A stretch of DNA of 64,000 nucleotides from Sphingomonas qomolangmaensis (lineage in GTDB: Bacteria; Pseudomonadota; Alphaproteobacteria; Sphingomonadales; Sphingomonadaceae): the NCBI RefSeq assembly GCF_024496245.1, contig NZ_CP101740.1, positions 3,134,001 through 3,198,000 on the forward strand, written 5' to 3'. The notes beneath the pieces were generated by a model. It was not told the DNA's origin. It worked only from the letters and a program-made list of their open reading frames with translations, and searched no databases. Below, piece after piece: positions 1-64,000 of this stretch. The stretch's first letter is position 1, and every line of letters begins with the position of its first letter. Both the position numbers and the translations under genes were made by a program.

Positions 1-57
1 CAGCCGCGGCGGCCCCCCGCCGCTATATCTTGATCGAACGCTGAACCGCGATCGATC

Positions 58-1347
58 ATGAGCGCCGAATCGAGCGAGGAGCAGCTTCTCGAGTTTCTAT
101 ATGCCTGTCCCGTCGGTCTGATCGAATGCGATCTTGCCGGCGATATCGCCTTGATGAACCCATTTGCCATGCAGCATCTGTTGCCTCTTGCCGGCACTAG
201 AGATGTAGGAAACCTGTTCGCGACGTTCGAACAGCATGCACCCGAGCTGCGAAGCATCGCCGCGTCGTTTGCGCCGGCCACTGGACGCATGTGCGATGGT
301 CATCGCATTTTCGTCGATCTGGGAACCGGCAGATCGAGCGGGGCGCGAAAAGTCTTGGCCTGTACCATGGTCAAACTGGGCCCCGACAGGTTGATGGCAA
401 CATTGACTGACATCACCGACCAGGTCGCACAGGAGCAGCGCCTGCGTCAGGCAGATACTTGGTTTGCAACCCTGCTCGACGGCGTAATCGATTTCGCCGA
501 ACTTACCGTCACCGCGAATGGCGAAATCGAAGATGCAAATGCGTCCTTTACCCGCCAAACCGGTTATTATGCCGCTGCGGTGATCGGTCGCAAGCTCGCC
601 GACATTCTTGACGCAGAAATGCCCGGCGGCGACCTCCGGCTCGAAGAGCAGCTGACCATAGCGGCCCGCGAGGGATGGCATCTGCAAGAGGGATGGCAAC
701 AACGGTCAAACGGCGAGCGCTACTGGTGCCAGCGCCTAGTCGTTGTTCGCACCGACGGCCTCGACACAAATTTGTCGAGATTTTCGGTGGTACTGCGCGA
801 GGTGCCTCGGCGAGCCGAGGCAGTCGAGGATATCCGGCGCGTGCTGACCAAGGACCACCTCACCGGCGCGTCGAACAGGCGATATTTCAGCCAGGCGATG
901 GAACGCGAACACACCCATTGGCGCAATATATGCCAGTCGCTGGCGCTGATCGTGCTGGATCTCGATCACTTCAAGCGCATCAACGACCGGCACGGTCACC
1001 CTATTGGTGATGCAGTCCTGCGCCGGGTGACCGAAGTCTGCACTCAGCTGCTACCGCCGCGCGGGGTTTTTGCGCGTTTAGGTGGAGAAGAGTTTGGGGT
1101 CCTGCTCCCGCGATACGACCAGGGGCAGGCCACGAAGCTCGCCGAGGCTCTTCGTGTGGCGATAGCTGCGATCGAAATGGAGACGCCGCTTGGCATGCTG
1201 CGGCTTACCGCAAGCTTTGGGCTAGCGACGCTGGACGAAGCCGACGGATCGATCGACGGGCTGATCGCATTAGCTGACGAGCGCCTCTATGCTGCCAAGG
1301 ATGGCGGGCGTAACCGGGTATATCGCTCCCAGGGCCTGGCGGTATGA
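58..1347 (+). CDS. PAS-PAS-GGDEF diguanylate cyclase
   Basis: Predicted cytoplasmic diguanylate cyclase making c-di-GMP from two GTP. Two PAS-like sensor regions (about residues 10-120 and 130-250; the second contains NGEIEDANASF and ends in a typical PAC segment) precede a GGDEF domain (about 260-420) with an intact GGEEF signature at 342-346 and DLDHFKRIND upstream. The usual RxxD inhibitory site just before GGEEF is absent, so product inhibition may be missing. No membrane segment is seen. The ATG at 58 is the first start after an in-frame stop at 31-33; no strong ribosome binding site is visible. Its stop overlaps the next start (ATGA), so it is translationally coupled to the coumarate ligase gene. 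The signal sensed is unknown. Confidence 0.85.
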   Translation: MSAESSEEQLLEFLYACPVGLIECDLAGDIALMNPFAMQHLLPLAGTRDVGNLFATFEQHAPELRSIAASFAPATGRMCDGHRIFVDLGTGRSSGARKVLACTMVKLGPDRLMATLTDITDQVAQEQRLRQADTWFATLLDGVIDFAELTVTANGEIEDANASFTRQTGYYAAAVIGRKLADILDAEMPGGDLRLEEQLTIAAREGWHLQEGWQQRSNGERYWCQRLVVVRTDGLDTNLSRFSVVLREVPRRAEAVEDIRRVLTKDHLTGASNRRYFSQAMEREHTHWRNICQSLALIVLDLDHFKRINDRHGHPIGDAVLRRVTEVCTQLLPPRGVFARLGGEEFGVLLPRYDQGQATKLAEALRVAIAAIEMETPLGMLRLTASFGLATLDEADGSIDGLIALADERLYAAKDGGRNRVYRSQGLAV

Positions 1348-2510
1348 CGAGCCTAAGGTTGGAGCGCCCCGCCGCCCACCGGATAGCCTGCGCGGTCGTA
1401 GTTGCCGAGGTCAGACGCATCCGTGAAACCGACTTGGCGGTCGCCGGTTCTACAGATTGGCCAGAGGCGACGCCGATTGGCGATGATGGGCTGGGCTTGG
1501 ATTCGCTCGAACAGCTCGGCGCGTTGGGAGCATTGGCAGAGACTTTCGACCTCGACGATAGCCAGCTCGACGACACGCCGCCGTTCACGGTAGCCGACTG
1601 GATCGACTGGATCATGCAGGCGCATGCCACTAGCGATGGACGCGTGACGGTGCGGACATCTGGGTCAACTGGCCACCCACAACCATTTCCGCATAACGTC
1701 GGCGACCTTCTGAAAGAGGCCGCCTTTTTTGCGGAGCAGCTTACCGATCGCCGCCGGGTCGTCGCGCTGGTTCCGGCCAACCATCTGTACGGTATCGTGT
1801 GGACGGCGTTGCTGCCGGCAGCGCTCAAAACAAGCGTCGTCGTCCGAAAGATCGGCGCGCCGATCGGGCTGTTGTCAGGCGACTTGGTGGTAGCGGTCCC
1901 CGAGCAGTGGCAAGCCATGTCACGACTGACCCGCCAATTTCCTGATGACGTCGTCGGCGTCAGTTCCGCAGGACCGCTCGATAGCCATTTGGCAACGGAT
2001 TTGCTGGCACTGGGTCTGACACGAATGATCGACGTGTACGGTTCATCGGAAACCAGCGCCATCGCGGTTCGCGATATGCCGGCGGAAACCTACAGCCTTT
2101 TACCGCGATGGCAGCTGATCCCATCGGGCGACGATTGGGCCCTGGATGACGGAATGGGTCGTGTGGAACGTTTGCCAGACCATATCGACCGTATCGATGA
2201 GCGTCTATTTCGGCTTGGCGGTCGCCGCGACGGTGCATTGCAGGTAGCCGGGCATAATGTCTGGCCAGAGCGCGTCGTCCAGGCGCTGCGCGGGGCCGAC
2301 GGTGTCGCCGACGTTGCTGTACGCCTCCATGCCAATGGCAGATTAAAGGCGTTCGTGGTGCCAGCGCCCGGTTCTGATCCGATCGAATTAGAGCCCGCCC
2401 TCCAGCGATTTGCCGACGAACGATTGTCCGAGCCCGAACGCCCTAAGAGCTTTCGCTTCGGCCCGGCATTGCCGCGAAACGAAATGGGTAAGTTGCGCGA
2501 TTGGGCATGA
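1344..2510 (+). CDS. pcl: 4-coumarate:CoA ligase, photoactive yellow protein activation type
   Basis: Adenylate-forming enzyme of 388 residues, much shorter than plant 4CL. It has an N-terminal carrier-protein-like segment with GLGLDSLE (DSL at 53-55), the AMP-binding P-loop TSGSTG at 105-110, VVALVPANHLYG, YGSSET at 232-237, and a C-terminal NEMGK with the catalytic lysine at about 383. This compact layout and these motifs match what I recall of the ligases that make p-coumaroyl-CoA for attachment to photoactive yellow protein (PYP) in Rhodobacter and relatives. PYP and tyrosine ammonia-lyase are not in the window; they would be expected upstream of position 1. It overlaps both neighbours by ATGA. 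The alternative is an acyl/aryl-CoA ligase of an aryl-polyene-like pathway. Confidence 0.7.
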   Translation: MTSLRLERPAAHRIACAVVVAEVRRIRETDLAVAGSTDWPEATPIGDDGLGLDSLEQLGALGALAETFDLDDSQLDDTPPFTVADWIDWIMQAHATSDGRVTVRTSGSTGHPQPFPHNVGDLLKEAAFFAEQLTDRRRVVALVPANHLYGIVWTALLPAALKTSVVVRKIGAPIGLLSGDLVVAVPEQWQAMSRLTRQFPDDVVGVSSAGPLDSHLATDLLALGLTRMIDVYGSSETSAIAVRDMPAETYSLLPRWQLIPSGDDWALDDGMGRVERLPDHIDRIDERLFRLGGRRDGALQVAGHNVWPERVVQALRGADGVADVAVRLHANGRLKAFVVPAPGSDPIELEPALQRFADERLSEPERPKSFRFGPALPRNEMGKLRDWA

Positions 2511-2710
2511 CGGATATCCCTGCAGCCGAAAATCAAAGTGCCGCTAATTTCCAAGCGTGCCACGGATGCAGAACAAGCATGCCGCATCATCTGCCGATCA
2601 TGATGGCGTTTCAGCCAATCATCGATCTCGAGGCTGGCCCCATATTTGGCTATGAAGCACTCGTGGGGGGGCAACGGGGGACGTGCTCCCGTGACACTTT
2701 GCCAGTCTGA
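2507..2710 (+). pseudogene. Truncated EAL-domain (c-di-GMP phosphodiesterase) gene
   Basis: The ATG at 2507 overlaps the ligase stop (ATGA). The first ~50 residues look like the beginning of an EAL protein: an N-terminal CHGC pair, then MAFQPIIDLE and GYEALV, which is the opening strand of EAL domains. After GYEALV (about position 2665) similarity ends and the frame stops at 2710. The catalytic EAL, NDFG and later motifs are absent, so the product cannot be an active phosphodiesterase. The intact parent was probably the third gene of this operon, opposing the cyclase. Confidence 0.6.
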
Positions 2711-3431
2711 GCTAGATTGTGAGCGACAAAGGCACGGAGCTGACCAGCCTAACCGCGCCCAACAATCGCGGCGGGATCATGCGCGTCCATCCGCTCTCCC
2801 TTTGGGCGATCCGGTCGTGTCCCTGTGGTTATATCTGTGCAGCACAGCCAACGTCGTTGGTCGATCGACGCCGCTGAGGCGATGGTGCTGGCCACCGCGA
2901 GGACGTCAATTAGACGCGCCTCTGGCGCACCAAGCGCAGGCTTTAGTCGACGCGCATCAGCTGGGACGGGTAGGGGGCGACCGATTTCTGTATGTCCTCC
3001 CAAGGCGCGGTAAGCCAACGCTCGTAGACGTCGTCATGCAGGATGACCGGCATGGCTTTGGGATGGATCGGGGCAACGACCGTGTTGGGCTCTGTGGTAA
3101 GGAAGCCGTAAGCGTTACCGCGGTCCGTCGGTCGCCGAATACCCGCAAAGGCAAAGATCGGTCGGCTCGGTACATCGAACCAGTGCAGGGGCTTCTTGCC
3201 GTCTCCGTCGCCACCGGCTCCCGGATTGCGACCATCACGCTCGGGCCGATACTCGATCGCGAACTTGCCGAAACCGGGTTCGCCACCTTTTCGCCCTTGG
3301 CCGCCGCGCCGACAATCTGGCCACCCGGCTGCGTCCGACGAATCGTCCTGACACGAGTTCATATAAACTCATGTCGTCCGCAAATGTTTTCCGTACGCTC
3401 CCCGTAGGGCTCAGCTAAGTCATTGAAAAGA
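2711..3431. other. Decayed, gene-poor stretch beside tRNA-Arg
   Basis: About 720 bases with no intact gene. On the plus strand, 2716-2748 reads IVSDKGTELTS, which resembles the IVSDNGTE(L/F)TS segment of the DDE domain of IS3-family OrfB, cut off on both sides. On the minus strand, 2943-3200 is the tail of an SRAP gene, listed separately. Nothing recognisable was found in 2749-2940 or 3200-3430. The mosaic of fragments next to the 3' end of a tRNA suggests old insertion and deletion events. Confidence 0.5.
2943..3200 (-). pseudogene. SRAP (YedK/HMCES-like) C-terminal fragment
   Basis: The minus strand encodes the C-terminal part of a SOS-response-associated peptidase (SRAP) protein: HWFDVPSRPIFAFAGI, then GNAYGFLTTEPN, then IHPKAMPVILHDDVYERW, the conserved block containing the HPKAMP catalytic histidine region, ending LMRVD. 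SRAP proteins cross-link to abasic sites through an N-terminal Cys2. That N-terminal half, with MCGR, is missing, and the sequence above about 3200 does not look like SRAP. The frame stays open to 3362, but the upstream part is not convincing. I read it as a truncated relic. Confidence 0.6.
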
Positions 3432-3508
<77 letters not shown>

Positions 3509-3553
3509 CAGACCGCCCGGTTAGCAAAGCCGCGCGGGATGCGCCAGTGGGTT

Positions 3554-4222
3554 TCACGCCGGCGCCGCGTCCACGCGCTTTGCTTTGGGGGCGGGGGTCT
3601 TGGGGCGGTAGCGGCACAGGTCGGCGACGGGGCAGCGCCAGCATTCGGGGGTGCGCGCCTTGCAGACATAGCGGCCGTGCAGGATCAGCCAGTGATGCGC
3701 GTGCAGCCGGAAGGGCTGCGGCGTCGCCTTGTCGAGCCGAAGTTCGACCGCGAGCACGGTCTTGCCCGGCGCCAGCCCGGTGCGGTTGCCGACGCGGAAG
3801 ATATGCGTGTCGACCGCGAAGGTCTCGTGCCCGAACGCGGTGTTGAGCACGACATTGGCGGTCTTGCGTCCGACGCCCGGCAGGCGTTCGAGCGCGGCGC
3901 GATCCTGCGGCACCTCGCCGCCATGCTCGGCGATCAGCGCCTCGCTCAGCGCGATCACGTGCTTGGCCTTGGTGTTGAACAGCCCGATCGTGCGGATGTG
4001 CTGCTTGAGCCCGTCGATCCCCAGCGCGACCATCTGTTGCGGGGTGTCGACCTCGGCGAACAGCGCGCGCGTCGCCTTGTTCACGCCCACATCGGTCGCC
4101 TGCGCCGACAGCGCGACCGCGACCAGCAGCGTATAGGCGTTGGTGAAGGCGAGTTCGGTCTCGGGATGCGGATTGGCCTCGGCCAATCGCGCATAGAATT
4201 CGACGATATCGGCTTTCTTCAA
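3554..4222 (-). CDS. nth: Endonuclease III
   Basis: Base-excision-repair DNA glycosylase/AP lyase for oxidised pyrimidines. It has the helix-hairpin-helix [12 protein letters not shown] with the catalytic lysine, [12 protein letters not shown] with the catalytic aspartate, and a C-terminal C-x6-C-x2-C-x5-C 4Fe-4S cluster ([17 protein letters not shown]). The length (222 aa) matches E. coli Nth (211). I prefer the TTG start at 4222, preceded by GCGAGG; a start at 4273 would run into dapB. It lies 22 bases downstream of dapB on the same strand, so the two are probably co-transcribed. Confidence 0.92.
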
Positions 4223-4244
4223 CGGCGACCTCGCGGGCTGGGCT

Positions 4245-4979
4245 TCACAGCCCGAGCACCTGGTCCATCGCATAGCGCCCCGGCGGCTGCGCGGCGAGCC
4301 ACAATGCCGCCTGCACCGCGCCGCGCGCGAAGATCGCGCGGTCCTCGGCGCGATGCGACAGCTCGATCCGCTCGCCTTCGCCCGCGAAGACGACCATGTG
4401 ATCGCCGACGACGGTGCCGCCGCGCAGGCTCGAAAAGCCGATCGTCCCGCGCGCGCGCGCGCCGACCAGGCCCGCGCGGCCGACGACGCTCGTCTCGGAC
4501 AGCAGCATCTGCCGCCCTTCGGCCGCGGCTTCGCCCAGCATCAGTGCGGTGCCAGACGGCGCATCGACCTTGTCGCGGTGGTGCATCTCGGCGACCTCGA
4601 TATCCCAGTCGAGCCCGAGCCGCGCGGCGGCATCGCGCACCAGCGCCGAAAGCAACGCGACGCCGAGCGAGGTGTTGCCCGTCTGGAGCACCGCGATGTC
4701 GGCGGCGGCGGCGTCGATCAGGTCGTGGTGGCGCTGGTTGAGCCCGGTGGTGCCGACGACGATCGGCGTCCCCGCCGCGCGTGCCGCCGCCAGATGCGCC
4801 TCGAGCGCGGCAGGCGAGGAGAAGTCGACCAGCACGTCGCTGGCCCGTGCGAGCGGCGCGGGGTCTTCGCCGACATCGACCCCGCCGGCATGCTCGGCAT
4901 TATACGCCGGCATCGCCGCGACGATCGACTGGCCCATCCGGCCCAGGCTTCCATAGATTCCGATTGCCGTCACGCGCAT
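4245..4979 (-). CDS. dapB: 4-hydroxy-tetrahydrodipicolinate reductase
   Basis: Diaminopimelate/lysine pathway enzyme that reduces hydroxy-tetrahydrodipicolinate with NAD(P)H in the cytoplasm. Evidence: N-terminal Rossmann motif [23 protein letters not shown], the DapB signature [15 protein letters not shown] with catalytic His-His and Lys, and a C-terminal [14 protein letters not shown]. Length 244 aa, close to the family norm of about 240-270. It precedes nth on the same strand and diverges from the sirtuin gene. Confidence 0.95.
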
Positions 4980-5102
4980 CCTCGTTGTTCTTGCCGGTCC
5001 GCCCCTGGGGGGCCGGCGCCGTAGCGTCCTGCGGTGTCATGCCAGAATCGGTTCGCGCGCAACAGGTCTTACAAATGTGCCGCGAGCCGCTAGGGAAGCG
5101 CG

Positions 5103-5825
5103 ATGCGCGAACTGCATTCGATCGTCGTGCTGACCGGCGCGGGCGTCTCCGCCGAGAGCGGCATCGCCACCTTTCGCGGTCCCGGCGGGCTGTGGGAAGG
5201 CCACCGGGTCGAAGATGTCTGCACCCCCGAAGCGCTGGCGCGCGATCCGGCGCTGGTGCATCGATTCTATGATCTGCGCCGCGCCGCGCTGGCGGGCGTC
5301 GCGCCCAACCCCGCGCACCACGCGCTGGCGCGGCTCGATGCGCAATGGCCCGGCGAGTTGCTGATCGTGACGCAGAATGTCGACGATTTGCACGAGCGCG
5401 CGGGGGCGACGCGGCTGCTGCACATTCATGGCGAGCTGCGATCGGCTTTGTGCGCCGCGTGTGGCGCGCGGCGCGAATGGGCCGCGCCGTTGCCGCCGGG
5501 CAGCGTCTGCGCCGCGTGCGGGCAGGCGGCGCTGCGGCCCGACATCGTGTTCTTTGGCGAGATGCCGTACCAGATGGAGCGGATCGAGGCGGCGCTGGCC
5601 GATTGCGACCTGTTCGTGTCGGTGGGTACGTCGGGCGCGGTGTATCCGGCGGCGGGCTTCGTCCAGACCGCGCGCTATCATGGCGCCGATACGCTCGAGA
5701 TGAACCTCGATCCCTCGATGGGGAGCGTGTTCTTCGCCGAGAGCCGGATGGGGGCGGCGGGGGTGCTGGTGCCCGAGTGGGTGGAGGCGGTGTTGGCCAC
5801 TACCTCTGACACCCGTTCGCCCTGA
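5103..5825 (+). CDS. cobB: Sir2-family NAD-dependent protein deacylase
   Basis: NAD-dependent lysine deacylase. Motifs: GAGVSAESGIATFRG (NAD binding), TQNVDDLH, LHIHGEL with the catalytic histidine, and a zinc site of two CAAC pairs. The Y-x-x-R pair (FYDLRR) is the feature that favours succinyl/malonyl-lysine in SIRT5/CobB-class enzymes, so desuccinylase activity is likely (inference from family). 240 aa. The stop codon (TGA, 5823-5825) lies inside a palindromic intergenic repeat, so the last few residues (TRSP) are encoded by repeat DNA and may not be ancestral. Confidence 0.9.
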   Translation: MRELHSIVVLTGAGVSAESGIATFRGPGGLWEGHRVEDVCTPEALARDPALVHRFYDLRRAALAGVAPNPAHHALARLDAQWPGELLIVTQNVDDLHERAGATRLLHIHGELRSALCAACGARREWAAPLPPGSVCAACGQAALRPDIVFFGEMPYQMERIEAALADCDLFVSVGTSGAVYPAAGFVQTARYHGADTLEMNLDPSMGSVFFAESRMGAAGVLVPEWVEAVLATTSDTRSP

Positions 5826-5910
5826 GCTTGTCGAAGGGTCGGCCTGCGCTCTCAGCGGGCGCGCGGGAGGCGAGTTCGGGACGACCCTTCGACAAGCTCA
5901 GGGCGAACGG
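5813..5910. repeat. Inverted pair of REP-like repeat A
   Basis: A 29-base unit at 5813-5841, containing CCTGAGCTTGTCGAAGGG, is repeated as an exact reverse complement at 5882-5910, with about 40 bases between. The pair can fold into a long hairpin between the cobB and era 3' ends and may act as a bidirectional terminator. Four further copies occur at 6865-6953 and 7261-7342, and a diverged form at 19211-19333. This is the common sphingomonad palindromic repeat. Confidence 0.85.
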
Positions 5911-5930
5911 AAGAGGGGGGCGGCCCTGGT

Positions 5931-6836
5931 TCAATCCACCCAGTCGAGCCCCATGTCGTTGTTGAGCGTCCGGTCGTCGTCCCAGCCGGGCTTGACCTTC
6001 ACGTGCAGGTACAGATGCACCGGCACCCCCATCACCCGTGATAGCTCGGCGCGCGCGCGGGCGCCGATTTCCTTGATCCGCGATCCGCCCTTGCCCAGCA
6101 CGATCGCGCGCTGGGTGTCGCGCTCGACCAGGATTTGCTGGTGCAATTCGACCGATCCGTCGGGCCGCTCGATATATTGCTCGGTCTCGACCGCGCTGGC
6201 GTAGGGGAGCTCGGCGTGGAGCTGGAGGAAGATCTGCTCGCGCGTGACCTCGGCGGCGAGCATCCGCTCGCTCGCGTCGCTTACCTGGTCGGCGGGGAAG
6301 TGCCACGGTCCCTCCGGCATCCGCTTGGTCAGCGCGGTCTTGAGTTCGGCGATCCCATCACCGGTGGTCGCCGACACGAAGAAGGTCTCGTCGAAGGGCA
6401 GCAGCGCGTTGAGCCGCTCGGCATGCGTCAGCAGCCGCGGCTTGTCGGCGAGGTCGACCTTGTTGAGGATCAGCAGCTTGGGCTCCTTGCGCGACGCCAG
6501 CCGCTCGGCGATCACTGTCACCTTTTCAGGCAGTCCCGATTTGGCATCGACGACGAACGCAATCGCGTCGGCCCCCTCGGCGCCTTCCCAGGCGGCAGTC
6601 ACCATCGCGCGATCGAAGCGACGCTTGGGATCAAAGATGCCCGGCGTGTCGACCAGCAGCAACTGCGTCTCGCCCTCGATCGCGATTCCCATCAGCCGGA
6701 CGCGCGTGGTCTGCGCCTTGGGACTGACGATCGCGACCTTCTGGCCGACCAGCGCGTTGACTAGGGTGGACTTGCCGGCATTGGGCGCGCCGACGACGGC
6801 GACCAGGCCGCAATGGGGGGTGGGGGATTGGGTCAT
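5931..6836 (-). CDS. era: GTPase Era
   Basis: Ribosome-assembly GTPase that binds the 3' end of 16S rRNA. G1 is GAPNAGKST near the N-terminus, the G2 region contains TTR, G3 is DTPG, G4 is NKVD and G5 is SATTG. The C-terminal KH domain contains GKGGSRIKEIG. Length 301 aa, as expected. It belongs to the minus-strand set lepB-rnc-(GIY-YIG)-era, where rnc and era are usually adjacent; here a GIY-YIG gene and repeats separate them. The start at 6836 (MTQSP) is the first good ATG. Confidence 0.96.
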   Translation of the reverse strand: MTQSPTPHCGLVAVVGAPNAGKSTLVNALVGQKVAIVSPKAQTTRVRLMGIAIEGETQLLLVDTPGIFDPKRRFDRAMVTAAWEGAEGADAIAFVVDAKSGLPEKVTVIAERLASRKEPKLLILNKVDLADKPRLLTHAERLNALLPFDETFFVSATTGDGIAELKTALTKRMPEGPWHFPADQVSDASERMLAAEVTREQIFLQLHAELPYASAVETEQYIERPDGSVELHQQILVERDTQRAIVLGKGGSRIKEIGARARAELSRVMGVPVHLYLHVKVKPGWDDDRTLNNDMGLDWVD

Positions 6837-6864
6837 CGGGTTTCGTTTCGATAAGGAGAAGTAC

Positions 6865-6953
6865 GGTCCTTCGACGAGCTCAGGACAAACGGCAAATTAG
6901 CGAGGGGTTACGGGTCCCCCATATCCGTTCGTGCTGAGCTTGTCGAAGGGCGG
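6865..6953. repeat. Inverted pair of repeat A downstream of the GIY-YIG gene
   Basis: Two copies in opposite orientation: 6865-6892 (slightly diverged, GGACAAACGG end) and 6925-6953 (CTGAGCTTGTCGAAGGGCGG end). The second lies inside the 3' end of the GIY-YIG reading frame, so the last ~15 residues of that protein are repeat-derived. Together with the pair at 7261-7342 it brackets the nuclease gene. Confidence 0.8.
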
Positions 6954-7240
6954 CCCGGATCCTGCCAGTTGCGCGACAATAATTGGAGCAAGGTCCAGTC
7001 ACCCGAAATCAGCGCTAGTTTCTTTGGTTTGCCCCAGCCCTTGATCCGGCGTTCTGCCTCGAGCGCTTCGAGCCGGCTGGGAAACCCCTCGCTCCAAACC
7101 AATGTCACCGGTCGGCGATGTTTAGTGTGCCCTGCGATCTGGCCCGTATGATGCTGCCCAATACGGCGCTCAAGGTGGTCGGTGTGGCCGGTGTAGAAGC
7201 TGCCGTCGTTGCAGCGGAGAATGTACGTCCAGAACGTCAT
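6908..7240 (-). CDS. GIY-YIG nuclease domain protein (UPF0213-like)
   Basis: Single-domain GIY-YIG protein of about 110 aa. MTFWTYILRC and FYTGHT are the GIY and YIG strands, followed by RRIGQHHTG, then LEALEAERRIKGWGKPKK with the metal-binding glutamate. The ATG at 7240 is preceded by GGGAGCGAGG. An upstream extension would read through repeat DNA and is rejected. The C-terminus (RPSTSSARTDMGDP) is encoded by repeat A. It sits between rnc and era on the same strand, flanked on both sides by inverted repeat pairs. The physiological role of these small nucleases is unknown; DNA repair or repeat mobility are possibilities. Confidence 0.85.
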   Translation of the reverse strand: MTFWTYILRCNDGSFYTGHTDHLERRIGQHHTGQIAGHTKHRRPVTLVWSEGFPSRLEALEAERRIKGWGKPKKLALISGDWTLLQLLSRNWQDPGRPSTSSARTDMGDP

Positions 7241-7260
7241 GCCTCGCTCCCGCTGTGGGT

Positions 7261-7342
7261 CGCCCTTCGACAGGCTCAGGGCGAACGGGGATAGGGTAAA
7301 GCCCCTCCACGAACCGTTCGCCCTGAGCTTGTCGAAGGGCGG
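7261..7342. repeat. Inverted pair of repeat A upstream of the GIY-YIG gene
   Basis: Copies at 7261-7289 and 7314-7342 in opposite orientation, about 24 bases apart. This pair lies 20 bases upstream of the nuclease start and separates it from the rnc stop. A transcript would form a strong hairpin here. Confidence 0.85.
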
Positions 7343-7373
7343 CCCGAACCTTCCTCCAACGCGGCGTTCTCGG

Positions 7374-8069
7374 TTACCCCCCAAGCTTCGCCAGCAACCC
7401 CTCCGCCGCTGCCGTCTCGGCCTCCTGCTTCGAGCTCCCCTCGGCCTCGGCCTCGGCCAGTTTCCCCACCGTTACCCGCACGCGGAACTTCGGCGCGTGG
7501 TGGGGGCCCGAGCGTTCGACGATCGCATATTCGGGCGGGCGGCGGTTGTTGGCGGCGGCCCATTCCTGCAGCGCCGATTTGGGGTGGCGCGGGGCCTTGG
7601 CCTGCGCGTCGATGCGGCCGGCCCAGGCACGGCGGACGAAGGCCCGCGCGCCCTCGATCCCGGTGTCGAGATACAGCGCGCCGATCAGCGCCTCCATCAC
7701 GTCGCCCAGGACATTGTCGCTGTTGGCCGCGCCGTCGTCGCGCGCCTGCTTGCCGAGCTTGAGATGCGGCACGACGCCCGCCTCACGCGCGACTTCGGCG
7801 CAGATCGGGCCGGTCACCAGCGCGTTGAGCCGGCGCGACAATTTGCCCTCGGGCTCGTCGGGAAAGCGCTCGAACAGCCATTCGGCCATGCACAGCCCGA
7901 GCACGCGGTCGCCCAGGAATTCGAGCCGCTCGTAATTCTGCGCCGCCTGGCTGCCGTGCGTCAGCGCGCGAGCATAGGGCGCGATGTCGGCGGGGGCGTG
8001 GCCCAGCGTCCGCGCTACCCAGTCGGCCAGCGTGTCGCCGCTCAAAAAGCTTCCCCGATCCGCTCCCAC
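7374..8069 (-). CDS. rnc: Ribonuclease III
   Basis: Double-stranded-RNA endonuclease for rRNA and mRNA processing. The catalytic signature NYERLEFLGDRVLGL and the second acidic site DVMEALIGALYLD are present, followed by a C-terminal dsRNA-binding domain (SALQEWAAANNRRPPEY through SSKQEAETAAAEGLLAKL). Length about 223-231 aa. The GTG at 8069 overlaps the lepB end by 28 bases; a TTG at 8046, overlapping the lepB stop as TTGA with GGGGA just upstream, is an equally good start. The overlap implies co-transcription with lepB, the common alphaproteobacterial order. Confidence 0.95.
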   Translation of the reverse strand: MGADRGSFLSGDTLADWVARTLGHAPADIAPYARALTHGSQAAQNYERLEFLGDRVLGLCMAEWLFERFPDEPEGKLSRRLNALVTGPICAEVAREAGVVPHLKLGKQARDDGAANSDNVLGDVMEALIGALYLDTGIEGARAFVRRAWAGRIDAQAKAPRHPKSALQEWAAANNRRPPEYAIVERSGPHHAPKFRVRVTVGKLAEAEAEGSSKQEAETAAAEGLLAKLGG

Positions 8070-8842
8070 CGCGTCGCGCCGGGCCAGGTCCAGGGCATCA
8101 GCCAGCCGGCATTGCCGTCGGTCGACCAGAAGGTGACGACGGCCTTGCCGACCAGATTCTCCATCGGCACGAAGCTGATCGAATCGGCGAAGCGGCTGTC
8201 GCGCGAATCGTCGCGATTATCGCCCATCATGAAGACATGGCCGGCGGGCACGGTATAGACTTCGGTGTCGTCGGCGGGGCTGAAGCCGAGGTCGAGGACG
8301 TTATAGCCGACGCCGTTGGGCAAGGTTTCGCGATATTGCGGATAGCGGCACACCGGGGTGCCATCAGCGAGCGCGTCACGGAAATAATCCTCGCAGGTCG
8401 AATTCGGCGTCACCGGCAGCACGAAATCGGCGACCCGCGCCTTGGGGATCGCGGTGCCGTTGAGGAACAACTGCCCGTCGCGCATCTGCACCCTGTCGCC
8501 GGGCAGGCCGATCACGCGCTTGATCCAGTCCTCCTGGTTCTGCGGCGGTGCCTTGAACACCGCGACGTCACCGCGCGCCGGGGTCGAGGCGAGGATGCGC
8601 CCCGGGATCAGTGGCACGCTCCACGGCAGCGAATGGCGCGAATAACCGTAGTTCCACTTGGTCACGAACAGATAGTCGCCGATCAGCGTGCGCGGCAGCA
8701 TCGACCCCGAGGGGATGACGAAGGGCGCGAACAGGAAGCTGCGGATGACGAACACGAACAGCGCGAGCTTCACGAGGAAGATCAGCGTTTCCTGCCATTC
8801 GGGGCGGGTGGGTTTCGCAGCGGGGCGGGGGGACTTGGCCAT
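8042..8842 (-). CDS. lepB: Signal peptidase I
   Basis: Inner-membrane serine protease that removes signal peptides. One N-terminal membrane helix (LIFLVKLALFVFVIRSFLFAPF) is followed by the catalytic serine in PSGSM, the catalytic lysine region DWIKRVIGLPGD, and the box MGDNRDDSRDSR. 266 aa from the ATG at 8842 (MAKSPRP). A longer frame to 8917 exists, but its extra 25 residues are not family-like. First gene of the lepB-rnc-GIY-YIG-era run. Confidence 0.95.
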   Translation of the reverse strand: MAKSPRPAAKPTRPEWQETLIFLVKLALFVFVIRSFLFAPFVIPSGSMLPRTLIGDYLFVTKWNYGYSRHSLPWSVPLIPGRILASTPARGDVAVFKAPPQNQEDWIKRVIGLPGDRVQMRDGQLFLNGTAIPKARVADFVLPVTPNSTCEDYFRDALADGTPVCRYPQYRETLPNGVGYNVLDLGFSPADDTEVYTVPAGHVFMMGDNRDDSRDSRFADSISFVPMENLVGKAVVTFWSTDGNAGWLMPWTWPGATRWERIGEAF

Positions 8843-8967
8843 GCCTGGCGATGTGCTTTGGTGTGTGAGGCAGGTCAAGCGGTAAGGGGGGGCTGCCTGC
8901 AAGGTGTTCCGCCCCACGGCGCGATGCTCTACGACGCCGCCAACCGAATCCCCCGAGGAGACCGAAG

Positions 8968-10461
8968 ATGGCAGCCACCGACTGGACCCCGATCGAATCC
9001 GCCCCGCGTGCGACGCTGACCGAGCTGTTCGCCGCCGACACCAACCGGCTCGAGGCGCTCACCGTCGACCTTGCCGGCATCCATTTCGATTTCGCCAAGA
9101 CCCACCTCACCCCCGAGCTGGTTGCCGCCTTCGCCACGCTCGCCGACCAGGCAGGGCTCGCCGCCAAGCGTGATGCGCTGTTCGGCGGCGAGATCGTCAA
9201 CGTCACCGAGGGCCGCGCGGTCGAGCATACTGCCGAGCGCGGCGAGGGATCGGCGGCGAGCGTCGATCGCGCGCGCCAGCAGCATGCGCGGATGCGCGCG
9301 CTGATCGACGCGATCGAGGGCGAGGCGTTCGGCCCGGTCCAGCACGTCCTGCATATCGGCATCGGCGGATCGGCGCTCGGTCCCGACCTGCTGGTCGATG
9401 CGCTCGGCAATGACGGGGTGCGCTACGACGTCGCGATCGTTTCGAACGTCGATGGCGTCGCGCTCGAAACCGCGCTCGACCAGTTCGATCCGCACGCGAC
9501 GATCATCGCGGTGGCGTCGAAGACCTTCACCACCACCGAAACCTTGCTCAACGCCGAAAGCGCGCTGGCGTGGATGGCCGAGGCGGGGGTCGACGATCCC
9601 TATGGCCGCGTGATCGCGCTCACCGCCGCGCCCGAAAAGGCGATGGAATGGGGCGTCGACGAAACGCGGATCCTGCCCTTCTCCGACAGCGTCGGCGGGC
9701 GCTATTCGCTGTGGTCGTCGATCGGTTTCCCCGCCGCGATGGCGCTCGGCTATGAAGCGTTCGAGGAGCTGCTCGAGGGTGCCGCCGAAATGGACCGCCA
9801 TTTCCGCTTTACCGATCCGGCCAAGAACGCGCCGGTGCTCGCTGCCTTTGCCGACCTCTATTACACCCAGGTGCGCGGCTGCGCGACGCGCGCGGTGTTC
9901 GCCTATGACGAGCGGCTGCGGCTGCTGCCCGATTACCTCCAGCAGCTCGAAATGGAATCGAACGGCAAGGCGGTGACCGCGCAAGGCGTGCCGCTCGATC
10001 GCCCGAGCGCGCCGATCACCTGGGGCGGGGTGGGCACCGACGCGCAGCACGCGGTGTTCCAGCTGCTGCACCAGGGCACGCATCTGGTGCCGGTCGAGTT
10101 CGTCGCGGTGACCGAGCCCGGCGACGGGCTGGCCGAGGCGCATCACCGCCAGTTGCTGCTCAATGCCTTCGCGCAAGGCGCGGCGCTGATGCAGGGACGC
10201 GCCAATGAGGATGCAGCGCGCGCCTATCCGGGCGATCGCCCCTCGGCGACCTTGCTGCTGGAAACGCTCGACCCGCGCACGCTGGGCGCGCTGATCGCCT
10301 TCTACGAGCACCGCACGTTCGTGAACGCAGCGCTGCTCGACATCAATCCGTTCGACCAGTTCGGGGTCGAGCTCGGCAAGGAAATGGCCAAGGCCGCCGA
10401 TGCCGGCGACATGGTGTTCGACGCTTCGACCGCCGCGCTGATCGAGCGCGCGCTGGGCTAA
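8968..10461 (+). CDS. pgi: Glucose-6-phosphate isomerase
   Basis: Interconverts glucose-6-P and fructose-6-P in the cytoplasm. Signatures: HIGIGGSALGPDL, SKTFTTTETLLNA, GGRYSLWSSIGF (PGI signature 1), and HQGTHLVPVEF. The C-terminal signature is shorter than in the E. coli enzyme, as in many alphaproteobacteria. Length 497 aa against 549 in E. coli. The ATG at 8968 is preceded by GAGGAGACC. It diverges from lepB and is followed by a perfect hairpin at 10476-10502. Confidence 0.95.
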   Translation: MAATDWTPIESAPRATLTELFAADTNRLEALTVDLAGIHFDFAKTHLTPELVAAFATLADQAGLAAKRDALFGGEIVNVTEGRAVEHTAERGEGSAASVDRARQQHARMRALIDAIEGEAFGPVQHVLHIGIGGSALGPDLLVDALGNDGVRYDVAIVSNVDGVALETALDQFDPHATIIAVASKTFTTTETLLNAESALAWMAEAGVDDPYGRVIALTAAPEKAMEWGVDETRILPFSDSVGGRYSLWSSIGFPAAMALGYEAFEELLEGAAEMDRHFRFTDPAKNAPVLAAFADLYYTQVRGCATRAVFAYDERLRLLPDYLQQLEMESNGKAVTAQGVPLDRPSAPITWGGVGTDAQHAVFQLLHQGTHLVPVEFVAVTEPGDGLAEAHHRQLLLNAFAQGAALMQGRANEDAARAYPGDRPSATLLLETLDPRTLGALIAFYEHRTFVNAALLDINPFDQFGVELGKEMAKAADAGDMVFDASTAALIERALG

Positions 10462-10475
10462 GCCCTTTTTGCTCG

Positions 10476-10502
10476 GTCACCCCGGCACAAGGCCGGGGTG
10501 AC
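10476..10502. terminator. Strong hairpin after pgi
   Basis: Perfect 11-bp stem GTCACCCCGGC / GCCGGGGTGAC with a 5-base loop, 14 bases after the pgi stop. There is no T-run after the stem (the T-run is before it), so it may be a palindromic repeat or an mRNA 3'-end stabiliser rather than a classical intrinsic terminator. Confidence 0.55.
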
Positions 10503-10579
10503 GGCTCGGCAGTGGTGGGCGCATTTGTACCCGCCACCGCCGCCCCCTATCTCGCGATCACATTACCCGGAGACGCATT

Positions 10580-11926
10580 TTGCCCGATTACGACTACGAC
10601 CTCTTCGTCATCGGCGCTGGCTCCGGCGGCACCCGCGCGTCGCGCGTCGCTGCTGCCTATGGCGCGCGCGTGGCGGTTGCAGAGGAATATCGGGTCGGTG
10701 GCACCTGCGTCATCCGCGGCTGCGTTCCCAAGAAATTGCTCGTCTACGGCGCGCACTTCGCCGAGGACCTGAAGGATGCGCGGCAGTTCGGCTGGGACGT
10801 GCCCGACAATTGCGCGTTCGACTGGTCGCGGCTGCGCGACAATGTCTTCGCCGAGGTCGATCGGATCAACGGTGCCTACACCGCGACGCTCGAAAATCAC
10901 GGCGTCGAGATCATCCACGAACGCGCGACGATCGCCGGCCCGCATGAGGTGAAGCTGGCGAACGGCCGGATCGTGACTGCAGAGCGCATCCTGCTGGCGG
11001 TCGGCGCGCGCCCGCATGTGCCAAGTTGCCCCGGGCATGAACATGGCATCACCTCGAACGAGGCCTTCCACCTCGACGCAGTGCCCAAGCGCGTCCTGAT
11101 CGCCGGCGCAGGCTATATCGCCAACGAGTTCGCGGGCATCTTCAACGAGCTGGGTGCCAAGGTGACGCTGATCAACCGCAGCGAGGTGATCCTGCGCGGC
11201 TATGACGAATCGATCCGCGACCGCTTGCTCCAGATTTCGCTGATGAAGGGCCTTGAGTTCCGCTTCAACGCCGAGTTCCGCGGGATCGAGAAGCAGGCCG
11301 ACGGATCGCTGCTGGTATCGATGACCAATCACGAGCCGATCGAGGTCGATTGCGTGATGTTCGCCACCGGCCGCGTGCCGAACACCGAGGAATTGGGGCT
11401 CGAGGAAGCCGGGGTCGAGCTGCATAACGGCGCGGTGGTGGTCGACGACGAGAACCGCTCGACCTGCGACAGCATCTTCGCGGTCGGCGACGTGACGAAC
11501 CGCGTCCAGCTCACCCCGGTCGCGATCCGCGAGGGGCAGGCGTTCGCCGACACCTTCTATGGCAACAAGCCGAGCAAGGTCGATTATGGCTGCATCCCGA
11601 GCGCGGTGTTCAGCCACCCGCCGATGGCTGCGGTCGGCATGACCGAGAGCGAGGCCAAGACCAAGCTCGGCTCGGTGAAGGTATATCTGTCGGACTTCCG
11701 CGCGATGAAGAACGTGCTGGCGGGCCGCAACGAGCGCGCGCTCTACAAGATGATCTGCGACGGCGACACCGGACGGATCGTCGGGCTGCACATGATCGGC
11801 CCCGATTCGCCCGAGATCCTGCAGGCAGCCGCGATCGCGGTGAAGGCGGGGCTGACGAAGGACGATTTCGACGCGACGGTGGCGCTGCACCCGACGATGG
11901 CCGAGGAATTGGTGCTGATGAAATAG
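10580..11926 (+). CDS. gor: Glutathione-disulfide reductase
   Basis: NADPH-dependent FAD enzyme that regenerates reduced glutathione. FAD-binding GAGSGGTRASRVAA, redox disulfide GGTCVIRGCVPKK (the plant/cyanobacterial-type spacer), NADPH-binding GAGYIANEFAGIFNELG, second FAD motif SIFAVGDVT, and the interface HPTMAEE with the catalytic His-Glu. 448 aa. It starts at TTG 10580, with GGAG about 8 bases upstream. A DUF559 module follows, on the opposite strand. Confidence 0.93.
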   Translation: MPDYDYDLFVIGAGSGGTRASRVAAAYGARVAVAEEYRVGGTCVIRGCVPKKLLVYGAHFAEDLKDARQFGWDVPDNCAFDWSRLRDNVFAEVDRINGAYTATLENHGVEIIHERATIAGPHEVKLANGRIVTAERILLAVGARPHVPSCPGHEHGITSNEAFHLDAVPKRVLIAGAGYIANEFAGIFNELGAKVTLINRSEVILRGYDESIRDRLLQISLMKGLEFRFNAEFRGIEKQADGSLLVSMTNHEPIEVDCVMFATGRVPNTEELGLEEAGVELHNGAVVVDDENRSTCDSIFAVGDVTNRVQLTPVAIREGQAFADTFYGNKPSKVDYGCIPSAVFSHPPMAAVGMTESEAKTKLGSVKVYLSDFRAMKNVLAGRNERALYKMICDGDTGRIVGLHMIGPDSPEILQAAAIAVKAGLTKDDFDATVALHPTMAEELVLMK

Positions 11927-11936
11927 GGGGTGGGCG

Positions 11937-12344
11937 TTATTCCTCCCCCGCAGGGGGAGGGGGACCGTCGCGAAGCGATGGTGGAGGGGGACTGCCACGA
12001 GCGGCGGCTTCGATGTGACGCATCACCGCATCCAAATTGCTCAGCACATCGCTCGCCGATATTCGAAGCGTCCTTACCCCCCGCGCATGCAGCCAAGCAT
12101 CACGCGCGGCGTCATTCTCGGGGCGGTTGCCTCGGCTATGCGCCTCACCATCCACCTCGATGCACAGCTTCACGGCATCGCAGTAAAAATCGAGGACATA
12201 AGGCCCGGCAGGATGCTGCCGACGGAAGCGCTGCCCCCCGGGCCGCCTGCGCAACTGCTGCCACAGCAGCACTTCGGGCAGCGACATTGTTCGCCGGAGC
12301 CGCTTCGCCAGCGTCTTGGTGTGCGGCGGGCCACTCAGATCCAT
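11937..12344 (-). CDS. DUF559 (VSR-like) endonuclease-domain protein
   Basis: Small protein of the DUF559 family, related to very-short-patch-repair endonucleases (PD-(D/E)xK fold). Seen: MSLPEVLLWQQLRRRPGGQRF, then YVLDFYCDAVKLCIEVDGEAH (the acidic/ExD core) and RTLRISASDVLSNLDAV. 135 aa. Both ends are set by an inverted repeat: GGAGGGGG of the upstream copy supplies the ribosome binding site, and the downstream copy encodes the last ~18 residues (proline-rich, ending AGEE) and runs up to the stop. Function unknown. Confidence 0.8.
   Translation of the reverse strand: MDLSGPPHTKTLAKRLRRTMSLPEVLLWQQLRRRPGGQRFRRQHPAGPYVLDFYCDAVKLCIEVDGEAHSRGNRPENDAARDAWLHARGVRTLRISASDVLSNLDAVMRHIEAAARGSPPPPSLRDGPPPPAGEE
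11940..11990 (+). repeat. Repeat B, copy at the 3' end of the DUF559 gene
   Basis: About 51 bases with two internal palindromes (CTCCCCCGCAGGGGGAG, and a CGTCGCGAAGCGATGG arm). It forms the 3' end of the DUF559 gene. The copy at 12351-12401 is in opposite orientation. Confidence 0.8.
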
Positions 12345-12350
12345 CGCTTA

Positions 12351-12401
12351 CCCCCTCCACCATCGCCTCGCGATGGTCCCCCTCCCCCGCTGGGGGAGGA
12401 A
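12351..12401 (-). repeat. Repeat B, copy at the 5' end of the DUF559 gene
   Basis: Inverted relative to 11940-11990 with a few differences. It ends 6 bases before the DUF559 start and contains GGAGGGGG in the position of a ribosome binding site. It also abuts the 3' end of the symporter gene. Confidence 0.8.
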
Positions 12402-12405
12402 TATT

Positions 12406-13668
12406 CTATCCCTCCAGCAACACGTCCGCCTCGCTGCGTTCCACCCCGTCCTGGCCGCGCGCGACGACGCTGGTCACCGCGACGTCCATCGTGACGTTGC
12501 CGAGCGTGCGCACGATGTCGGGCATCGTCTCGACCGCGACCAGCAGCGCCAGCGGCTCGATCGGCACCCCCATCGCCAGCGCGATCGGTGCTATCGAGGA
12601 GACGAAGCTGATCGTGCCCGGCAGGCTGACCGATCCCAGCGCGGTGATAGCCGCCGCCGCGACGCCGATCGCCACCTGCTGCGGCGCGAGCTCGATCCCG
12701 AACACATGCGCGACATAGACCGCGACCGCGATGTTCATCGCCGGGCCGGTGAAGCGGAAGATCGCCACGGCCAGCGGCAGTACGACGCCGGCGGTCGCAA
12801 CGGGCAGCCCCAACGCCTCGGTCCCGCGCAGCATCGCGGGCAGCGAGGCGAGCGAAGACTGGGTCGAGATCGCCACCGCCTGCGCGGGCGCGACCGCGCG
12901 CACGAAGCGCTTGAGCGGCACGCGCCCGAGCAGCATCGCGGTGGGATAGGCGAGCATCCAGATCAGCACCCCGGTGCCCGCGACGATCGCGACATAATGC
13001 ACCAGCGCGCCGAACGCGGCGGTCCCGGCGGTCGCGCCGACGACGAAGGCGAGTGCGAACACGCCGATCGGCGCGAGCAGCAACACCCAGCCGATCATCA
13101 CCAGCATCGTGTCGGCCACCGCCTGGAAGAAGCGCGTCAGAGTCTCGCGCGGTTCGGCGGGCAAGGTGGTCAGCGCGAAGGCGAAGGTGAGCGTGAAGAT
13201 GATCAGCGGCAGGAACTGGTCCTCTGCCGCCGCCGAGATCGGGTTGGTCGGTACCATCGCGACCAGAAAGTCGCTGAACGGCGGCACGTCGCCGACCGGC
13301 GCCGCGCCCGAGAAACTCGCGCGGAGCGCCGCGCCTGCGTCGGCGGGCAGCGGGAACAGGTCGAGCAGCCCGAGCGCGAACAATGCGCCGAGCGTCGCCG
13401 AAATCCACAGCCACGACATGAAGATCACGATCGCGCGCGCCGCCAGCCGCGACGCCTTTGCCGCCTTCGCGGTCGCCGCGACGCCGGTCACCAGCAGCGC
13501 CACCACCAGCGGGACGATCGTCATCCTGAGCGCATTGAGCCAGATCGTGCCGATCGGCTGCGCCACCGCGCTGCCGGTTTCGGCCCAGCCCGGCTGCCAT
13601 TGCGACAGCGCGACGCCCATCGCCAGGCCCGCCGCCAGCGCCATCAGAATTCGCATTGCTTGCGACAT
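12406..13668 (-). CDS. Dicarboxylate/amino acid:cation symporter (DAACS family)
   Basis: Inner-membrane secondary transporter of the GltP/DctA fold with about eight hydrophobic segments. The re-entrant serine-rich hairpin is [13 protein letters not shown], and the substrate/cation motif region is [17 protein letters not shown] followed by [12 protein letters not shown]. Typical substrates are C4-dicarboxylates, glutamate or aspartate coupled to H+ or Na+; the exact substrate cannot be read. 420 aa. It diverges from glmM. Confidence 0.85.
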
Positions 13669-13739
13669 GCTCGCCCTTCGTTGTTTGGCACGCTATCAGG
13701 CGGGCTGCCCGATCGGGCAAGGTGGAGCAGGGCACGGCG

Positions 13740-15077
13740 ATGGCAAGAAAATATTTCGGCACCGACGGGATCCGCGGCGCAACCAACCTGGCACCGATGA
13801 CGGCGCAGATGGCGATGAAGGTCGGCATGGCGGCAGGCGCGCACTTCCAGCGGGGCGACCATCGCCACCGCGTGGTGATCGGCAAGGATACGCGGCTGTC
13901 GGGCTATATGCTCGAAAACGCGATGGTTGCGGGGTTCACCTCGGTCGGGATGGACGTGGTGCTGGTCGGCCCGATGCCGACGCCCGCGGTGGCGATGCTC
14001 ACCCAGTCGATGCGCGCCGACATGGGGGTGATGATCTCGGCGAGCCACAATCCCTATGCCGACAACGGCATCAAATTGTTCGGCCCCGACGGCTTCAAAT
14101 TGTCCGACGCCGACGAGGAAGCGATCGAGGCGCTGATCGACCGCGAGGTGCCGCTGGCGGCGTCGAGCGATATCGGGCGCGCGCGGCGCTACGACGACGC
14201 ACGCGGGCGCTACATCCACTTCGCCAAGGCGACCTTCCCCGATGATCTTCGGCTCGACGGGCTCAAGGTGGTGGTCGATTGCGCAAATGGTGCGGCCTAC
14301 CAGGTCGCGCCCTCGGCCTTGTGGGAGTTGGGAGCCGAGGTCGTCGCGATCGGGGTGGATCCCAATGGCAAGAACATCAACGATGGCGTCGGCTCGACCG
14401 CGCCCGATACCTTGCGCGAGACCGTCGTGGCATCGGGCGCGCATATCGGTATCGCGCTCGATGGCGATGCCGACCGGCTGATCGTCGTCGACGAACATGG
14501 CCGGATCGTCGATGGCGACCAATTGATGGCGACGATCGCCACGGGTTGGGCGCGGCGCGGGCGGCTCAATGGCGGCGGGCTGGTCGCAACGGTGATGTCG
14601 AATCTCGGGCTCGAACGCCATCTGGGCGAGCAGGGGCTTGGTCTGATCCGCACCAAGGTGGGCGACCGGCACGTGCTCGAGGCGATGCGCGCGCGCGGCT
14701 ACAATGTCGGCGGCGAGCAATCGGGGCACATCATCCTCACCGACTACGCCACCACCGGCGACGGGCTGGTCGCCTCGCTCCAGGTGCTCGCCGAACTGGT
14801 GCGCGCGGGCGCGCCGGCGAGCGAGGTGCTCCACCGCTTCGAGCCGGTGCCGCAGATATTGAAGAATGTCCGTTTCGCCGGCGGCAAGCCACTCGAGGCC
14901 GCGAGCGTGATCGATTGCATCGCGGGTGCCGAGGCCGAACTCGCGGCGAACGGCCGGCTGGTGATCCGCCCCTCGGGCACCGAACCTGTGATCCGGGTGA
15001 TGGCCGAGGGCGACGACGCTGCGCAGGTCGAGGCGGTGGTGAATCGCATCTGCGACGCGGTGCGCGCAGCGGCGTAA
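13740..15077 (+). CDS. glmM: Phosphoglucosamine mutase
   Basis: Converts glucosamine-6-P to glucosamine-1-P for UDP-GlcNAc, feeding peptidoglycan and lipid A. N-terminal [10 protein letters not shown], active-site phosphoserine loop [17 protein letters not shown], metal loop DGDADR, and C-terminal phosphate-binding [12 protein letters not shown]. 445 aa. The start ATG 13740 has GGTGGAGCAGGG upstream. A perfect hairpin ends the gene. Confidence 0.96.
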
Positions 15078-15092
15078 GGGAAAAGTGAAAGC

Positions 15093-15126
15093 GGCGCTGC
15101 CGGGTCGCCCTGGACCCGGCAGCGCC
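15093..15126. terminator. Bidirectional terminator hairpin between glmM and the fasciclin gene
   Basis: Perfect 14-bp stem GGCGCTGCCGGGTC / GACCCGGCAGCGCC with a 6-base loop, lying between two convergent stop codons. No T-run follows on the plus strand. Confidence 0.65.
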
Positions 15127-15134
15127 CGATGGTG

Positions 15135-15560
15135 TCAGCCCTTTGGCAGCAACACCGAATCGATGACGTGGATCACGCCATTCGTGCAATCGATGTCTGC
15201 GGTCGCGACCGTCGCATCATTTACCTTCACGCCGTTGGTGCCGTCGACGTTCAGCGTTTCGCCCTGCACGCTGGCGGGGGTTGCGGTCGCGCCGGCGAGA
15301 TCGCCCGACATCACCTTGCCGCTGACGACGTGGTAGGTGAGGATTCCGGCCAGCTTGTCCTTATTCTCGGGCTTTAGCAGTTCTTCGACCGTACCCTCGG
15401 GCAATGCTGCGAACGCGGCATCGGTGGGGGCGAACACGGTGAAGGGGCCGTCGCTCTTCAGCGTTTCGACCAAGCCAGCGGCCTGCACGGCTGCAACCAG
15501 CGTGGTGAAGGACCCGGCAGCTACCGCCGTATCGACGATGTCATGCGTTTGATCGCTCAT
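15135..15560 (-). CDS. Fasciclin (FAS1) domain protein
   Basis: A single FAS1 domain fills the 141 aa: [37 protein letters not shown] (H1 motif), [11 protein letters not shown] (YH motif) and [13 protein letters not shown] (H2 motif). FAS1 domains mediate adhesion or matrix contacts and are usually secreted. This one has no signal peptide, so its location is unclear. The ATG at 15560 has AAGGA upstream. It stands alone, with a 280-base 5' region up to 15841 in which I see no recognisable gene. Confidence 0.9.
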
Positions 15561-15841
15561 GGGAGAAAACTTTCCTTGGAGGATGGCGCGACAACCTGAT
15601 CGGTCGCCGCCCGAGCACCCCTATCCCCAAGACGCCATGAAGCGGCATACCGGATAAAGCATCAGTCAACGAACTGTAATGTTTGAAACGCCAGCGGGGG
15701 GCGGTCCTCGGATCGACTGCTCTATTTGGGAATGTGTGACCAAAGTAGGTACTATATTTGGCGATAGCGTTACCGAGCCGCGATCATAGCTCTGCAAAAG
15801 CGTTGCTGGTGTCCGTCGCAGTCAAGCGATATGGCGTAGCG

Positions 15842-16042
15842 ATGCTCGAAATGCGCCCCGATTGCGAACGTTGCGGCACCGATTTGCCGCCCGCCGATCC
15901 AGGCGCGTTCATCTGTTCGTTCGAGTGCACTTTTTGCGCCGCCTGTGCCGATGCGCTCGATGAACGCTGTCCCAATTGCGGTGGCGAACTGCTCGATCGC
16001 CCCACGCGCACCGGCAAGCGATCGGCGGGCAAGCCAGCATGA
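15842..16042 (+). CDS. DUF1272 zinc-ribbon-like small protein
   Basis: 66 aa with eight cysteines in CxxC-type pairs (CERC, CSFEC-TFCAAC, CPNC), matching the DUF1272 family and probably binding zinc. The start MLEMRPDCERCG is typical of that family, so the ATG at 15842 is preferred over an upstream frame start at 15758. Its stop overlaps the thiD start as ATGA. Function unknown. Confidence 0.85.
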   Translation: MLEMRPDCERCGTDLPPADPGAFICSFECTFCAACADALDERCPNCGGELLDRPTRTGKRSAGKPA

Positions 16043-17232
16043 ACCCGCCGCGCATCCTCATCGTGGCAGGCTCGGATTCGGGGGGTGGTGCCGGTATTCA
16101 GGCCGACATCAAGACCGCGACGATGCTCGGCTGCCATGCGATGACCGCGATCACCGCGATTACCGCGCAGAACACGCTGGGTGTCGATGCGGTCCATCCG
16201 ATCCCTACCGACATGGTGATGGCGCAGGTCGATTGCGTGATCCGCGACATCGGCGTCGATGCGGTCAAGATCGGCATGATCGGATCGGCGCGTACCGCCG
16301 CGGCGCTGGCCGAGCGGCTGGCCGAAATGCCCGGGCTGCCGATCGTGTTCGATCCGGTGATGATCGCCACGTCGGGTGCGACGCTGGCCGACGACGCCAC
16401 CATCGCCGCCTTTGCGCGGCTGATGCGCGTCGCCACCGTCACCACTCCCAATTTGCCAGAGCTCAAGGCGCTGTCGGGCATGTCGATCCTCGACAAGGCG
16501 GCGCAGCGCAGCGCCGCACGCTCACTGGTGCAACGCCGCGGCAGCGCGCTGCTGGTCAAGGGCGGCCATGCCAAGGGGCGGCAAGTCACCGACCGGCTGT
16601 TCCAGCAATCCGAAGGCACTGCGCCCGAAATCGAATGGACCGGTTCAAGGCTCGACGGCGAGGCGACACACGGCACCGGCTGCACGCTGTCGACCGCGAT
16701 CGCGTGCGAGCTCGCCAAGGACTGGACCTTGCCCGAGGCGATCGGCCGCGCGCGGCGTTTCGTGCGGATCGCGATGCAGGACGCCGCCGATCTGGGGCAG
16801 GGGCATGGACCGATGGCGCAACAGGCAGTGCGGCTCGACCTCAACCAGTCGCGTTGGTCGCCGATGCTCAACCACGTCACGGTGCCCGCCAACGGCCTTG
16901 GCGAGAGCGAGCATTTCTATCGGCTGCTAGGGCTTCGCCAGATCGTCCGTTCGGAGGATCGCTATGCCCGGTTCGAAACCGAAGGCGGCGCGACGTTGAG
17001 CATCGAGGTCGAGCAGCGGCTCGCCGCGCCGGTCATCTATCTCGAATGCGGCGACCTCGACGTGACGGTGCCCTATCTGAAAGCGCAGGGGCTTAGCTTT
17101 ACGCAGGAGCCGACCGACGAGAAATGGGGCTGGCGCGAGGCGCGGCTGGTCGATCCGGCGGGCAACACCGTGTGCCTGTACCAGGCGGGCGAAATGCGGC
17201 GCTTTCCCCCCTGGCGGATCGCCGATGCCTGA
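16039..17232 (+). CDS. thiD: ThiD (HMP/HMP-P kinase) fused to a VOC/glyoxalase-like domain
   Basis: Residues 1-265 are a hydroxymethylpyrimidine/phosphomethylpyrimidine kinase of thiamine synthesis: [39 protein letters not shown] and the ribokinase-family anion hole with catalytic Asp in [11 protein letters not shown]. Residues from about 275 on form a vicinal-oxygen-chelate domain: [39 protein letters not shown] and [18 protein letters not shown]. 397 aa, versus about 265 for plain ThiD. There is no stop or frameshift between the two halves. The start ATG 16039 overlaps the DUF1272 stop, and the end overlaps rnhB. The role of the extra domain is unknown. Confidence 0.9.
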
Positions 17233-17836
17233 TTATTCAAACGAAGCACAGCATGTCGGCCCGGTGGTGGGGGTCGACGAGGCGGGGCGCGGGCCGCTTG
17301 CAGGGCCGGTGGTGGCTGCCGCCGTCGTGCTCGACGCAGATTGCATCCCCGAGGGTCTGAACGATTCGAAGGTGCTTACCGCCGCGCGCCGCGCCGAGCT
17401 GTGCGCGCGGCTCCTAGATTGCGCGCGCGTAGGCGTCGGCATTGCCAGCGTCGAGGAGATCGACAGTCTCAACATCCTGTGGGCGACGATGCTGGCGATG
17501 ACCCGCGCGGTCGAGGCGCTCGACCTCGTGCCCGGCATGGTGCTGGTTGATGGCAATCGCTGCCCGAAATGGCAGTTTTCGAGCCGTGCGATCATCGGCG
17601 GCGATGCCTTGTGCCTGTCGATCTCCGCCGCCTCGATCGTCGCCAAGCATCGCCGCGACTGCATGATGCGCGACTATGACGCGGTCTATCCCGGCTATGG
17701 CTGGGCATCGAACAAGGGCTATGGCGCCAAGACGCATCAGGAGGCGCTGGCGCGGCTAGGGCCGACGCCGTTGCACCGCCGCAGCTTCGCGCCGGTGCGG
17801 CAGGCCGAACTCGCGTTGGGCGTGGCGCAGGGGTGA
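17225..17836 (+). CDS. rnhB: Ribonuclease HII
   Basis: Removes RNA from RNA-DNA hybrids and misincorporated ribonucleotides. Motifs: [21 protein letters not shown] with the first acidic pair, LNDSKVL, VLVDGN, and [12 protein letters not shown]. 203 aa, the usual size. The start overlaps the thiD-VOC end by 8 bases, suggesting an operon DUF1272-thiD-rnhB. Confidence 0.95.
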
Positions 17837-19201
<1,365 letters not shown>

Positions 19202-19210
19202 ATCCCGATC

Positions 19211-19333
19211 ACCGTTCGTCCTGAGTAGGGACTGAGCGAAGGCGAAGGCCGGTATCGAAGGACAGTGCCCCGAGTGGTCCTGTCCTTCGATACGCCGCTT
19301 CGACAAGCTCAGCGGCTACTCAGGACGAACGGT
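19211..19333. repeat. Nested palindromic repeat (cruciform) between ccrM and folP
   Basis: The outer arms, ACCGTTCGTCCTGAGTAG (19211-19228) and its exact complement at 19316-19333, enclose inner arms TATCGAAGGACAG (19253-19265) and CTGTCCTTCGATA (19280-19292). It is related to repeat A (shared GTTCGTCCTGAG and CTTCGACAAGCTCAG words). It fills the intergenic space. Confidence 0.85.
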
Positions 19334-19367
19334 TATGCTCGATCACATCGTGCGGTAAGGACCATTC

Positions 19368-20483
19368 ATGGCTTTCCAAATCCCCCCCGCCGCGCGCCTC
19401 TATCTCCGCCCCACCCAGTTCGCCGACACGCCCATCGGCCGCGACGGCGAAGTCGCGCGGCTGGCGGGCGGGCTGCAATGGTTCGCCGCGTATGGGCTGG
19501 TCGGGGTCGAGGCGGGGAAGCGCACCGTGCAGGCGACGATCACGGTCGCCGACCTCCCCGCGTTGCTGGCAACGCTACCCGAACCCCAGGCCGTACACCT
19601 TCAGGCGCTCGCTGGGCGCATCTCGTCCCCGCGCCCGGCGATCCATGCCGGCGATCGCGTGATCCGGTTCGATCAGCCGATGGTGATGGGCATCCTCAAC
19701 GTTACCCCCGACAGCTTCTCCGACGGCGGCGCGCATGTCGATGATCCGGCGGCCGCGGCTGGGGTGGGGGTCGATATGGCGGCGATCGGCGCGGCGATCG
19801 TCGATGTCGGCGGCGAATCGACGCGGCCGGGCGCGGCGGCGGTGTGGGAAGGCGACGAGATCAAGCGCGTCGTCCCCGCGATCGAGCGGCTGGCCGCCAG
19901 CGGCACCCCGGTGTCGATCGACACGCGCAAGGCAGGCGTGATGGAGGCCGCGCTGGCGGCGGGCGCGCATATCGTCAACGACGTCGCGGCGCTTGCTTGG
20001 GACGACCGTGCGGTTGAGGTGGTCGCGCGCGCGGGCTGCCCGGTGGTGCTGATGCACTCGCCCGATCCTGCCAAGGGGCCGCATGGTGGTGAGGGATATG
20101 GCGACCCGCTGATCGAGGTCTATGACTGGCTCGAGGCGCGGATCGCCGCGGTGGTCGCGGGCGGCGTCGATCGGGCCAAGATCATCGTCGATCCGGGGAT
20201 CGGCTTCGGCAAGGCGCTGTCGCACAACCTCGCGCTGCTCAACGGGCTGTCGCTGCTGCACGGGCTCGGCTGTCCGGTTTTGCTGGGTGCCAGCCGCAAG
20301 CGGATCGTCGGCGCGCTGGCGAACGAGGCGCCGGTCGACCAGCGGCTGGGCGGATCGCTGGCGCTGGCGCTGAAAGGAGTGGAGCAGGGTGCGCAGATCC
20401 TGCGCGTGCACGACGTGTTCGAAACGGTGCAGGCGGTGCGGGTGTGGCGTGGGATGCGCGATGCCGCGCTGGTGGGGCGGTAG
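19368..20483 (+). CDS. folP: Dihydropteroate synthase
   Basis: Folate pathway enzyme joining para-aminobenzoate to the pterin pyrophosphate. MGILNVTPDSFSDGG is the family signature, followed by VDVGGESTRPGA, SIDTRKAGV, IVNDVAAL, DPGIGFGKAL and LLGASRKRIVG. The first ~100 residues are an extra N-terminal segment beyond the usual 270-290 aa core, as is common in sphingomonads. 371 aa. It converges on the sigma-54 regulator gene, with a short hairpin between. Confidence 0.95.
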   Translation: MAFQIPPAARLYLRPTQFADTPIGRDGEVARLAGGLQWFAAYGLVGVEAGKRTVQATITVADLPALLATLPEPQAVHLQALAGRISSPRPAIHAGDRVIRFDQPMVMGILNVTPDSFSDGGAHVDDPAAAAGVGVDMAAIGAAIVDVGGESTRPGAAAVWEGDEIKRVVPAIERLAASGTPVSIDTRKAGVMEAALAAGAHIVNDVAALAWDDRAVEVVARAGCPVVLMHSPDPAKGPHGGEGYGDPLIEVYDWLEARIAAVVAGGVDRAKIIVDPGIGFGKALSHNLALLNGLSLLHGLGCPVLLGASRKRIVGALANEAPVDQRLGGSLALALKGVEQGAQILRVHDVFETVQAVRVWRGMRDAALVGR

Positions 20484-20494
20484 GTCTTTCCAAA

Positions 20495-20515
20495 TCCTCC
20501 CCGTGCCGGGGAGGA
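20495..20515. terminator. Hairpin between folP and the response regulator gene
   Basis: TCCTCCCCG / CGGGGAGGA, 9-bp stem with a 3-base loop, located between two convergent stops. A degenerate copy is at 23769-23789, so it is also a repeated element. Confidence 0.6.
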
Positions 20516-20522
20516 GCCGGTG

Positions 20523-21950
20523 CTACGCCGCGCTTTGATCGATCCCCAGCTCGCCCAGTTTCCGGTACAGCGTCGACCGGCCGATCCCCAGCCGCCGCGC
20601 GACCTCGGTCATGCGGCCGCGATAATGGCCGATTGCCAGGCGGATCACATCGGCTTCGATATCCTCGAGCGCGCGCAGATTGCCGTCGGGGCGGAACAGC
20701 GTCACGCCGCCCGATTGCTCGAAGCCGTTGCTCGCCTTCGAAGGTTCGGAGCGCAGCGCGCTCATCTGCGCGATCTGCGGGAAGTCGCCGCGGGTCAGCG
20801 CGTCGCCGTCGCACAGCACCGCCGCGCGGAACAACGCGTTCTGCAGCTGGCGGACATTGCCCGGCCATTCATAGGTGCCGAGCAGCGCTATGGCATCGTC
20901 GGTGATGCCCAGCGGCCGCAACCCCGGCTGTTCGCCGATCCGCGCGAGCATGTGGCGCGCGAGCGGCGGCACGTCGCCCGGCCGGTCGCGAAGCGGCGGG
21001 ATCGTCACCTGCACGACGTTCAGCCGGTAATAGAGGTCTTCGCGGAACCGCCCCGCCTCGACCTCGTCGGCCAGCGTCTTGTTGGTCGCGGCGATGATCC
21101 GGACATCGACTTCGCTGGCATGGCGCGCGCCGAGCGACTGGACCTCGCCCGATTGCAGCACGCGCAGCAGTTTCACCTGCGCCTCGAGCGGCATCTCGCC
21201 GATTTCGTCGAGGAAGATGGTGCCGCCATCGGCCTCCTGAAAGCGCCCGATCTTGCGTTCGAACGCGCCGGTGAACGCGCCGCGTTCGTGGCCGAACAGC
21301 TCGCTTTCGACCAGATTGGCGGGGATCGCGCCGCAATTGACACGGACGATCGGCTTGCGACCGCGCGGCGAAGCGTTGTGGATCGCCTCGGCCACCACCT
21401 CCTTGCCGACCCCGCTTTCTCCCTCGATCAACACTGGGACGCGCGCGCGCGCGGCCTTGGCGGCGATCGCCAGCGCGGCGCGGAACTGCGGCGCCGATCC
21501 GACGATCTCGTCGAACGCCAGCGGCATCGACAATTTCTCGGTCAGCGGGCGCAACTCGCCCGCGCTCTTGGCACCCACCGCGATGTCGAGCGCGGCCAGC
21601 AGCCGTTCGGGCGCAAGCGGCTTGACGAGGAAATCGGTCGCCCCCGCGCGCATAGCATCGACCGCGTTGGCGACCGATCCGTTGGCGGTGAGCATCAGGA
21701 TGGGCAGCGCGGGGCGATTGCGTTTGAGCTCGGCGATCAGCCCCCCGGCGTCGCAATCGGGGGCCCAGGCGTCGAGTACGATCGCGTCGAGTCGCATGCC
21801 GTCCTGCGTCCCCAGCATCGCCAGCGCCATCTCGTAATCATTGGCGAAAACCGTCCGCCAGCCGCGGCGCGCTGCGATCGCGGCGACCAGCCGGCGCTGC
21901 GCTGGCTCGTCGTCGATCAGCATAAGCAACTGTTGTTCGCTGCGCGTCAT
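20523..21950 (-). CDS. Sigma-54-dependent response regulator (NtrC family)
   Basis: Three-domain transcription activator. Receiver: LIDDEP, the phospho-acceptor Asp in DAIVLDAW and the Lys in FLVKPL. AAA+ domain: GESGVGKE Walker A, GAFTGA sigma-54 contact loop (about residue 225), and TIFLDEIGE Walker B. C-terminal Fis-type helix-turn-helix: [19 protein letters not shown]. 475 aa from ATG 21950 (MTRSEQQ). No partner histidine kinase is adjacent, so the signal is unknown. The sigma-54 factor must be encoded elsewhere. Confidence 0.93.
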
Positions 21951-22116
21951 CGCCCTGACTGTCCCTACTGTCCCTGTTTCGAACACAAGCGGTACGTGCC
22001 AAGCATGAAAATGCACTTAAGCAGGCCTGTACTGCAAGGGGTACCGCAAGGGGCTTGAGAGCATGCCCACTGCCGGTTAGAGGTGGCGCTCATATAAGCG
22101 GCAGGAGATAGCGCGC

Positions 22117-22242
22117 GTGGCCGAAAACGGCGAAACCCCGGTACGTACCGACACCTTCGACGGCTTCATCCGCATGGTGAAGATCGGCACGGCGATCACC
22201 GTAGTAGTGACGATCGCAGTCGTCGCCCTGATCGCCACCTGA
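22117..22242 (+). CDS. Mini aa3-type cytochrome c oxidase subunit IV family protein
   Basis: 41 aa from GTG 22117, with GGCAGGAGATAGC upstream. The N-terminal polar part contains DTFDGFIRMVKIGT, followed by a single membrane helix (AITVVVTIAVVALIA). This matches the short bacterial aa3 oxidase subunit IV family (COX4_pro_2 type), which in many alphaproteobacteria is encoded directly upstream of pntA. The stop is 2 bases before the pntA start. Confidence 0.75.
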   Translation: MAENGETPVRTDTFDGFIRMVKIGTAITVVVTIAVVALIAT

Positions 22243-22244
22243 CG

Positions 22245-23384
22245 GTGAAGATCGCCGTCCTTCGGGAGCGCGCCGCCGGCGAAAGGCGGGTCGCCGCCAC
22301 GCCCGAGACGGTGAAGAAATTTATCACGCTCGGCGCCGAGATGGCAGTCGAGACGGGGGCGGGTGCGACCTGCTCGATCGCCGATGACGCGTATCGCGCC
22401 GCCGGTGCCAGCGTCGGCGATGCCGGCAGCGTGCGGGCGGGCGCCGATATCGTGCTCGGCGTGCAGGGGCCCGATCCCGATGCGCTGGCGGGCATCGCCC
22501 CCGGCGCGTGGATCGTCGCGGCGCTTAATCCCTTCGGCACCGGCGAGCAGGGCGGGCGCGCGCGCGTCGATCGTTATGCCGCGCTGGGGGTCGAGGCGCT
22601 GGCGATGGAGTTGATGCCGCGGATCACCCGCGCGCAATCGATGGATATCTTGTCGTCGCAGTCGAACCTGTCGGGCTACAAGGCGGTGCTCGACGCCGCC
22701 GCCGAATATGGCCGCGCCTTTCCGATGATGATGACCGCGGCGGGCACCGTCAGCGCGGCGCGATTGTTCGTGATGGGCGTCGGCGTCGCGGGGCTGCAGG
22801 CGATCGCCACCGCGCGGCGGCTGGGCGCGCAGGTATCGGCGACCGATGTGCGCGCCGCGACCAAGGAGCAGATCCAGTCGCTCGGCGCCAAGCCGATCTT
22901 CGTCGAGAATGTCGCGGGGATCGAGGGCGAAGGCACCGGCGGCTATGCCACCGAAATGTCCGACGAATACAAGGCGGCGCAGGCCGAACTGGTCTCGGCG
23001 CACATCGCCAAGCAGGACATCGTCATCACGACCGCGCTGATCCCCGGCCGCCCCGCGCCGCGGCTGATCTCGGCGGCGCAGGTCGCCAGCATGAAGCCCG
23101 GCAGCGTCATTGTCGACCTGGCGGTCGAGGCCGGCGGCAATGTCGAGGGCGCGGTCGCGGGCGAAGTCGTCGAGGTGGGCGGCGTCAAGATCGTCGGCCA
23201 TCGCAACGTCCCCAGCCGGCTGGCGGCGGACGCGTCGGCATTGTTCTCGCGCAACCTGTTCAACTTCCTGTCGGCCTTCTGGGACAAGGACAGCGGCCGC
23301 CCGGTGCTGGACGAAGAGATCGGCGACGCGATCCGGCTGACCAAAGGCGGGCAGGTGGTCCACGCGCGGTTGCTGGGCGCCTGA
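22245..23384 (+). CDS. pntAA: NAD(P) transhydrogenase subunit alpha 1 (soluble NAD-binding)
   Basis: Soluble dI domain of the proton-translocating transhydrogenase. MKIAVLRERAAGERRVAATPETV, the RQD-loop region MELMPRITRAQSMDILSSQSNLSGY, the NAD-binding GVGVAGLQAIATARRLGA, and SVIVDLAVEAGGN are all typical. 379 aa. The alpha polypeptide is split, with its membrane part in a separate gene at 24125. GTG start. Confidence 0.94.
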   Translation: MKIAVLRERAAGERRVAATPETVKKFITLGAEMAVETGAGATCSIADDAYRAAGASVGDAGSVRAGADIVLGVQGPDPDALAGIAPGAWIVAALNPFGTGEQGGRARVDRYAALGVEALAMELMPRITRAQSMDILSSQSNLSGYKAVLDAAAEYGRAFPMMMTAAGTVSAARLFVMGVGVAGLQAIATARRLGAQVSATDVRAATKEQIQSLGAKPIFVENVAGIEGEGTGGYATEMSDEYKAAQAELVSAHIAKQDIVITTALIPGRPAPRLISAAQVASMKPGSVIVDLAVEAGGNVEGAVAGEVVEVGGVKIVGHRNVPSRLAADASALFSRNLFNFLSAFWDKDSGRPVLDEEIGDAIRLTKGGQVVHARLLGA

Positions 23385-23755
23385 TGGGCCTCTTCTCCGC
23401 GACCGAGACCAAAATCGAAACCGTCGAGCGCGACTATGCGCCGGTATTGATCGACGGCGAGCGCGTGCTGATCGCGTTCAAGGCGGTGCGCGACCTGGTG
23501 TTTCTCACCAATTTGCGGCTGTGCACCGTCAATGTGCAGGGGCTGACCGGGCGCAAGGTCGAGATTGAGAGCATTCCCTATCGTTCGATCGTCCGCTGGT
23601 CGATCGAGCGCGCGGGGACGTTCGACATGGACGCCGATCTGCTGGTGTGGATATCGGGCAGCGATTCGCCGCTCGAGGTCAAGGTGGCGGCGGGCGCCAA
23701 CATCGTCGCGGTCCAGCAGGTGCTGGCGCGGCATATCCTAGGCAGCACGCGGTGA
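23384..23755 (+). CDS. Bacterial PH-domain protein
   Basis: 123 aa. A single bacterial pleckstrin-homology-like domain (bPH_1 type): VLIDGERVLIAFKAVRDLVFLTNLRLCTV, then IESIPYRSIVRWSIERAGTFDMDADLLVWI. Its ATG overlaps the pntAA stop, so it is co-expressed with the transhydrogenase. No membrane segment. Function unknown. Confidence 0.8.
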   Translation: MGLFSATETKIETVERDYAPVLIDGERVLIAFKAVRDLVFLTNLRLCTVNVQGLTGRKVEIESIPYRSIVRWSIERAGTFDMDADLLVWISGSDSPLEVKVAAGANIVAVQQVLARHILGSTR

Positions 23756-23880
23756 CGCCGCTCTCAAATTCTCCACGTGCCGGGGAGGATTGAGTGGCCC
23801 ATCACGATTTAGGCGCGTCGGCCGATCAAGGCGGTATATATTCGGGCGTTGGTGCGCTTCGTCGATCAGGTGAACGGAGA

Positions 23881-24105
23881 ATGATCGTGAACCCGCATGC
23901 GTATGAAGTCGATATCCGGCCGCTGGCTCCCGAAGATGGCGGCGGCTTCGTTGCGATTGCGCCTGAATTGCCAGGCTGCCGCTCGGACGGCGACACCCCG
24001 CAGGAAGCGCTCGACAACGCCTATGACGCGATCGCCTGCTGGATCGAGGCGGCCCATGAAATGGGCCGCGACGTGCCGGTGCCACAGCGCCGCGCCGCAG
24101 CCTGA
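23881..24105 (+). CDS. HicB-family antitoxin-like protein (orphan)
   Basis: 74 aa with the HicB fold core: YEVDIRPLAPEDGGGFVAIAPELPGCRSDGDTPQEALDNAYDAIACWIEAA. No HicA toxin gene is adjacent, and no C-terminal DNA-binding domain is present, so this is a solitary HicB-like protein. It sits between pntAA and pntAB in the same orientation. A degenerate copy of the TCCTCCCCG palindrome lies upstream (23769-23789). Confidence 0.85.
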   Translation: MIVNPHAYEVDIRPLAPEDGGGFVAIAPELPGCRSDGDTPQEALDNAYDAIACWIEAAHEMGRDVPVPQRRAAA

Positions 24106-24124
24106 ACCCCCGGGAGCATAACGC

Positions 24125-24418
24125 ATGGACTTCATCAGCATCCTATCGGTCTTCGTGATGGCCTGTTTCGTTGGCTATTATGTCGTCTGGTCGGTTACGC
24201 CGGCGCTGCACACGCCGTTGATGGCGGTGACCAACGCGATTTCGAGCGTCATCATCGTCGGCGCGCTGGTCGCGGGGGCGGCGGCGGGGTCGCCGGTCGC
24301 CAAATGGCTGGGGCTGCTCGCGGTGGTGCTCGCGAGCGTCAACATCTTTGGCGGCTTCGCGGTCACCGAACGGATGCTGGCGATGTACAAGAAGAAGGAA
24401 CGGCCGGCGGCCAAGTGA
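24125..24418 (+). CDS. pntAB: NAD(P) transhydrogenase subunit alpha 2 (membrane)
   Basis: 97 aa, three membrane helices of the proton channel domain: ISILSVFVMACFVGYYVVWSV, a central AISSVIIVGALVAGAA, and a third ending IFGGFAVTERMLAMYKKK. This is the small membrane part of the alpha subunit in three-gene transhydrogenases. GGGAGCATAACGC precedes the ATG. Confidence 0.93.
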   Translation: MDFISILSVFVMACFVGYYVVWSVTPALHTPLMAVTNAISSVIIVGALVAGAAAGSPVAKWLGLLAVVLASVNIFGGFAVTERMLAMYKKKERPAAK

Positions 24419-24466
24419 GCGCCCACCAGCGCACGAACGTGACGGGTTTTCAGGGGTATTTCGAAC

Positions 24467-25903
24467 ATGCATGAAGCCGCACCGGTCGATCCCACGATAG
24501 CGTTCGCCTATCTGGTCGCAGGCGTCCTGTTCATCCTGGCGCTGCGCGGGCTTTCGAGCCCCGAGACCAGCCGGCAGGGCAATCGCTTCGGCATGATCGG
24601 CATGGCGATCGCGGTGGTCACCACCTTGGTCACCCATTCGGTCGCCAGCCTGCCCGAGATCCTCGGCGCGATCGCGGTGGGTGCCGCGATCGGGCTGTTC
24701 ACCGCGCGCCGCATCGCGATGACCGACATGCCGCAGCTGGTGGCGGGGTTCCATTCGCTGGTCGGGCTCGCCGCGGTGCTGGTCGCGTGCGCCGCGTTCC
24801 TCAACCCGGTCGCGTTCGGCATCGCCGATATGGTGATCCCGATGATCGGCGAGCCCTTCGCCGCGATCAGCCCGGTCAGCCGGGTCGAAATGGGGCTTGG
24901 CGTCGCGATCGGCGCGATCACCTTTTCGGGATCGATCATCGCCTTCCTCAAATTGAACGGCAATATGGGGGGCAAGCCGATCCTGCTGCCCGGGCGCCAT
25001 GTGCTCAACCTTGCGGTGCTGGCGGGCATCGTCGGGCTGATCGCTTTGTTCACCGTCGATCAGAGCCCGTGGATTTTCTGGACGATCACGATCCTGGCGT
25101 TTGCGATCGGCTTCCTGCTGATCATCCCGATCGGCGGCGCCGACATGCCCGTCGTGGTGTCGATGCTCAACAGCTATTCGGGCTGGGCCGCCGCGGCGAT
25201 GGGCTTCACGCTCGGCAACACCGCGATGATCATCACCGGCGCGCTGGTGGGGTCGTCGGGCGCGATCCTGAGCTACATCATGTGCAAGGCGATGAACCGC
25301 AGCTTCATCAGCGTGATCGCGGGCGGCTTCGGCGCGACCGAGAGCAGCGCGGGCGGCGGCGGCGCGACCGATCGCCCCTGGAAGCGCGGCAGCGCCGAGG
25401 ACGCCGCCTTCCTGATGAAGCAGGCCGAGCAGGTCATCATCGTGCCGGGCTATGGCATGGCGGTGGCACAGGCGCAGCACGCGCTGCGCGAGATGGGCGA
25501 CAAGCTCAAGCACGAAGGCGTGCGCGTGAAATACGCGATCCACCCGGTCGCGGGGCGGATGCCCGGCCATATGAACGTGCTGCTCGCCGAAGCGAACGTG
25601 CCGTATGACGACGTCTTCGAGCTCGAGGACATCAACGGCGAATTCGCGCAGACCGACATCGCCTTCGTCATCGGCGCCAACGACGTGACCAACCCGGCGG
25701 CCAAGACCGACAAGACCTCGCCAATCTACGGCATGCCGATCCTCGACGTCGAAAAGGCCAAGACGGTGTTGTTCATCAAGCGGTCGATGGGGGGCGTCGG
25801 CTATGCCGGGGTCGACAACGACGTCTTCTATCGCGACAACACGATGATGCTGCTCGCCGATGCCAAGAAGATGGTCGAGGATATCGTCAAGGCATTGGAC
25901 TAG
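24467..25903 (+). CDS. pntB: NAD(P) transhydrogenase subunit beta
   Basis: Membrane subunit with a C-terminal NADP-binding domain. The N-terminal half has about nine hydrophobic helices (for example VAGVLFILALRGLSSPETSRQGN). The C-terminal dIII domain has IVPGYGMAVAQAQHALREM, IHPVAGRMPGHMNVLLAEA, VIGANDVTNPAA and IKRSMGGVGYAGVDN. 478 aa. It uses the proton gradient to drive NADPH formation from NADH. Confidence 0.95.
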   Translation: MHEAAPVDPTIAFAYLVAGVLFILALRGLSSPETSRQGNRFGMIGMAIAVVTTLVTHSVASLPEILGAIAVGAAIGLFTARRIAMTDMPQLVAGFHSLVGLAAVLVACAAFLNPVAFGIADMVIPMIGEPFAAISPVSRVEMGLGVAIGAITFSGSIIAFLKLNGNMGGKPILLPGRHVLNLAVLAGIVGLIALFTVDQSPWIFWTITILAFAIGFLLIIPIGGADMPVVVSMLNSYSGWAAAAMGFTLGNTAMIITGALVGSSGAILSYIMCKAMNRSFISVIAGGFGATESSAGGGGATDRPWKRGSAEDAAFLMKQAEQVIIVPGYGMAVAQAQHALREMGDKLKHEGVRVKYAIHPVAGRMPGHMNVLLAEANVPYDDVFELEDINGEFAQTDIAFVIGANDVTNPAAKTDKTSPIYGMPILDVEKAKTVLFIKRSMGGVGYAGVDNDVFYRDNTMMLLADAKKMVEDIVKALD

Positions 25904-26032
25904 ATTTCATCGGTTTCGGACCGAACTAAATACCCTGCCGGCAAGATCGCACCATTTCGACGGTTGTCGTATCGCGCGATATCAAGGGGTTTGATGCATG
26001 ATTGCTCCAATTCGAAGCTGATGGAGCCTCTG

Positions 26033-26986
26033 ATGCCGCAAGCCGACCACCAATCCTATGCCGAGTCGCCCGGTGGTCGCGATCGGCTGATGTTGCTGGT
26101 TGCCGACGACGCCGCCGCGATCGCCGCGATCGAGCGCGCGGCGGCAGCGTCGAGTGCGCGCGACCTGGTGGGGATCGCGTTTCGCGACGCCGCCGAATCG
26201 CTGTCGCGCCGATCGCGCTTTGGCGCGATCCTGGTCGACACCACCGGGGTTGCCGACGACGTCGCCTTCGAGACGCTAGCGCGCATCGATGCGGTGGCGC
26301 GCGAGCGCGTGGTGCCGGTGATCGCGAGCTTTTCCGAACAGCAGATCGACCTGGTCGCATCGCAGCTCACCTGGACCGCGACGCAATTTCTGTGCGAGCC
26401 CGGGGAAGCCGATCGCTATGGCGCGATCGCGCTCGCCGGGCCGGTGGCGGGGGCGGTGCTGCGCGAGGCGCCACGCGAGGCCGAACAGCGCCGACTGCAC
26501 CAGCTCAACGAAGAGGTTGCGCGGATCGCCGAAACGCTGGCGAAGCTCGCGCGCGGAGACGGCACGGGCCAGGCGGCAACGGTGCGCGACCGCGTCAACG
26601 GGTTCGCAGCGCAGCCGCACGCCGCCAACGGCGATGCCGAGATCGATTCGAGCGAGATCCGCGCCGCGATCCGCGCGCGGCGGATGCGCGAGCAGTTCTT
26701 CGAGCGCGAACTCTTCGCCGATCCCGCCTGGGACATGCTGCTCGACCTGTTCGCCGCGCGGCTCGATCGCAGCCGGGTGTCGGTCTCGAGCCTGTGCATC
26801 GCCGCCGCGGTGCCGCCGACGACCGCGCTGCGCTGGATCGGCACGATGCGCGAGGCGGGATTGTTCGAGCGGCAGGACGATCCGTTCGACCGTCGCCGTG
26901 CCTTTATCGGGCTGACCGCAAAGGCGATGGCGGGGATGCAGGGCTACGTCGCGGCGGTCCGCCGCGCGGGCCTAACGATTACCTGA
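26033..26986 (+). CDS. Transcriptional regulator with receiver-like N-terminus and MarR-like winged helix
   Basis: About 317 aa. Residues ~15-130 resemble a degenerate receiver-like domain (LMLLVADDAAAIAAIERAA, FGAILVDTTG) without clear phosphorylation chemistry. The C-terminal ~120 residues form a winged helix: MLLDLFAARLDRSRVSVSSLCIAAAVPPTTALRWIGTM followed by a wing with DDPFDRRRAFIGLT, as in MarR-type regulators. I choose ATG 26033 because GGAG lies 6 bases upstream; starts at 25994 and 26021 are possible. Target genes unknown. Confidence 0.7.
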   Translation: MPQADHQSYAESPGGRDRLMLLVADDAAAIAAIERAAAASSARDLVGIAFRDAAESLSRRSRFGAILVDTTGVADDVAFETLARIDAVARERVVPVIASFSEQQIDLVASQLTWTATQFLCEPGEADRYGAIALAGPVAGAVLREAPREAEQRRLHQLNEEVARIAETLAKLARGDGTGQAATVRDRVNGFAAQPHAANGDAEIDSSEIRAAIRARRMREQFFERELFADPAWDMLLDLFAARLDRSRVSVSSLCIAAAVPPTTALRWIGTMREAGLFERQDDPFDRRRAFIGLTAKAMAGMQGYVAAVRRAGLTIT

Positions 26987-27028
26987 AGTAGCGGCACATG
27001 AAGCCGCGAAGGGCCATCGACCGATCGA

Positions 27029-27104
27029 TGGTGGGCGCTGACGGGCTCGAACCGCCGACCCTCTCGGTGTAAACGAGATGCTCTACCAACTGAGCTAAGC
27101 GCCC
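27029..27104 (-). tRNA. tRNA-Val(TAC)
   Basis: Reverse complement starts GGGCGCTTAGCTCAGTTGG. The acceptor stem GGGCGCT pairs with AGCGCCC, the anticodon arm is TCTCG-TTTACAC-CGAGA with anticodon TAC (Val), the T arm contains GGTTCGAGCCC, and CCA is encoded. Confidence 0.95.
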
Positions 27105-27164
27105 TTTCGCGAACCCGCGTCATACCGCTATTTGCGCGCAGAGCAAGCGGGGGAGGGCGGTGCG

Positions 27165-27647
27165 TCAGCGAAGCCAGCGCAGCATCTGCGGATAGCGTGC
27201 TTGCGCTTCGGCGGCATCGGCGCCCGCCGCCATGCCCAGCCATTGCAGCATCGGCAGCCCGATCGGCGTGCCCGCCGCGAACGCGTCGGCGATCCAGTTG
27301 CCGCCACCGCGATAGCCGTCGGCGTGGAACACCAGCGCGGGATCGATCCCGATCCGCACCGCGGCCGCATAGGACCAGGCGATCGCCCCCATTTCCTCGG
27401 CGGGACTGGTCGATACCTCGCACAGCGTCGCGCGCAGATGGGGTTCGGTCAGCGCAACATGCCCCGCTTCGTGGAGCAGGTCGCCGGGGTTCGTCAGCCG
27501 CTGCGGATCGTACACCACCGCGCCGCTCCGGATCGTCATCGCCGGCAGGAAGGTGTCGCGCTCGATCTCGCCTGCCACAAGCGCGATGCCGATCGTATCG
27601 AGAAACGCGGCGATCCGCGCCACGAGATGCTCATCGGCTTCCGTCAT
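27165..27647 (-). CDS. HExxH-containing putative metallopeptidase
   Basis: 160 aa soluble protein with a zinc-peptidase-like LLHEAGHVALTEPHLR (HEAGH at about residues 58-63), a downstream EEMGAIAWSYAAAVRIG that could supply a third ligand, and no signal peptide. I do not recognise a named family. It is separated from the lasso cluster only by its own divergent promoter region, and a role in that cluster cannot be excluded. Confidence 0.6.
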   Translation of the reverse strand: MTEADEHLVARIAAFLDTIGIALVAGEIERDTFLPAMTIRSGAVVYDPQRLTNPGDLLHEAGHVALTEPHLRATLCEVSTSPAEEMGAIAWSYAAAVRIGIDPALVFHADGYRGGGNWIADAFAAGTPIGLPMLQWLGMAAGADAAEAQARYPQMLRWLR

Positions 27648-27765
27648 CGCACCCCATCCTTGCCGCGAACACAGGCTATCACCGCGCCGCGCCGGGTACG
27701 AGCCTTGCGGTGCGAGCCGCGACCCGGCATCCCTAGGCGCGTGGATGACGCGCCGGGGGGCTGGG

Positions 27766-28695
27766 ATGTTCGCTTATCGCGTTTCGGGATTGAGCGTATC
27801 GAGCGACCTGGCGCTGCCGGGGCTGATCGCCGGCGACCCCTGCGAGCCCGCCGACATCGTGATTCGCGAAGGCGACGTGCCGACGACGCTGCCCGAGGGC
27901 AGCATTGCTGCGGGGCCCAATTGGCAGATGGCCGACGAGCGGTTCCTGCTCGCGGTGCCCGGGATCGTCCGCATGGCGATCAGCGCGCGGCGCGAGATAC
28001 GCTACGCGCTCGACGGCGGCGATGCGCGCGATGCCGCGCCCTTCGTCGGCGGTACCGGTTTCGGCATTCTGCTGCACCAGCGCGGGCGGATCGTGCTGCA
28101 CGCCAGCGCGGTCCGCGTTGGCGATGGTGCGGCGTTGTTCTGCGGCCCGTCGGGGGCGGGCAAGTCGACGCTGGCGGCGGGGCTGGTGGGGGCGGGCCAT
28201 GCGCTGCTCGCCGACGATTTCTGCGCGATCACGATCGATCCCGATCGCGGCGCGATGGTCCATCCCGACGGGCGCCAGTTGAAACTGTGGGATAATGCGA
28301 TCGCCAGCCTGTCGCTCGAGGCGCAACGCGCCGACCCGGTGCGTGCCAAATTGCGTAAATTCCATGTCGAGCCGCAAGCCGCGGTCACCGCGCCGCTGCC
28401 GGTGCGCGCGGTGTATGTGCTGCGCGAGGCGCGGCCGCCGCAGCTTCCCGGCATCGTCCAGCCCAACATCGTCGATGGCGCGATGCTGGTGGGCCGCAAC
28501 GCCTATCGACCCAGCCTGGTCGAGCGGATGCGCCAGCAGGACCTGTATTTCCGCGCCGCCGCGCTGCTGGCGGGCGCGCGGCCGGGCGGCGTCTTCACGC
28601 TGACGCGGCGGCTGGATTTCGCCGATTTCACCGACGTCCTCGATAGCCTGAAGGCGCATTGGCGGACGATCGGCCTGGCCGAGTCGGTCTGGTGA
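27766..28695 (+). CDS. HPr-kinase-like protein, candidate lasso-peptide kinase
   Basis: 309 aa. The HprK/PEPCK-like core is clear: GRIVLHASAV, then Walker A GPSGAGKST (127-135) and the LLADDF acidic pair (150-151). The N-terminal ~100 residues are a separate beta-rich region. HprK homologues of this kind accompany some lasso clusters (paeninodin PadeK, ThcoK), where they phosphorylate the C-terminal serine of the precursor. The precursor gene at 34105 ends in serine. The ATG at 27766 has GGGG upstream; ATG 27745 is an alternative. The stop overlaps the sulfotransferase start (GTGA). Confidence 0.75.
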   Translation: MFAYRVSGLSVSSDLALPGLIAGDPCEPADIVIREGDVPTTLPEGSIAAGPNWQMADERFLLAVPGIVRMAISARREIRYALDGGDARDAAPFVGGTGFGILLHQRGRIVLHASAVRVGDGAALFCGPSGAGKSTLAAGLVGAGHALLADDFCAITIDPDRGAMVHPDGRQLKLWDNAIASLSLEAQRADPVRAKLRKFHVEPQAAVTAPLPVRAVYVLREARPPQLPGIVQPNIVDGAMLVGRNAYRPSLVERMRQQDLYFRAAALLAGARPGGVFTLTRRLDFADFTDVLDSLKAHWRTIGLAESVW

Positions 28696-29591
28696 AACGG
28701 ACGATCTGGCTCGCGTCCTATCCAAAATCGGGCAACACCTGGTTTCGGATGCTCATCGCTAATCTGGGGCGATCCGAACCCGCCGACATCAACGCGCTGC
28801 CGTCGCGCGGCGGAATCGCGAGCGGGCGCGCGATGTTCGATTCGGCGATGCTGTTTCCCTCCGCGTTGCTGACGCACGACGAATGCGACCGAATGCGACC
28901 GATGGTCTATCGATCGGGGGCGATGCACGCTTGGCGTGACCCCGACGAGGAAGACGCGGGCGAGGGCATCGGCGGGGTGCATTTCATCAAGACGCATGAT
29001 GGCTGGACCATCGGCGACGACGGCGTGCCGTTGCTGGGGGGCGCCGCTGCCGCGGCAGGCGCGATCCTGATCGTGCGCGATCCGCGCGCGGTCGCGGCGT
29101 CGCTGGCGCATCACGAGGCGCGATCGATCGACGATACGATCGGCTTCATGGGCAGCCGCACCTCGGCATTTTGCGGGCGCGACGACCGGCTCCACCGCCA
29201 ATTGCGCCAGCGCTTGCTCGGGTGGAGCGCCTTTCACGCCAGCTGGCTCGATCAGGCCGAATTGCCCGTCCACTGCGTCCGCTATGAGGACATGCACGCC
29301 GATCCCGCCGCACGGCTTGCCGCCGCGCTCGACTTTGCCGGGGTCGCCGCCGATCGCGACACCATCGCGCGCGCGGTCGAATTCGCGCGGTTCGACGCGC
29401 TGACGGCGCAGGAACGCGAAAAGGGGTTTCGCGAGGCGCCGCCGTCGCGGGTGGATCGCGCCTTCTTCCGGCGCGGGCGCGCCGACGGCTGGCGCGACGA
29501 GCTCAGCACGGGCCAGCGGCGGGCGATCGAGCGCGACCATCACGCGATGATGCAGCGGCTGGGCTATCACGCCGACCCGCCCCCCGCATGA
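28692..29591 (+). CDS. Sulfotransferase (PAPS-dependent), lasso cluster
   Basis: 299 aa. The N-terminal IWLASYPKSGNTWFRML contains the 5'-phosphosulfate-binding loop (YPKSGNTW, 10-17), followed by HFIKTHDGW and ILIVRDPRAVAASLAHH (3'-phosphate-binding region), and a C-terminal VDRAFFRRGRADGWRDELS resembling the PAPS-binding RxGxxGDW-type segment. It would transfer sulfate from PAPS to a hydroxyl, possibly Ser, Thr or Tyr of the lasso peptide (inference). GTG 28692 overlaps the kinase stop, and its own stop overlaps the B2 start, so expression is coupled. Confidence 0.8.
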   Translation: MKRTIWLASYPKSGNTWFRMLIANLGRSEPADINALPSRGGIASGRAMFDSAMLFPSALLTHDECDRMRPMVYRSGAMHAWRDPDEEDAGEGIGGVHFIKTHDGWTIGDDGVPLLGGAAAAAGAILIVRDPRAVAASLAHHEARSIDDTIGFMGSRTSAFCGRDDRLHRQLRQRLLGWSAFHASWLDQAELPVHCVRYEDMHADPAARLAAALDFAGVAADRDTIARAVEFARFDALTAQEREKGFREAPPSRVDRAFFRRGRADGWRDELSTGQRRAIERDHHAMMQRLGYHADPPPA

Positions 29592-30070
29592 CCAGCGCTC
29601 GGCTGTGGACCGCGCTGCGGATGGGGCCGCGCAACCAGCTGCTCGCGCTCGAAGCGGTGGCCGCGCTCACGACGGCGCGGCTGGCACTTGCCCGTCGCTC
29701 GTTTGCCGAGGTCGCCGCCGCGACGGGGCAGTTGGTCGCGCCCGACGATCCGCGCGCGGTGCAGCCGCCGCCGCTCGACGCGCAGCGCATCGGCATCCGC
29801 CAAGTGCGCTGGGCAATCGCCGCGATCGCGCCGCATCTGCCGTTCCGCACCAAATGCCTGCAACAGGCGCTCGCGGCGCGGGCGATGCTCGAGCGGCGCG
29901 GGATCAGCAGCGTGATCCATTTCGGGACGATGCGCGTGGGCGAGGCGCTGGGCGAGGGGCATGTCTGGCTCGATGCCGGAGGGGTCGGGGTCACCGGCTT
30001 TCCGGTCGACCCGGCGCTCACCGAAATCGGCTGCCTGGTCGGCGGGGATCAGGATCCGGCGCGAAGCTGA
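29588..30070 (+). CDS. Lasso-peptide biosynthesis B2 protein (leader peptidase)
   Basis: 160 aa transglutaminase-like cysteine protease of the lasso B2 family. Catalytic triad candidates are Cys90 (FRTKCLQQALAARAMLERRG), His125 and Asp129 (GHVWLDAGGVGVTGF). It would cut the leader from the precursor with the help of the PqqD-like B1 protein (31897). Split B1/B2 is the usual arrangement in proteobacterial and many other lasso clusters. It starts at ATGA with the sulfotransferase, and its 3' end overlaps the convergent hydroxylase gene by 22 bases. Confidence 0.85.
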   Translation: MTSARLWTALRMGPRNQLLALEAVAALTTARLALARRSFAEVAAATGQLVAPDDPRAVQPPPLDAQRIGIRQVRWAIAAIAPHLPFRTKCLQQALAARAMLERRGISSVIHFGTMRVGEALGEGHVWLDAGGVGVTGFPVDPALTEIGCLVGGDQDPARS

Positions 30071-30615
30071 TCGCGCAGCCAGTCGTTCACCTCGCAATCG
30101 ATCACCAGATGGACGCGATCGGTGTCGCCGGCGTTTACCACGCTGTGCGGATCGGCGAGCCGCAGATACCAGGCGCTGCCTTCGGGCATCACCACGCGGG
30201 TGCCGTTCAGCCGGAAATCGACCGCGTCATTGGTGGTGATCGGCACGTGGATCCGCGCCATTCCCTGCGCCGCGTCGAGATCATGGTCGCGATGCTCCTT
30301 GATCGCCGACCCCGCCGACAGCCGCATCAGCCGCACCGTCTGCAACGGGCAGGCGAACGCCGCGAGCACCTCGCGCAGATAGGGGGTGGTGGCCAATAGC
30401 GGGCCGTCTTCGAACGCGGCCGCGGTCGGATCGGCGTAGATCATCATCACCGGATGCGTCGCGCCCTTGACGATGCGCAGCGGCAGCACGTCCCAGTCGC
30501 CGCGATAATTTTGCTTCACCATATGCGCGGCCCAGTCGCTGGCGCGCAGCCGGTCGAGATCGGCGCGCAGCCGGGCGACGTCGAACGCGAGCGGAAGGCG
30601 GATGACAGGCGGCAT
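30049..30615 (-). CDS. Aspartyl/asparaginyl beta-hydroxylase-like protein
   Basis: 188 aa, Fe(II)/2-oxoglutarate oxygenase of the Asp/Asn beta-hydroxylase family. Iron ligands are likely His108 and Asp110 in KEHRDHD and His157 in DPHSVVN; RIHVPI and the 2-oxoglutarate-binding Arg167 in DRVHLVID fit the fold. It lies inside the lasso cluster but on the opposite strand, overlapping the B2 gene end. Beta-hydroxylated Asp is known in one lasso peptide, canucin A, so a role on the ring Asp is plausible (inference). Confidence 0.8.
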   Translation of the reverse strand: MPPVIRLPLAFDVARLRADLDRLRASDWAAHMVKQNYRGDWDVLPLRIVKGATHPVMMIYADPTAAAFEDGPLLATTPYLREVLAAFACPLQTVRLMRLSAGSAIKEHRDHDLDAAQGMARIHVPITTNDAVDFRLNGTRVVMPEGSAWYLRLADPHSVVNAGDTDRVHLVIDCEVNDWLRDQLRAGS

Positions 30616-30662
30616 GGCGAGTGCAAAGCTATGCGTTGCAACGCTTTGGGGGAAGACGGGAA

Positions 30663-31859
30663 ATGTCGCACGCCGACCCGCCGATCGATCGCCTTCGCCA
30701 GGCAGTCCTCGACAGCGCCGCGCTGCAAGCGCGGTTGGTGGCGATCGACGATCGCGATGCTTTCGTCGCGGCGCTCGGCGAACTGGCCGGATCGCTGGGG
30801 ATCGCGTTCGACCACGACGCTGCGGTCGATGCGGTCCGGCCCGATCCGGTCGGGCTTGCCCGCTTCGCGCCTTCGCGGTTCACCCAGATTGCTTGGCCTG
30901 TGGGCGACTGGCTGCCCACCGCGATCGTCCCCGGACCCGAGGGGGCAGGCGTCGAATGGCTGCATTTCGGCGACTCACCGCTGACCGCGCCGTTCTTCGA
31001 GGACTCGCTTCGTGCTGCGCGCCGGCGTCCGTTCAATCGCTGGCTGCGCGTGCGCACGCCACTGGTCACGCTCGCCGATGGCGCGCCCGGTGGTGCGTTG
31101 GCCCCGCCGAGCGGCCTGGTCTTCCATCTGTCGCGCTGCGGATCGACGTTGGTGGCGCAGATGCTCGCCGCCTCGCCGCGGCATGTCGTGGTGTCCGAAG
31201 CGCCGCCGTTCGATGCGCTGGTACAATTGCTCGAACGCCAGCCCGCTATCTCCTTGGCGCAGCGGGTGCTGCTCGTGCGGGCGATGGCGGCGGCATTGGG
31301 GCGCGACCGTTTCGGTAATCGACGGCACTATTTCCTCAAGCTCGACAGTTGGCACCCGCTGGCGCTGCCGCTGCTGCGCCACGCCTTTCCCGATACGCCA
31401 TGGGTCTTTCTCTACCGCGATCCGGTCGAAATCCTCGTTTCGCATCAGCGGATGCCGGGGTCGCAGACGGTGCCGGGAATGATGGGCAACCTGTTCGGCA
31501 TGCCCGACGGCCATTTGCTCGGCGCCGCCGTCTATACCGCGCGGGTGCTCGCACGGATATGCGACGCGGTGCTCGCGTATCATGCGCTGGGGGGTGGCGC
31601 GTTGATTGCCTATGGCGACCTGCCCGAAGCGGTACCCACGCGCATCCTCCCGCATTTCGGCGTGACGCTCGATCCCGACGAGCAAGCTGCAATGGCGGCG
31701 GCGGCGCTGCGCGATGCCAAATCGCCCGCGGCGCGCTTTTCCAACGACGCAGCAGCCAAGCAGTGCGAAGCAAGCGCTGCCATCCGTTCCGCCGCGACGA
31801 AGTATCTGGATAATAAGATCGCCCATCTCGATCGACTTCGTCTTGAGGCGGGGGTGTAG
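30663..31859 (+). CDS. Sulfotransferase-family protein with an extra N-terminal domain
   Basis: 398 aa. The PAPS loop LVFHLSRCGSTLVAQML (SRCGSTL 157-163) and WVFLYRDPVEILVSHQRM match a second, divergent sulfotransferase family. The first ~60 residues (DRLRQAVLDSAALQARL to GELAGSLGIAFD) resemble a Nif11-type helical leader-like domain, and residues 60-145 form a further uncharacterised region. The ATG at 30663 has GGGGGAAGACGGG upstream. It is divergent from the hydroxylase with only 47 bases between. Likely modifies the peptide, but the substrate is not shown. Confidence 0.7.
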   Translation: MSHADPPIDRLRQAVLDSAALQARLVAIDDRDAFVAALGELAGSLGIAFDHDAAVDAVRPDPVGLARFAPSRFTQIAWPVGDWLPTAIVPGPEGAGVEWLHFGDSPLTAPFFEDSLRAARRRPFNRWLRVRTPLVTLADGAPGGALAPPSGLVFHLSRCGSTLVAQMLAASPRHVVVSEAPPFDALVQLLERQPAISLAQRVLLVRAMAAALGRDRFGNRRHYFLKLDSWHPLALPLLRHAFPDTPWVFLYRDPVEILVSHQRMPGSQTVPGMMGNLFGMPDGHLLGAAVYTARVLARICDAVLAYHALGGGALIAYGDLPEAVPTRILPHFGVTLDPDEQAAMAAAALRDAKSPAARFSNDAAAKQCEASAAIRSAATKYLDNKIAHLDRLRLEAGV

Positions 31860-31896
31860 TCGTCCTAGGGTTGCCGGCGGGGCTGGGGACTCGATC

Positions 31897-32166
31897 ATGA
31901 TCGTGCACAAGCAGGATGGCTGGCTGGCGGCTCGGGTAGGCACCGAGGTGTTGATGATGAGTGTCGAGCGCGGCCTGTATCTGGGGCTGAGCGAAGTCGG
32001 CGCGCGGATTTGGGAATTGCTCGACGGCTGCCCGGACAGCGTCGCGATTTGCGACCGGCTCGAATCCGAATTCGTCGTGACCCGCGAAACCTGCGCCGCC
32101 GAAGTGGCGCTCTTCCTAGACCAACTCGCGGCGCAAGGCGTCGTCCGCTGCGAACCGCCGGGCTGA
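31897..32166 (+). CDS. PqqD-like RiPP recognition protein (lasso B1)
   Basis: 89 aa: AARVGTEVLMMSVERGLYLGLSEVGARIWELLDG, then CDRLESEFVVTRETCAAEVALFLDQLAAQGVV, the standard PqqD/RRE fold that binds RiPP leader peptides. It would present the precursor leader to the B2 protease. The ATG at 31897 follows the sulfotransferase by 37 bases; the cyclase start follows after 15 bases. Confidence 0.88.
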   Translation: MIVHKQDGWLAARVGTEVLMMSVERGLYLGLSEVGARIWELLDGCPDSVAICDRLESEFVVTRETCAAEVALFLDQLAAQGVVRCEPPG

Positions 32167-32181
32167 CGGGTTGGCGCTGCA

Positions 32182-34086
32182 GTGAGTGCGATCTATGGCA
32201 TCGTCCGCTTCGATGGGGCGCCGGTCGATGCCGTGGCGGTCGAACGGATGAGCGCGGCGCTGGCGCATCGCGGCCCCGATGGCCGCGAGACTCTGGCGCT
32301 CGATTCGATCGGCTTTGGCCATCACCTGATGCAGGTGAATGTCGAGGACCGCTATGAAGCGCAGCCGCTGCGCGATCCATCGACCGGCGTATTGCTCGTC
32401 GCCGATATCCGGCTCGACAATCGCGAGACAGTCGCCGCCGCGGTCGGGCTCGCGCCCGACGCGCTGCCGACGCTGCCCGACAGCGCGCTATTGCTCGCCG
32501 CGTACTTGCATTGGGGCGAGGATTGCGTGGATCACCTGATCGGCGACTATGCCTTCGTGGTCTGGGACCGGCGCCGCGCCGCGCTGCTGCTGGTGCGCGA
32601 TCCGATGGGGCAGCGCGGGTTGTTCTTTCACTTGAGCGCCGACTGCCTGGTCTTCGCGAGCGAAGTGAAAGCATTGTGGTGCGTCGACGGCGTCCCCCGC
32701 CGGCTGAGCGAGGTCGGCATCGGCCGGCGGTTGCTGTTCCCGATCGACCCTGCGCCCTGGGCGACGCTGTACGACGGGATCGAGGCGCTTCCCGGCGGCA
32801 CCGCGATGACGCTTGCCGCCGACGGCGGTCGGTCGGTGCGCAGCTATTGGCAACCGCACGCCGACCCGGTGCACCTCGATCGCGACGACGCCTATTATCT
32901 GCGTACGTATCGCGCGGTGATCGAGGAGGCGATCGCCTGCCGCGTCCGCCGGCTGATTGCGCCCTCCGGGCTGCTCTTCAGCGGCGGGTTCGACAGCGGC
33001 ACGATCGCTGCGGTGGCGGGGCCGATCGCCGCGGCGCGCGGGCGAAGGCTGGTCGCCGCCGCCGCGCTCGCGTCCGAAGGCGTCGAGATCCAGGTGCGCG
33101 ACGCGCGTGAGGCGGTGGAGGCGTTCTCCGACCGTGCCGATCTCGACATCCTGGCCTATCACCGCGGCGAGGACAGCATCTTCGACGCGCTCGAGGCCAA
33201 TTTCGCCGCCACCGACAATGCCGCGGGCGCCGATGTCCGGCACAAGCTGTTCGCCTTGGTCGCGGCGCGCGGCGTGCGGCTGGCGATGGACGGGCATGGC
33301 GGCGACTATACCGTCAATTCGCGCGCGCCGTGGATGCTCGGTCATATCCTACGCCGCGGCGAGCTGCGGCGCTTCGCTCGCGAATGCCGCGCGCGCCGGC
33401 GTGCGACCGGGCGAACGCTCGGACAGATGCTGCGCCACGATATCGCGCCCGCCTTGATCCCGCTGCGGCTGATCGCGTGGCAACAGGCCTGGCGGCGCGG
33501 TGGCCGGTCTGTCCTGCGCGACCGCGCGGTAGTAGCTGGGTTCGCACAGCCACTGTTCGACGCAGGCGCGATCGACCCCTCGCGGTTGCGCCAACCGATC
33601 CCCGCTGCGCATCGCTGGCGTGAGCGTGCGGTGCATCTGCTCCGGCGCGTGTCGCAAGCGCCGCCCTCACCGGCGGTTCAGGCCGCCGCGCTCGGGCTCG
33701 ATCTCACGCGCCCGTTCCACGACCGCCGCGTCGTCGAGTTCGGCCTGGCGATCCCCGAACGCCTCCAGTTTCGCGACGGGCTCGAGCGCCCGCTCGCGCG
33801 CACCGCCTTCGCCGATCGGCTGCCGGCGCGGCTGCTGCAAAGCGGCCCGGGCAACGACGCGCAGGAACCCGAGTTATTCGAAATGGCCGCGACGCACGCG
33901 CCAGCTGCGCTCGACCAGCTAAGGCAAGATGCCGAAACGCAGCGCTATGTTGATTTCGACCGGCTTGATTCGATGATTGCGGGTGCCGATGCTCGCAGCC
34001 CCAAGAATCGCCGCCGTCTGCACATTGCGATGCACGCGATCGTCACCGCGCGGTTCATCGCGTGGTTCGACCGCGCCAATCGGTAA
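32182..34086 (+). CDS. Asparagine-synthetase-like lasso cyclase (C protein)
   Basis: 634 aa. An N-terminal amidotransferase-like region (IYGIVRFDGAPVD, LAHRGPDGRETL) is followed by the ATP-pyrophosphatase domain with SGGFDSG (267-273). The glutaminase nucleophile Cys2 is absent: the protein begins MSAIYG instead of MCGI. It therefore should not hydrolyse glutamine, which fits a lasso cyclase that adenylates the ring Asp/Glu and closes the isopeptide with the core N-terminus. GTG start at 32182. It ends 18 bases from the convergent precursor gene. Confidence 0.85.
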   Translation: MSAIYGIVRFDGAPVDAVAVERMSAALAHRGPDGRETLALDSIGFGHHLMQVNVEDRYEAQPLRDPSTGVLLVADIRLDNRETVAAAVGLAPDALPTLPDSALLLAAYLHWGEDCVDHLIGDYAFVVWDRRRAALLLVRDPMGQRGLFFHLSADCLVFASEVKALWCVDGVPRRLSEVGIGRRLLFPIDPAPWATLYDGIEALPGGTAMTLAADGGRSVRSYWQPHADPVHLDRDDAYYLRTYRAVIEEAIACRVRRLIAPSGLLFSGGFDSGTIAAVAGPIAAARGRRLVAAAALASEGVEIQVRDAREAVEAFSDRADLDILAYHRGEDSIFDALEANFAATDNAAGADVRHKLFALVAARGVRLAMDGHGGDYTVNSRAPWMLGHILRRGELRRFARECRARRRATGRTLGQMLRHDIAPALIPLRLIAWQQAWRRGGRSVLRDRAVVAGFAQPLFDAGAIDPSRLRQPIPAAHRWRERAVHLLRRVSQAPPSPAVQAAALGLDLTRPFHDRRVVEFGLAIPERLQFRDGLERPLARTAFADRLPARLLQSGPGNDAQEPELFEMAATHAPAALDQLRQDAETQRYVDFDRLDSMIAGADARSPKNRRRLHIAMHAIVTARFIAWFDRANR

Positions 34087-34104
34087 CTGGTCAGAATTCG
34101 CGCA

Positions 34105-34269
34105 TCAGGAGCCGTATTGATACCCGCCGGTCGAGGTGCCGTCGGTGGCGAAGGTGACCCCCGCGCCCGATTGAGCGATATCCGAAACGATGACGGTCGG
34201 GGTCGACCAAGGGCGCCGACCATCCATCGCAGCCTCGCTCGGGCCCGACTTCATAAGGTCATCGGTCAT
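34105..34269 (-). CDS. Candidate lasso-peptide precursor (54 aa)
   Basis: 54-residue ORF with GAGGATAG before the ATG at 34269. The leader contains RRPWSTPTVIVSDIAQ, the aromatic-x-x-Pro pattern (W21, P24) recognised by PqqD-like proteins. The best core is AGVTFATDGTSTGGYQYGS (residues 36-54), with an 8-residue ring between Ala36 and Asp43; Gly35 to Asp43 would give 9. The -2 residue is Ser34 rather than the usual Thr. The C-terminal Ser54 suits the kinase at 27766. Layout resembles paeninodin (W-x-x-P leader, ring Asp, terminal Ser). No other Asp or Glu exists in the core. It is convergent with the cyclase. Confidence 0.7.
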   Translation of the reverse strand: MTDDLMKSGPSEAAMDGRRPWSTPTVIVSDIAQSGAGVTFATDGTSTGGYQYGS

Positions 34270-34538
34270 TTTGCTATCCTCGTGCGTCACCGCCACAGCT
34301 CCCTCCCGCGTCTGGGATCATGCAATTCTTCGTCGATATGGCACATCTCGACAATGTAATGCAAACGAACGCTCGCGCAGTATGGAAGCCAACGCGCGCT
34401 ACACTGGTCTCCAAAGTAATATGAACCCCACTATTTGGCGAATCGATTTTCATATTGAAATTGCGTCCGTATTTTCTACAGTGTGAAAACGAACAGTTCG
34501 ATCGGGTAAGCCGATCTACCTAGGTGGGGGCACCGTAT
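34270..34538. promoter_or_regulatory. Divergent intergenic region between precursor and tail-collar genes
   Basis: AT-richer than its surroundings. On the plus strand TTGAAA (34455-34460), a 16-base spacer and TACAGT (34477-34482) form a plausible sigma-70-type promoter for the tail-collar genes. On the minus strand TTGCAT (34359-34364), 18 bases and CATATC (34335-34340) could be a weak promoter for the precursor. No gene is seen. Confidence 0.35.
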
Positions 34539-35048
34539 ATGTCAGAACCGTTTCTAGCCGAGATAAAGCTGTTCGGATTCGGGTTCGTTCCGCGGGGCTA
34601 TCTAGCATGCAACGGTCAGCTCTTGCCGATCGCGCAATACAGTGCGCTATTTTCGTTACTTGGCGTGATGTATGGCGGCGATGGCCGGATCACGTTCAAG
34701 CTACCCGATTTGCGATCGAGCGTTCCGATGGGATTTGCATCGACGCTGCCGCAGGGTAGCGCCGGCGGCGCCGAGACGGTTTCGTTGACGATCCCGACGC
34801 TGCCGGCGCACACGCACATGATGGTCGCGGTCAACGGCCCCGCGACCAGGCGGACCGTGGCAAATAACTATTTCGGCAGCGATACCTCGACCGTCGTCGA
34901 TTTCTTCGGACCGGCCGAGGCGCTGGTTCCGATGGATCCCGCGTCGATGCAATCGAGCGGCGGCGGCGCGCCGCATGCCAATCTTCAACCCTCGCTGGCG
35001 ATGAATTTCTGCATCGCAACCAACGGGGTTTATCCGTCGCGCAATTGA
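34539..35048 (+). CDS. Microcystin-dependent-protein / phage tail collar domain protein 1
   Basis: 169 aa. MSEPFLAEIKLFGFGFVPRGYLACNGQLLPI, YSALFSLLGVMYGGDGRITFKLPDLRSSVP, then LPAHTHMM and a C-terminal LAMNFCIATNGVYPSRN: the tail-collar/MdpB family pattern. Proteins of this family occur outside phages in many bacteria; their role is poorly known. No signal peptide. GGTGGGGGCACC precedes the ATG at 34539. First of three tandem paralogues. Confidence 0.85.
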   Translation: MSEPFLAEIKLFGFGFVPRGYLACNGQLLPIAQYSALFSLLGVMYGGDGRITFKLPDLRSSVPMGFASTLPQGSAGGAETVSLTIPTLPAHTHMMVAVNGPATRRTVANNYFGSDTSTVVDFFGPAEALVPMDPASMQSSGGGAPHANLQPSLAMNFCIATNGVYPSRN

Positions 35049-35082
35049 GCGCCGATCGACGCAATCAGGGTGGGGGTGGGAT

Positions 35083-35628
35083 ATGAGCGACGCATTTATT
35101 GGCGAGGTTCGCCTGTTTGCCGGGACCTTTGCGCCCAACGGCTGGGTGTTGTGCGACGGTCGGCTACTCGATATCGGCCAGAACGATGTACTCTATACCT
35201 TGCTGGGCACCGCCTATGGCGGGGATGGGGTCCAGACCTTCGCGGTGCCCGATCTGCGCGGGCGCGTGCCGATCAGCCAGGGGCAGGGGCTCGGCCTGTC
35301 GAACTACAGCCTTGGCGAAGCGGTCGGCACCGAAGATGTGACGATCACCCCGCAAACGATGGCGCCGCACGCCCACCCGGTGCTCGCCTCGACCAGTCCA
35401 AGCACGCTGACGGGCCCTATCGACGCGGTCGCGGCGACGCCCACCGGTGGCGTCGTGAAGCCCTCGCTCTACGTTTCGCGCAACGGCACCAGCGCGCTGG
35501 TACCGTCGCCGATGGACACCGCAGCGATCACGCCCAACGGCGGCAACCAGCCGCACGACAATATGATGCCCTTCGTGGCGATCAATTACATCATGGCTAC
35601 CGTGGGCATCTTCCCGAGCCGAAACTAA
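35083..35628 (+). CDS. Tail collar domain protein 2
   Basis: 181 aa paralogue: DAFIGEVRLFAGTFAPNGW, CDGRLLDI, LLGTAYGGDGVQTFAVPDLRGRVPI, then TMAPHAHPV and VAINYIMATVGIFPSRN. GGTGGGGGTGGG precedes the ATG. 34 bases after the first copy, so the three genes form one transcription unit. Confidence 0.85.
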   Translation: MSDAFIGEVRLFAGTFAPNGWVLCDGRLLDIGQNDVLYTLLGTAYGGDGVQTFAVPDLRGRVPISQGQGLGLSNYSLGEAVGTEDVTITPQTMAPHAHPVLASTSPSTLTGPIDAVAATPTGGVVKPSLYVSRNGTSALVPSPMDTAAITPNGGNQPHDNMMPFVAINYIMATVGIFPSRN

Positions 35629-35667
35629 GCCCAAGTCAGGCCGACACCAGATTGCGGAGGCACCATC

Positions 35668-36207
35668 ATGTCCGAACCGTTCGTAGGCGAAATCAAGATC
35701 GTAGGGTTCCCCTTCGCGCCGCGCAATTTCATGACCTGCGCAGGGCAATTGTTGCCGATACGCCAATATACTGCGTTGTTCGCGATCCTCGGCACCAATT
35801 TCGGCGGCGATGGTGTCAACACCTTCGCCTTGCCCGACTTCCAAGCATCTACCCCAATCGGGGCGGGGCAGGGGCCCAGCTTGACGATGCGCTCGGTCGG
35901 CGAATCGGCAGGTCAGGCCGCGGTGACGCTCATCCAGTCGGAAATCCCGATGCACGTCCACACGCTGACGGGAGCGACGCTGAACCCGGCTAACCCCGAC
36001 CAGAACGTCGGCACACCCGCCAACAACACGATGTTCGGCGCCTCGGCGCCCGGATTTGCGTATAGCGATGCGACGGCACCGATCGGCAACATGTCGCCGC
36101 TGGCGGTCGCGCCGACGGGCGGGAACCAGCCGCACGAGAATCGTCAGCCCTTTCTGGCGCTCAATTTCGTCATCGCGGTGCAAGGGATCTTTCCCAGTCG
36201 CAACTAG
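35668..36207 (+). CDS. Tail collar domain protein 3
   Basis: 179 aa paralogue: SEPFVGEIKIVGFPFAPRNFMTCAGQLLPI, LFAILGTNFGGDGVNTFALPDFQ, then EIPMHVHTL and LNFVIAVQGIFPSRN. GGAGGCACC precedes the ATG. No other phage genes are nearby. Confidence 0.85.
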   Translation: MSEPFVGEIKIVGFPFAPRNFMTCAGQLLPIRQYTALFAILGTNFGGDGVNTFALPDFQASTPIGAGQGPSLTMRSVGESAGQAAVTLIQSEIPMHVHTLTGATLNPANPDQNVGTPANNTMFGASAPGFAYSDATAPIGNMSPLAVAPTGGNQPHENRQPFLALNFVIAVQGIFPSRN

Positions 36208-36215
36208 AGGTCGTG

Positions 36216-36752
36216 ATGTCGATTGCGTATCCACGGCCGTTGCCGGCGCGATGGACCCAACAAGGTTATCGGTGGCGCGAGGAGTGCGACGCCGATGCGC
36301 CGTTCCTGCGCACCCTATACGAATCGACCCGTGCCGACGAACTGGCGCGGGTGATCGGCTGGAGCGACGTGCAAAAGGCGGCGTTCGTCACGCAGCAGTT
36401 CGCGGCGCAGCGGCAGCATTTCCGCACCCGCATCGCGGGGTGTCGTTTCTGGATCATCGAGCGCGACCGAAGCCCGGTAGGACGGCTATATCTGCAGGAT
36501 GCGCCCGACCGGCTGCAGATCGTCGATCTCGCCTTGCTCCCCGCCGAACGCGGCAAAGGTCTGGGAACGGCGATATTGGCGGGGCTCCTGGCATCGGCCG
36601 ACGGCGCTGCCAAACCCGTTGGTCTCAGCGTCGAGCAGGCGAGCGCGGCGCTGCGGCTATATCGCCGGCTGGGATTCGTCGTGACCCAAACCGACGGCAT
36701 TCGGTACCGGATGGTGCGACCCGCCCGGGCGGCCGCCGGCGCGCTCAGTTGA
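36216..36752 (+). CDS. GNAT-family N-acetyltransferase
   Basis: 178 aa. The acetyl-CoA-binding region is LALLPAERGKGLGTAIL (the R/Q-x-x-G-x-G/A loop), followed by LSVEQASAALRLYRRLGFVV, the usual GNAT C-terminal pattern. Directly after the third tail-collar gene, so possibly co-transcribed. GTG 36213 just before ATG 36216 is an alternative start. The substrate is unknown. Its 3' end overlaps the convergent DUF6916-like gene by 8 bases. Confidence 0.8.
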   Translation: MSIAYPRPLPARWTQQGYRWREECDADAPFLRTLYESTRADELARVIGWSDVQKAAFVTQQFAAQRQHFRTRIAGCRFWIIERDRSPVGRLYLQDAPDRLQIVDLALLPAERGKGLGTAILAGLLASADGAAKPVGLSVEQASAALRLYRRLGFVVTQTDGIRYRMVRPARAAAGALS

Positions 36753-37038
36753 AGACCGCCTCGTACAGCGTGCCCGCGGCATCCCTGCCAACCGGGACCA
36801 GAAAGATGTCGAGCGTCCCCGCGGTCGGGTTTGCCAGGCGGTACGACGCCTGCTGCAGCATCGGCACATGCGCCGATTGGAAAAGCAGCACGAAGGGCGC
36901 GCGGACGGCATTGCCGTGAGCGGTAAGCGGGCTGGCCTCAACCAGCTTCAGCGCCGGCCCGTCGGGCGCGTCGCCGATGCTGAACGCCTGGCCGACGCAC
37001 GGTGCGAACCGCTCGATCGCCACCATCGCTTCGGTCAT
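36745..37038 (-). CDS. DUF6916-like small protein
   Basis: 97 aa: FAPCVGQAFSIGDAPDGPALKLVEASP, APFVLLFQSAHVPMLQQASYRLANPTAGTLDIFLVPVG, ending YEAVFN. This beta-rich small protein is often found with tail-collar/Mdp genes, which I recall as DUF6916. Start ATG 37038, preceded by GGGGGCAGC; 37026 is an internal alternative. Divergent from the nucleotidyltransferase gene. Function unknown. Confidence 0.65.
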   Translation of the reverse strand: MTEAMVAIERFAPCVGQAFSIGDAPDGPALKLVEASPLTAHGNAVRAPFVLLFQSAHVPMLQQASYRLANPTAGTLDIFLVPVGRDAAGTLYEAVFN

Positions 37039-37085
37039 GCTGCCCCCATGCCAATCTCCCGTCCGAACATCGATGGTCGGCGAAC

Positions 37086-38330
37086 ATGATCGGCGAATCA
37101 AGCGATCTCGCCGATTCGCGGGCGACCATTGCCACCGGTTTGGCGCCGGTGCCGGGCGCCGATACGCTCGCGTTCCTGCTGGTGCGGATATGCATCGCCC
37201 GGCCACCGGTCGCCGCGTATCACCCCGCGATTCGGTCGCTCGCGCAGGCCGCCGATTGCGATCGACTGTTGGCGATCACCCTGCGGCATGGCGTGGCCGG
37301 GCTGGTCGCCCAGGCGGTGTCGGCAGCGGGGGTGGCGGTTCCGCCAAGGGTCGCTGCGGTCGCGCGCAAGCGCGGATTTGCAGCGCTGCGGCAGGCGCAG
37401 ACCGCGTTGGCGCTGCACGACGCGCTGCACCGCGTCGGGGTGGCGGTGCTGGTGCTCAAGGGCAGCACCCTCGCGCAAAGGTTTTACGCCACGATCGGGG
37501 TCCGCGAATCGGTCGATATCGACCTGGCGGTCGCGCCAGATGATGTGTCTCGCAGCTGGCGGATGCTCGAAAAGATGGGGTTCGATCGGGTGACCCCGCG
37601 CCGCCTGCTCGATGACGCGATCCCGCCTTTGTACCAATGGGCGGCCAAGGACAGCATCCATCGCCATCGGGACAGCGGGCTGGTGGTCGAGCTGCACTGG
37701 CGGCTCTCGGACGACCTAGTACGTCGCGAACTGCCACCCCCGCCGAGCTGGCAGCCGGTCGAGATCGAGGGCCGCACGCTGATGGCACTCGGGGATGACG
37801 ATCTGTTCGTCTATCTTTGCACGCATGGCGCGGCGCACGCCTGGGCGCGGCTCAAATGGCTCGCCGACATCGCCGCGATGCTGGCGGCGGCGCCCGACGG
37901 TGGGGCGCGTTACTGGCGGCACGCGCGGGCGGCGGGCAGCGCGCGCGCGGCTGCGTCGGCGCTGCTGCTCGCCCACCAGCTGCTCGGCACCCCGCTGCCC
38001 TCCGGCTTCGCCTACCGATCGCGGCGGGTCGCGCTGCTGAACCGAATCGCGATCTGCGTCATCACCGCGGGCGGGGGTACGCGCGAATTGTCGACGACGC
38101 GCTATCGCGGGTGGGCCGAGTTCGCCGCCAAGCTGCTGATCGCACCGCGCTTTGGCAACATGCTCGCGATCGTGCGGCGGGTGCTGGTGTCGGGCGAGGA
38201 TGTCGGCATGCTTGCACTGCCGCGCGGCTTCGTGTTCCTGTATCCGCTCCTTCGCGTACCGCTGTTAGTTGTGCGCCGCGTCCGCCGCGCGCAGCTCAGC
38301 GCGAACCGAAGCCGGTCACGATCGTCTTGA
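37086..38330 (+). CDS. Nucleotidyltransferase-family protein (NTP_transf_5 type)
   Basis: 414 aa. The nucleotidyltransferase core reads VAVLVLKGSTLAQRFYA followed by RESVDIDLAV (the DxD metal motif) and RHRDSGLVVELHWRLSD (third acid region). This is the family of uncharacterised nucleotidyltransferases found in polysaccharide and lasso-peptide clusters. It may transfer a nucleotide or phosphate-sugar group to the peptide, or belong to the neighbouring EPS locus; the sequence does not decide. Start ATG 37086. It overlaps the convergent sugar transferase gene by 35 bases. Confidence 0.65.
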   Translation: MIGESSDLADSRATIATGLAPVPGADTLAFLLVRICIARPPVAAYHPAIRSLAQAADCDRLLAITLRHGVAGLVAQAVSAAGVAVPPRVAAVARKRGFAALRQAQTALALHDALHRVGVAVLVLKGSTLAQRFYATIGVRESVDIDLAVAPDDVSRSWRMLEKMGFDRVTPRRLLDDAIPPLYQWAAKDSIHRHRDSGLVVELHWRLSDDLVRRELPPPPSWQPVEIEGRTLMALGDDDLFVYLCTHGAAHAWARLKWLADIAAMLAAAPDGGARYWRHARAAGSARAAASALLLAHQLLGTPLPSGFAYRSRRVALLNRIAICVITAGGGTRELSTTRYRGWAEFAAKLLIAPRFGNMLAIVRRVLVSGEDVGMLALPRGFVFLYPLLRVPLLVVRRVRRAQLSANRSRSRSS

Positions 38331-39588
38331 GCGTCCGCACCACGATCAGCATGTCGAGCCAGAAGCTGAAGCGGCTGATGTAGAAGAAGTCGTAGCTGAG
38401 CTTCTTCAAGACATCGTCGATGCTGGTGACATGCCCCTGATTCACTTGCGCCCATCCCGACACCCCGGGGCGGACGATGTGACGATAGCGATAGAAGGGG
38501 ATTTCGCGCTCATACCATTGCGACAATATCTCGGCCTCGGGGCGCGGACCAATCCAGCTCATCTCGCCGCGCAGGATATTGAAGATTTGCGGGACCTCAT
38601 CGATCCGCGTTCGCCGCAAATGGCGCCCCAATCGGGTGATACGCGGATCGTCGGGCGCGGTCATCGCGCCGTGTTCGGGACGACCACAGGACGGGTGCGC
38701 GGCGTGCATCGTGCGGAACTTCCACACGCTGAACACTCGCCCGCGATAGCCGATGCGGTTCTGGCGAAAAAATACCGGGCCGGGCGTATCAGCCTTCACC
38801 GCGCCCGCGATCAGCAGCAGGACCGGCAGCACCAGCGGTAACAACATGAGCGCAATCAAGGCGTCGGCGAGCTGCTTGACCGTGAGGTAGGTGGCGTTGG
38901 GCATCAGCGACCCGAAGGCGTTTTCGGATAATCGCTCCATCTGGACCTGGCCGGTCAGCGACTGGCGGAGCTGCTTGTAATGCACCACCGATATCCCCGC
39001 GAGCGCACATTCGGCGAGGAAGCGTTCCCATTCGGGGGGCAGGTCATGGTCGAAATCGGCGGTCAGCGTCGTGCAGTGGCGCGGGAATACCGGATGGTCG
39101 AGCCGCGTCCAGCAGATGCTGTCGATCGGATACAGGCTGTCGACGCCCCCCATCGGCACCACCGCGATGTTCAGCCGCTGCTGCCGCTGGATCATGAAAT
39201 AGACGACATAATACCATGTCACCGACAGCAGAAAGCCGGCGATCAGCAGCGGCCGGCTGTAATCGAGCCGGAGCAGGAAAAAGATCGCGAACACTGCAGC
39301 GAAGGTCGATGCGAAGACCGGCAAGACATAATAGCTCGCGCGGATGCCGGGAAAGGCAACCATGTTGCTGAACAGCCAGAAGCCGAGGCAAACTGCGCAA
39401 AGGCTGCCCAGAACTGATGCACCGAAGAGGCCCAGCGCCAACAACGCGGGCTCGATCAACACGGCGATCGCGCAGGGCACGAGCACCGCGACCAGCACGC
39501 CGCCGCCCAGCTGCAGGTCGCGCCGCTGCCAGATCCGCCCCCGGATGGGCGCGTGGTGCACCCGCCTAAAGGCGCCAGCGTCGTACAT
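38296..39588 (-). CDS. Initiating sugar-phosphate transferase (polyprenyl glycosylphosphotransferase)
   Basis: 430 aa. The N-terminal half has about four or five membrane helices and a CoA-binding-like segment; the C-terminal half is the bacterial sugar transferase domain: FRQNRIGYRGRVFSVWKFRTMH, RLGRHLRRTRIDEVPQIFNILRGEMSWIGPRPE and RHIVRPGVSGWAQVNQG. It would place the first sugar phosphate on undecaprenyl phosphate at the inner membrane (WcaJ/GumD-like). Its 5' end overlaps the dehydrogenase gene by 23 bases. Confidence 0.9.
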   Translation of the reverse strand: MYDAGAFRRVHHAPIRGRIWQRRDLQLGGGVLVAVLVPCAIAVLIEPALLALGLFGASVLGSLCAVCLGFWLFSNMVAFPGIRASYYVLPVFASTFAAVFAIFFLLRLDYSRPLLIAGFLLSVTWYYVVYFMIQRQQRLNIAVVPMGGVDSLYPIDSICWTRLDHPVFPRHCTTLTADFDHDLPPEWERFLAECALAGISVVHYKQLRQSLTGQVQMERLSENAFGSLMPNATYLTVKQLADALIALMLLPLVLPVLLLIAGAVKADTPGPVFFRQNRIGYRGRVFSVWKFRTMHAAHPSCGRPEHGAMTAPDDPRITRLGRHLRRTRIDEVPQIFNILRGEMSWIGPRPEAEILSQWYEREIPFYRYRHIVRPGVSGWAQVNQGHVTSIDDVLKKLSYDFFYISRFSFWLDMLIVVRTLKTIVTGFGSR

Positions 39589-40846
39589 GGTCGAATGCCG
39601 GCGAGGGGGGGACGATGTTCTTGAGGTCGCCGAAAATGCCGCCGGGGATCAGCATCGCGGCGAAGCGTTCGGCGGGCAGCGCGCGATAGGCGTCGTGTGC
39701 GACGGCGAGCAGGACGATGTCGTATCGCGGCGCATCGGGCAGTACCTGGATCAGCGTCAGCCCATATTCGTGTGTGGCGGCGGCGGGGTCGGCGCGTGGA
39801 TCGTGGACGTCGACCTGGTGACCGTGGCTGCGCAGCCGCGTGATGACGTCGATCACCTTGCTGTTGCGAAGGTCTGCGACATTCTCCTTGAAGGTCAGGC
39901 CCAGGATCAGCGCATGACCGGGACCGACGATCGCGGCCGATAGCCGGTCGGCGACCCACTGGCCCATGCCGTCATTGGTGTGGCGGCCCGCCAGGATGAC
40001 TTCGGGGCGGTGGCCCAGGCTTTCGGCGCAGTGGCTGAGATAATAGGGGTCGACGCCGATGCAGTGACCGCCGACCAGCCCCGGCTGGAACGGCAGGAAA
40101 TTCCACTTGGTCCCCGCGGCGGCAAGCACGTCCCAGATCGACAGGTCGAGCTTGGCGACGATCTGCGACACTTCGTTGATGAAGGCGATGTTGATGTCGC
40201 GCTGCGCGTTTTCGATGACCTTGGCGGCTTCGGCCGCGCGGATCGAGGCGGCGGCGAAGGTGCCCGCGCTGGTAACCCGGTCATAGACCGCGCACAGCCG
40301 CTGGGTGACCTCTGGGCTCTCGCCCGCCACCACCTTGATGATCCGATCGACGCCATGTTCGCGGTCGCCCGGATTGACCCGCTCGGGTGAGTAGCCGAGG
40401 AAAAAGTCGCGCCCACGCGTCAGCCCCGACACCGTCTCGATCAGCGGGCCGCAGATATCCTCGGTGACCCCCGGATAGACGGTGCTCTCATAAACGATGA
40501 TCGGCTGCCGCGCCGGATCGATCATCCGCGCGACCATCGTGGTCGCAGCGCGCACCGGGGCAAGGTCGGGGTAATTGTCGGCATCGACCGGGGTGGGGAC
40601 GGTGACGATGTAGATGTCGGCAGGCGCGCATCGGTCGGGGTCCTCGGTCAACTCGATCGAGGACCGGGCGAGCGCTTCGGCATCGACTTCACCGGTACGA
40701 TCGCTCCCTGCGCGCAGTTCGGCGATGCGGCTCGGATCGATATCAACGCCCGTGGTGCAAAAGTATTTCGCCAGCTGAACGGCGAGTGGCAGGCCCACAT
40801 AGCCTAGACCGATCACGACGATTCGAAAGTCGCTGCGATCGGTCAC
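39566..40846 (-). CDS. Nucleotide-sugar dehydrogenase (TviB/WbpA-like)
   Basis: 426 aa, NAD-dependent oxidation of a UDP-sugar to the uronic acid. N-terminal Rossmann IVVIGLGYVGLPLAVQLA; catalytic cysteine in LVGGHCIGVDPYYL; AAEAAKVIENAQRDINIAFINEV; and C-terminal ALILGLTFKENVADLRNSKV. These features place it with the VipA/TviB group that makes UDP-HexNAcA rather than with glucose dehydrogenase. Upstream 40847-41067 (221 bases) has no gene and probably carries the promoter. Confidence 0.9.
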   Translation of the reverse strand: MTDRSDFRIVVIGLGYVGLPLAVQLAKYFCTTGVDIDPSRIAELRAGSDRTGEVDAEALARSSIELTEDPDRCAPADIYIVTVPTPVDADNYPDLAPVRAATTMVARMIDPARQPIIVYESTVYPGVTEDICGPLIETVSGLTRGRDFFLGYSPERVNPGDREHGVDRIIKVVAGESPEVTQRLCAVYDRVTSAGTFAAASIRAAEAAKVIENAQRDINIAFINEVSQIVAKLDLSIWDVLAAAGTKWNFLPFQPGLVGGHCIGVDPYYLSHCAESLGHRPEVILAGRHTNDGMGQWVADRLSAAIVGPGHALILGLTFKENVADLRNSKVIDVITRLRSHGHQVDVHDPRADPAAATHEYGLTLIQVLPDAPRYDIVLLAVAHDAYRALPAERFAAMLIPGGIFGDLKNIVPPSPAFDHVRRWRL

Positions 40847-41067
40847 CGGCCCCCCTGGCGCTATTGGATCGCCTCATTACTGGCTGAAGACAGCTGAGGT
40901 TGAGTAAGCCCGACGCTACATCGACGCATCACGCTGCCGCGCCACGACTGGGACCGTAGGCGAATCGCGGAGACAACAACCGGGAAGAAACTGCAAATAT
41001 AGTGTTAAATCAAGTCGCATCTGCCGTAGCTTGAAGGATGGCTGTCGATAGAACCAAAGTGGTTGCA

Positions 41068-42186
41068 CTACTGACGCAGGGACCGCGCGATGGCATCACG
41101 ATAAAGGCGTATCACCTCGCCTTCGGAAAACGACGCCGTCACAAGCGTCCGCGCGGCATTTCCCATCATTTCGCGCTCTGGTTGCGACAGCGCGATCATC
41201 GCGCGCATCTTGGTCGCAAGATCGGCGGCGCTTCGCGGCTCGCATAGCAGCCCCGTCACCCCGTCGCGCACGATATCGGCGCAGCCGGGCACCCGCGTGG
41301 TGATCGCGGGCTTGGCCATCGCCGCGGCTTCGAGCAGCACGTGCGACATCCCCTCGCGGTACGAGGGCAGGACGATGCAATCGGCGGCGGCGATCGCGGG
41401 GCGGACGTCGGGGCTCGCGCCGCGATAGGCGATCACGCCCTCGCTGACCCAGCCCTCAACCGTCGCGCGGGAAATCGCGGTCGGATTCACGACGTCGAGG
41501 AACCCCATGATCTCGCAAGCGACATCAGGGTGGGCCGCCTGCACCGATCGCGCGGCCTCGACATATTCAAGCACCCCCTTGTCGCGGATCAAGCGCGCGA
41601 TCAGCAGGAAGCGAAAGGGGGGCGCGGGCGGCGGGTCGAAGCGCGCGGGATCGAAATGATCGACGTCGATGCCCGATCCGGGAAGGAGTTCGGCTTTGCC
41701 TGGGTCGACGATCCGATACTCGACGAACAGGTCGCGATCGTGCCGGTTCTGGAAGAAGACTGTCGATGATCGACGCAGACCCGCGCGGTACAGCCGCCGC
41801 ACCAGCCGGGTGAGCCAGTTGCTGCGGATGAACGCGGTGCCTAGCCCCGAAATATTGTTGATGGCCGGCACCCCCGTCAGCCCCGCTGCCAGCCCGCCAT
41901 AGATGTTGGGCTTGATCGTCCAGCCCAGAAACGCACCGGGGCGTTCGCGCCGCATCAGCGCGACATAGCGCCACAACAGGATCGCATCGGCGACCGGCGA
42001 CACCCCGCGCGGCGCCATTGGCAGCGCGATCGTGCGGACCCCAAGCGATTCGACCTGCGCGAGGTGCCCATCGTCGACCACCGCGGCGACCAGCTCGTGC
42101 CCGTCGGCGATCAGCGCGCGCACCAGGGCCGCACGGAAATTGACGATGTTCCACGCGGCATTCACCGATAGCAGGATTTTTGCCAT
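41068..42186 (-). CDS. Glycosyltransferase family 4
   Basis: 372 aa, GT-B fold retaining glycosyltransferase. NAAWNIVNFRAALVRALIADGHEL at the N-terminus, RLIRDKGVLEYVEAAR in the donor-binding domain, and the E-x7-E motif in YREGMSHVLLEAAAMAKP. The closest familiar group is the PglA-like HexNAc transferases (weak inference). Minus strand, 13 bases after the EpsG-like gene stop. Confidence 0.85.
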   Translation of the reverse strand: MAKILLSVNAAWNIVNFRAALVRALIADGHELVAAVVDDGHLAQVESLGVRTIALPMAPRGVSPVADAILLWRYVALMRRERPGAFLGWTIKPNIYGGLAAGLTGVPAINNISGLGTAFIRSNWLTRLVRRLYRAGLRRSSTVFFQNRHDRDLFVEYRIVDPGKAELLPGSGIDVDHFDPARFDPPPAPPFRFLLIARLIRDKGVLEYVEAARSVQAAHPDVACEIMGFLDVVNPTAISRATVEGWVSEGVIAYRGASPDVRPAIAAADCIVLPSYREGMSHVLLEAAAMAKPAITTRVPGCADIVRDGVTGLLCEPRSAADLATKMRAMIALSQPEREMMGNAARTLVTASFSEGEVIRLYRDAIARSLRQ

Positions 42187-42199
42187 CGCCGCGACTAGG

Positions 42200-43273
42200 T
42201 CAGCATTGCAGGCATATCGCGTCCTCGAAGAAATAGGAGCGATAGGGCAGCCAATATTCGATGTTCACCGAATAGTTGAGCCACACGAAAAATGCAGCGG
42301 CGTACAGCGCCACGATTGCGACCGTAATCAGCCGCTCGCCGCGCTGGTCGCTCGCAAAGGCGGCGGGCGCGCGGGCATAGACGAAGCATTGCAGCGGCAG
42401 CAAATAGAGCCCCAGTCGGTCGACCACCGTCGAGGACTGCGAAACGAACAACAGCGCGAACGACGCGATCGCCGCGCCGGAAAGCGCCGACCAGACGCTG
42501 CGCTCGGCGCCCTCGAGCGCGAAGCGATCGCGGAACGCCAGCAGCAAGACGCCGGGCAGCGCGGTCATGAACAGCCGGATCGCGGCGCCCGACGATTCCA
42601 TCCCCGCCTCGACATAGTTGGTCAGGAACGTCTCGGCGCGCGCGGCGATGATCGCATAGCTCAGCGCCGCGAGCATCGTCAGCGCCAGCGCCACGCGCAG
42701 GACGATGTTGCGATTGGTGACCAGCGCCCCCAGCGGCAGCAGGATCAAGGCGGTGGTATGGAAGAGCGATCCGACCAGCACCCAGGCTGAATAGCGCAGC
42801 ACATGGCCGTCGCGTAGCGATGTGAGCCCCATCATCAGGAACGAGATCGCCATCCCCTGCCGAATATATCCCATCCCCATGACCACGACGAGATAGGGGA
42901 TCGCCACCGCCATGCAGAGCCAGGGCCGCGGCTGCGCGAGGCAGAAATGGGTGAGTGCCAGCGCCATCACCGTCCCGCTGACCGCCGTGATCAGCAACAT
43001 GCCGAGGTCCGATCGCGCCGCGATCACCGTCAACACGGCAAAGGCGGGGTCGCCGAGCGGCTGCAGCTTGGCCGGATCCCAAAAGGCGTGCTCGACCATC
43101 CGGACATAATTCGCCCAGTCGCCGCCGGTCTCCCATCGAAAGCCGATCAGCACCACCAGTCCCAGCAGCGCGGCTCCCCAGGTAAAACCGAACCGTTGCC
43201 GTTTGCGGTGATCGGCTTGCTCGACCAGCGTCATCACCGCCGGGAAGCCGAACATCAGCCAGTAGATCAGCAT
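42200..43273 (-). CDS. EpsG-like polysaccharide polymerase
   Basis: 357 aa with about ten hydrophobic segments. VLIGFRWETGGDWANYVRMVEHA followed by YIRQGMAISFLMMGL and the FHTTALILLPLG loop are the EpsG signature. EpsG proteins act as Wzy-type polymerases or as repeat-unit polymerisation factors. The ATG at 43273 overlaps the amidotransferase stop; a long upstream frame is inside that gene and is not used. Confidence 0.85.
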   Translation of the reverse strand: MLIYWLMFGFPAVMTLVEQADHRKRQRFGFTWGAALLGLVVLIGFRWETGGDWANYVRMVEHAFWDPAKLQPLGDPAFAVLTVIAARSDLGMLLITAVSGTVMALALTHFCLAQPRPWLCMAVAIPYLVVVMGMGYIRQGMAISFLMMGLTSLRDGHVLRYSAWVLVGSLFHTTALILLPLGALVTNRNIVLRVALALTMLAALSYAIIAARAETFLTNYVEAGMESSGAAIRLFMTALPGVLLLAFRDRFALEGAERSVWSALSGAAIASFALLFVSQSSTVVDRLGLYLLPLQCFVYARAPAAFASDQRGERLITVAIVALYAAAFFVWLNYSVNIEYWLPYRSYFFEDAICLQC

Positions 43274-45243
43274 GAATCGGCCCGGGAATCGGACCAGTAA
43301 TTCGCCCAGGACCGGTACATCAGCACGCCCCATAACGACGCGGTCCAGTCCTGCGTCCCGCGCAGATGCGCTTCCCAGCGCTGCCGGATCGGGCCGGCAT
43401 CGAGCAGTGGATCGAGCCGCAACTTGTCGTGGCGCAGCAATTCCTCGGCCCAATCGCGCAGCGGCCCGCGAAGCCATGCGCCGATCGGCACCGCGAACCC
43501 TGCCTTGGGGCGATCGATCAGCGCGGGGGGAACGTGGCGATACAGCACCTGCCGCAGCAGCCATTTTCCCTGGCCGTCGCGCTTCTTGAACGCCAGCGGG
43601 GTGCGCCACGCCTGTTCGACGACATGGTGGTCGAGAAACGGAACGCGCGTCTCGAGCCCCGCCGCCATGCTCGCGCGATCGACCTTGGTAAGGATATCAT
43701 TGGGGAGATAGCCGAGCATATCCCAGTGCATCATCCGCTCTTCGGGGGTGTGGGCGATGTCGGGCAGCGCGAGCATCGGATACGCGCGGCTGGCGCCTGC
43801 CAATGGCAGCCCCGACATCCATTCCTCGCTCGACGCGCGATAGATCGCCTGGGTGTCGAGCCCGGTGCCGAGCATCCGCGCGGCCTTGTGCAGCTTGTCG
43901 CCCAGCATCGGAATGGCGGGCAACATCGGCAGCTGCGCCAGCTTGTCCCAGCGGCCCGGTGCGATGGTCGTGATCCCGCGCCCGATCGCCGCGCGAAGCG
44001 GTCGCGGGATCAGCGCGATCCGGTCCCAGAAGCGGCGCGACATCAAATAGCGATTATAGCCGCAGAACAGCTCGTCGCCGCCGTCGCCCGACAGCGCGAC
44101 CGTCACCGTCCCGCGGGTGATTCGGCTCAGCAGCACGGTGGGCAGCTGCGACGAATCGGCGAAGGGCTCGTCGTAGATCGTCGGCAACGCCGCGATGACC
44201 GCGCGGACATCTTCCGATCCCACCACCGTTTCATGGTGCTCTGTGCCCAGATGCCGCGCCACCGCGCGCGCATGCGGCGCTTCGTCATAGCCCGTTTCGG
44301 CAAAGCCGATCGTGAAGGTTCGCACCCGTGCCGACGTCGCCTCGCGCATCAACGCGACGATCGTCGAAGAATCGATGCCGCCCGACAGGAAGGCGCCGAC
44401 CGGAACGTCGGCGATCATCTGCCCCGCGATCGCGGTGCGCAGCCGGGCCGCGAGCTGTTCGACCGCCTGCGACGCGGTCATCGCCGGGTCGGAACCCGCC
44501 GTGACGCTATCCCCAAGCGACCAATAGCGGGTGCAGCGCACCCCGCGGGTCGCCGCGCCTGCTGCGCTTGGGGGAGTCGCTGGCGGGCAATCGAGCGCGC
44601 GCGAATCGAGCGCCAGGATCACCCCGGGTTCGACCTTGTACACCTGCTCCAGGATCGACCATGGCGCGGGAACGCTGTTGTGGCGCAGATACAGCGCCAG
44701 CGCGTCTGCGTCGGTGCGCGCGGTGAACCCCGCCGCGGCGCGGATCGCCTTTAGTTCGGACCCGAACAGGATCGCGCGGTCGGACCAGCCATAATAAAGC
44801 GGCTTCTCGCCGATCCGGTCGCGCGCGAGCGACAGGCTCCGCTCGTGCCGATCCCACAGCGCCAGCGCGAACATGCCGACCGATCGGGTCAGCGTCGCCG
44901 CCAGCCCCCAATGCGCGATCGCGTGGACGAGCGTTTCGGTGTCCGACTGGCCCGCCCATTCGATCTGGCCGTTGGCTTCGAGCAATTGCCGCAAGTCGCG
45001 GTGATTGTAGATTTCACCGTTGAAGCTAAGAATATAGCGTCCGCAAGGTGACGCCATCGGTTGATGGCCCGCGGCGGAAAGATCGATGATGGATAAACGA
45101 CGATGCGACAGCGCAATACCCGCCATGTCATCGTACCACAGCCCGCCATCGTCGGGGCCGCGGTGGAGAATTGCATCGGCCATCGCCGTCGCGTCATGAC
45201 GACGCGCCGGCCCGTGCGACCAGATACCCGCAATCCCGCACAT
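43267..45243 (-). CDS. Glutamine-dependent asparagine synthetase-like amidotransferase
   Basis: 658 aa. Starts MCGIAGIWS with the glutaminase nucleophile Cys2; HRRLSIIDLS, FNGEIYNHRDLR, and the synthetase domain loop FLSGGIDSSTIVALM, then ALSGDGGDELFCGYNRY. Complete in contrast with the lasso cyclase at 32182. Located among EPS genes next to a uronate-forming dehydrogenase locus, it may amidate uronic acid carboxylates (as WbpS-type amidotransferases do) rather than make asparagine. The start at 45243 is preferred over 45270. Confidence 0.88.
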   Translation of the reverse strand: MCGIAGIWSHGPARRHDATAMADAILHRGPDDGGLWYDDMAGIALSHRRLSIIDLSAAGHQPMASPCGRYILSFNGEIYNHRDLRQLLEANGQIEWAGQSDTETLVHAIAHWGLAATLTRSVGMFALALWDRHERSLSLARDRIGEKPLYYGWSDRAILFGSELKAIRAAAGFTARTDADALALYLRHNSVPAPWSILEQVYKVEPGVILALDSRALDCPPATPPSAAGAATRGVRCTRYWSLGDSVTAGSDPAMTASQAVEQLAARLRTAIAGQMIADVPVGAFLSGGIDSSTIVALMREATSARVRTFTIGFAETGYDEAPHARAVARHLGTEHHETVVGSEDVRAVIAALPTIYDEPFADSSQLPTVLLSRITRGTVTVALSGDGGDELFCGYNRYLMSRRFWDRIALIPRPLRAAIGRGITTIAPGRWDKLAQLPMLPAIPMLGDKLHKAARMLGTGLDTQAIYRASSEEWMSGLPLAGASRAYPMLALPDIAHTPEERMMHWDMLGYLPNDILTKVDRASMAAGLETRVPFLDHHVVEQAWRTPLAFKKRDGQGKWLLRQVLYRHVPPALIDRPKAGFAVPIGAWLRGPLRDWAEELLRHDKLRLDPLLDAGPIRQRWEAHLRGTQDWTASLWGVLMYRSWANYWSDSRADSC

Positions 45244-45317
45244 CTGGCCACCCCCGATAGTGCCATGCACAATAGAAAGCCGCCCAGGTCAAGAAAAGCC
45301 CAGCGTTGGGGCGCGAT

Positions 45318-46118
45318 ATGGTGGTAAATAGGCTTGGCCGGACCAAGGCGTTGGTCCGCGAAGGCTTGCCCGCCCGCTGGCGCGTGCCCGCCAAATATTG
45401 GCATGCACGGCTGAACCGAACACTCGAGCCCGAAATGCGACTACTTCGGTGGCTGGTGCCGTCCGGCGCGCGCGCTATCGATGTCGGGGGCAATTATGGC
45501 GCTTATGCCTATGCGCTCCACCGCTTGGGCGCGCGGGTCGAGGTGTTCGAACCCAATCCGATGTGTCTTGCCGCGCTGCAGGCCTGGGCCGCGGGGCGAC
45601 CGGGCCTAGGCGTACATGATTGCGCGCTGTCGGCGGTCGATGGCAGCGCGGCGCTTGGGATTCCGGTCGATAGCGAGGGGGTCGAGCACGATGCGGCGGC
45701 GTCGATCGAGCGGCTCGGCGAGGGCGCGCGGCGGGTCGTGAAAGTCGCGCTTCGCCGGCTCGATTCGTTCGGCATCACCGATGCGGCACTGCTCAAGATC
45801 GATGTAGAAGGGCATGAAGCCGAGGTGATCGAAGGCGCGCTGGCGACGATCGCGGCATCATGCCCGGCGATCCTGATCGAGATCGAACAGCGCCACCGCG
45901 GCGCGCCGATCGCCGCGATGTTCGAGCGGATCGAATCGCTCGGCTATCACGGATTTTTCCTCAAGGACGAGGTGCTGGTGCCGGTCGCTGGGTTCCGGCC
46001 TACCCTCCACCAGTCGCTCGCCGCGCTTGGGGTGGCGGGCGGCGGCTATTACAATAATTTCCTGTTTCTGGCGCGGTCGCGCGTGGCGGCGGGCGAGTAT
46101 CAGGCGCTGCTGGCATGA
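45318..46118 (+). CDS. FkbM-family methyltransferase
   Basis: 266 aa. AdoMet motif I AIDVGGNYGAYAYAL, VEVFEPNPMCLAALQAW, and LLKIDVEGHEAEVIEGA, ending ILIEIEQRH. FkbM enzymes O-methylate sugars or polyketides; here a sugar hydroxyl of the EPS is likely. Divergent from the amidotransferase. ATG 45318 has no strong SD; its stop overlaps the next gene (ATGA). Confidence 0.88.
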   Translation: MVVNRLGRTKALVREGLPARWRVPAKYWHARLNRTLEPEMRLLRWLVPSGARAIDVGGNYGAYAYALHRLGARVEVFEPNPMCLAALQAWAAGRPGLGVHDCALSAVDGSAALGIPVDSEGVEHDAAASIERLGEGARRVVKVALRRLDSFGITDAALLKIDVEGHEAEVIEGALATIAASCPAILIEIEQRHRGAPIAAMFERIESLGYHGFFLKDEVLVPVAGFRPTLHQSLAALGVAGGGYYNNFLFLARSRVAAGEYQALLA

Positions 46119-47221
46119 AGCGGCTGCGGATCGCGGTGGTCACGCCGCGCTATGCGATTTCGGGGGTGCCGCTGGCGCAGTGGCGGCTGGCGGCCGCGCT
46201 CGCCGCGCGTGGGCATCGGGTCGATCTGATCATCGGCCGCTGCGACACCGATCTTCGCGTTCCCGACGCACCGGGGGTCGCGGTCCACGTGCTCGACCGT
46301 GCGCAGACGCGCGGCATGTTCGCGCCGCTGGTGCGCTATCTCCGTCGCGAGCGCCCCGATGCGGTGTTTTCGGCCGAAGACCATCTCAACACCTTCGTGC
46401 TGCTCGCCGCGATCGTCGCGCGGTCGCGCGTCCGGATCAGCGGGTCGTCGCGGGTGACGCCGTTCGACACCTATTCGAACCGGGCGTTCACCAAGAAATG
46501 GGTGCTCAAGCAACTCGCGCGCAGCGTCGCGTGGCGCGCCGATGCGCTCACCTGCGTGTCGCGCGACATGGTTGCGCAATATGCCGAGGTGTTCGGCACC
46601 ACGCGGCATGCCTGCGTGTACAATATCGTCGATCAGCCTGCGGCGCGCGCGCGCGCGACCGAGCCGGTCGAAGATGGGTGGTTCGTCGATCGCAGCGTGC
46701 CGCTGGTCGTCGCGGCGGGTACGTTGGCGCCGTGGAAAGGGTTTGACGACCTGATCGCCGCGGCGGCGATCCTGCGCGATCGCGGGCGGATGGTGCGGCT
46801 GGTGATCCTGGGCGAGGGGTCATCGCGCGCCGCGCTCGAGGCCCAGGTCGCGGCGGCGGGGCTGGCGGATCGCGTCCGGCTGCCGGGCCGCGTATCCAAT
46901 CCGCTCAAATATTTCGCCAACGCCGACGTCTTTGCGCTGTCGTCGCATGTCGAGGGGCTCCCCAATGTGCTGGTCGAGGCGATGCTGTGCGGTTGCACCC
47001 CGGTCGCGACCGACTGCCCCACCGGGCCGCGCGAGGTGCTCGGCGGCGGGCGCTATGGCTATCTGGTGCCCGTCGCCGATCCGCAGGCGCTGGCCGACGG
47101 CATCGCCGCCGCGCTCGACCGCCCGATCGCGCCCGACATGCTGGCCCAAGCGGTCGAACCGTTCGAGGAATCGGCGGTGATCGCGCGCCACTTCGCGCTG
47201 CTCAAGCTCGATGCAAGCTGA
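46115..47221 (+). CDS. Glycosyltransferase family 4
   Basis: 368 aa, GT-B retaining transferase: AVVTPRYAISGVPLAQWRLAAALAARGH, VSRDMVAQYAEVFG, AAGTLAPWKGFDDLIAAA, and the E-x7-E motif EGLPNVLVEAMLCGCTPV, followed by GPREVLGGGRYGYLVP (PNVLVEAMLCGC as in GalNAc-alpha or Wbn-type enzymes). Starts at ATGA with FkbM and continues to the next GT4, so the three plus-strand genes are one unit. Confidence 0.88.
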   Translation: MKRLRIAVVTPRYAISGVPLAQWRLAAALAARGHRVDLIIGRCDTDLRVPDAPGVAVHVLDRAQTRGMFAPLVRYLRRERPDAVFSAEDHLNTFVLLAAIVARSRVRISGSSRVTPFDTYSNRAFTKKWVLKQLARSVAWRADALTCVSRDMVAQYAEVFGTTRHACVYNIVDQPAARARATEPVEDGWFVDRSVPLVVAAGTLAPWKGFDDLIAAAAILRDRGRMVRLVILGEGSSRAALEAQVAAAGLADRVRLPGRVSNPLKYFANADVFALSSHVEGLPNVLVEAMLCGCTPVATDCPTGPREVLGGGRYGYLVPVADPQALADGIAAALDRPIAPDMLAQAVEPFEESAVIARHFALLKLDAS

Positions 47222-47225
47222 CGCG

Positions 47226-48356
47226 ATGCGCGTCGGGCTGAACGCGACCTGCTTCGACGATCGCCCGTCGGGGGCGAACCAGCGCTTCCGGCATTTGTAC
47301 GGCGCGCTGATCCGGCGCAATCCGGCGATATCGTTCGTCATCTACGAACCCGCCGACCAGCGGATCGCCGACTGGTTCGCCGATGCGCCCAACATCATCG
47401 TGCGGCGAACGCCGATGCCGAGCAGCGGGCGATGGCCGCGCTTTCGCGCTGGGCTGGGCTATTGGCGGCGCACGCTGGCGGCCGACCGGCTCGACCTGTT
47501 CGAGACCTTCACGCTGCCGCTGGTGCACGCGCCATGCCCGACGATGCTGACGATCCACGACCTACGGCCGCTGCAGCGCGATCGGCCGCTAATCGAACGC
47601 GCGGTGGCGCCGGCGATCGTGTCGCATGCGCTGGCGCGCGCCGATCGGATCATTACGGTATCGCAGGCGATGCGCGCCGAGTTGCTGGCGTTCCGCCCGG
47701 GCACGCGGGTGTCGGTGGTCTATAACGGGGTGTCGGCGCGTGCCGCCGCTTTGGGTGCGCTGCCGCCGGGCATGCCTTCGCGCTTCATGCTTGCGGTCGG
47801 TCACCTCGAACCGCGCAAGAATCTCGAGCTCGCGATCGATGCGGTGGCGGTCCTGCGCGACCGCGGATGCGCCAGGCCCTTGGTGATCGTCGGCAACGAT
47901 GCGGGCAGCCTGGCGGCGCTGCAGGCGCGGATCGCGCGGCTGGCGCTCGGGGCGCTGGTGTGGATCGTTGAGCATGCCGACGACGCGACGGTCGGCGCGC
48001 TCTATGCCGCATGCCACATGGTGGTCGTGCCCTCGCGCTACGAAGGCTTCGGCATCGCGGTGATCGAAGCAATGGCCGCCGGACGGCCGGTGGTGACCAG
48101 CGATACCGCGGTCTTCCGCGAGGTCAGTGAGGGGCAGGGGGCGTATATGCCACCCGACGACGCGGTCGCCGCCGCCGAGGTGATCGAGCGTGTCTGGTCC
48201 GATCCGATCGCGCGGGAGCGGCTGATTGCCTATGGCGCGGCGCGGATCGGCGATTTCGCGTTCGATCGCCTCGCCGATCAAATTGCGGCGCTCTATGCCG
48301 AGAGGATGGCGGCGAGCCCGCGGCGCGCGACCGCGGGGGCGTGGAACCGTTCGTAG
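47226..48356 (+). CDS. Glycosyltransferase family 4
   Basis: 376 aa: NATCFDDRPSGANQRFRHLYGAL, TMLTIHDLRPL, ADRIITVSQAMRAELL, AVGHLEPRKNLELAIDAV, and YEGFGIAVIEAMAAGRPVV with the E-x7-E motif. The mannosyltransferase-like MtfB/WbdB-like pattern is common in EPS clusters. Start ATG 47226 or 47211; neither has a clear SD. The 3' end overlaps the convergent gene by 64 bases. Confidence 0.85.
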   Translation: MRVGLNATCFDDRPSGANQRFRHLYGALIRRNPAISFVIYEPADQRIADWFADAPNIIVRRTPMPSSGRWPRFRAGLGYWRRTLAADRLDLFETFTLPLVHAPCPTMLTIHDLRPLQRDRPLIERAVAPAIVSHALARADRIITVSQAMRAELLAFRPGTRVSVVYNGVSARAAALGALPPGMPSRFMLAVGHLEPRKNLELAIDAVAVLRDRGCARPLVIVGNDAGSLAALQARIARLALGALVWIVEHADDATVGALYAACHMVVVPSRYEGFGIAVIEAMAAGRPVVTSDTAVFREVSEGQGAYMPPDDAVAAAEVIERVWSDPIARERLIAYGAARIGDFAFDRLADQIAALYAERMAASPRRATAGAWNRS

Positions 48357-49369
48357 AGCAGCCGGATCGCCCGATCGAACGCCGGCGGCGGATCGGCGCA
48401 GATGGCGTCGATGGCGCGGCGGAAGCTGGCCGGTTCATCGCATTGCCGGTTGGCCGCCACCACTGTTCGATCATAGCCCGAAAACGCCTCGGCCGTGCCG
48501 ATCACCTGCTTGCCGAACATCAGCGCCTCGGCGACCTTGGTCTTCATCCCTGAACCGTCGCGGACCGGCGCGACCACCGCTAGCGCATGCGCGTACCAAG
48601 GGGCGATATCGTCGACTGCGCCGACCATCGTCAAATTTGGGGCGGGTGCGACCTGGTCCATGCCGTGGCCGACCACCATCGTGGCGATCGGCAGCGCGGG
48701 GGAGATCGTATCGGCATACCAGCGCACCGCGTCGCGGTTCGCGTAGAAGCTGCCGCCGACGAACAGCAGATAGGGTTCGGCAACGGGCCTTGGCGGCGTA
48801 TCGGCGCGAGGAATGTCTTCCATCACCATCGGCACGATCGCGTCGGCGCCGCGCCGGTACAGCCGCTGCAGCAGCCTGCTGTCGCGCTCGCTGAGGCAAA
48901 CGACCGTGTCGCTCGATCGCATCGCGGCATGTTCGGCGCGCGCATTGGCGGCCAATATCGCCAGCGCGCGCGGCGTCGGGCGCGCGCGCAACGCCCCCAG
49001 GAAGAAGCGCGCCTCGACATTGTGGCAGAAGGTGATGATGCGGACGCCGGGATGGCGCCGCTTGATCGCCTGCGCGGCGGCACCGAGGTTCGACCCGTCG
49101 AGAAACACCCGGTTGATGCGCTCGCGCTCGATCGCATCGGTCAGCGCCGCGATGCTGTCGCGATCGATGCCGTTGATATGGCCGTGCAACAACGCCTTGG
49201 CTGGGCGCGAACGCCGGGCGGGTAGCACGAAGCGATGGAAGTCGTCGCCCAGCAGATCGCGCAGCTGCATTTGATGCAGCCGCGAGAGTTTCGCACGACC
49301 GCCAGGCGCGACGGCATGATCGGTCGGCGTCACATATAATAGCGGGCCGGCAATGCGCATCGCCATCAT
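48293..49369 (-). CDS. Glycosyltransferase (GT4-like)
   Basis: 358 aa. GGRAKLSRLHQMQLRDLLG (N-terminal acceptor region), IITFCHNVEARFF, TVVCLSERDSRLLQRLY, LLFVGGSFYANRDAVRWY, and VAPVRDGSGMKTKVAEALMFGKQVI. A GT-B transferase with the SGMKTKVAEAL loop characteristic of some capsule transferases. Donor and acceptor are unknown. Opposite orientation to its neighbours on both sides. Confidence 0.8.
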   Translation of the reverse strand: MMAMRIAGPLLYVTPTDHAVAPGGRAKLSRLHQMQLRDLLGDDFHRFVLPARRSRPAKALLHGHINGIDRDSIAALTDAIERERINRVFLDGSNLGAAAQAIKRRHPGVRIITFCHNVEARFFLGALRARPTPRALAILAANARAEHAAMRSSDTVVCLSERDSRLLQRLYRRGADAIVPMVMEDIPRADTPPRPVAEPYLLFVGGSFYANRDAVRWYADTISPALPIATMVVGHGMDQVAPAPNLTMVGAVDDIAPWYAHALAVVAPVRDGSGMKTKVAEALMFGKQVIGTAEAFSGYDRTVVAANRQCDEPASFRRAIDAICADPPPAFDRAIRLLYERFHAPAVARRGLAAILSA

Positions 49370-49450
49370 GTATCGGCGACAATCCGGCGGACGGCAACAT
49401 CATGCGATCCGGTGCTGGCGTTGGCCGGATACTTGCGTCATGAAGCGTCG

Positions 49451-50410
49451 ATGGCTGCGAATCTTCCCAGCTTCTCGGTGGTCATTCCGCTGTACAACAA
49501 GCGCGATCATATCGTGCGGACCTTGGCGTCGGTGCTCGACCAGACCCTTCCCCCGACCGAGGTGATCGTCGTCGACGACGGATCGGACGACGGTGGCGCC
49601 GATCGTATCGCGGCGATCGGCGATCCGCGGATAAACCTGATCCGCCAGGCCAATGCCGGCGAGGGTGCGGCGCGTAACGCGGGCGCGGCGCGCGCGTGCG
49701 GCGACTGGATCGCGTTGATCGACGCCGACGACGGGTGGCGCCGCGACCATCTGGCGACGCTTGCCGAGGTGATCGCGGCCTATCCAGACGTCGACCTGAT
49801 CGGTGCGGCCTCGCTCGCGACGTATCTTGGCGACCTCGACCAGATGTTGCAGCAGCCGAGCGGTGCCGGATCGATCGCCCGGCTGGACTTTTTTCGCGAC
49901 CATGATGGCAGCGTCTTCAACGCATCGAGCGTCGCGATCCGACGCACCGCGTTCGCCGCCACATCGGGGTTCGGCAGCTACCGGGTAGGTGCCGACACCG
50001 AGTTCTGGATCCGCTTCGCGCTCGATCACAAGATGGCGGTGAGCACGCGGCAAAGCTCGATCTATCTGCGCGGCAACGGCGGGGTCATGGAGCGGGTCGC
50101 CTGCGACGCCAGAGGCCGCGACCGGCCGCTGCCCGAATCGCCGGTTTTCGCGACGCTCGAGCGCGCACTGGCTTCGCCGCGGTATCGCGAGCTGCATGCG
50201 CCTATTCGCGCTTATGCCGATCGGACGCGGCTCAATTATGCGCGCGGACGGCTGTATATCGGGCGCGGTGTCGAAGCGCGCGCGATCCTTCGCGACGTCC
50301 ACCAGCCGGCGCGGGTCGAACGGTTGGTGTACCAGCTGTTGTCCTATCTTCCCGCCCCGGCGCTTCGTGCGGGTTCGCGCGGCTTTTCCACGGTCAAGCG
50401 CCTGCTCTAG
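49451..50410 (+). CDS. Glycosyltransferase family 2
   Basis: 319 aa, inverting GT-A fold: FSVVIPLYNKRDHIVRTLASVLDQTL, VIVVDDGSDDGG, GAARACGDWIALIDADDGW (DxD) and a C-terminal helical part. Start ATG 49451 (MAANLPSF). Stop TAG overlaps the convergent acyltransferase stop region. Could add a HexNAc or rhamnose; not determinable. Confidence 0.87.
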   Translation: MAANLPSFSVVIPLYNKRDHIVRTLASVLDQTLPPTEVIVVDDGSDDGGADRIAAIGDPRINLIRQANAGEGAARNAGAARACGDWIALIDADDGWRRDHLATLAEVIAAYPDVDLIGAASLATYLGDLDQMLQQPSGAGSIARLDFFRDHDGSVFNASSVAIRRTAFAATSGFGSYRVGADTEFWIRFALDHKMAVSTRQSSIYLRGNGGVMERVACDARGRDRPLPESPVFATLERALASPRYRELHAPIRAYADRTRLNYARGRLYIGRGVEARAILRDVHQPARVERLVYQLLSYLPAPALRAGSRGFSTVKRLL

Positions 50411-52323
50411 CGCGCCATCGCCCATAGCCGCTCGCCCAGCCCGAGCCGGCGGCCCACCAAGCGCGACCCGGCTTCGCCGAGATGGTCGTTGTCGCGGTAC
50501 AGCGGCACGTTGTTCCAGGCGGTGGGGCAGATGCGGTTGGCGCACATCGCGCGGTCGATCCGCAGCACCGGCGTGTCCGCGGTGTGCGCGAATGCGTCGA
50601 GCAGCCGTGCGGTCGGCTGCGTCAGCACATGCGCGCTGGCAGGAGTGATGGCGCAATCGGCGCGGGCACCCGCGTGCGGCAGCCCTGCCAGCTTGCGCTC
50701 CCAGCATTGGCCGACATCGAAGCGCGCTTGTGGCGGTCCCGAGACCACGACCACGCGGCGGCCGATCGCGCGGATCGCTGCGCTGGTTCGCGCTTGCGCC
50801 GCGACGATCCGACCGGGCGTGCTCGCGACGATGTTGTCGCCGGCGGACAACAGCCCGCGCGTATCGGGCGTGATATAGCGAAGATACCGACCCGACAGCA
50901 CCACCAATTCGATGCTGGGGGTTCGCGCGAGATACGCCAGCACGCTGTCGTTGAAGCCGATGCACGCCGCGGCGATCCGGCGGCTCGCCAGCCGGTCCAC
51001 CGGCGCGATGCCGAGCAAAGGCGCGCATCCGCCAAGGCTTGCCTGCGCGATCGGGTGTCGGGTCGAGGCGGTGATCGCGGGCACGAGGTGCTGCGAGAAG
51101 GAATCTCCCCATAGCAGGATCCTGGGCTGCGGCGATTGGCTGCAGCGGCCGTCGAAGCGGGTGGCGGTGCCCTCGCATCCGGCGAGCGGCAGCCCGGTGA
51201 CGCCGCTTGTGTCGAAGGGCTGGCCGCGCCCCGCCACCATCTGTGCGCCGATCGCCCCCAGCAGCGCCAGGCCACCCGCGCCTGCCGCTGCCAGCCCCGA
51301 GATCCGCCTCAGGGCAAGCGGCATCACCTGCCCCGGCCGCTCGATCCAGCGATAGGATGCCCATCCCAGCGTGGCTGTCGCCAGCAGCAGGGCGCCGATC
51401 AGCAATGGCGGCAAGGGCATCCCGAGCCACACGATGTTGGCGAAAGCGAATAGCGGCCAATGCGCGAGGTACAGCGAATAGGATCGATCGCCGATCGCTG
51501 CCCATGGGGTCAGCGCGCGGACTTCCCAGGGTTCGGCGACGATGAACGCCACCGCGCTGATGCATGCGAACAGGGTCAACCAGGGAACCAGCGCGGCGAC
51601 CGTGGGAGCGAGCGGCAGCGCCAGCAGCGCCAGCAGCGCGAGCGGGCGAAGCCGGGTTGCCCAGTCGCGGACGCGCGCGCGCTCGGCATAGGAGGTTGCC
51701 GCGACCGCCCCCAAGCCGAGCTCCCATGCGCGCAACGGCAGCAGGTAGAAGGCGGCAGCGGGCGCGCGCGGATAAGCGACGAGATAGGCGATCAAGCTGA
51801 CCGCCGTCGCCACCGCGAGCACCGCCGTCCATCGCCGCGGTGGTAACATCACCAGCAGCGCGGGCATGAGCAGATAGAATTGCTCCTCGACCGCTAGCGA
51901 CCACATGTGCAGCAGCGGCTCGAAGATCGCCGAGTCGTGGAAATAATTGATCTGCCGCCACAGGACCATGTTGATCGACATCGTCAGCGCGCCCGCCAGC
52001 TGATCGAGGAAGCGCGCATAGAAGCTGCGCGTCAGCAGCAGCATCGCCGCGACGATCGTCAGCGCCAGCATCGCATAGGCCGCAGGCAACAGCCGGCGCG
52101 CGCGGCGCAGGTAGAATTGGCCGAAGCGAAACTTCCCCGCGGCTCGGTCGCGCAGGATGATCCCGGTGATCAGATAGCCCGACAGCACGAAGAACATGTC
52201 GACGCCGAGATAGCCCGAGGGCAGCACCCCGAGCCCGGCATGGAACAGGATCACGATCGTCACCGCCCATCCGCGCAGCGCCTGCAGGTCGCGACGCCTG
52301 CCGTCGGGCATCGCCGCTGTCAC
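50407..52323 (-). CDS. OafA-type acyltransferase with C-terminal SGNH domain
   Basis: 638 aa. The N-terminal half is an acyltransferase-3 membrane domain (LQALRGWAVTIVILFHAGLGVLPSGYLGVDMFFVLSGYLITGII, MWSLAVEEQFYLLMPAL) with about ten helices. The C-terminal ~250 residues are a periplasmic SGNH/GDSL-like domain (ILLWGDSFSQHLVPAI, and a C-terminal DNDHLGEAGSRLV block). O-acetylates or acylates the polysaccharide. GTG 52323 overlaps the ABC transporter stop (GTGA). Confidence 0.9.
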   Translation of the reverse strand: MTAAMPDGRRRDLQALRGWAVTIVILFHAGLGVLPSGYLGVDMFFVLSGYLITGIILRDRAAGKFRFGQFYLRRARRLLPAAYAMLALTIVAAMLLLTRSFYARFLDQLAGALTMSINMVLWRQINYFHDSAIFEPLLHMWSLAVEEQFYLLMPALLVMLPPRRWTAVLAVATAVSLIAYLVAYPRAPAAAFYLLPLRAWELGLGAVAATSYAERARVRDWATRLRPLALLALLALPLAPTVAALVPWLTLFACISAVAFIVAEPWEVRALTPWAAIGDRSYSLYLAHWPLFAFANIVWLGMPLPPLLIGALLLATATLGWASYRWIERPGQVMPLALRRISGLAAAGAGGLALLGAIGAQMVAGRGQPFDTSGVTGLPLAGCEGTATRFDGRCSQSPQPRILLWGDSFSQHLVPAITASTRHPIAQASLGGCAPLLGIAPVDRLASRRIAAACIGFNDSVLAYLARTPSIELVVLSGRYLRYITPDTRGLLSAGDNIVASTPGRIVAAQARTSAAIRAIGRRVVVVSGPPQARFDVGQCWERKLAGLPHAGARADCAITPASAHVLTQPTARLLDAFAHTADTPVLRIDRAMCANRICPTAWNNVPLYRDNDHLGEAGSRLVGRRLGLGERLWAMAR

Positions 52324-54110
52324 CCGGCAGCGGCGGCGGCGGTCACGATGTGCGCATAGGGCCCCTGCGCGACGATCCGGCCGCCCTCGATCCGCACCAC
52401 CAGGTCACACCCGCGCAGCGTCGATACTCGGTGGGCGATCGAGACGATCGTCAGGTCGCGCGACAACCGGTCGATCGCGGCCATCACCGCGCGTTCGGTT
52501 TCGTCGTCGAGCGCGCTGGTGGCTTCGTCGAGGATCAGGATCGTCGCCTGCTTGTACAGCGCGCGGGCGATGCCGATCCGCTGGCGCTGCCCGCCCGACA
52601 GCCGGATGCCGCGTTCGCCGACGCGGGATTGGTAGCCGTCGGGGAGCCCGGCGATGAAATCATGCAGGTCGGCGCCTTGGGCAGCGGTGCGGACGCGCGC
52701 CATGTCGATCGCCTCGGCGTCGCGCCCGAAGGCGATGTTGGCGGCGATGCTGCTGTCGGCGAGGTAGATCGCTTGCGGTACATGCGCGATCTGTGCCTGC
52801 CACGACGGCTTGGCGGCGGCGTCGAGCACGCGGCCATCGACGCGCAGGCACCCCGTGGTCGGATCGAGCAGCCCCATCAAAAGATCGGCGAGCGTGCTCT
52901 TGCCGCCCCCCGATTTGCCGACCAGCCCGATCCGCGCGCCTCTGGGGATCGTCAGCGACAGCGAGTCGATCGCGGGGCGGTCGCCCGAGGGATAGCGATA
53001 GGTGACGCGATCGAACTCAAGCGCGATGGCGAGCGGCGGGACGGGGATCGCGGCTTCGGGCACGGGGGGCGGGATGTCGAGCAGCCGCGCGACATCCTCG
53101 ATCGCGCGGCGGTTGCCGTGGATCTGCGACCAGCTGAAATAGACCTGCTGGACCAGGGGCAGCAGTCGCTGCGCGCCGAGCGCCAGCGCGCCGAGCATCG
53201 GCAGTGCCGCGACGATCCCGCCGGGTTGGGTGCTGACATAGAGCGTCAGCACCGCGATGAGCACGACGCCGCCCGCCTCGACCACATAGCGCGGCGCGGC
53301 GGCGATGAACTGGTTGGCAGCCTGCGCGCGGCGAAAGGCATGATCGACGCGCGCGAATTTGGCGACGAAGATCGGCTGCGTTCGATCGAGCAGGACGTCG
53401 CGGATGCCGCCCATCCCCTCCTGCAGCGTCTGGACGCGCTCCTGCAGCGCATCGCCGATGATGTCGGCATTGCGGTACAGCCGCTTGCGGGTGGCCAGGC
53501 TGACGATAGCGTAGAGTATGACGAAGCAAAGGCACGCGACCAGCGAGGTCGCCGGGTCGATCGCGATCAGCGCGGCGAGGATGAACAGCCCGACCACCGC
53601 CGCGGTGGTGCCGAGCATCGCGGGGAGCAGCACGTTGCCGAGGACATATTGCACCTTCTCGATCCCCGAGATCGTCTGGCTGCTATTGCGCATGACATGG
53701 TAGCTATAGGGCTGGTGCAGCGTGCGGTCGTAGATCTGCGTCGCCAGGTCATGCGCGACCGAGAAGACGAAACTCTGGCTGGTGCGGACCAGCGCGAGCC
53801 GCACCGCGCCCGACAGGATCGCGATCGCCACCAGCAGCAGCGCCGAAAAGCCCAGTGTGCCGAGGCCCGTGGTTGCCGCGAGCGAATCGACGATCGCGAC
53901 CGCGCCGCCATAGCGGCCCTGCGACCCCCCGGTTACGATCGCGAGGAAGGGCAGCACTGCACCGATCGTCGCGAGTTCGGCAAAGGCGCCGACGATCATG
54001 AGGACGATCGTCAGCGCGGCCTGGCGTCGACGGTTCTGCGGCAGGGCAACGTAGAGCTTGCGCGCCGATCGCCAGGGGCCGGGGGCGCTATTCTGGTTCG
54101 TGGGGGTCAC
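52320..54110 (-). CDS. ABC transporter, ATP-binding/permease (PglK-like flippase)
   Basis: 596 aa half-transporter. Membrane domain of about six helices (ALTIVLMIVGAFAELATIGAVLPFLAIV is PglK-like). Nucleotide-binding domain: Walker A GLVGKSGGGKSTL (about 395), IRLSGGQRQRIGIARAL (signature), and ILILDEATSALDDETE (Walker B). In the absence of a Wzx gene in this cluster, it probably flips the lipid-linked repeat unit; export of the lasso peptide is an alternative, since that cluster has no transporter. GTG 54110 overlaps the upstream stop. Confidence 0.8.
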   Translation of the reverse strand: MTPTNQNSAPGPWRSARKLYVALPQNRRRQAALTIVLMIVGAFAELATIGAVLPFLAIVTGGSQGRYGGAVAIVDSLAATTGLGTLGFSALLLVAIAILSGAVRLALVRTSQSFVFSVAHDLATQIYDRTLHQPYSYHVMRNSSQTISGIEKVQYVLGNVLLPAMLGTTAAVVGLFILAALIAIDPATSLVACLCFVILYAIVSLATRKRLYRNADIIGDALQERVQTLQEGMGGIRDVLLDRTQPIFVAKFARVDHAFRRAQAANQFIAAAPRYVVEAGGVVLIAVLTLYVSTQPGGIVAALPMLGALALGAQRLLPLVQQVYFSWSQIHGNRRAIEDVARLLDIPPPVPEAAIPVPPLAIALEFDRVTYRYPSGDRPAIDSLSLTIPRGARIGLVGKSGGGKSTLADLLMGLLDPTTGCLRVDGRVLDAAAKPSWQAQIAHVPQAIYLADSSIAANIAFGRDAEAIDMARVRTAAQGADLHDFIAGLPDGYQSRVGERGIRLSGGQRQRIGIARALYKQATILILDEATSALDDETERAVMAAIDRLSRDLTIVSIAHRVSTLRGCDLVVRIEGGRIVAQGPYAHIVTAAAAAG

Positions 54111-55351
54111 GCCGGCGATCGACCCGTACGCAGATCGACGCCGGTCACCTGGATGCGGACCTCGCCGAAGCGTTCGCCGGGTTCGCCGACGAACTGCAGC
54201 CGGACGGCGTCGCAACGCGGCGGGACGGCGAAGCTTGCGGCATAAAGCTGGATCGGCCCGCCGACGGTGGCCAGCGGCATTTCGGCGAGCAGCATATCGT
54301 TCTGCGCGCACCGCACCCGCGCAACGATCCGACCGACCGGATCGGCGCCCGTCATCCGCGAGCGCAGCGACAGCGTCGCGGGGCCGGGGGCGGCGAGCAC
54401 CAGCTGTTCGGTTAGCACCGCCGGGGTCGCGCCATGAAAGGCGAGCGTCATGGCGCCGGCTTCGGGCAGGTCGGGGGCGGGCGTGATGCTCGCTTCGCCG
54501 GCGGCGTTGTCGCCGGTGGTCCAGTTGAAGGGAAGGGGGCCGGGGAGCCCCTCAAAATTCGGGTCGTATGGCATCGCGCTTGCGCGGCGGCGCACTGCGG
54601 GAAGGAAGCTGCGCCAGGCGCGATAGGCTGCGGCATAGTGGCGCTGCTCCACCGCGGCGCGCAGCACCGCGCGTTGTTCGGTGTCGGCGGCGATCGGATT
54701 GCGCGCGCGCGGCAAGCGGCTGAGCAACGCCAGCAGCGCCAGTGGGTCGGTGCCGGTACCCGCGCGCACCGCGAAGAAGTCGCCGCGCCAATCGGGATCG
54801 GTGGCGAGCGCCGCGTGCACCGCATCGGCGCCGCGCGGATCGGCGAGCAGCGCTGCGACCAGCGCGAGGATGAGCTCGCGCGTGCCCGGGCGCAGCCGCA
54901 TCGCGGGGCCGACCTCGGCGAGCGCAGCGCGATAGTCGCCGCGCCGGATGTGATGGTCGAGCAGCCAGTAGCGCACGATGTCGGCGCGCGGATCGCGGTT
55001 CCGCGCGATCGTCATCAACGCCCGCGCGCGGGCGTCGTCGCCATCGGCGCTGGCGGCGAGCCCTGCCAGCATCACCGGCGCGGCGCTACCCGGAGCGCTG
55101 CGCATCGATCGTGCGATCAGCTCGCGCGCTTCGGTATCGACGGCCCCTGCCGCGGCGACGATCCGCGCCTGTGCGAGGTTGGTCAGCGCGGCGCCGCCCG
55201 CTGGCGCGAATGCCATGGCAAGCGCGGGCTCGCGCGCCTGCCAGTGCCCGAGCGCGGCCTGACGCGCCGCCAGCCAAGCAAGGCCGATCGCGCACACCAC
55301 CGCCAACATCCGCACCGGGCGAAACCCGCGGGCAGCCATTTGGGTCGTCAC
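54107..55351 (-). CDS. Membrane-anchored TPR-like protein of the EPS cluster
   Basis: About 414 aa. One N-terminal membrane helix (MLAVVCAIGLAWLAARQA), an alpha-helical-repeat region with residues such as ARALMTIARNRDPRADIVRYWLLDHHIRRGDYRAALAEVG, and a C-terminal beta-rich domain, PGPATLSLRSRMTGADPVG to RFGEVRIQVTGVDL, that may bind carbohydrate. GTG 55351 overlaps the Wzc stop (GTGA); ATG 55339 is alternative. It resembles proteins placed with wzc/ligase genes but I do not recognise a named family. Confidence 0.6.
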   Translation of the reverse strand: MTTQMAARGFRPVRMLAVVCAIGLAWLAARQAALGHWQAREPALAMAFAPAGGAALTNLAQARIVAAAGAVDTEARELIARSMRSAPGSAAPVMLAGLAASADGDDARARALMTIARNRDPRADIVRYWLLDHHIRRGDYRAALAEVGPAMRLRPGTRELILALVAALLADPRGADAVHAALATDPDWRGDFFAVRAGTGTDPLALLALLSRLPRARNPIAADTEQRAVLRAAVEQRHYAAAYRAWRSFLPAVRRRASAMPYDPNFEGLPGPLPFNWTTGDNAAGEASITPAPDLPEAGAMTLAFHGATPAVLTEQLVLAAPGPATLSLRSRMTGADPVGRIVARVRCAQNDMLLAEMPLATVGGPIQLYAASFAVPPRCDAVRLQFVGEPGERFGEVRIQVTGVDLRTGRSPA

Positions 55352-57582
55352 GAAGCGATGTCGAGCATCGGCGTCGTCCGCGGCTTGCTGCCATAGGGGC
55401 CGCCATAGCCGTCGCCATATCCATAGCCATAGCCATAGCCGCTGGTCTTGGGATTGTACTTCGTCAGCACGACGCCGATCAGCCGCGCATCGGCGGTGGT
55501 CAGCCGCTCGATCGCGTTGAGGACGATCGCGCGGCGGATCGATGCCGCTTCGATCACCAGCAAAGTCGCCTCGCAGATCGAGCCGAGCACCGGGGCATCG
55601 GCAAGGCCGAGGACGGGGGGCGCGTCGATGATCACCATGTCGTAGCTGCTCATCGCTTCGGCGATGATCTGGTGGATCCGCCGCGTGGCGAGCAACTCGG
55701 CGGGATTTGGCGGTACCAGGCCGCTGGGCAGCAACGACAGCCGCGGCGTGTTGGTGCCGACGATATGCTCGCCCAACGCCTCGTTCGAACACAATAGCCG
55801 CGAAAGCCCGATACTGTCGGCGGTCTTTGCAAGGAAGGACGGCTTGCGCAGATCGGCGTCGATCAGCAGCACGCTGAGCCCGGTGCGCGCGAAATTCTGC
55901 GCCAGCGCGAGCGAGGTGCTCGATTTGCCCTCGCTCGCGCGCGAGCTGGTCACCAGCAGCGATTTGGGGTGAACATTGCCGCTGGTGAAGGTCAGGGCGG
56001 TCAGCACCGAATAATAAGCCTCGGCGACTTCGGATCGCGGATTGGCCAGCTCGTCGACGATCGAGGCGCGCTTTTCCATCCGCGGCACCAATCCCAGCAG
56101 CGGCAAGTGCAGCTTGCTGCCGACATCCTCGGCCGATTTGATCGTGTCGTCGATGAATTCGATCCCGAAGGCGATCGCCATGCCGATCACCAGTCCTGCG
56201 ACGATGCCGATCAGCAGGTTGCGGATCGGATTGGGCTGGAACGGGCTCCGGGGTGGCAGCGCGGTATCGACGACGACCGCCTGGCTTTCGCCGAGGCCAC
56301 CGACCACGCCGATTTCTTTGTAGCGTTGCAGCAGCGCGTCGTACAATCCGCGGTTGGTTTCGACCTCGCGCTGCAGGATGGTGTAGCCGATCCCGCGATT
56401 GCGCAGGTCGAGTACGTTCGACCGCAGCGACGCCACCTGTTCGCGCAATTCGGCCTCGCGACCCGAGGCGGCGAGATAGGCCGATCGCAGCGACGAGGAC
56501 ACGTCGCCGTTTTCACGGCTGAGCGCCGCGCCGATCTCGGTAATCCGTGTACGCAGCGCGATCATGTCGGGATAATCGGGTTTGAACGTCGCCAGCCGCT
56601 CGCGATAATCGGCCTCGAGCCTGGCGCGCTCCGAACGCAGCCCGGTGATCGTGGGGTTCTGCAAGATATCGCCCGCGGCGCTCGTTGCGACCGCCTGGCG
56701 ATAGCGTTGTTCGGCAGCGATCCGTTCGCCGATCGCGTTCGACAAGGCGCCGTTGAGGGTGAGCAGCGATTGCGTGGTGAGCGAATCGCCCGATCCGCCG
56801 GTGGGGCTGTCGGCATCGCGGCCCGATGCCTGCCCGCCGCCGCTGTTCAGTTGGACGATGCCCTTGCTACGCGCGTAGTTGACCAACTGCCGCTCGCTCT
56901 CTTCGAGCCGCTCGCGCGTGGCGTTGAGCCGGCCTTGCAGGAAATTGCGTGCGAAGGCGGTAGTGCCGTAGCGACGTTCGGCGGTCGAATCGATGAAGCC
57001 GTTGGCGAAGGCGTTGACGATCCGGGTCGCGCGCTCGGGATCGACATCGGTATAGCTCAGCGCCACCAAGTTGCTGCCGCGCAACGGTTCGACCCTGAGA
57101 TTGGACACCAGCTTGTAGGTGGCGGCGCGCCGCTTCTGCTCGGCCGAGCCAGTGGCCTGCACGAAGCTAGCATCGTTGCCCAGGTTGAGCGTGGTGGCGA
57201 CGCGTTCGGCGAGCGACCGGCTCTTGAGCAGTCCGAACTGGGTCTGGAGAAACTGGTCCTCGCCGCGCATCTTAGGCTGGACGCCGCGATTATTGCCCAT
57301 CACTTCGATCGGACTGGTGTTGATCTCGAGCGTGGCCACCGAACGATAGACTCGGGTGGACAGCATCGTCGCTGCGATCGCCAGCGCTACCCCGACAATG
57401 ACTGCGGTCAGGATCAGCCATTTCCATTTGAAGAGGATACGCAAAAGATCGCCGACATCGATCTGCGTGGGACGATGCACGTTGCCGCTCCACGGTACTT
57501 TGGCCGCGAATACCGAAGTGGCATCGGACCTGTGCGGACGACGCAGGCTGCGACCGCCGATCTCGCCCATCGCCTCGTTCAT
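55348..57582 (-). CDS. Polysaccharide copolymerase / bacterial tyrosine kinase (Wzc-like)
   Basis: 744 aa. N-terminal Wzz domain (DVGDLLRILFKWKWLILTAVIVG, first membrane helix), a long coiled-coil-rich periplasmic part, second helix (NLLIGIVAGLVIGMAIAFGIEF), then the BY-kinase domain: SSRASEGKSSTSLALAQ (Walker A near residue 550), LLIDADLRKP (Walker A'), MVIIDAPPVLG (Walker B). The tail carries a tyrosine cluster (GYGYGYGYGDGYGGPYG) for autophosphorylation. Controls chain length and export with the OPX protein at 59645. Confidence 0.93.
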   Translation of the reverse strand: MNEAMGEIGGRSLRRPHRSDATSVFAAKVPWSGNVHRPTQIDVGDLLRILFKWKWLILTAVIVGVALAIAATMLSTRVYRSVATLEINTSPIEVMGNNRGVQPKMRGEDQFLQTQFGLLKSRSLAERVATTLNLGNDASFVQATGSAEQKRRAATYKLVSNLRVEPLRGSNLVALSYTDVDPERATRIVNAFANGFIDSTAERRYGTTAFARNFLQGRLNATRERLEESERQLVNYARSKGIVQLNSGGGQASGRDADSPTGGSGDSLTTQSLLTLNGALSNAIGERIAAEQRYRQAVATSAAGDILQNPTITGLRSERARLEADYRERLATFKPDYPDMIALRTRITEIGAALSRENGDVSSSLRSAYLAASGREAELREQVASLRSNVLDLRNRGIGYTILQREVETNRGLYDALLQRYKEIGVVGGLGESQAVVVDTALPPRSPFQPNPIRNLLIGIVAGLVIGMAIAFGIEFIDDTIKSAEDVGSKLHLPLLGLVPRMEKRASIVDELANPRSEVAEAYYSVLTALTFTSGNVHPKSLLVTSSRASEGKSSTSLALAQNFARTGLSVLLIDADLRKPSFLAKTADSIGLSRLLCSNEALGEHIVGTNTPRLSLLPSGLVPPNPAELLATRRIHQIIAEAMSSYDMVIIDAPPVLGLADAPVLGSICEATLLVIEAASIRRAIVLNAIERLTTADARLIGVVLTKYNPKTSGYGYGYGYGDGYGGPYGSKPRTTPMLDIAS

Positions 57583-57710
57583 CGTCTACCCCCAGACGCC
57601 ATATTGCCCCGTTTCATCCCGACTACGACGGACCGGGGATCGGCTAAGCGACTGTTACTAGGATTTGTGCGTTGTCAACAGACGCCAAGCATCGCGGATA
57701 TTGCGATCGA

Positions 57711-59132
57711 TCATGCCTTTGGGGGGCGATGGGCTGTATCATCGTCGGTTGCGGTGGTCGCCAATGCGGTGGCAAGCGCCGCGACTACCGCGATCGCGGC
57801 GGTGCGAAGCGGGTAATCGACCGCGCTGTGAACCAATATGACCCCCAGCGCGGTGGTGGCCGCGCGTGCAACGTCACCGCCGCTGCGCCACGCGACCCAG
57901 GTCGCTCGCGCCCAAAGCGCCAAGGCCGCTGCGGTGAGCGCCATGCCGGGGGCGCCATATTCGAGCAGCCATTCGACATAATCGCTATGCGCGTGGTTCA
58001 CATATTCGGGGGTCACCGTGGCTGCATCTTCATACCCCGGATACACCGCGGTGAAGCTGCCGCCGCCTGCCCCCAGCGGGAGATAATCAACCGCGGCGCG
58101 CGCGGCAGTGGGGATGATCGAGTCGCGATGCTGGTCGCTCGCCGGCAGCTGGCGGGGCATCACGCTGGCGCTGACCGCCGTGACCGCCAGCACCCCAACC
58201 GCGCCCATCAGCGCAACGCGTTTGACGTGCTTTGCTTGGTCCGCGGCCAGGATCAGGATCGCCGCCACGACGACCGGACCCGCCATGAGCGCGACCGCGA
58301 TCGAGCCGGTGATCGCCACGCCCGCCAGCAGCACGAGCATCGCGGCGGCGAGCGCTACGACATGCAGCGTCGCCGCGCGCCCCCTAGCGCGCTCGGTCCG
58401 TGCGCTGCGGATCAGCACCGCGCAGAATGGCACCGCACACAGCAGCAGCGTGCCGAGATGGTTGCGATTGGCGAAAAGCCCGACGGCGCTGCCGCGATTG
58501 GTGATCGCATAGAAATAGAGCGGCGAATCGGGGCCCTGCACCCGCTGCAGCGCACCGACGATCGCCGAGAGCACCGCCATCGCGACGAGGGCGCGCAGCA
58601 GCAGCATCCGTTCGGCCCGGATTGCGCCGATCACCGCGAAATACATCGCCAGCGGCGCTATCAGCGCGATCAACGCAGCCGCGGTAGCGGCGGGGGTGAG
58701 CGACAAGGGCAGCCAGCCGGGATCGACGCGCGCGAGGGCAAAGCCCTGCGCGACCGCCGATCGATGCGGGAGGGTCTGCCAGAGCGAGGCTGGGAGCGGA
58801 ACGATTTGCAGCGCGATCAGCGCCGCGGTCAGTGCGAATAGAATTAACGGCCAGCGATGGTCGGCCACTGCCTGTCGCGCCGCAGCGTCGGGGGCCCATA
58901 GTACAGCGACCAACAGCGCGATCGCGGCAATCTGCACGATCGCGTTGGCGACGAAACCTGCGGCGCTCGCGCCCCCCAGAAGGATGGCGCCGCAAAGGAA
59001 GGCCGAGACTAGCCGATCCGAATAGCGACGATATCCATGGTTATGCGCCGAAAGCCTCGAGAAACGGCGCGGTGCGGTCGTTGCTGATGCGGGCGGAGGT
59101 CTTTCGTAGAAGGGTCGCAAGGACGCCGCCAA
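57711..59132 (-). CDS. O-antigen ligase/polymerase family protein (Wzy_C type)
   Basis: About 470 aa with about ten membrane helices. ITNRGSAVGLFANRNHLGTLLL and the large periplasmic loop ending VNHAHSDYVEWLLEYGAPG are the Wzy_C signature (PF04932-type). It could be a second polymerase or a ligase to lipid; the cluster also has EpsG at 42200. The start is uncertain: only TTG codons occur upstream of the first helix (59132 or 59120). Confidence 0.8.
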   Translation of the reverse strand: MAASLRPFYERPPPASATTAPRRFSRLSAHNHGYRRYSDRLVSAFLCGAILLGGASAAGFVANAIVQIAAIALLVAVLWAPDAAARQAVADHRWPLILFALTAALIALQIVPLPASLWQTLPHRSAVAQGFALARVDPGWLPLSLTPAATAAALIALIAPLAMYFAVIGAIRAERMLLLRALVAMAVLSAIVGALQRVQGPDSPLYFYAITNRGSAVGLFANRNHLGTLLLCAVPFCAVLIRSARTERARGRAATLHVVALAAAMLVLLAGVAITGSIAVALMAGPVVVAAILILAADQAKHVKRVALMGAVGVLAVTAVSASVMPRQLPASDQHRDSIIPTAARAAVDYLPLGAGGGSFTAVYPGYEDAATVTPEYVNHAHSDYVEWLLEYGAPGMALTAAALALWARATWVAWRSGGDVARAATTALGVILVHSAVDYPLRTAAIAVVAALATALATTATDDDTAHRPPKA

Positions 59133-59153
59133 AAATCCGCGCCGGTGCGTGTG

Positions 59154-59501
59154 TTACGGGCTAACCGGCGTGACGCCGCCATTCGTGTCATCGTCCCCGC
59201 CGACCGCCACGACGATGCCGAGGCCCACCGCGGCAATCGCACCCAGCAGGACGATCAGGCTACCACCCGTCAGGCCTACGGCTTGGCTGCTGCCGACGAG
59301 CGACGCGCAGTCGGCGATCGCGCCTCCAACGACGCAGTCCTGCGCCGTTGCGGTCGACGATCGGGTCGGCTGCTGCGTCGCGATACCGAGCGCGGTTCGG
59401 TTGCTGGCAAGGCGCGGTTCGACGGTCGGTTGCGCGGAGGCGATGGTCGCCTGTGCGACGAGCGCCAGTGCCGCGATCCATGATGTGCTTCGAACGCCCA
59501 T
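59154..59501 (-). CDS. Small secreted protein with C-terminal helix, unknown function
   Basis: 115 aa from ATG 59501. A signal peptide (TSWIAALALVAQATIASA) is followed by a polar region with two cysteines (QDCVVGGAIADCASL) and a C-terminal hydrophobic helix (SLIVLLGAIAAVGLGIVVAV) before DDDTNGGVTPVSP. No family recognised. It lies between the O-antigen ligase gene and the export gene on the same strand. Confidence 0.6.
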   Translation of the reverse strand: MGVRSTSWIAALALVAQATIASAQPTVEPRLASNRTALGIATQQPTRSSTATAQDCVVGGAIADCASLVGSSQAVGLTGGSLIVLLGAIAAVGLGIVVAVGGDDDTNGGVTPVSP

Positions 59502-59644
59502 TCCGATCTCCCCTGATGCCGAAGCGCAAGCCGAAGTAATCCGCTGTCGCCGCTCGTATCGGGCAACGGCGTAGAACATAACCCGATGTATCGCCAAAGT
59601 CGATAGAGCATGCGTTGCGCTTCGGCGACCTGGTCCGCCAATAT

Positions 59645-60355
59645 CTAGAACGGCCTGAACAGGGTCACGAAGGGTAGCGACTGGATGACGGTCTTCATTG
59701 CCTTGCTGGTCGCCGATCCGTCGACGACGACGATGTCGTCGGCATAGATCACCGGGTCGGGCGATTCGCCGCGCCGGATGCTTTTCAGGTCGAATGCGGC
59801 AGCCATGCGCTGGCCATCGATCTGGCGGAAGACGATCACCCGGCTGGGATTGGCCTCTTCGGCGGTGCCGCGCGCCATCGCGATGGTCTTGATCAGCGAT
59901 GTCGGTGCGGAGATGGGGTAGAGGCCGGGCTGCTGCACCGACCCGTCGACGGTGACCGTTCGCTGCACCGCGCTTTTCAGCGTCACCGCGATGCTGGGCG
60001 CGGTGAGGTATTTTTCCCCCAACTGGCGTTCGAGCGCCTGCTCGAACTCGGCGGTGGTGCGTCCGGCGGCGACGACCGGGCCGAGCAGCGCGAGATTGAC
60101 GCGCCCCGCCGTATCGATCGTCTGGTCGCCCGACAGGCTATCGACCTTGAAGACCTGGATCGACACGACGTCACCCGCGCCGAGGCGGTAGTCGGTGGTC
60201 GTCGCGGGAAGGGGCGGGGCATCGGGCGCGACGAAGCTTGCCGGGTCGTAGGCGATGTCCCCGCCACGACCGCCGCACCCCGACATTATCAGCAACGCCG
60301 CGACACACGCCGCGACGCGACAATATTGGCCAAGAACAACCATGCGCGTTGCCAT
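59645..60355 (-). CDS. Polysaccharide export lipoprotein (OPX, Wza/GumB-like)
   Basis: 236 aa. Lipobox LLIMSGCGG, then the polysaccharide export domain DYRLGAGDVVSIQVF (from residue ~53), VNLALLGPVVAAGRT, and a SLBB-like domain VTVDGSVQQPGLYPI. Short OPX proteins act with Wzc to carry the polymer through the envelope. Start 60355; 60343 is alternative. Most upstream gene of the minus-strand EPS export set, so its promoter is probably in 60356-60480. Confidence 0.88.
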   Translation of the reverse strand: MATRMVVLGQYCRVAACVAALLIMSGCGGRGGDIAYDPASFVAPDAPPLPATTTDYRLGAGDVVSIQVFKVDSLSGDQTIDTAGRVNLALLGPVVAAGRTTAEFEQALERQLGEKYLTAPSIAVTLKSAVQRTVTVDGSVQQPGLYPISAPTSLIKTIAMARGTAEEANPSRVIVFRQIDGQRMAAAFDLKSIRRGESPDPVIYADDIVVVDGSATSKAMKTVIQSLPFVTLFRPF

Positions 60356-60483
60356 GCCCGGATGCTATCGCGCGCGCGGCGGCCCTGCAATAGCGGGCCT
60401 ATTGGCACAATTTACTTACGCCTTGAATCGAAGAAGGTCATGCGGACCCGCCGATGGGCCGGGGTAAGTCGCACTATGGCCAG

Positions 60484-60534
60484 CGGGCTTCGCTCGAGGA
60501 TTCCTCACAGATGAGAAAGCAAAAGCGAAGCCCG
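60484..60534. terminator. Inverted repeat downstream of the TonB receptor gene
   Basis: 11-bp arms CGGGCTTCGCT / AGCGAAGCCCG separated by 29 bases, in the 250-base gap between the receptor and the export gene. The long loop and lack of a T-run make it a weak terminator candidate; it could also be a structured 5' element of the EPS transcript's neighbour. Confidence 0.35.
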
Positions 60535-60607
60535 TCAAGCTTATCGGAATGTTCGTTTTCTGTCGGATTGGAAAACGACGTACGTAGTTACGATCGCGAT
60601 AGCGGCG

Positions 60608-63600
60608 TTAACGGAAATTCGCCCGGATCGAGAAGGTATAACGGCTGTCGCCGACGAACCAGTTGCGGGGTCGTTCGAGCAGATCGTTGTTGATGACGTA
60701 GTTGGTTCGCGTGATCGCACTGGTCAGGTTCACCGCCTGGAAGCCCATGCGGATCGATGGCGTGACGGCGTAGAAGATCGACGCGTCGAGCTGCCCATAG
60801 GCATCCTGGATCACCGGCGCGTTGGGCACGATCACGTCGCGGATCGTGAGCAGATATTTCGAGCGCCAGTTATAGGCGGCCCGGATTTCCAACCCGTCCT
60901 TCTGGTAGAAGGGCGCAAGGTTGAATTGATATTTGCTCAATCCCTGCAGTGGCAGGCCACCGACGTCGATCGAAGTGATAACGCCCGCAGCGACGTTTGG
61001 ATCGTTCCGATCGAGGTTCGACTGGGAAACGCCCGATGAATGGACATAGGTGAAATTGCCCGACAGGCCGAGGCCCGAGAGCACCCCCGGCAGGAAATCA
61101 TAGGTCTGCTGATAGCCGAGCTCGAGCCCCCGGATCCTGCCGATTTCGTCCGAATTGAGCGGCGTGGTGACGATGGCGTCGAAGGTGGCGCCATTGTTGG
61201 TGAAGGTTTGCCGCTCGGTGCTGGTCACCTGGACGCCGCGCAGGTTCTTCGCGAACGCCGACAGCGTGAGCTGGCCGACATTCGAGAAATACCATTCGGC
61301 GGTCAGATCGAAATTGTCCGATCGGACCGGTTCGAGGAACGGATTGCCGACCTGGAAGATCGCGACCGGGCCGCCGTTGAACAGGATCGTCTGATCGCCG
61401 GTGCCAAGATTGACGTTGTAGAACGACCGGGTCAGCAGGAAGTCGGGCGGCGCCACCGTCTTGTTCACCGCGACGCGGAATTGCAGCCCGCCGCCCATCG
61501 CCAGCCGGAAATTGGCCGACGGCAGGAAGTAATCATAGTTCAGCTTGGCGTCGTTCGCGACCAGCGCGCCGTTCTGGAACGCTGCCGCTTGATCGCGGGT
61601 AGCTTGCGGCAACGCGCAGAACCGCGACTGTACCTGACCGTCGGCGGGTGGGACGCAGTTGAACGATTGTTGCGGGAACGCGAAGAAGCCCGACGAAACG
61701 CGGCTGGTATGCGTGTAGCGCACGCCGACATTACCCGTGAGGTTCCAGCCATTGTCGAATTCATTGCCGAAGCGGGCAACGAAATAGGCGGCGTTGTTGC
61801 GTTCGGATACCGGATTGACCTCGCCCGGCAGATACGGCGTCCCCTCGATCACGCCCGCGCGGCTCTCGAGCGGGACCCAGCCATTGGCGCCCGACAGGTT
61901 GCTGCTGAAGTTGCGCCATTCCTGTGCGATCTGGCTGATCGACTGGATCGCGGTGCCGTAATCCTGCAGCGCAGCGCCCGGGTAGAACAGCCGGCCCGGA
62001 CCGCCCGGCGCCGACGGATTGGCTTCCTGCCCGCGGAAGAAGTTCGAATAGAGGAACGCTTCCTGCGGCGCGAGCGCACCGGTGGTACGCGTGGCTGGAT
62101 TGCCGTCGATCGGACGGTCGAACCAGACCGGGCCGCCCGGCCCGACCGACGAATTGTCGGCCAGCGTGCCGCCGCCCCAGATCTCGCTCAACACGCCCCA
62201 GTTATAGGCCGACGAACGCGCTTCGTTCTGGCGATCGGCGAAGCGATAGCCCGCCTTTACCGACTTCAGCCAGCCTTCCTCGGGGAAGCTATAGTCGAAA
62301 TCGATCCGCGCCGCGTCCGAATCGCCCTCGCTATCCTCGAGGTGATCCATCGCCGAGCGATAGAAGTTGTTATAGGCATTGAGGTAAGACGGGTTGGCGG
62401 CGTTCTGGTAATTGTTCGGGCCGTTGGTCACCGGGATCAGCGTCACCTGCGCCGGATCCTTGCCATTCATCCGGATGTCGGCGTTTTGATACGTCGTACC
62501 CCAGACCGTCAGGTCGGTGACGTTCACCTTCGACCAGACATGCTGGTAATCGACACTGACCGAAAGCCGGTCGGTGAGCCGCGATTTCACTGCAAAGCTG
62601 ATGTCGTTGGTCTGGAAACGCGCGGTGTTGCCGCGAGCGATGTTGTTCGATTGCAGGCCGTTGGTCGGCGTGCGGCCATCGGCGCCCGCCTGCGAATCGG
62701 CGCGATAGCCGTTGGGGCCGGTGATCAGCCCGCCGGTAAAGGCATTGTCGTCGTCGAAATCGAAGGTCGTCCCGGGGAAGGGCTGGCTGTCGCCCGCGGC
62801 GAGCACGTTGTCGGTCGCGACTTCGATCGCATTCTCGGTCCAGGCCTCGCGCGAATCCGAGCGCAGGAACTGCAGCGTCGCGTCAGTGCGGCCGTCGAGG
62901 CTGCGCCATTGCGCCGCCGCCGAATAACCATAACGAACGCGATCATATTCCTGGCTGCGCACCGCGGCACCGCGCGGCACATATACCGTCGTACCGACAT
63001 TGGATGTGCCATCGGCGGCGAGCGGCTGGAGCAACCGCCCGTCGTCGGTCAGCACGCGCGTGCCCCAGTTCGAAATCTGGATGCTGTCGGCGCGGTTGCG
63101 GATTTGCGACCGCACGAAGCTGCCGAGCAGGCCGAAATCGCCGATGCCCGTCTTCCAGCGGTTGCTGAGCAGCACGGATACCGTCGGCGCCGACTTCTTG
63201 ACGAAGTCGCCATAGTTGTTCTCGAGCGTGCCGCCGAGCAGGAAGCCGCTCGAATCGAAGGGCAGGCGCGTGCGCAGGTTGACGGTGCCGGCGATGCCGC
63301 CCTCGATCATGTCGGCCGAAGGGCTTTTGAACACGTCGACCCCGAACAGCAGTTCGGCGGGAACGTCGGCGAAGGACAGGCCGCGGCCGTTGCCTGCGCT
63401 GAAGGTGTCGCGGCCGTTCAACTCCGAACGCGTGTAGGTGAGGCCGCGCACGACGACGCCCGAACCTTCAGCGGCAAAGTGATCGGGATCGGCACCCGCC
63501 TGGAATCGGCTGATCGACACGCCGGGGACGCGCTGGAGGGCTTCGGTGACCGAACGGTCGGGCAAGGCGCCGATGTCTTCGCTCGAGATCGAATCGACGA

Positions 63601-63877
63601 CGACGTCGGAGTTGCGCTTGATTGCCTGCGCGCTTTGCAGGCTCTGGCGGATGCCGGTCACGACGATTTCGTCGGTGGTGGCTTCGTCCTGCACGGCCGC
63701 ATCGCCAGCGGTTTGCGGGGTTGCAGGCTGTGTTTGCTCGATTGCAACCATCGGCGCCACCAGGGGCAAGCCATCGGTCGCCGATGCAGCGGCTGCCGGC
63801 ATGGTGAGCACCATCGCCATAACCGAAGCACCCGTCAGTGCACCCGCGCGCGCAGTAGCCAAAGTCTTACCCTTCAC
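60608..63877 (-). CDS. TonB-dependent receptor
   Basis: 1089 aa outer-membrane receptor. Signal peptide MKGKTLATARAGALTGASVMAM... to about residue 33, TonB box DEIVVTGIRQSL (69-80), plug domain with IGALPDRSVTEALQRVPGVSISRF and FADVPAELLFGVDVFKSPSADMIEGGIAGTVNLRTRLP, then a ~850-residue beta-barrel ending YTFSIRANF with a terminal aromatic. The IGALPDRSVTEALQRVPG plug is typical of the carbohydrate-uptake type found in sphingomonads and Caulobacter. GTG 63877 with GGGGAGG upstream. Confidence 0.92.
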   Translation of the reverse strand: MKGKTLATARAGALTGASVMAMVLTMPAAAASATDGLPLVAPMVAIEQTQPATPQTAGDAAVQDEATTDEIVVTGIRQSLQSAQAIKRNSDVVVDSISSEDIGALPDRSVTEALQRVPGVSISRFQAGADPDHFAAEGSGVVVRGLTYTRSELNGRDTFSAGNGRGLSFADVPAELLFGVDVFKSPSADMIEGGIAGTVNLRTRLPFDSSGFLLGGTLENNYGDFVKKSAPTVSVLLSNRWKTGIGDFGLLGSFVRSQIRNRADSIQISNWGTRVLTDDGRLLQPLAADGTSNVGTTVYVPRGAAVRSQEYDRVRYGYSAAAQWRSLDGRTDATLQFLRSDSREAWTENAIEVATDNVLAAGDSQPFPGTTFDFDDDNAFTGGLITGPNGYRADSQAGADGRTPTNGLQSNNIARGNTARFQTNDISFAVKSRLTDRLSVSVDYQHVWSKVNVTDLTVWGTTYQNADIRMNGKDPAQVTLIPVTNGPNNYQNAANPSYLNAYNNFYRSAMDHLEDSEGDSDAARIDFDYSFPEEGWLKSVKAGYRFADRQNEARSSAYNWGVLSEIWGGGTLADNSSVGPGGPVWFDRPIDGNPATRTTGALAPQEAFLYSNFFRGQEANPSAPGGPGRLFYPGAALQDYGTAIQSISQIAQEWRNFSSNLSGANGWVPLESRAGVIEGTPYLPGEVNPVSERNNAAYFVARFGNEFDNGWNLTGNVGVRYTHTSRVSSGFFAFPQQSFNCVPPADGQVQSRFCALPQATRDQAAAFQNGALVANDAKLNYDYFLPSANFRLAMGGGLQFRVAVNKTVAPPDFLLTRSFYNVNLGTGDQTILFNGGPVAIFQVGNPFLEPVRSDNFDLTAEWYFSNVGQLTLSAFAKNLRGVQVTSTERQTFTNNGATFDAIVTTPLNSDEIGRIRGLELGYQQTYDFLPGVLSGLGLSGNFTYVHSSGVSQSNLDRNDPNVAAGVITSIDVGGLPLQGLSKYQFNLAPFYQKDGLEIRAAYNWRSKYLLTIRDVIVPNAPVIQDAYGQLDASIFYAVTPSIRMGFQAVNLTSAITRTNYVINNDLLERPRNWFVGDSRYTFSIRANFR

Positions 63878-63890
63878 GAAACCTCCCCGA

Positions 63891-63904
63891 TGTTAGCGCT
63901 ATCA
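63891..63904. promoter_or_regulatory. LacI-type operator upstream of the TonB receptor
   Basis: TGTTAGCGCTATCA is a near-perfect palindrome with the central TAGCGCTA typical of LacI/GalR-family operators. It lies 14 bases before the GTG start, overlapping the leader, where a repressor would block expression. No LacI gene is in the window. Confidence 0.6.
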
Positions 63905-64000
63905 AATGCCGATGCATTGGTGCGCCGAGCGGCCGAATACCCACGGATTTTAAGGTTTGCCAATAGCGGAAAAAGTCTAGATTCAGTTGGCTGTCATGGT

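Follow-up and report, generated by a model that had tools for sequence, protein, structure and literature searches.

Gene content and lasso core

The window, which is the whole stretch of 64,000 nucleotides analysed here from Sphingomonas qomolangmaensis (NZ_CP101740.1, positions 3,134,001 to 3,198,000), harbours a conserved gene cluster beginning at 27766. A preliminary description had placed eight genes in 27766..34269; all eight were found open and intact, but the conserved cluster ends at 38330 and not at 34269. The forward strand encodes an HprK-related kinase (K, 27766..28695, 309 aa), the PF00685 sulfotransferase ST1 (28692..29591, 299 aa), whose gene overlaps that of K, a putative lasso leader peptidase of the transglutaminase-like type (B2, 29588..30070, 160 aa), a second, divergent sulfotransferase-like protein with an N-terminal extension (ST2, 30663..31859, 398 aa), a PqqD-like leader-binding protein (B1, 31897..32166, 89 aa) and an Asn-synthase-like putative lasso cyclase (C, 32182..34086, 634 aa). 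On the reverse strand lie a PF05118 Fe/2OG dioxygenase (OH, 30049..30615, 188 aa) and the candidate precursor gene A (34105..34269, 54 aa), the start of which is uncertain (54 to 63 aa, with an in-frame GTG at 34296). Past 34269 follow three genes for collar-domain proteins on the forward strand (COL1, PF07484, 34539..35048; COL2, 35083..35628; COL3, 35668..36207), accompanied by a forward-strand GNAT acetyltransferase gene (NAT, 36213..36752) and a reverse-strand DUF6916 gene (PF21880, 36745..37107, start uncertain), and finally a PF14907 nucleotidyltransferase gene on the forward strand (NTP, 37023..38330, start uncertain). NAT and the DUF6916 gene both travel with the collar trio, and the GNAT protein matches two phage acetyltransferase families.

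Comparison with a relative whose cyclase is 90% identical gave dN/dS of 0.09-0.32 for the genes from K to NTP, indicating purifying selection. No transporter gene was recognised between 17 and 48 kb of the window, where the gene list was read by eye and the genes were scanned in part. A scan for promoters and terminators was uninformative (1 promoter-like site against 1.9 in shuffled sequence, and 9 terminator-like sites against 6.6).

The catalytic residues reported for B2 (Cys90, His125 and Asp129) are in place, and the protein scores 67.9 bits against the NCBIfam lasso B2 model NF033537 (cut-off 33). B1 is PqqD-like, as had been stated (PF05402, 64.6 bits, cut-off 23.4), and stays under the cut-off of the NCBIfam lasso model NF033536 (57.2 bits against 80). 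The cyclase carries SGGFDS from residue 267 and has Ser as residue 2, hence the lack of Cys2 already remarked upon. Its best NCBIfam model is the lasso cyclase with 307 bits, yet under the cut-off of 525, and the Asn synthase and XrtA amidotransferase models reach 162 and 128 bits, respectively; for the other Asn-synthase-like gene of the window (43267) the ranking is reversed, with 170 bits for the lasso cyclase, 509 for XrtA and 433 for Asn synthase. On the earlier concern that the cyclase and B2 might group phylogenetically with non-lasso proteins, the profiles give a partial answer, siding with a lasso cyclase by a wide margin. In a cyclase tree that held no characterised lasso cyclase, the XrtA amidotransferase and L026, an actinobacterial amidotransferase-like match without K or ST1, stood apart from all others (100/100).

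The 54-aa candidate precursor proved to be real. Like precursors adjoin C in relatives, the profile search gave a family of 83 matches including the window's own, and in all 15 loci of the window clade C has next to it a gene that resembles a precursor and carries the leader motif, either as a profile match or as a motif-bearing frame. The leader of A contains RRPWSTPTV (W-x-x-P-x-V). Its position -2 is Ser and not the usual Thr, and across the 83 precursors this position is Ala in 67, Thr in 9, Ser in 6 and Asn in 1. Thr(-2) is dispensable elsewhere, as shown for Ile(-2) and predicted for Ala(-2) (PMC10368454). Core residue 1 is Ala in 66 of the 83, residue 3 is Thr in 48, Val in 22 and Ser in 5 (Val in the window's own), and the first Asp within predicted core positions 7-10 falls at 8 or 9 in 75. 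The precursors end in Ser in 82 cases and contain YGS in 75. Nearly all candidate precursors share this C-terminal Ser, whereas some lack a core Tyr; L132 and L024 each have one candidate that ends in Thr instead. The predicted core is AGVTFATDGTSTGGYQYGS (34108..34164, reverse strand), with a putative ring from A1 to D8, a phospho-Ser19 at the C-terminus and a cleavage site that we infer. The B2 score, the ranking of the cyclase profiles and a conserved precursor with its ring acid at 8 or 9 support the earlier assignment to the lasso-peptide type, and K, ST1, B2, B1, C and A are together predicted to form a cluster of the C-terminal-Ser kinase kind.

Kinase, first sulfotransferase and nucleotidyltransferase

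The HprK-like kinase is present as reported, though under the Pfam cut-off (27.7 against 33.3) and also under that of TIGR04352. Of its motif residues His112, Lys133, Asp150 and Asp151, the last three are found in 12/12 aligned proteins and the first in 11/12, and its AlphaFold model has a mean pLDDT of 91.3; a sequence search gave no PDB match for K or ST2. In PadeK and SyanK the phosphate is placed onto the C-terminal Ser, according to the accessible parts of PMC9266682 and PMC8498205. By analogy, and with an intact kinase motif and the nearly constant C-terminal Ser of the precursors, peptide phosphorylation at this residue is well supported, in line with what had been proposed. BsfK, another lasso kinase, targets Ser3 and not the tail (PMC10368454). 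Phosphorylation at position 3 is less likely here, since residue 3 is Val and the tail Ser is nearly invariant.

ST1 is a clear sulfotransferase (PF00685, 62.6 bits, cut-off 22), as the first of the two previously announced, and its motif (YPKSGNTW; YPK.GNTW in 11/11 aligned) is what we take to be the phosphosulfate-loop motif that binds PAPS. Of the 27 loci holding both K and ST1, 26 have the two side by side, with L019 as the exception. This adjacency makes sulfation of the peptide by ST1 possible, as suggested earlier, but several such loci (L006, L012, L015 and L020) have precursors without a core Tyr, and Tyr sulfation was rejected as a general role of ST1.

NTP is a match to PF14907 (154.8 bits, cut-off 31.2) and was found in 11/16 lasso-collar loci and in 0/9 collar-only loci. 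PsmN of pseudomycoidin glycosylates the phospho-Ser by adding hexoses, as described in the accessible parts of PMC9266682 and PMC8498205.

Linkage to collar genes and the OH-ST2 pair

Otherwise a variant of a known lasso kind, the locus is surprising in the linkage of its lasso genes to collar genes, for which no published explanation was found in the literature. Flanks could be read for 21 K-ST1 lasso loci, many of them kin, and 17 of these have collar genes nearby. Contigs ending too near placed L007, L013, L014, L018, L020, L021, L023 and L025 outside this count, L050 was dropped as the same record as L011, and L019 is a weak case with two collar genes only, about 8.6 kb past C.

The collar trio, NAT and DUF6916 could be bystanders, kept beside the lasso genes as an old chance neighbourhood by descent or island transfer and with no joint function. 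The order C-A-COLx3-NAT-DUF6916 is common to most linked loci, which a single origin could explain, and both groups of genes also occur apart: lasso genes without collars in L015, L022, L024 and L052, and collar blocks alone in L123-L131 (9 of 10 loci from the collar search, with no recognised lasso gene). On the cyclase tree, with unreadable rows omitted, the collar label requires only 4 changes. However, the collar block is bracketed by lasso genes in 11 of the 17 linked loci, the linkage has outlasted rearrangement (L006 and L012, with other orders in L113 and L132), and none of 9 other cyclase matches in the same 396-genome sample was near collar genes. We hold the bystander reading to be a serious contender, yet somewhat improbable. 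The collar tree, made without L010, L019, L114, L115 and L116 (fewer than three collar genes), has three position-specific subfamilies; the lasso-linked trios are scattered over it (14 changes) instead of grouping together, so that it fits a single as well as a repeated origin of the linkage.

OH and ST2 form a separable pair. Of the name Asp/Asn beta-hydroxylase once given to OH, the Pfam label stands (PF05118, 55.9 bits, cut-off 22.6) and nothing beyond it; the closest solved structure by sequence is the L-proline cis-4-hydroxylase 4p7w. The claim of a second sulfotransferase has a PF13469 match for ST2 on its side, but at 26.8 bits, just below the cut-off of 27. H108, D110, H157 and R167 of OH (HxD, H, R) are invariant in 9/9 aligned proteins, and the ST2 motif SRCGSTL is found in 12/12. 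These intact motifs are consistent with the view of the preliminary description that K, ST1, ST2 and OH all tailor one lasso peptide to a phosphorylated, sulfated and hydroxylated product, as are the position of OH and ST2 between B2 and B1 in the window and in L005, L008, L009, L010, L017, L033, L034 and L049, the Tyr in the tail of 77/83 precursors, and the precedent of CanE, an Fe/2OG enzyme that hydroxylates an Asp of canucin (accessible part of PMC9266682). Against it, L117-L119 have the pair but no recognised lasso genes, in L114 and L116 such genes are likewise not recognised while ST2 adjoins collar genes, and L004, whose place on the tree is close to that of the window, encodes two clear precursors but neither OH nor ST2. 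Among lasso loci the pair is present in 14/16 collar-linked and 0/4 unlinked cases, a small sample uncorrected for kinship. L012, whose contig begins within C, is outside this tally and that of NTP, and L115 was not counted as lasso-free because it has a divergent Asn-synthase-like gene missed by the profiles; other misses are possible. As the distribution of the pair follows the collar genes and includes loci without recognised lasso genes, OH should not by default be credited with hydroxylating the peptide, nor ST2 with sulfating it. The data support OH and ST2 as a separable module, and joint tailoring of the peptide by all four enzymes appears unlikely.

Proposed pathway and related systems

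The locus is, in our view, probably a lasso-peptide locus of the C-terminal-Ser kinase type with the OH-ST2 pair and the collar genes as separate modules. For the chemical steps we infer an order in which B1 would bind the leader at RRPWSTPTV and present the linear precursor, K would phosphorylate Ser19, and ST1, whose gene lies beside that of K in nearly all relatives, would work on the same substrate. B2 would then cleave before Ala1 and C would link the Ala1 amine to the side chain of Asp8, while NTP would probably put a sugar on the phosphate in the manner of PsmN. Two separate modules, one of OH and ST2 and one of the collar trio together with NAT and DUF6916, would have ended up within the lasso cluster. 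The three collar proteins are probably subunits of one surface protein, either a partner of the peptide or sharing its setting, often near polysaccharide genes; linkage as such does not prove joint action.

A bolder and rather improbable extension would make the locus one surface system, in which a three-subunit collar fibre is paired with a lasso peptide. K would make the phospho-Ser tail of this peptide, the PsmN-like enzyme would extend it, and the tail would tie the peptide to a surface sugar or polysaccharide, with OH and ST2 on the collar side. The peptide would then not be a free antibiotic but an anchored component of a device for recognition or delivery. A reading in which the proteins resembling the cyclase and B2 have no lasso role and instead serve to modify polysaccharide or collar proteins is very improbable: C and B1 are below curated lasso cut-offs and the cluster is bordered by polysaccharide genes in the window and also in several relatives, but B2 is over its cut-off, the lasso cyclase profile is best by far and every window-clade locus has its motif-bearing precursor-like gene beside C.

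The preferred reading, a kinase-type lasso locus with added modules, bears on the functions of lasso-peptide phosphorylation and glycosylation, which await explanation according to the accessible part of PMC9266682. A lasso cluster that often encloses a three-gene collar block, frequently near polysaccharide genes, is a concrete and testable context for the role of such modifications, and the sulfotransferase beside the lasso kinase offers a further system. OH and ST2 call for caution in this regard, as they may not be peptide-tailoring enzymes. Sulfotransferase genes in lasso clusters were remarked on in 2014 (accessible part of PMC4289311), and the word sulfotransferase is absent from the accessible parts of a 2022 review (PMC9266682) and a 2026 review (PMC13352647).

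As the accessible parts of PMC9266682 and PMC8498205 describe them, the paeninodin-type clusters of SyanK, PadeK and ThcoK share with the window split B1 and B2, C, an HprK-like kinase with His-Lys-Asp-Asp and a C-terminal-Ser precursor. By that description the window adds ST1, OH-ST2, three collar proteins, NAT and DUF6916, and it differs in the Ser at leader position -2 and in that no transporter was recognised at its locus. The pseudomycoidin cluster likewise has an annotated nucleotidyltransferase (PsmN) beside kinase and lasso genes (same sources), whereas NTP of the window sits beyond the collar block; its likeness to PsmN is drawn from the description in the reviews. Canucin A shares an Fe/2OG dioxygenase gene in its lasso cluster (CanE, an Asp beta-hydroxylase; accessible part of PMC9266682), while the window's OH belongs to PF05118, has its nearest solved relative in a proline hydroxylase and occurs also without lasso genes. 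Phage tail collar proteins, such as the T4 short tail fibre (1ocy) and phage minor tail proteins, have the collar domain in common with the window, and for COL2 there is a match of 35.6% over 93% of its length to a minor tail protein from a Microbacterium phage; the window differs in that its collar genes belong to three fixed subfamilies and have GNAT and DUF6916 genes as neighbours. Of 8 proteins scanned, the three collar proteins alone matched phage tail families, and a prophage remnant was rejected. So was a plasmid origin, the cyclase having no match at E 1e-30 among 72,556 plasmid records.

A close published parallel in gene content is a set of Pontixanthobacter gene clusters numbered 1738-1748 and, judging by the numbering, presumably adjacent. 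The accessible part of PMC10040529 lists among them a lasso B2, a nucleotidyltransferase, two sulfotransferases and an aspartyl beta-hydroxylase, together with an ABC transporter, a hypothetical protein, a PqqD and an Asn-synthase-like protein. There the set was scored only for co-occurrence with salt tolerance, and the Asn-synthase-like gene was discussed as part of glutamate metabolism. The same table has, at distant numbers and so not visibly linked to this set, a tail fiber protein (cluster 1440) as well as GNAT proteins.

Gene content and lasso enzymes of the cluster

The window lies at 3134001-3198000 of a one-contig genome of 3.43 Mb. Genes for the HprK-related kinase (K), first sulfotransferase (ST1), leader peptidase (B2), PF05118 dioxygenase (OH), second, sulfotransferase-like protein (ST2), PqqD-like protein (B1), lasso cyclase (C) and precursor peptide (A) are all present from 27766 to 34269, with OH and A on the minus strand. 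This confirms what the preliminary description had observed, while its interpretation, a lasso peptide with phosphorylation, sulfation and hydroxylation, is partly supported. The listed genes stand, but the end at 34269 does not: the gene set extends to 38330, and its part beyond A consists of three collar-domain genes (COL1 to COL3) and the genes for a GNAT acetyltransferase (NAT), a DUF6916 protein and a PF14907 nucleotidyltransferase (NTP). A tRNA-Val gene is found at 27029-27104, about 0.66 kb ahead of K. The left-flank genes are common to the window and the related loci L004 and L033, so the site is a stable one among near relatives.

The cyclase of genome G091 is 90% identical to that of the window, and comparison of the two revealed purifying selection on all fourteen genes from K to NTP, with dN/dS lowest in K and ST1 (0.09) and highest in DUF6916 (0.32); for A it was 0.22 over 54 codons at 81% identity. 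Cyclase matches at E 1e-60 occurred in 3 of 385 genomes of the class, window and G091 included, and the third had no ST1 inside 1.5 kb. We regard this as a rare cluster whose kind is known but whose partner, the collar genes, is new and unexplained.

B2 scored above the curated lasso B2 cut-off. C fell under that of the lasso cyclase model, yet this model was its best match by far (307 bits, against 162 for Asn synthase and 128 for XrtA amidotransferase), and the ranking was reversed for the second Asn-synthase-like gene of the window at 43267 (XrtA 509, Asn synthase 433, lasso 170). K was under its family cut-offs; in an alignment of 12 kinases Lys133, Asp150 and Asp151 were found in all and His112 in 11, in agreement with the His-Lys-Asp-Asp motif known for lasso kinases (excerpts of PMC9266682). 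K adjoins ST1 in 26 of 27 loci holding both, the exception being L019. HPr kinase and sulfotransferase genes were noted in some lasso clusters in 2014 (excerpts of PMC4289311), and a sulfotransferase in Firmicute lasso clusters in a 2021 review (excerpts of PMC8498205). According to parts of PMC9266682 and PMC8498205, the kinases PadeK, ThcoK and SyanK act on the linear precursor, phosphorylating its C-terminal Ser, and PsmN attaches hexoses to the phosphate; the target of BsfK is Ser3 (part of PMC10368454). K, ST1, B1 and C occur without B2 found nearby in L011, L035, L113, L132 and L052. Since B2 genes are present elsewhere in genomes G155, G412, G558, G488 and G420, the leader may be removed in trans.

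In relatives the precursor is likewise a small gene 3' of C on the opposite strand. Alignment of 14 precursors from relatives gave ten invariant columns, among them Trp21, Pro24, Ala36 (core residue 1), Asp43 (core residue 8) and the final Tyr-Gly-Ser. When 5.8 billion proteins were searched with a profile and the best 7985 candidates were scored, 83 matches at E <=0.01 were obtained, the window's own included. Among these, the C-terminal residue was Ser in 82 and the end YGS in 75, with a tail Tyr in 77; core residue 1 was Ala in 66, the first Asp within core positions 7-10 fell on position 9 in 52 matches and on position 8 in 23, and leader residue -2 was Ala in 67, Thr in 9, Ser in 6 and Asn in 1. 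All position counts depend on a register numbered from the leader Trp, which is supported by L034 keeping Thr(-2) in the same register. Cleavage is predicted ahead of Ala36, giving a putative 19-residue core.

Linkage of lasso and collar genes

We scanned the window and 53 fetched loci, of which L050 duplicates the L011 record, with profiles derived from the window's proteins and their relatives. Among distinct loci from the cyclase searches with K, ST1 and readable flanks, collar genes were found nearby in 17 (window, L004, L005, L006, L008, L009, L010, L011, L012, L016, L017, L019, L033, L034, L035, L049 and L051, with L019 a weak case and L010 breaking off behind a single collar gene) and were absent near four (L015, L022, L024 and L052), while eight further K-ST1 loci were on contigs cut too short to judge. 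Lasso genes flank the collar block on both sides in 11 of the 17: it lies between C/A and the nucleotidyltransferase in the window, L004, L005, L008, L009, L017, L033, L034 and L049, and between C/A and B2-B1-ST1-K in L006 and L012. In L051 a B2 gene is also present beyond the block. The nucleotidyltransferase was found in 11 of the 16 lasso-collar loci counted (L012 was excluded and L010 stops too early) against none of nine collar-only loci, and therefore belongs with the lasso side. Two more lasso-collar arrangements, L113 and L132, came from collar or ST2 searches and are not among the 17.

Assuming one trio, a fixed place has a chance of 0.7% of falling within 12 kb of it (some 24 kb out of 3.43 Mb). 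Among 396 genomes sampled from the order, cyclase matches at E 1e-40 were present in 16 and collar matches at 1e-8 in 79; six of the seven cyclase matches with a K-ST1 pair were collar-linked, and for the remaining nine neither the positions on the contig nor flanks of 1.5 kb showed any such linkage. Genome G558, one of these nine, harboured an additional K-ST1 cyclase, unreported by that search, which is collar-linked (L113). Most collar blocks have no lasso genes with them: when ten loci (L123-L132) from the 79 genomes were fetched for their collar matches, L132 alone proved to hold lasso genes.

These counts are not independent, as the loci are kin. On a 33-row cyclase tree the collar label required six changes if unreadable rows were taken as lacking and four if they were omitted; 14 of 16 rows in the window's clade were collar-linked and the other two, both L007, were unreadable. 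That the order C-A-COLx3-NAT-DUF6916 is shared points to a single, old linkage in the main group, and L113 and L132 may represent separate further linkages. In a collar tree of 78 rows from 26 trios, two changes per position label were needed against about 22 when shuffled; the three genes keep their identity by position, as would be expected of three subunits in one complex. No discussion of lasso-collar linkage was found in the open-licence literature searched.

Distribution of the dioxygenase OH and the sulfotransferase-like ST2

H108, D110, H157 and R167 of OH were kept in 9 of 9 aligned proteins, and its closest solved relative by sequence is L-proline cis-4-hydroxylase. Of 16 collar-linked lasso loci, 14 had OH and ST2 together, against none of four unlinked ones (Fisher p 0.003, uncorrected for kinship). 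On the tree L004 is close to the window; it has two clear precursors and a third match, with OH and ST2 absent. L007, on a short contig, carries OH but not ST2. The OH-ST2 pair is also found in L117, L118 and L119, stretches in which no lasso gene was recognised, beside a sugar-transferase homologue and a gene that by eye we take to be a mannose-1-phosphate guanylyltransferase. ST2 adjoins collar genes in L114 and L116, again with no lasso gene recognised; L115 counts for neither side, because its ST2 and collar gene are next to a divergent Asn-synthase-like gene missed by the profiles. As the pair occurs without recognised lasso genes and tracks collar loci, the unusually large set of tailoring steps proposed earlier is not the simplest reading. 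Asp hydroxylation is known for CanE (parts of PMC9266682 and PMC8498205). No sulfated lasso peptide appears in the excerpts of PMC12325987 or PMC9484694, and those of PMC9950776 and PMC12230676 do not touch this gene set.

Genomic setting and related loci

The cluster is directly followed by polysaccharide genes (sugar transferase, UDP-sugar dehydrogenase and glycosyltransferases). Such genes were identified by Pfam in L005, L034 and L035, their homologues flank L004, L008, L009, L017, L033 and L049, and none was recognised by eye in the parts viewed of L006, L012, L016 and L051. Beside the window cluster, inspection by eye revealed no transporter gene; L027 and L051 each have one. In PMC10040529, near-consecutive Pontixanthobacter clusters with apparently lasso, OH, sulfotransferase and nucleotidyltransferase genes co-occur with salt tolerance; the Asn-synthase-like gene is treated there as glutamate metabolism, and its table also lists a tail fiber protein, with a number far from theirs. 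The lasso part of the gene set, ABC transporter included, is seemingly present in that Table 2, unrecognised as a lasso cluster.

L027 (G000:C1:3069500-3089400, about 8289-13639) is a second kinase-type lasso cluster of the window's genome, with B1, B2, C, K and an ABC transporter. Its precursor, MVKRTYQRPAMELLGSFETLTKGGATGNALDAAFPTGTPFSELTFS, ends in ELTFS and has Thr(-2); no ST1, OH, ST2 or collar gene and no sulfotransferase was found in it, and a polysaccharide-export-like gene is nearby. Small genes beside C or K in the distant K-ST1 loci L015, L021, L022 and L024 encode precursors ending in GPS, in which the first core residue after Thr(-2) seems to be Lys and the ring acid is at 7 or 8; Lys would be an unusual first ring residue, if true. 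In L007 (3833-8423) cyclase and precursor are tandemly duplicated (C-A-C-A) behind a single K-ST1-B2-OH-B1 set, and in the tail of the second precursor two Cys stand next to each other. Next to a single cyclase, L009 (11926-12629) and L004 (11955-12860) each show a row of three precursor genes or fragments of them; a core from L009, GCDPVAVSYCYGS, contains two Cys, making a disulfide possible.

In L115 (5211-9173) the Asn-synthase-like gene scored 50 bits for Asn synthase and 47.5 for lasso cyclase, and its neighbours are GNAT, DUF6916, one collar gene and ST2; this may be a further peptide system associated with collar proteins. Giant repeat proteins of 1486 to 2612 aa in the stretches viewed are encoded near the collar-only blocks L125, L126, L127 and L128, those of L126 with VCBS and tandem-95 repeats, and a DUF4915 gene is present in L126 and L128. 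These proteins are perhaps secreted partners of the collar proteins.
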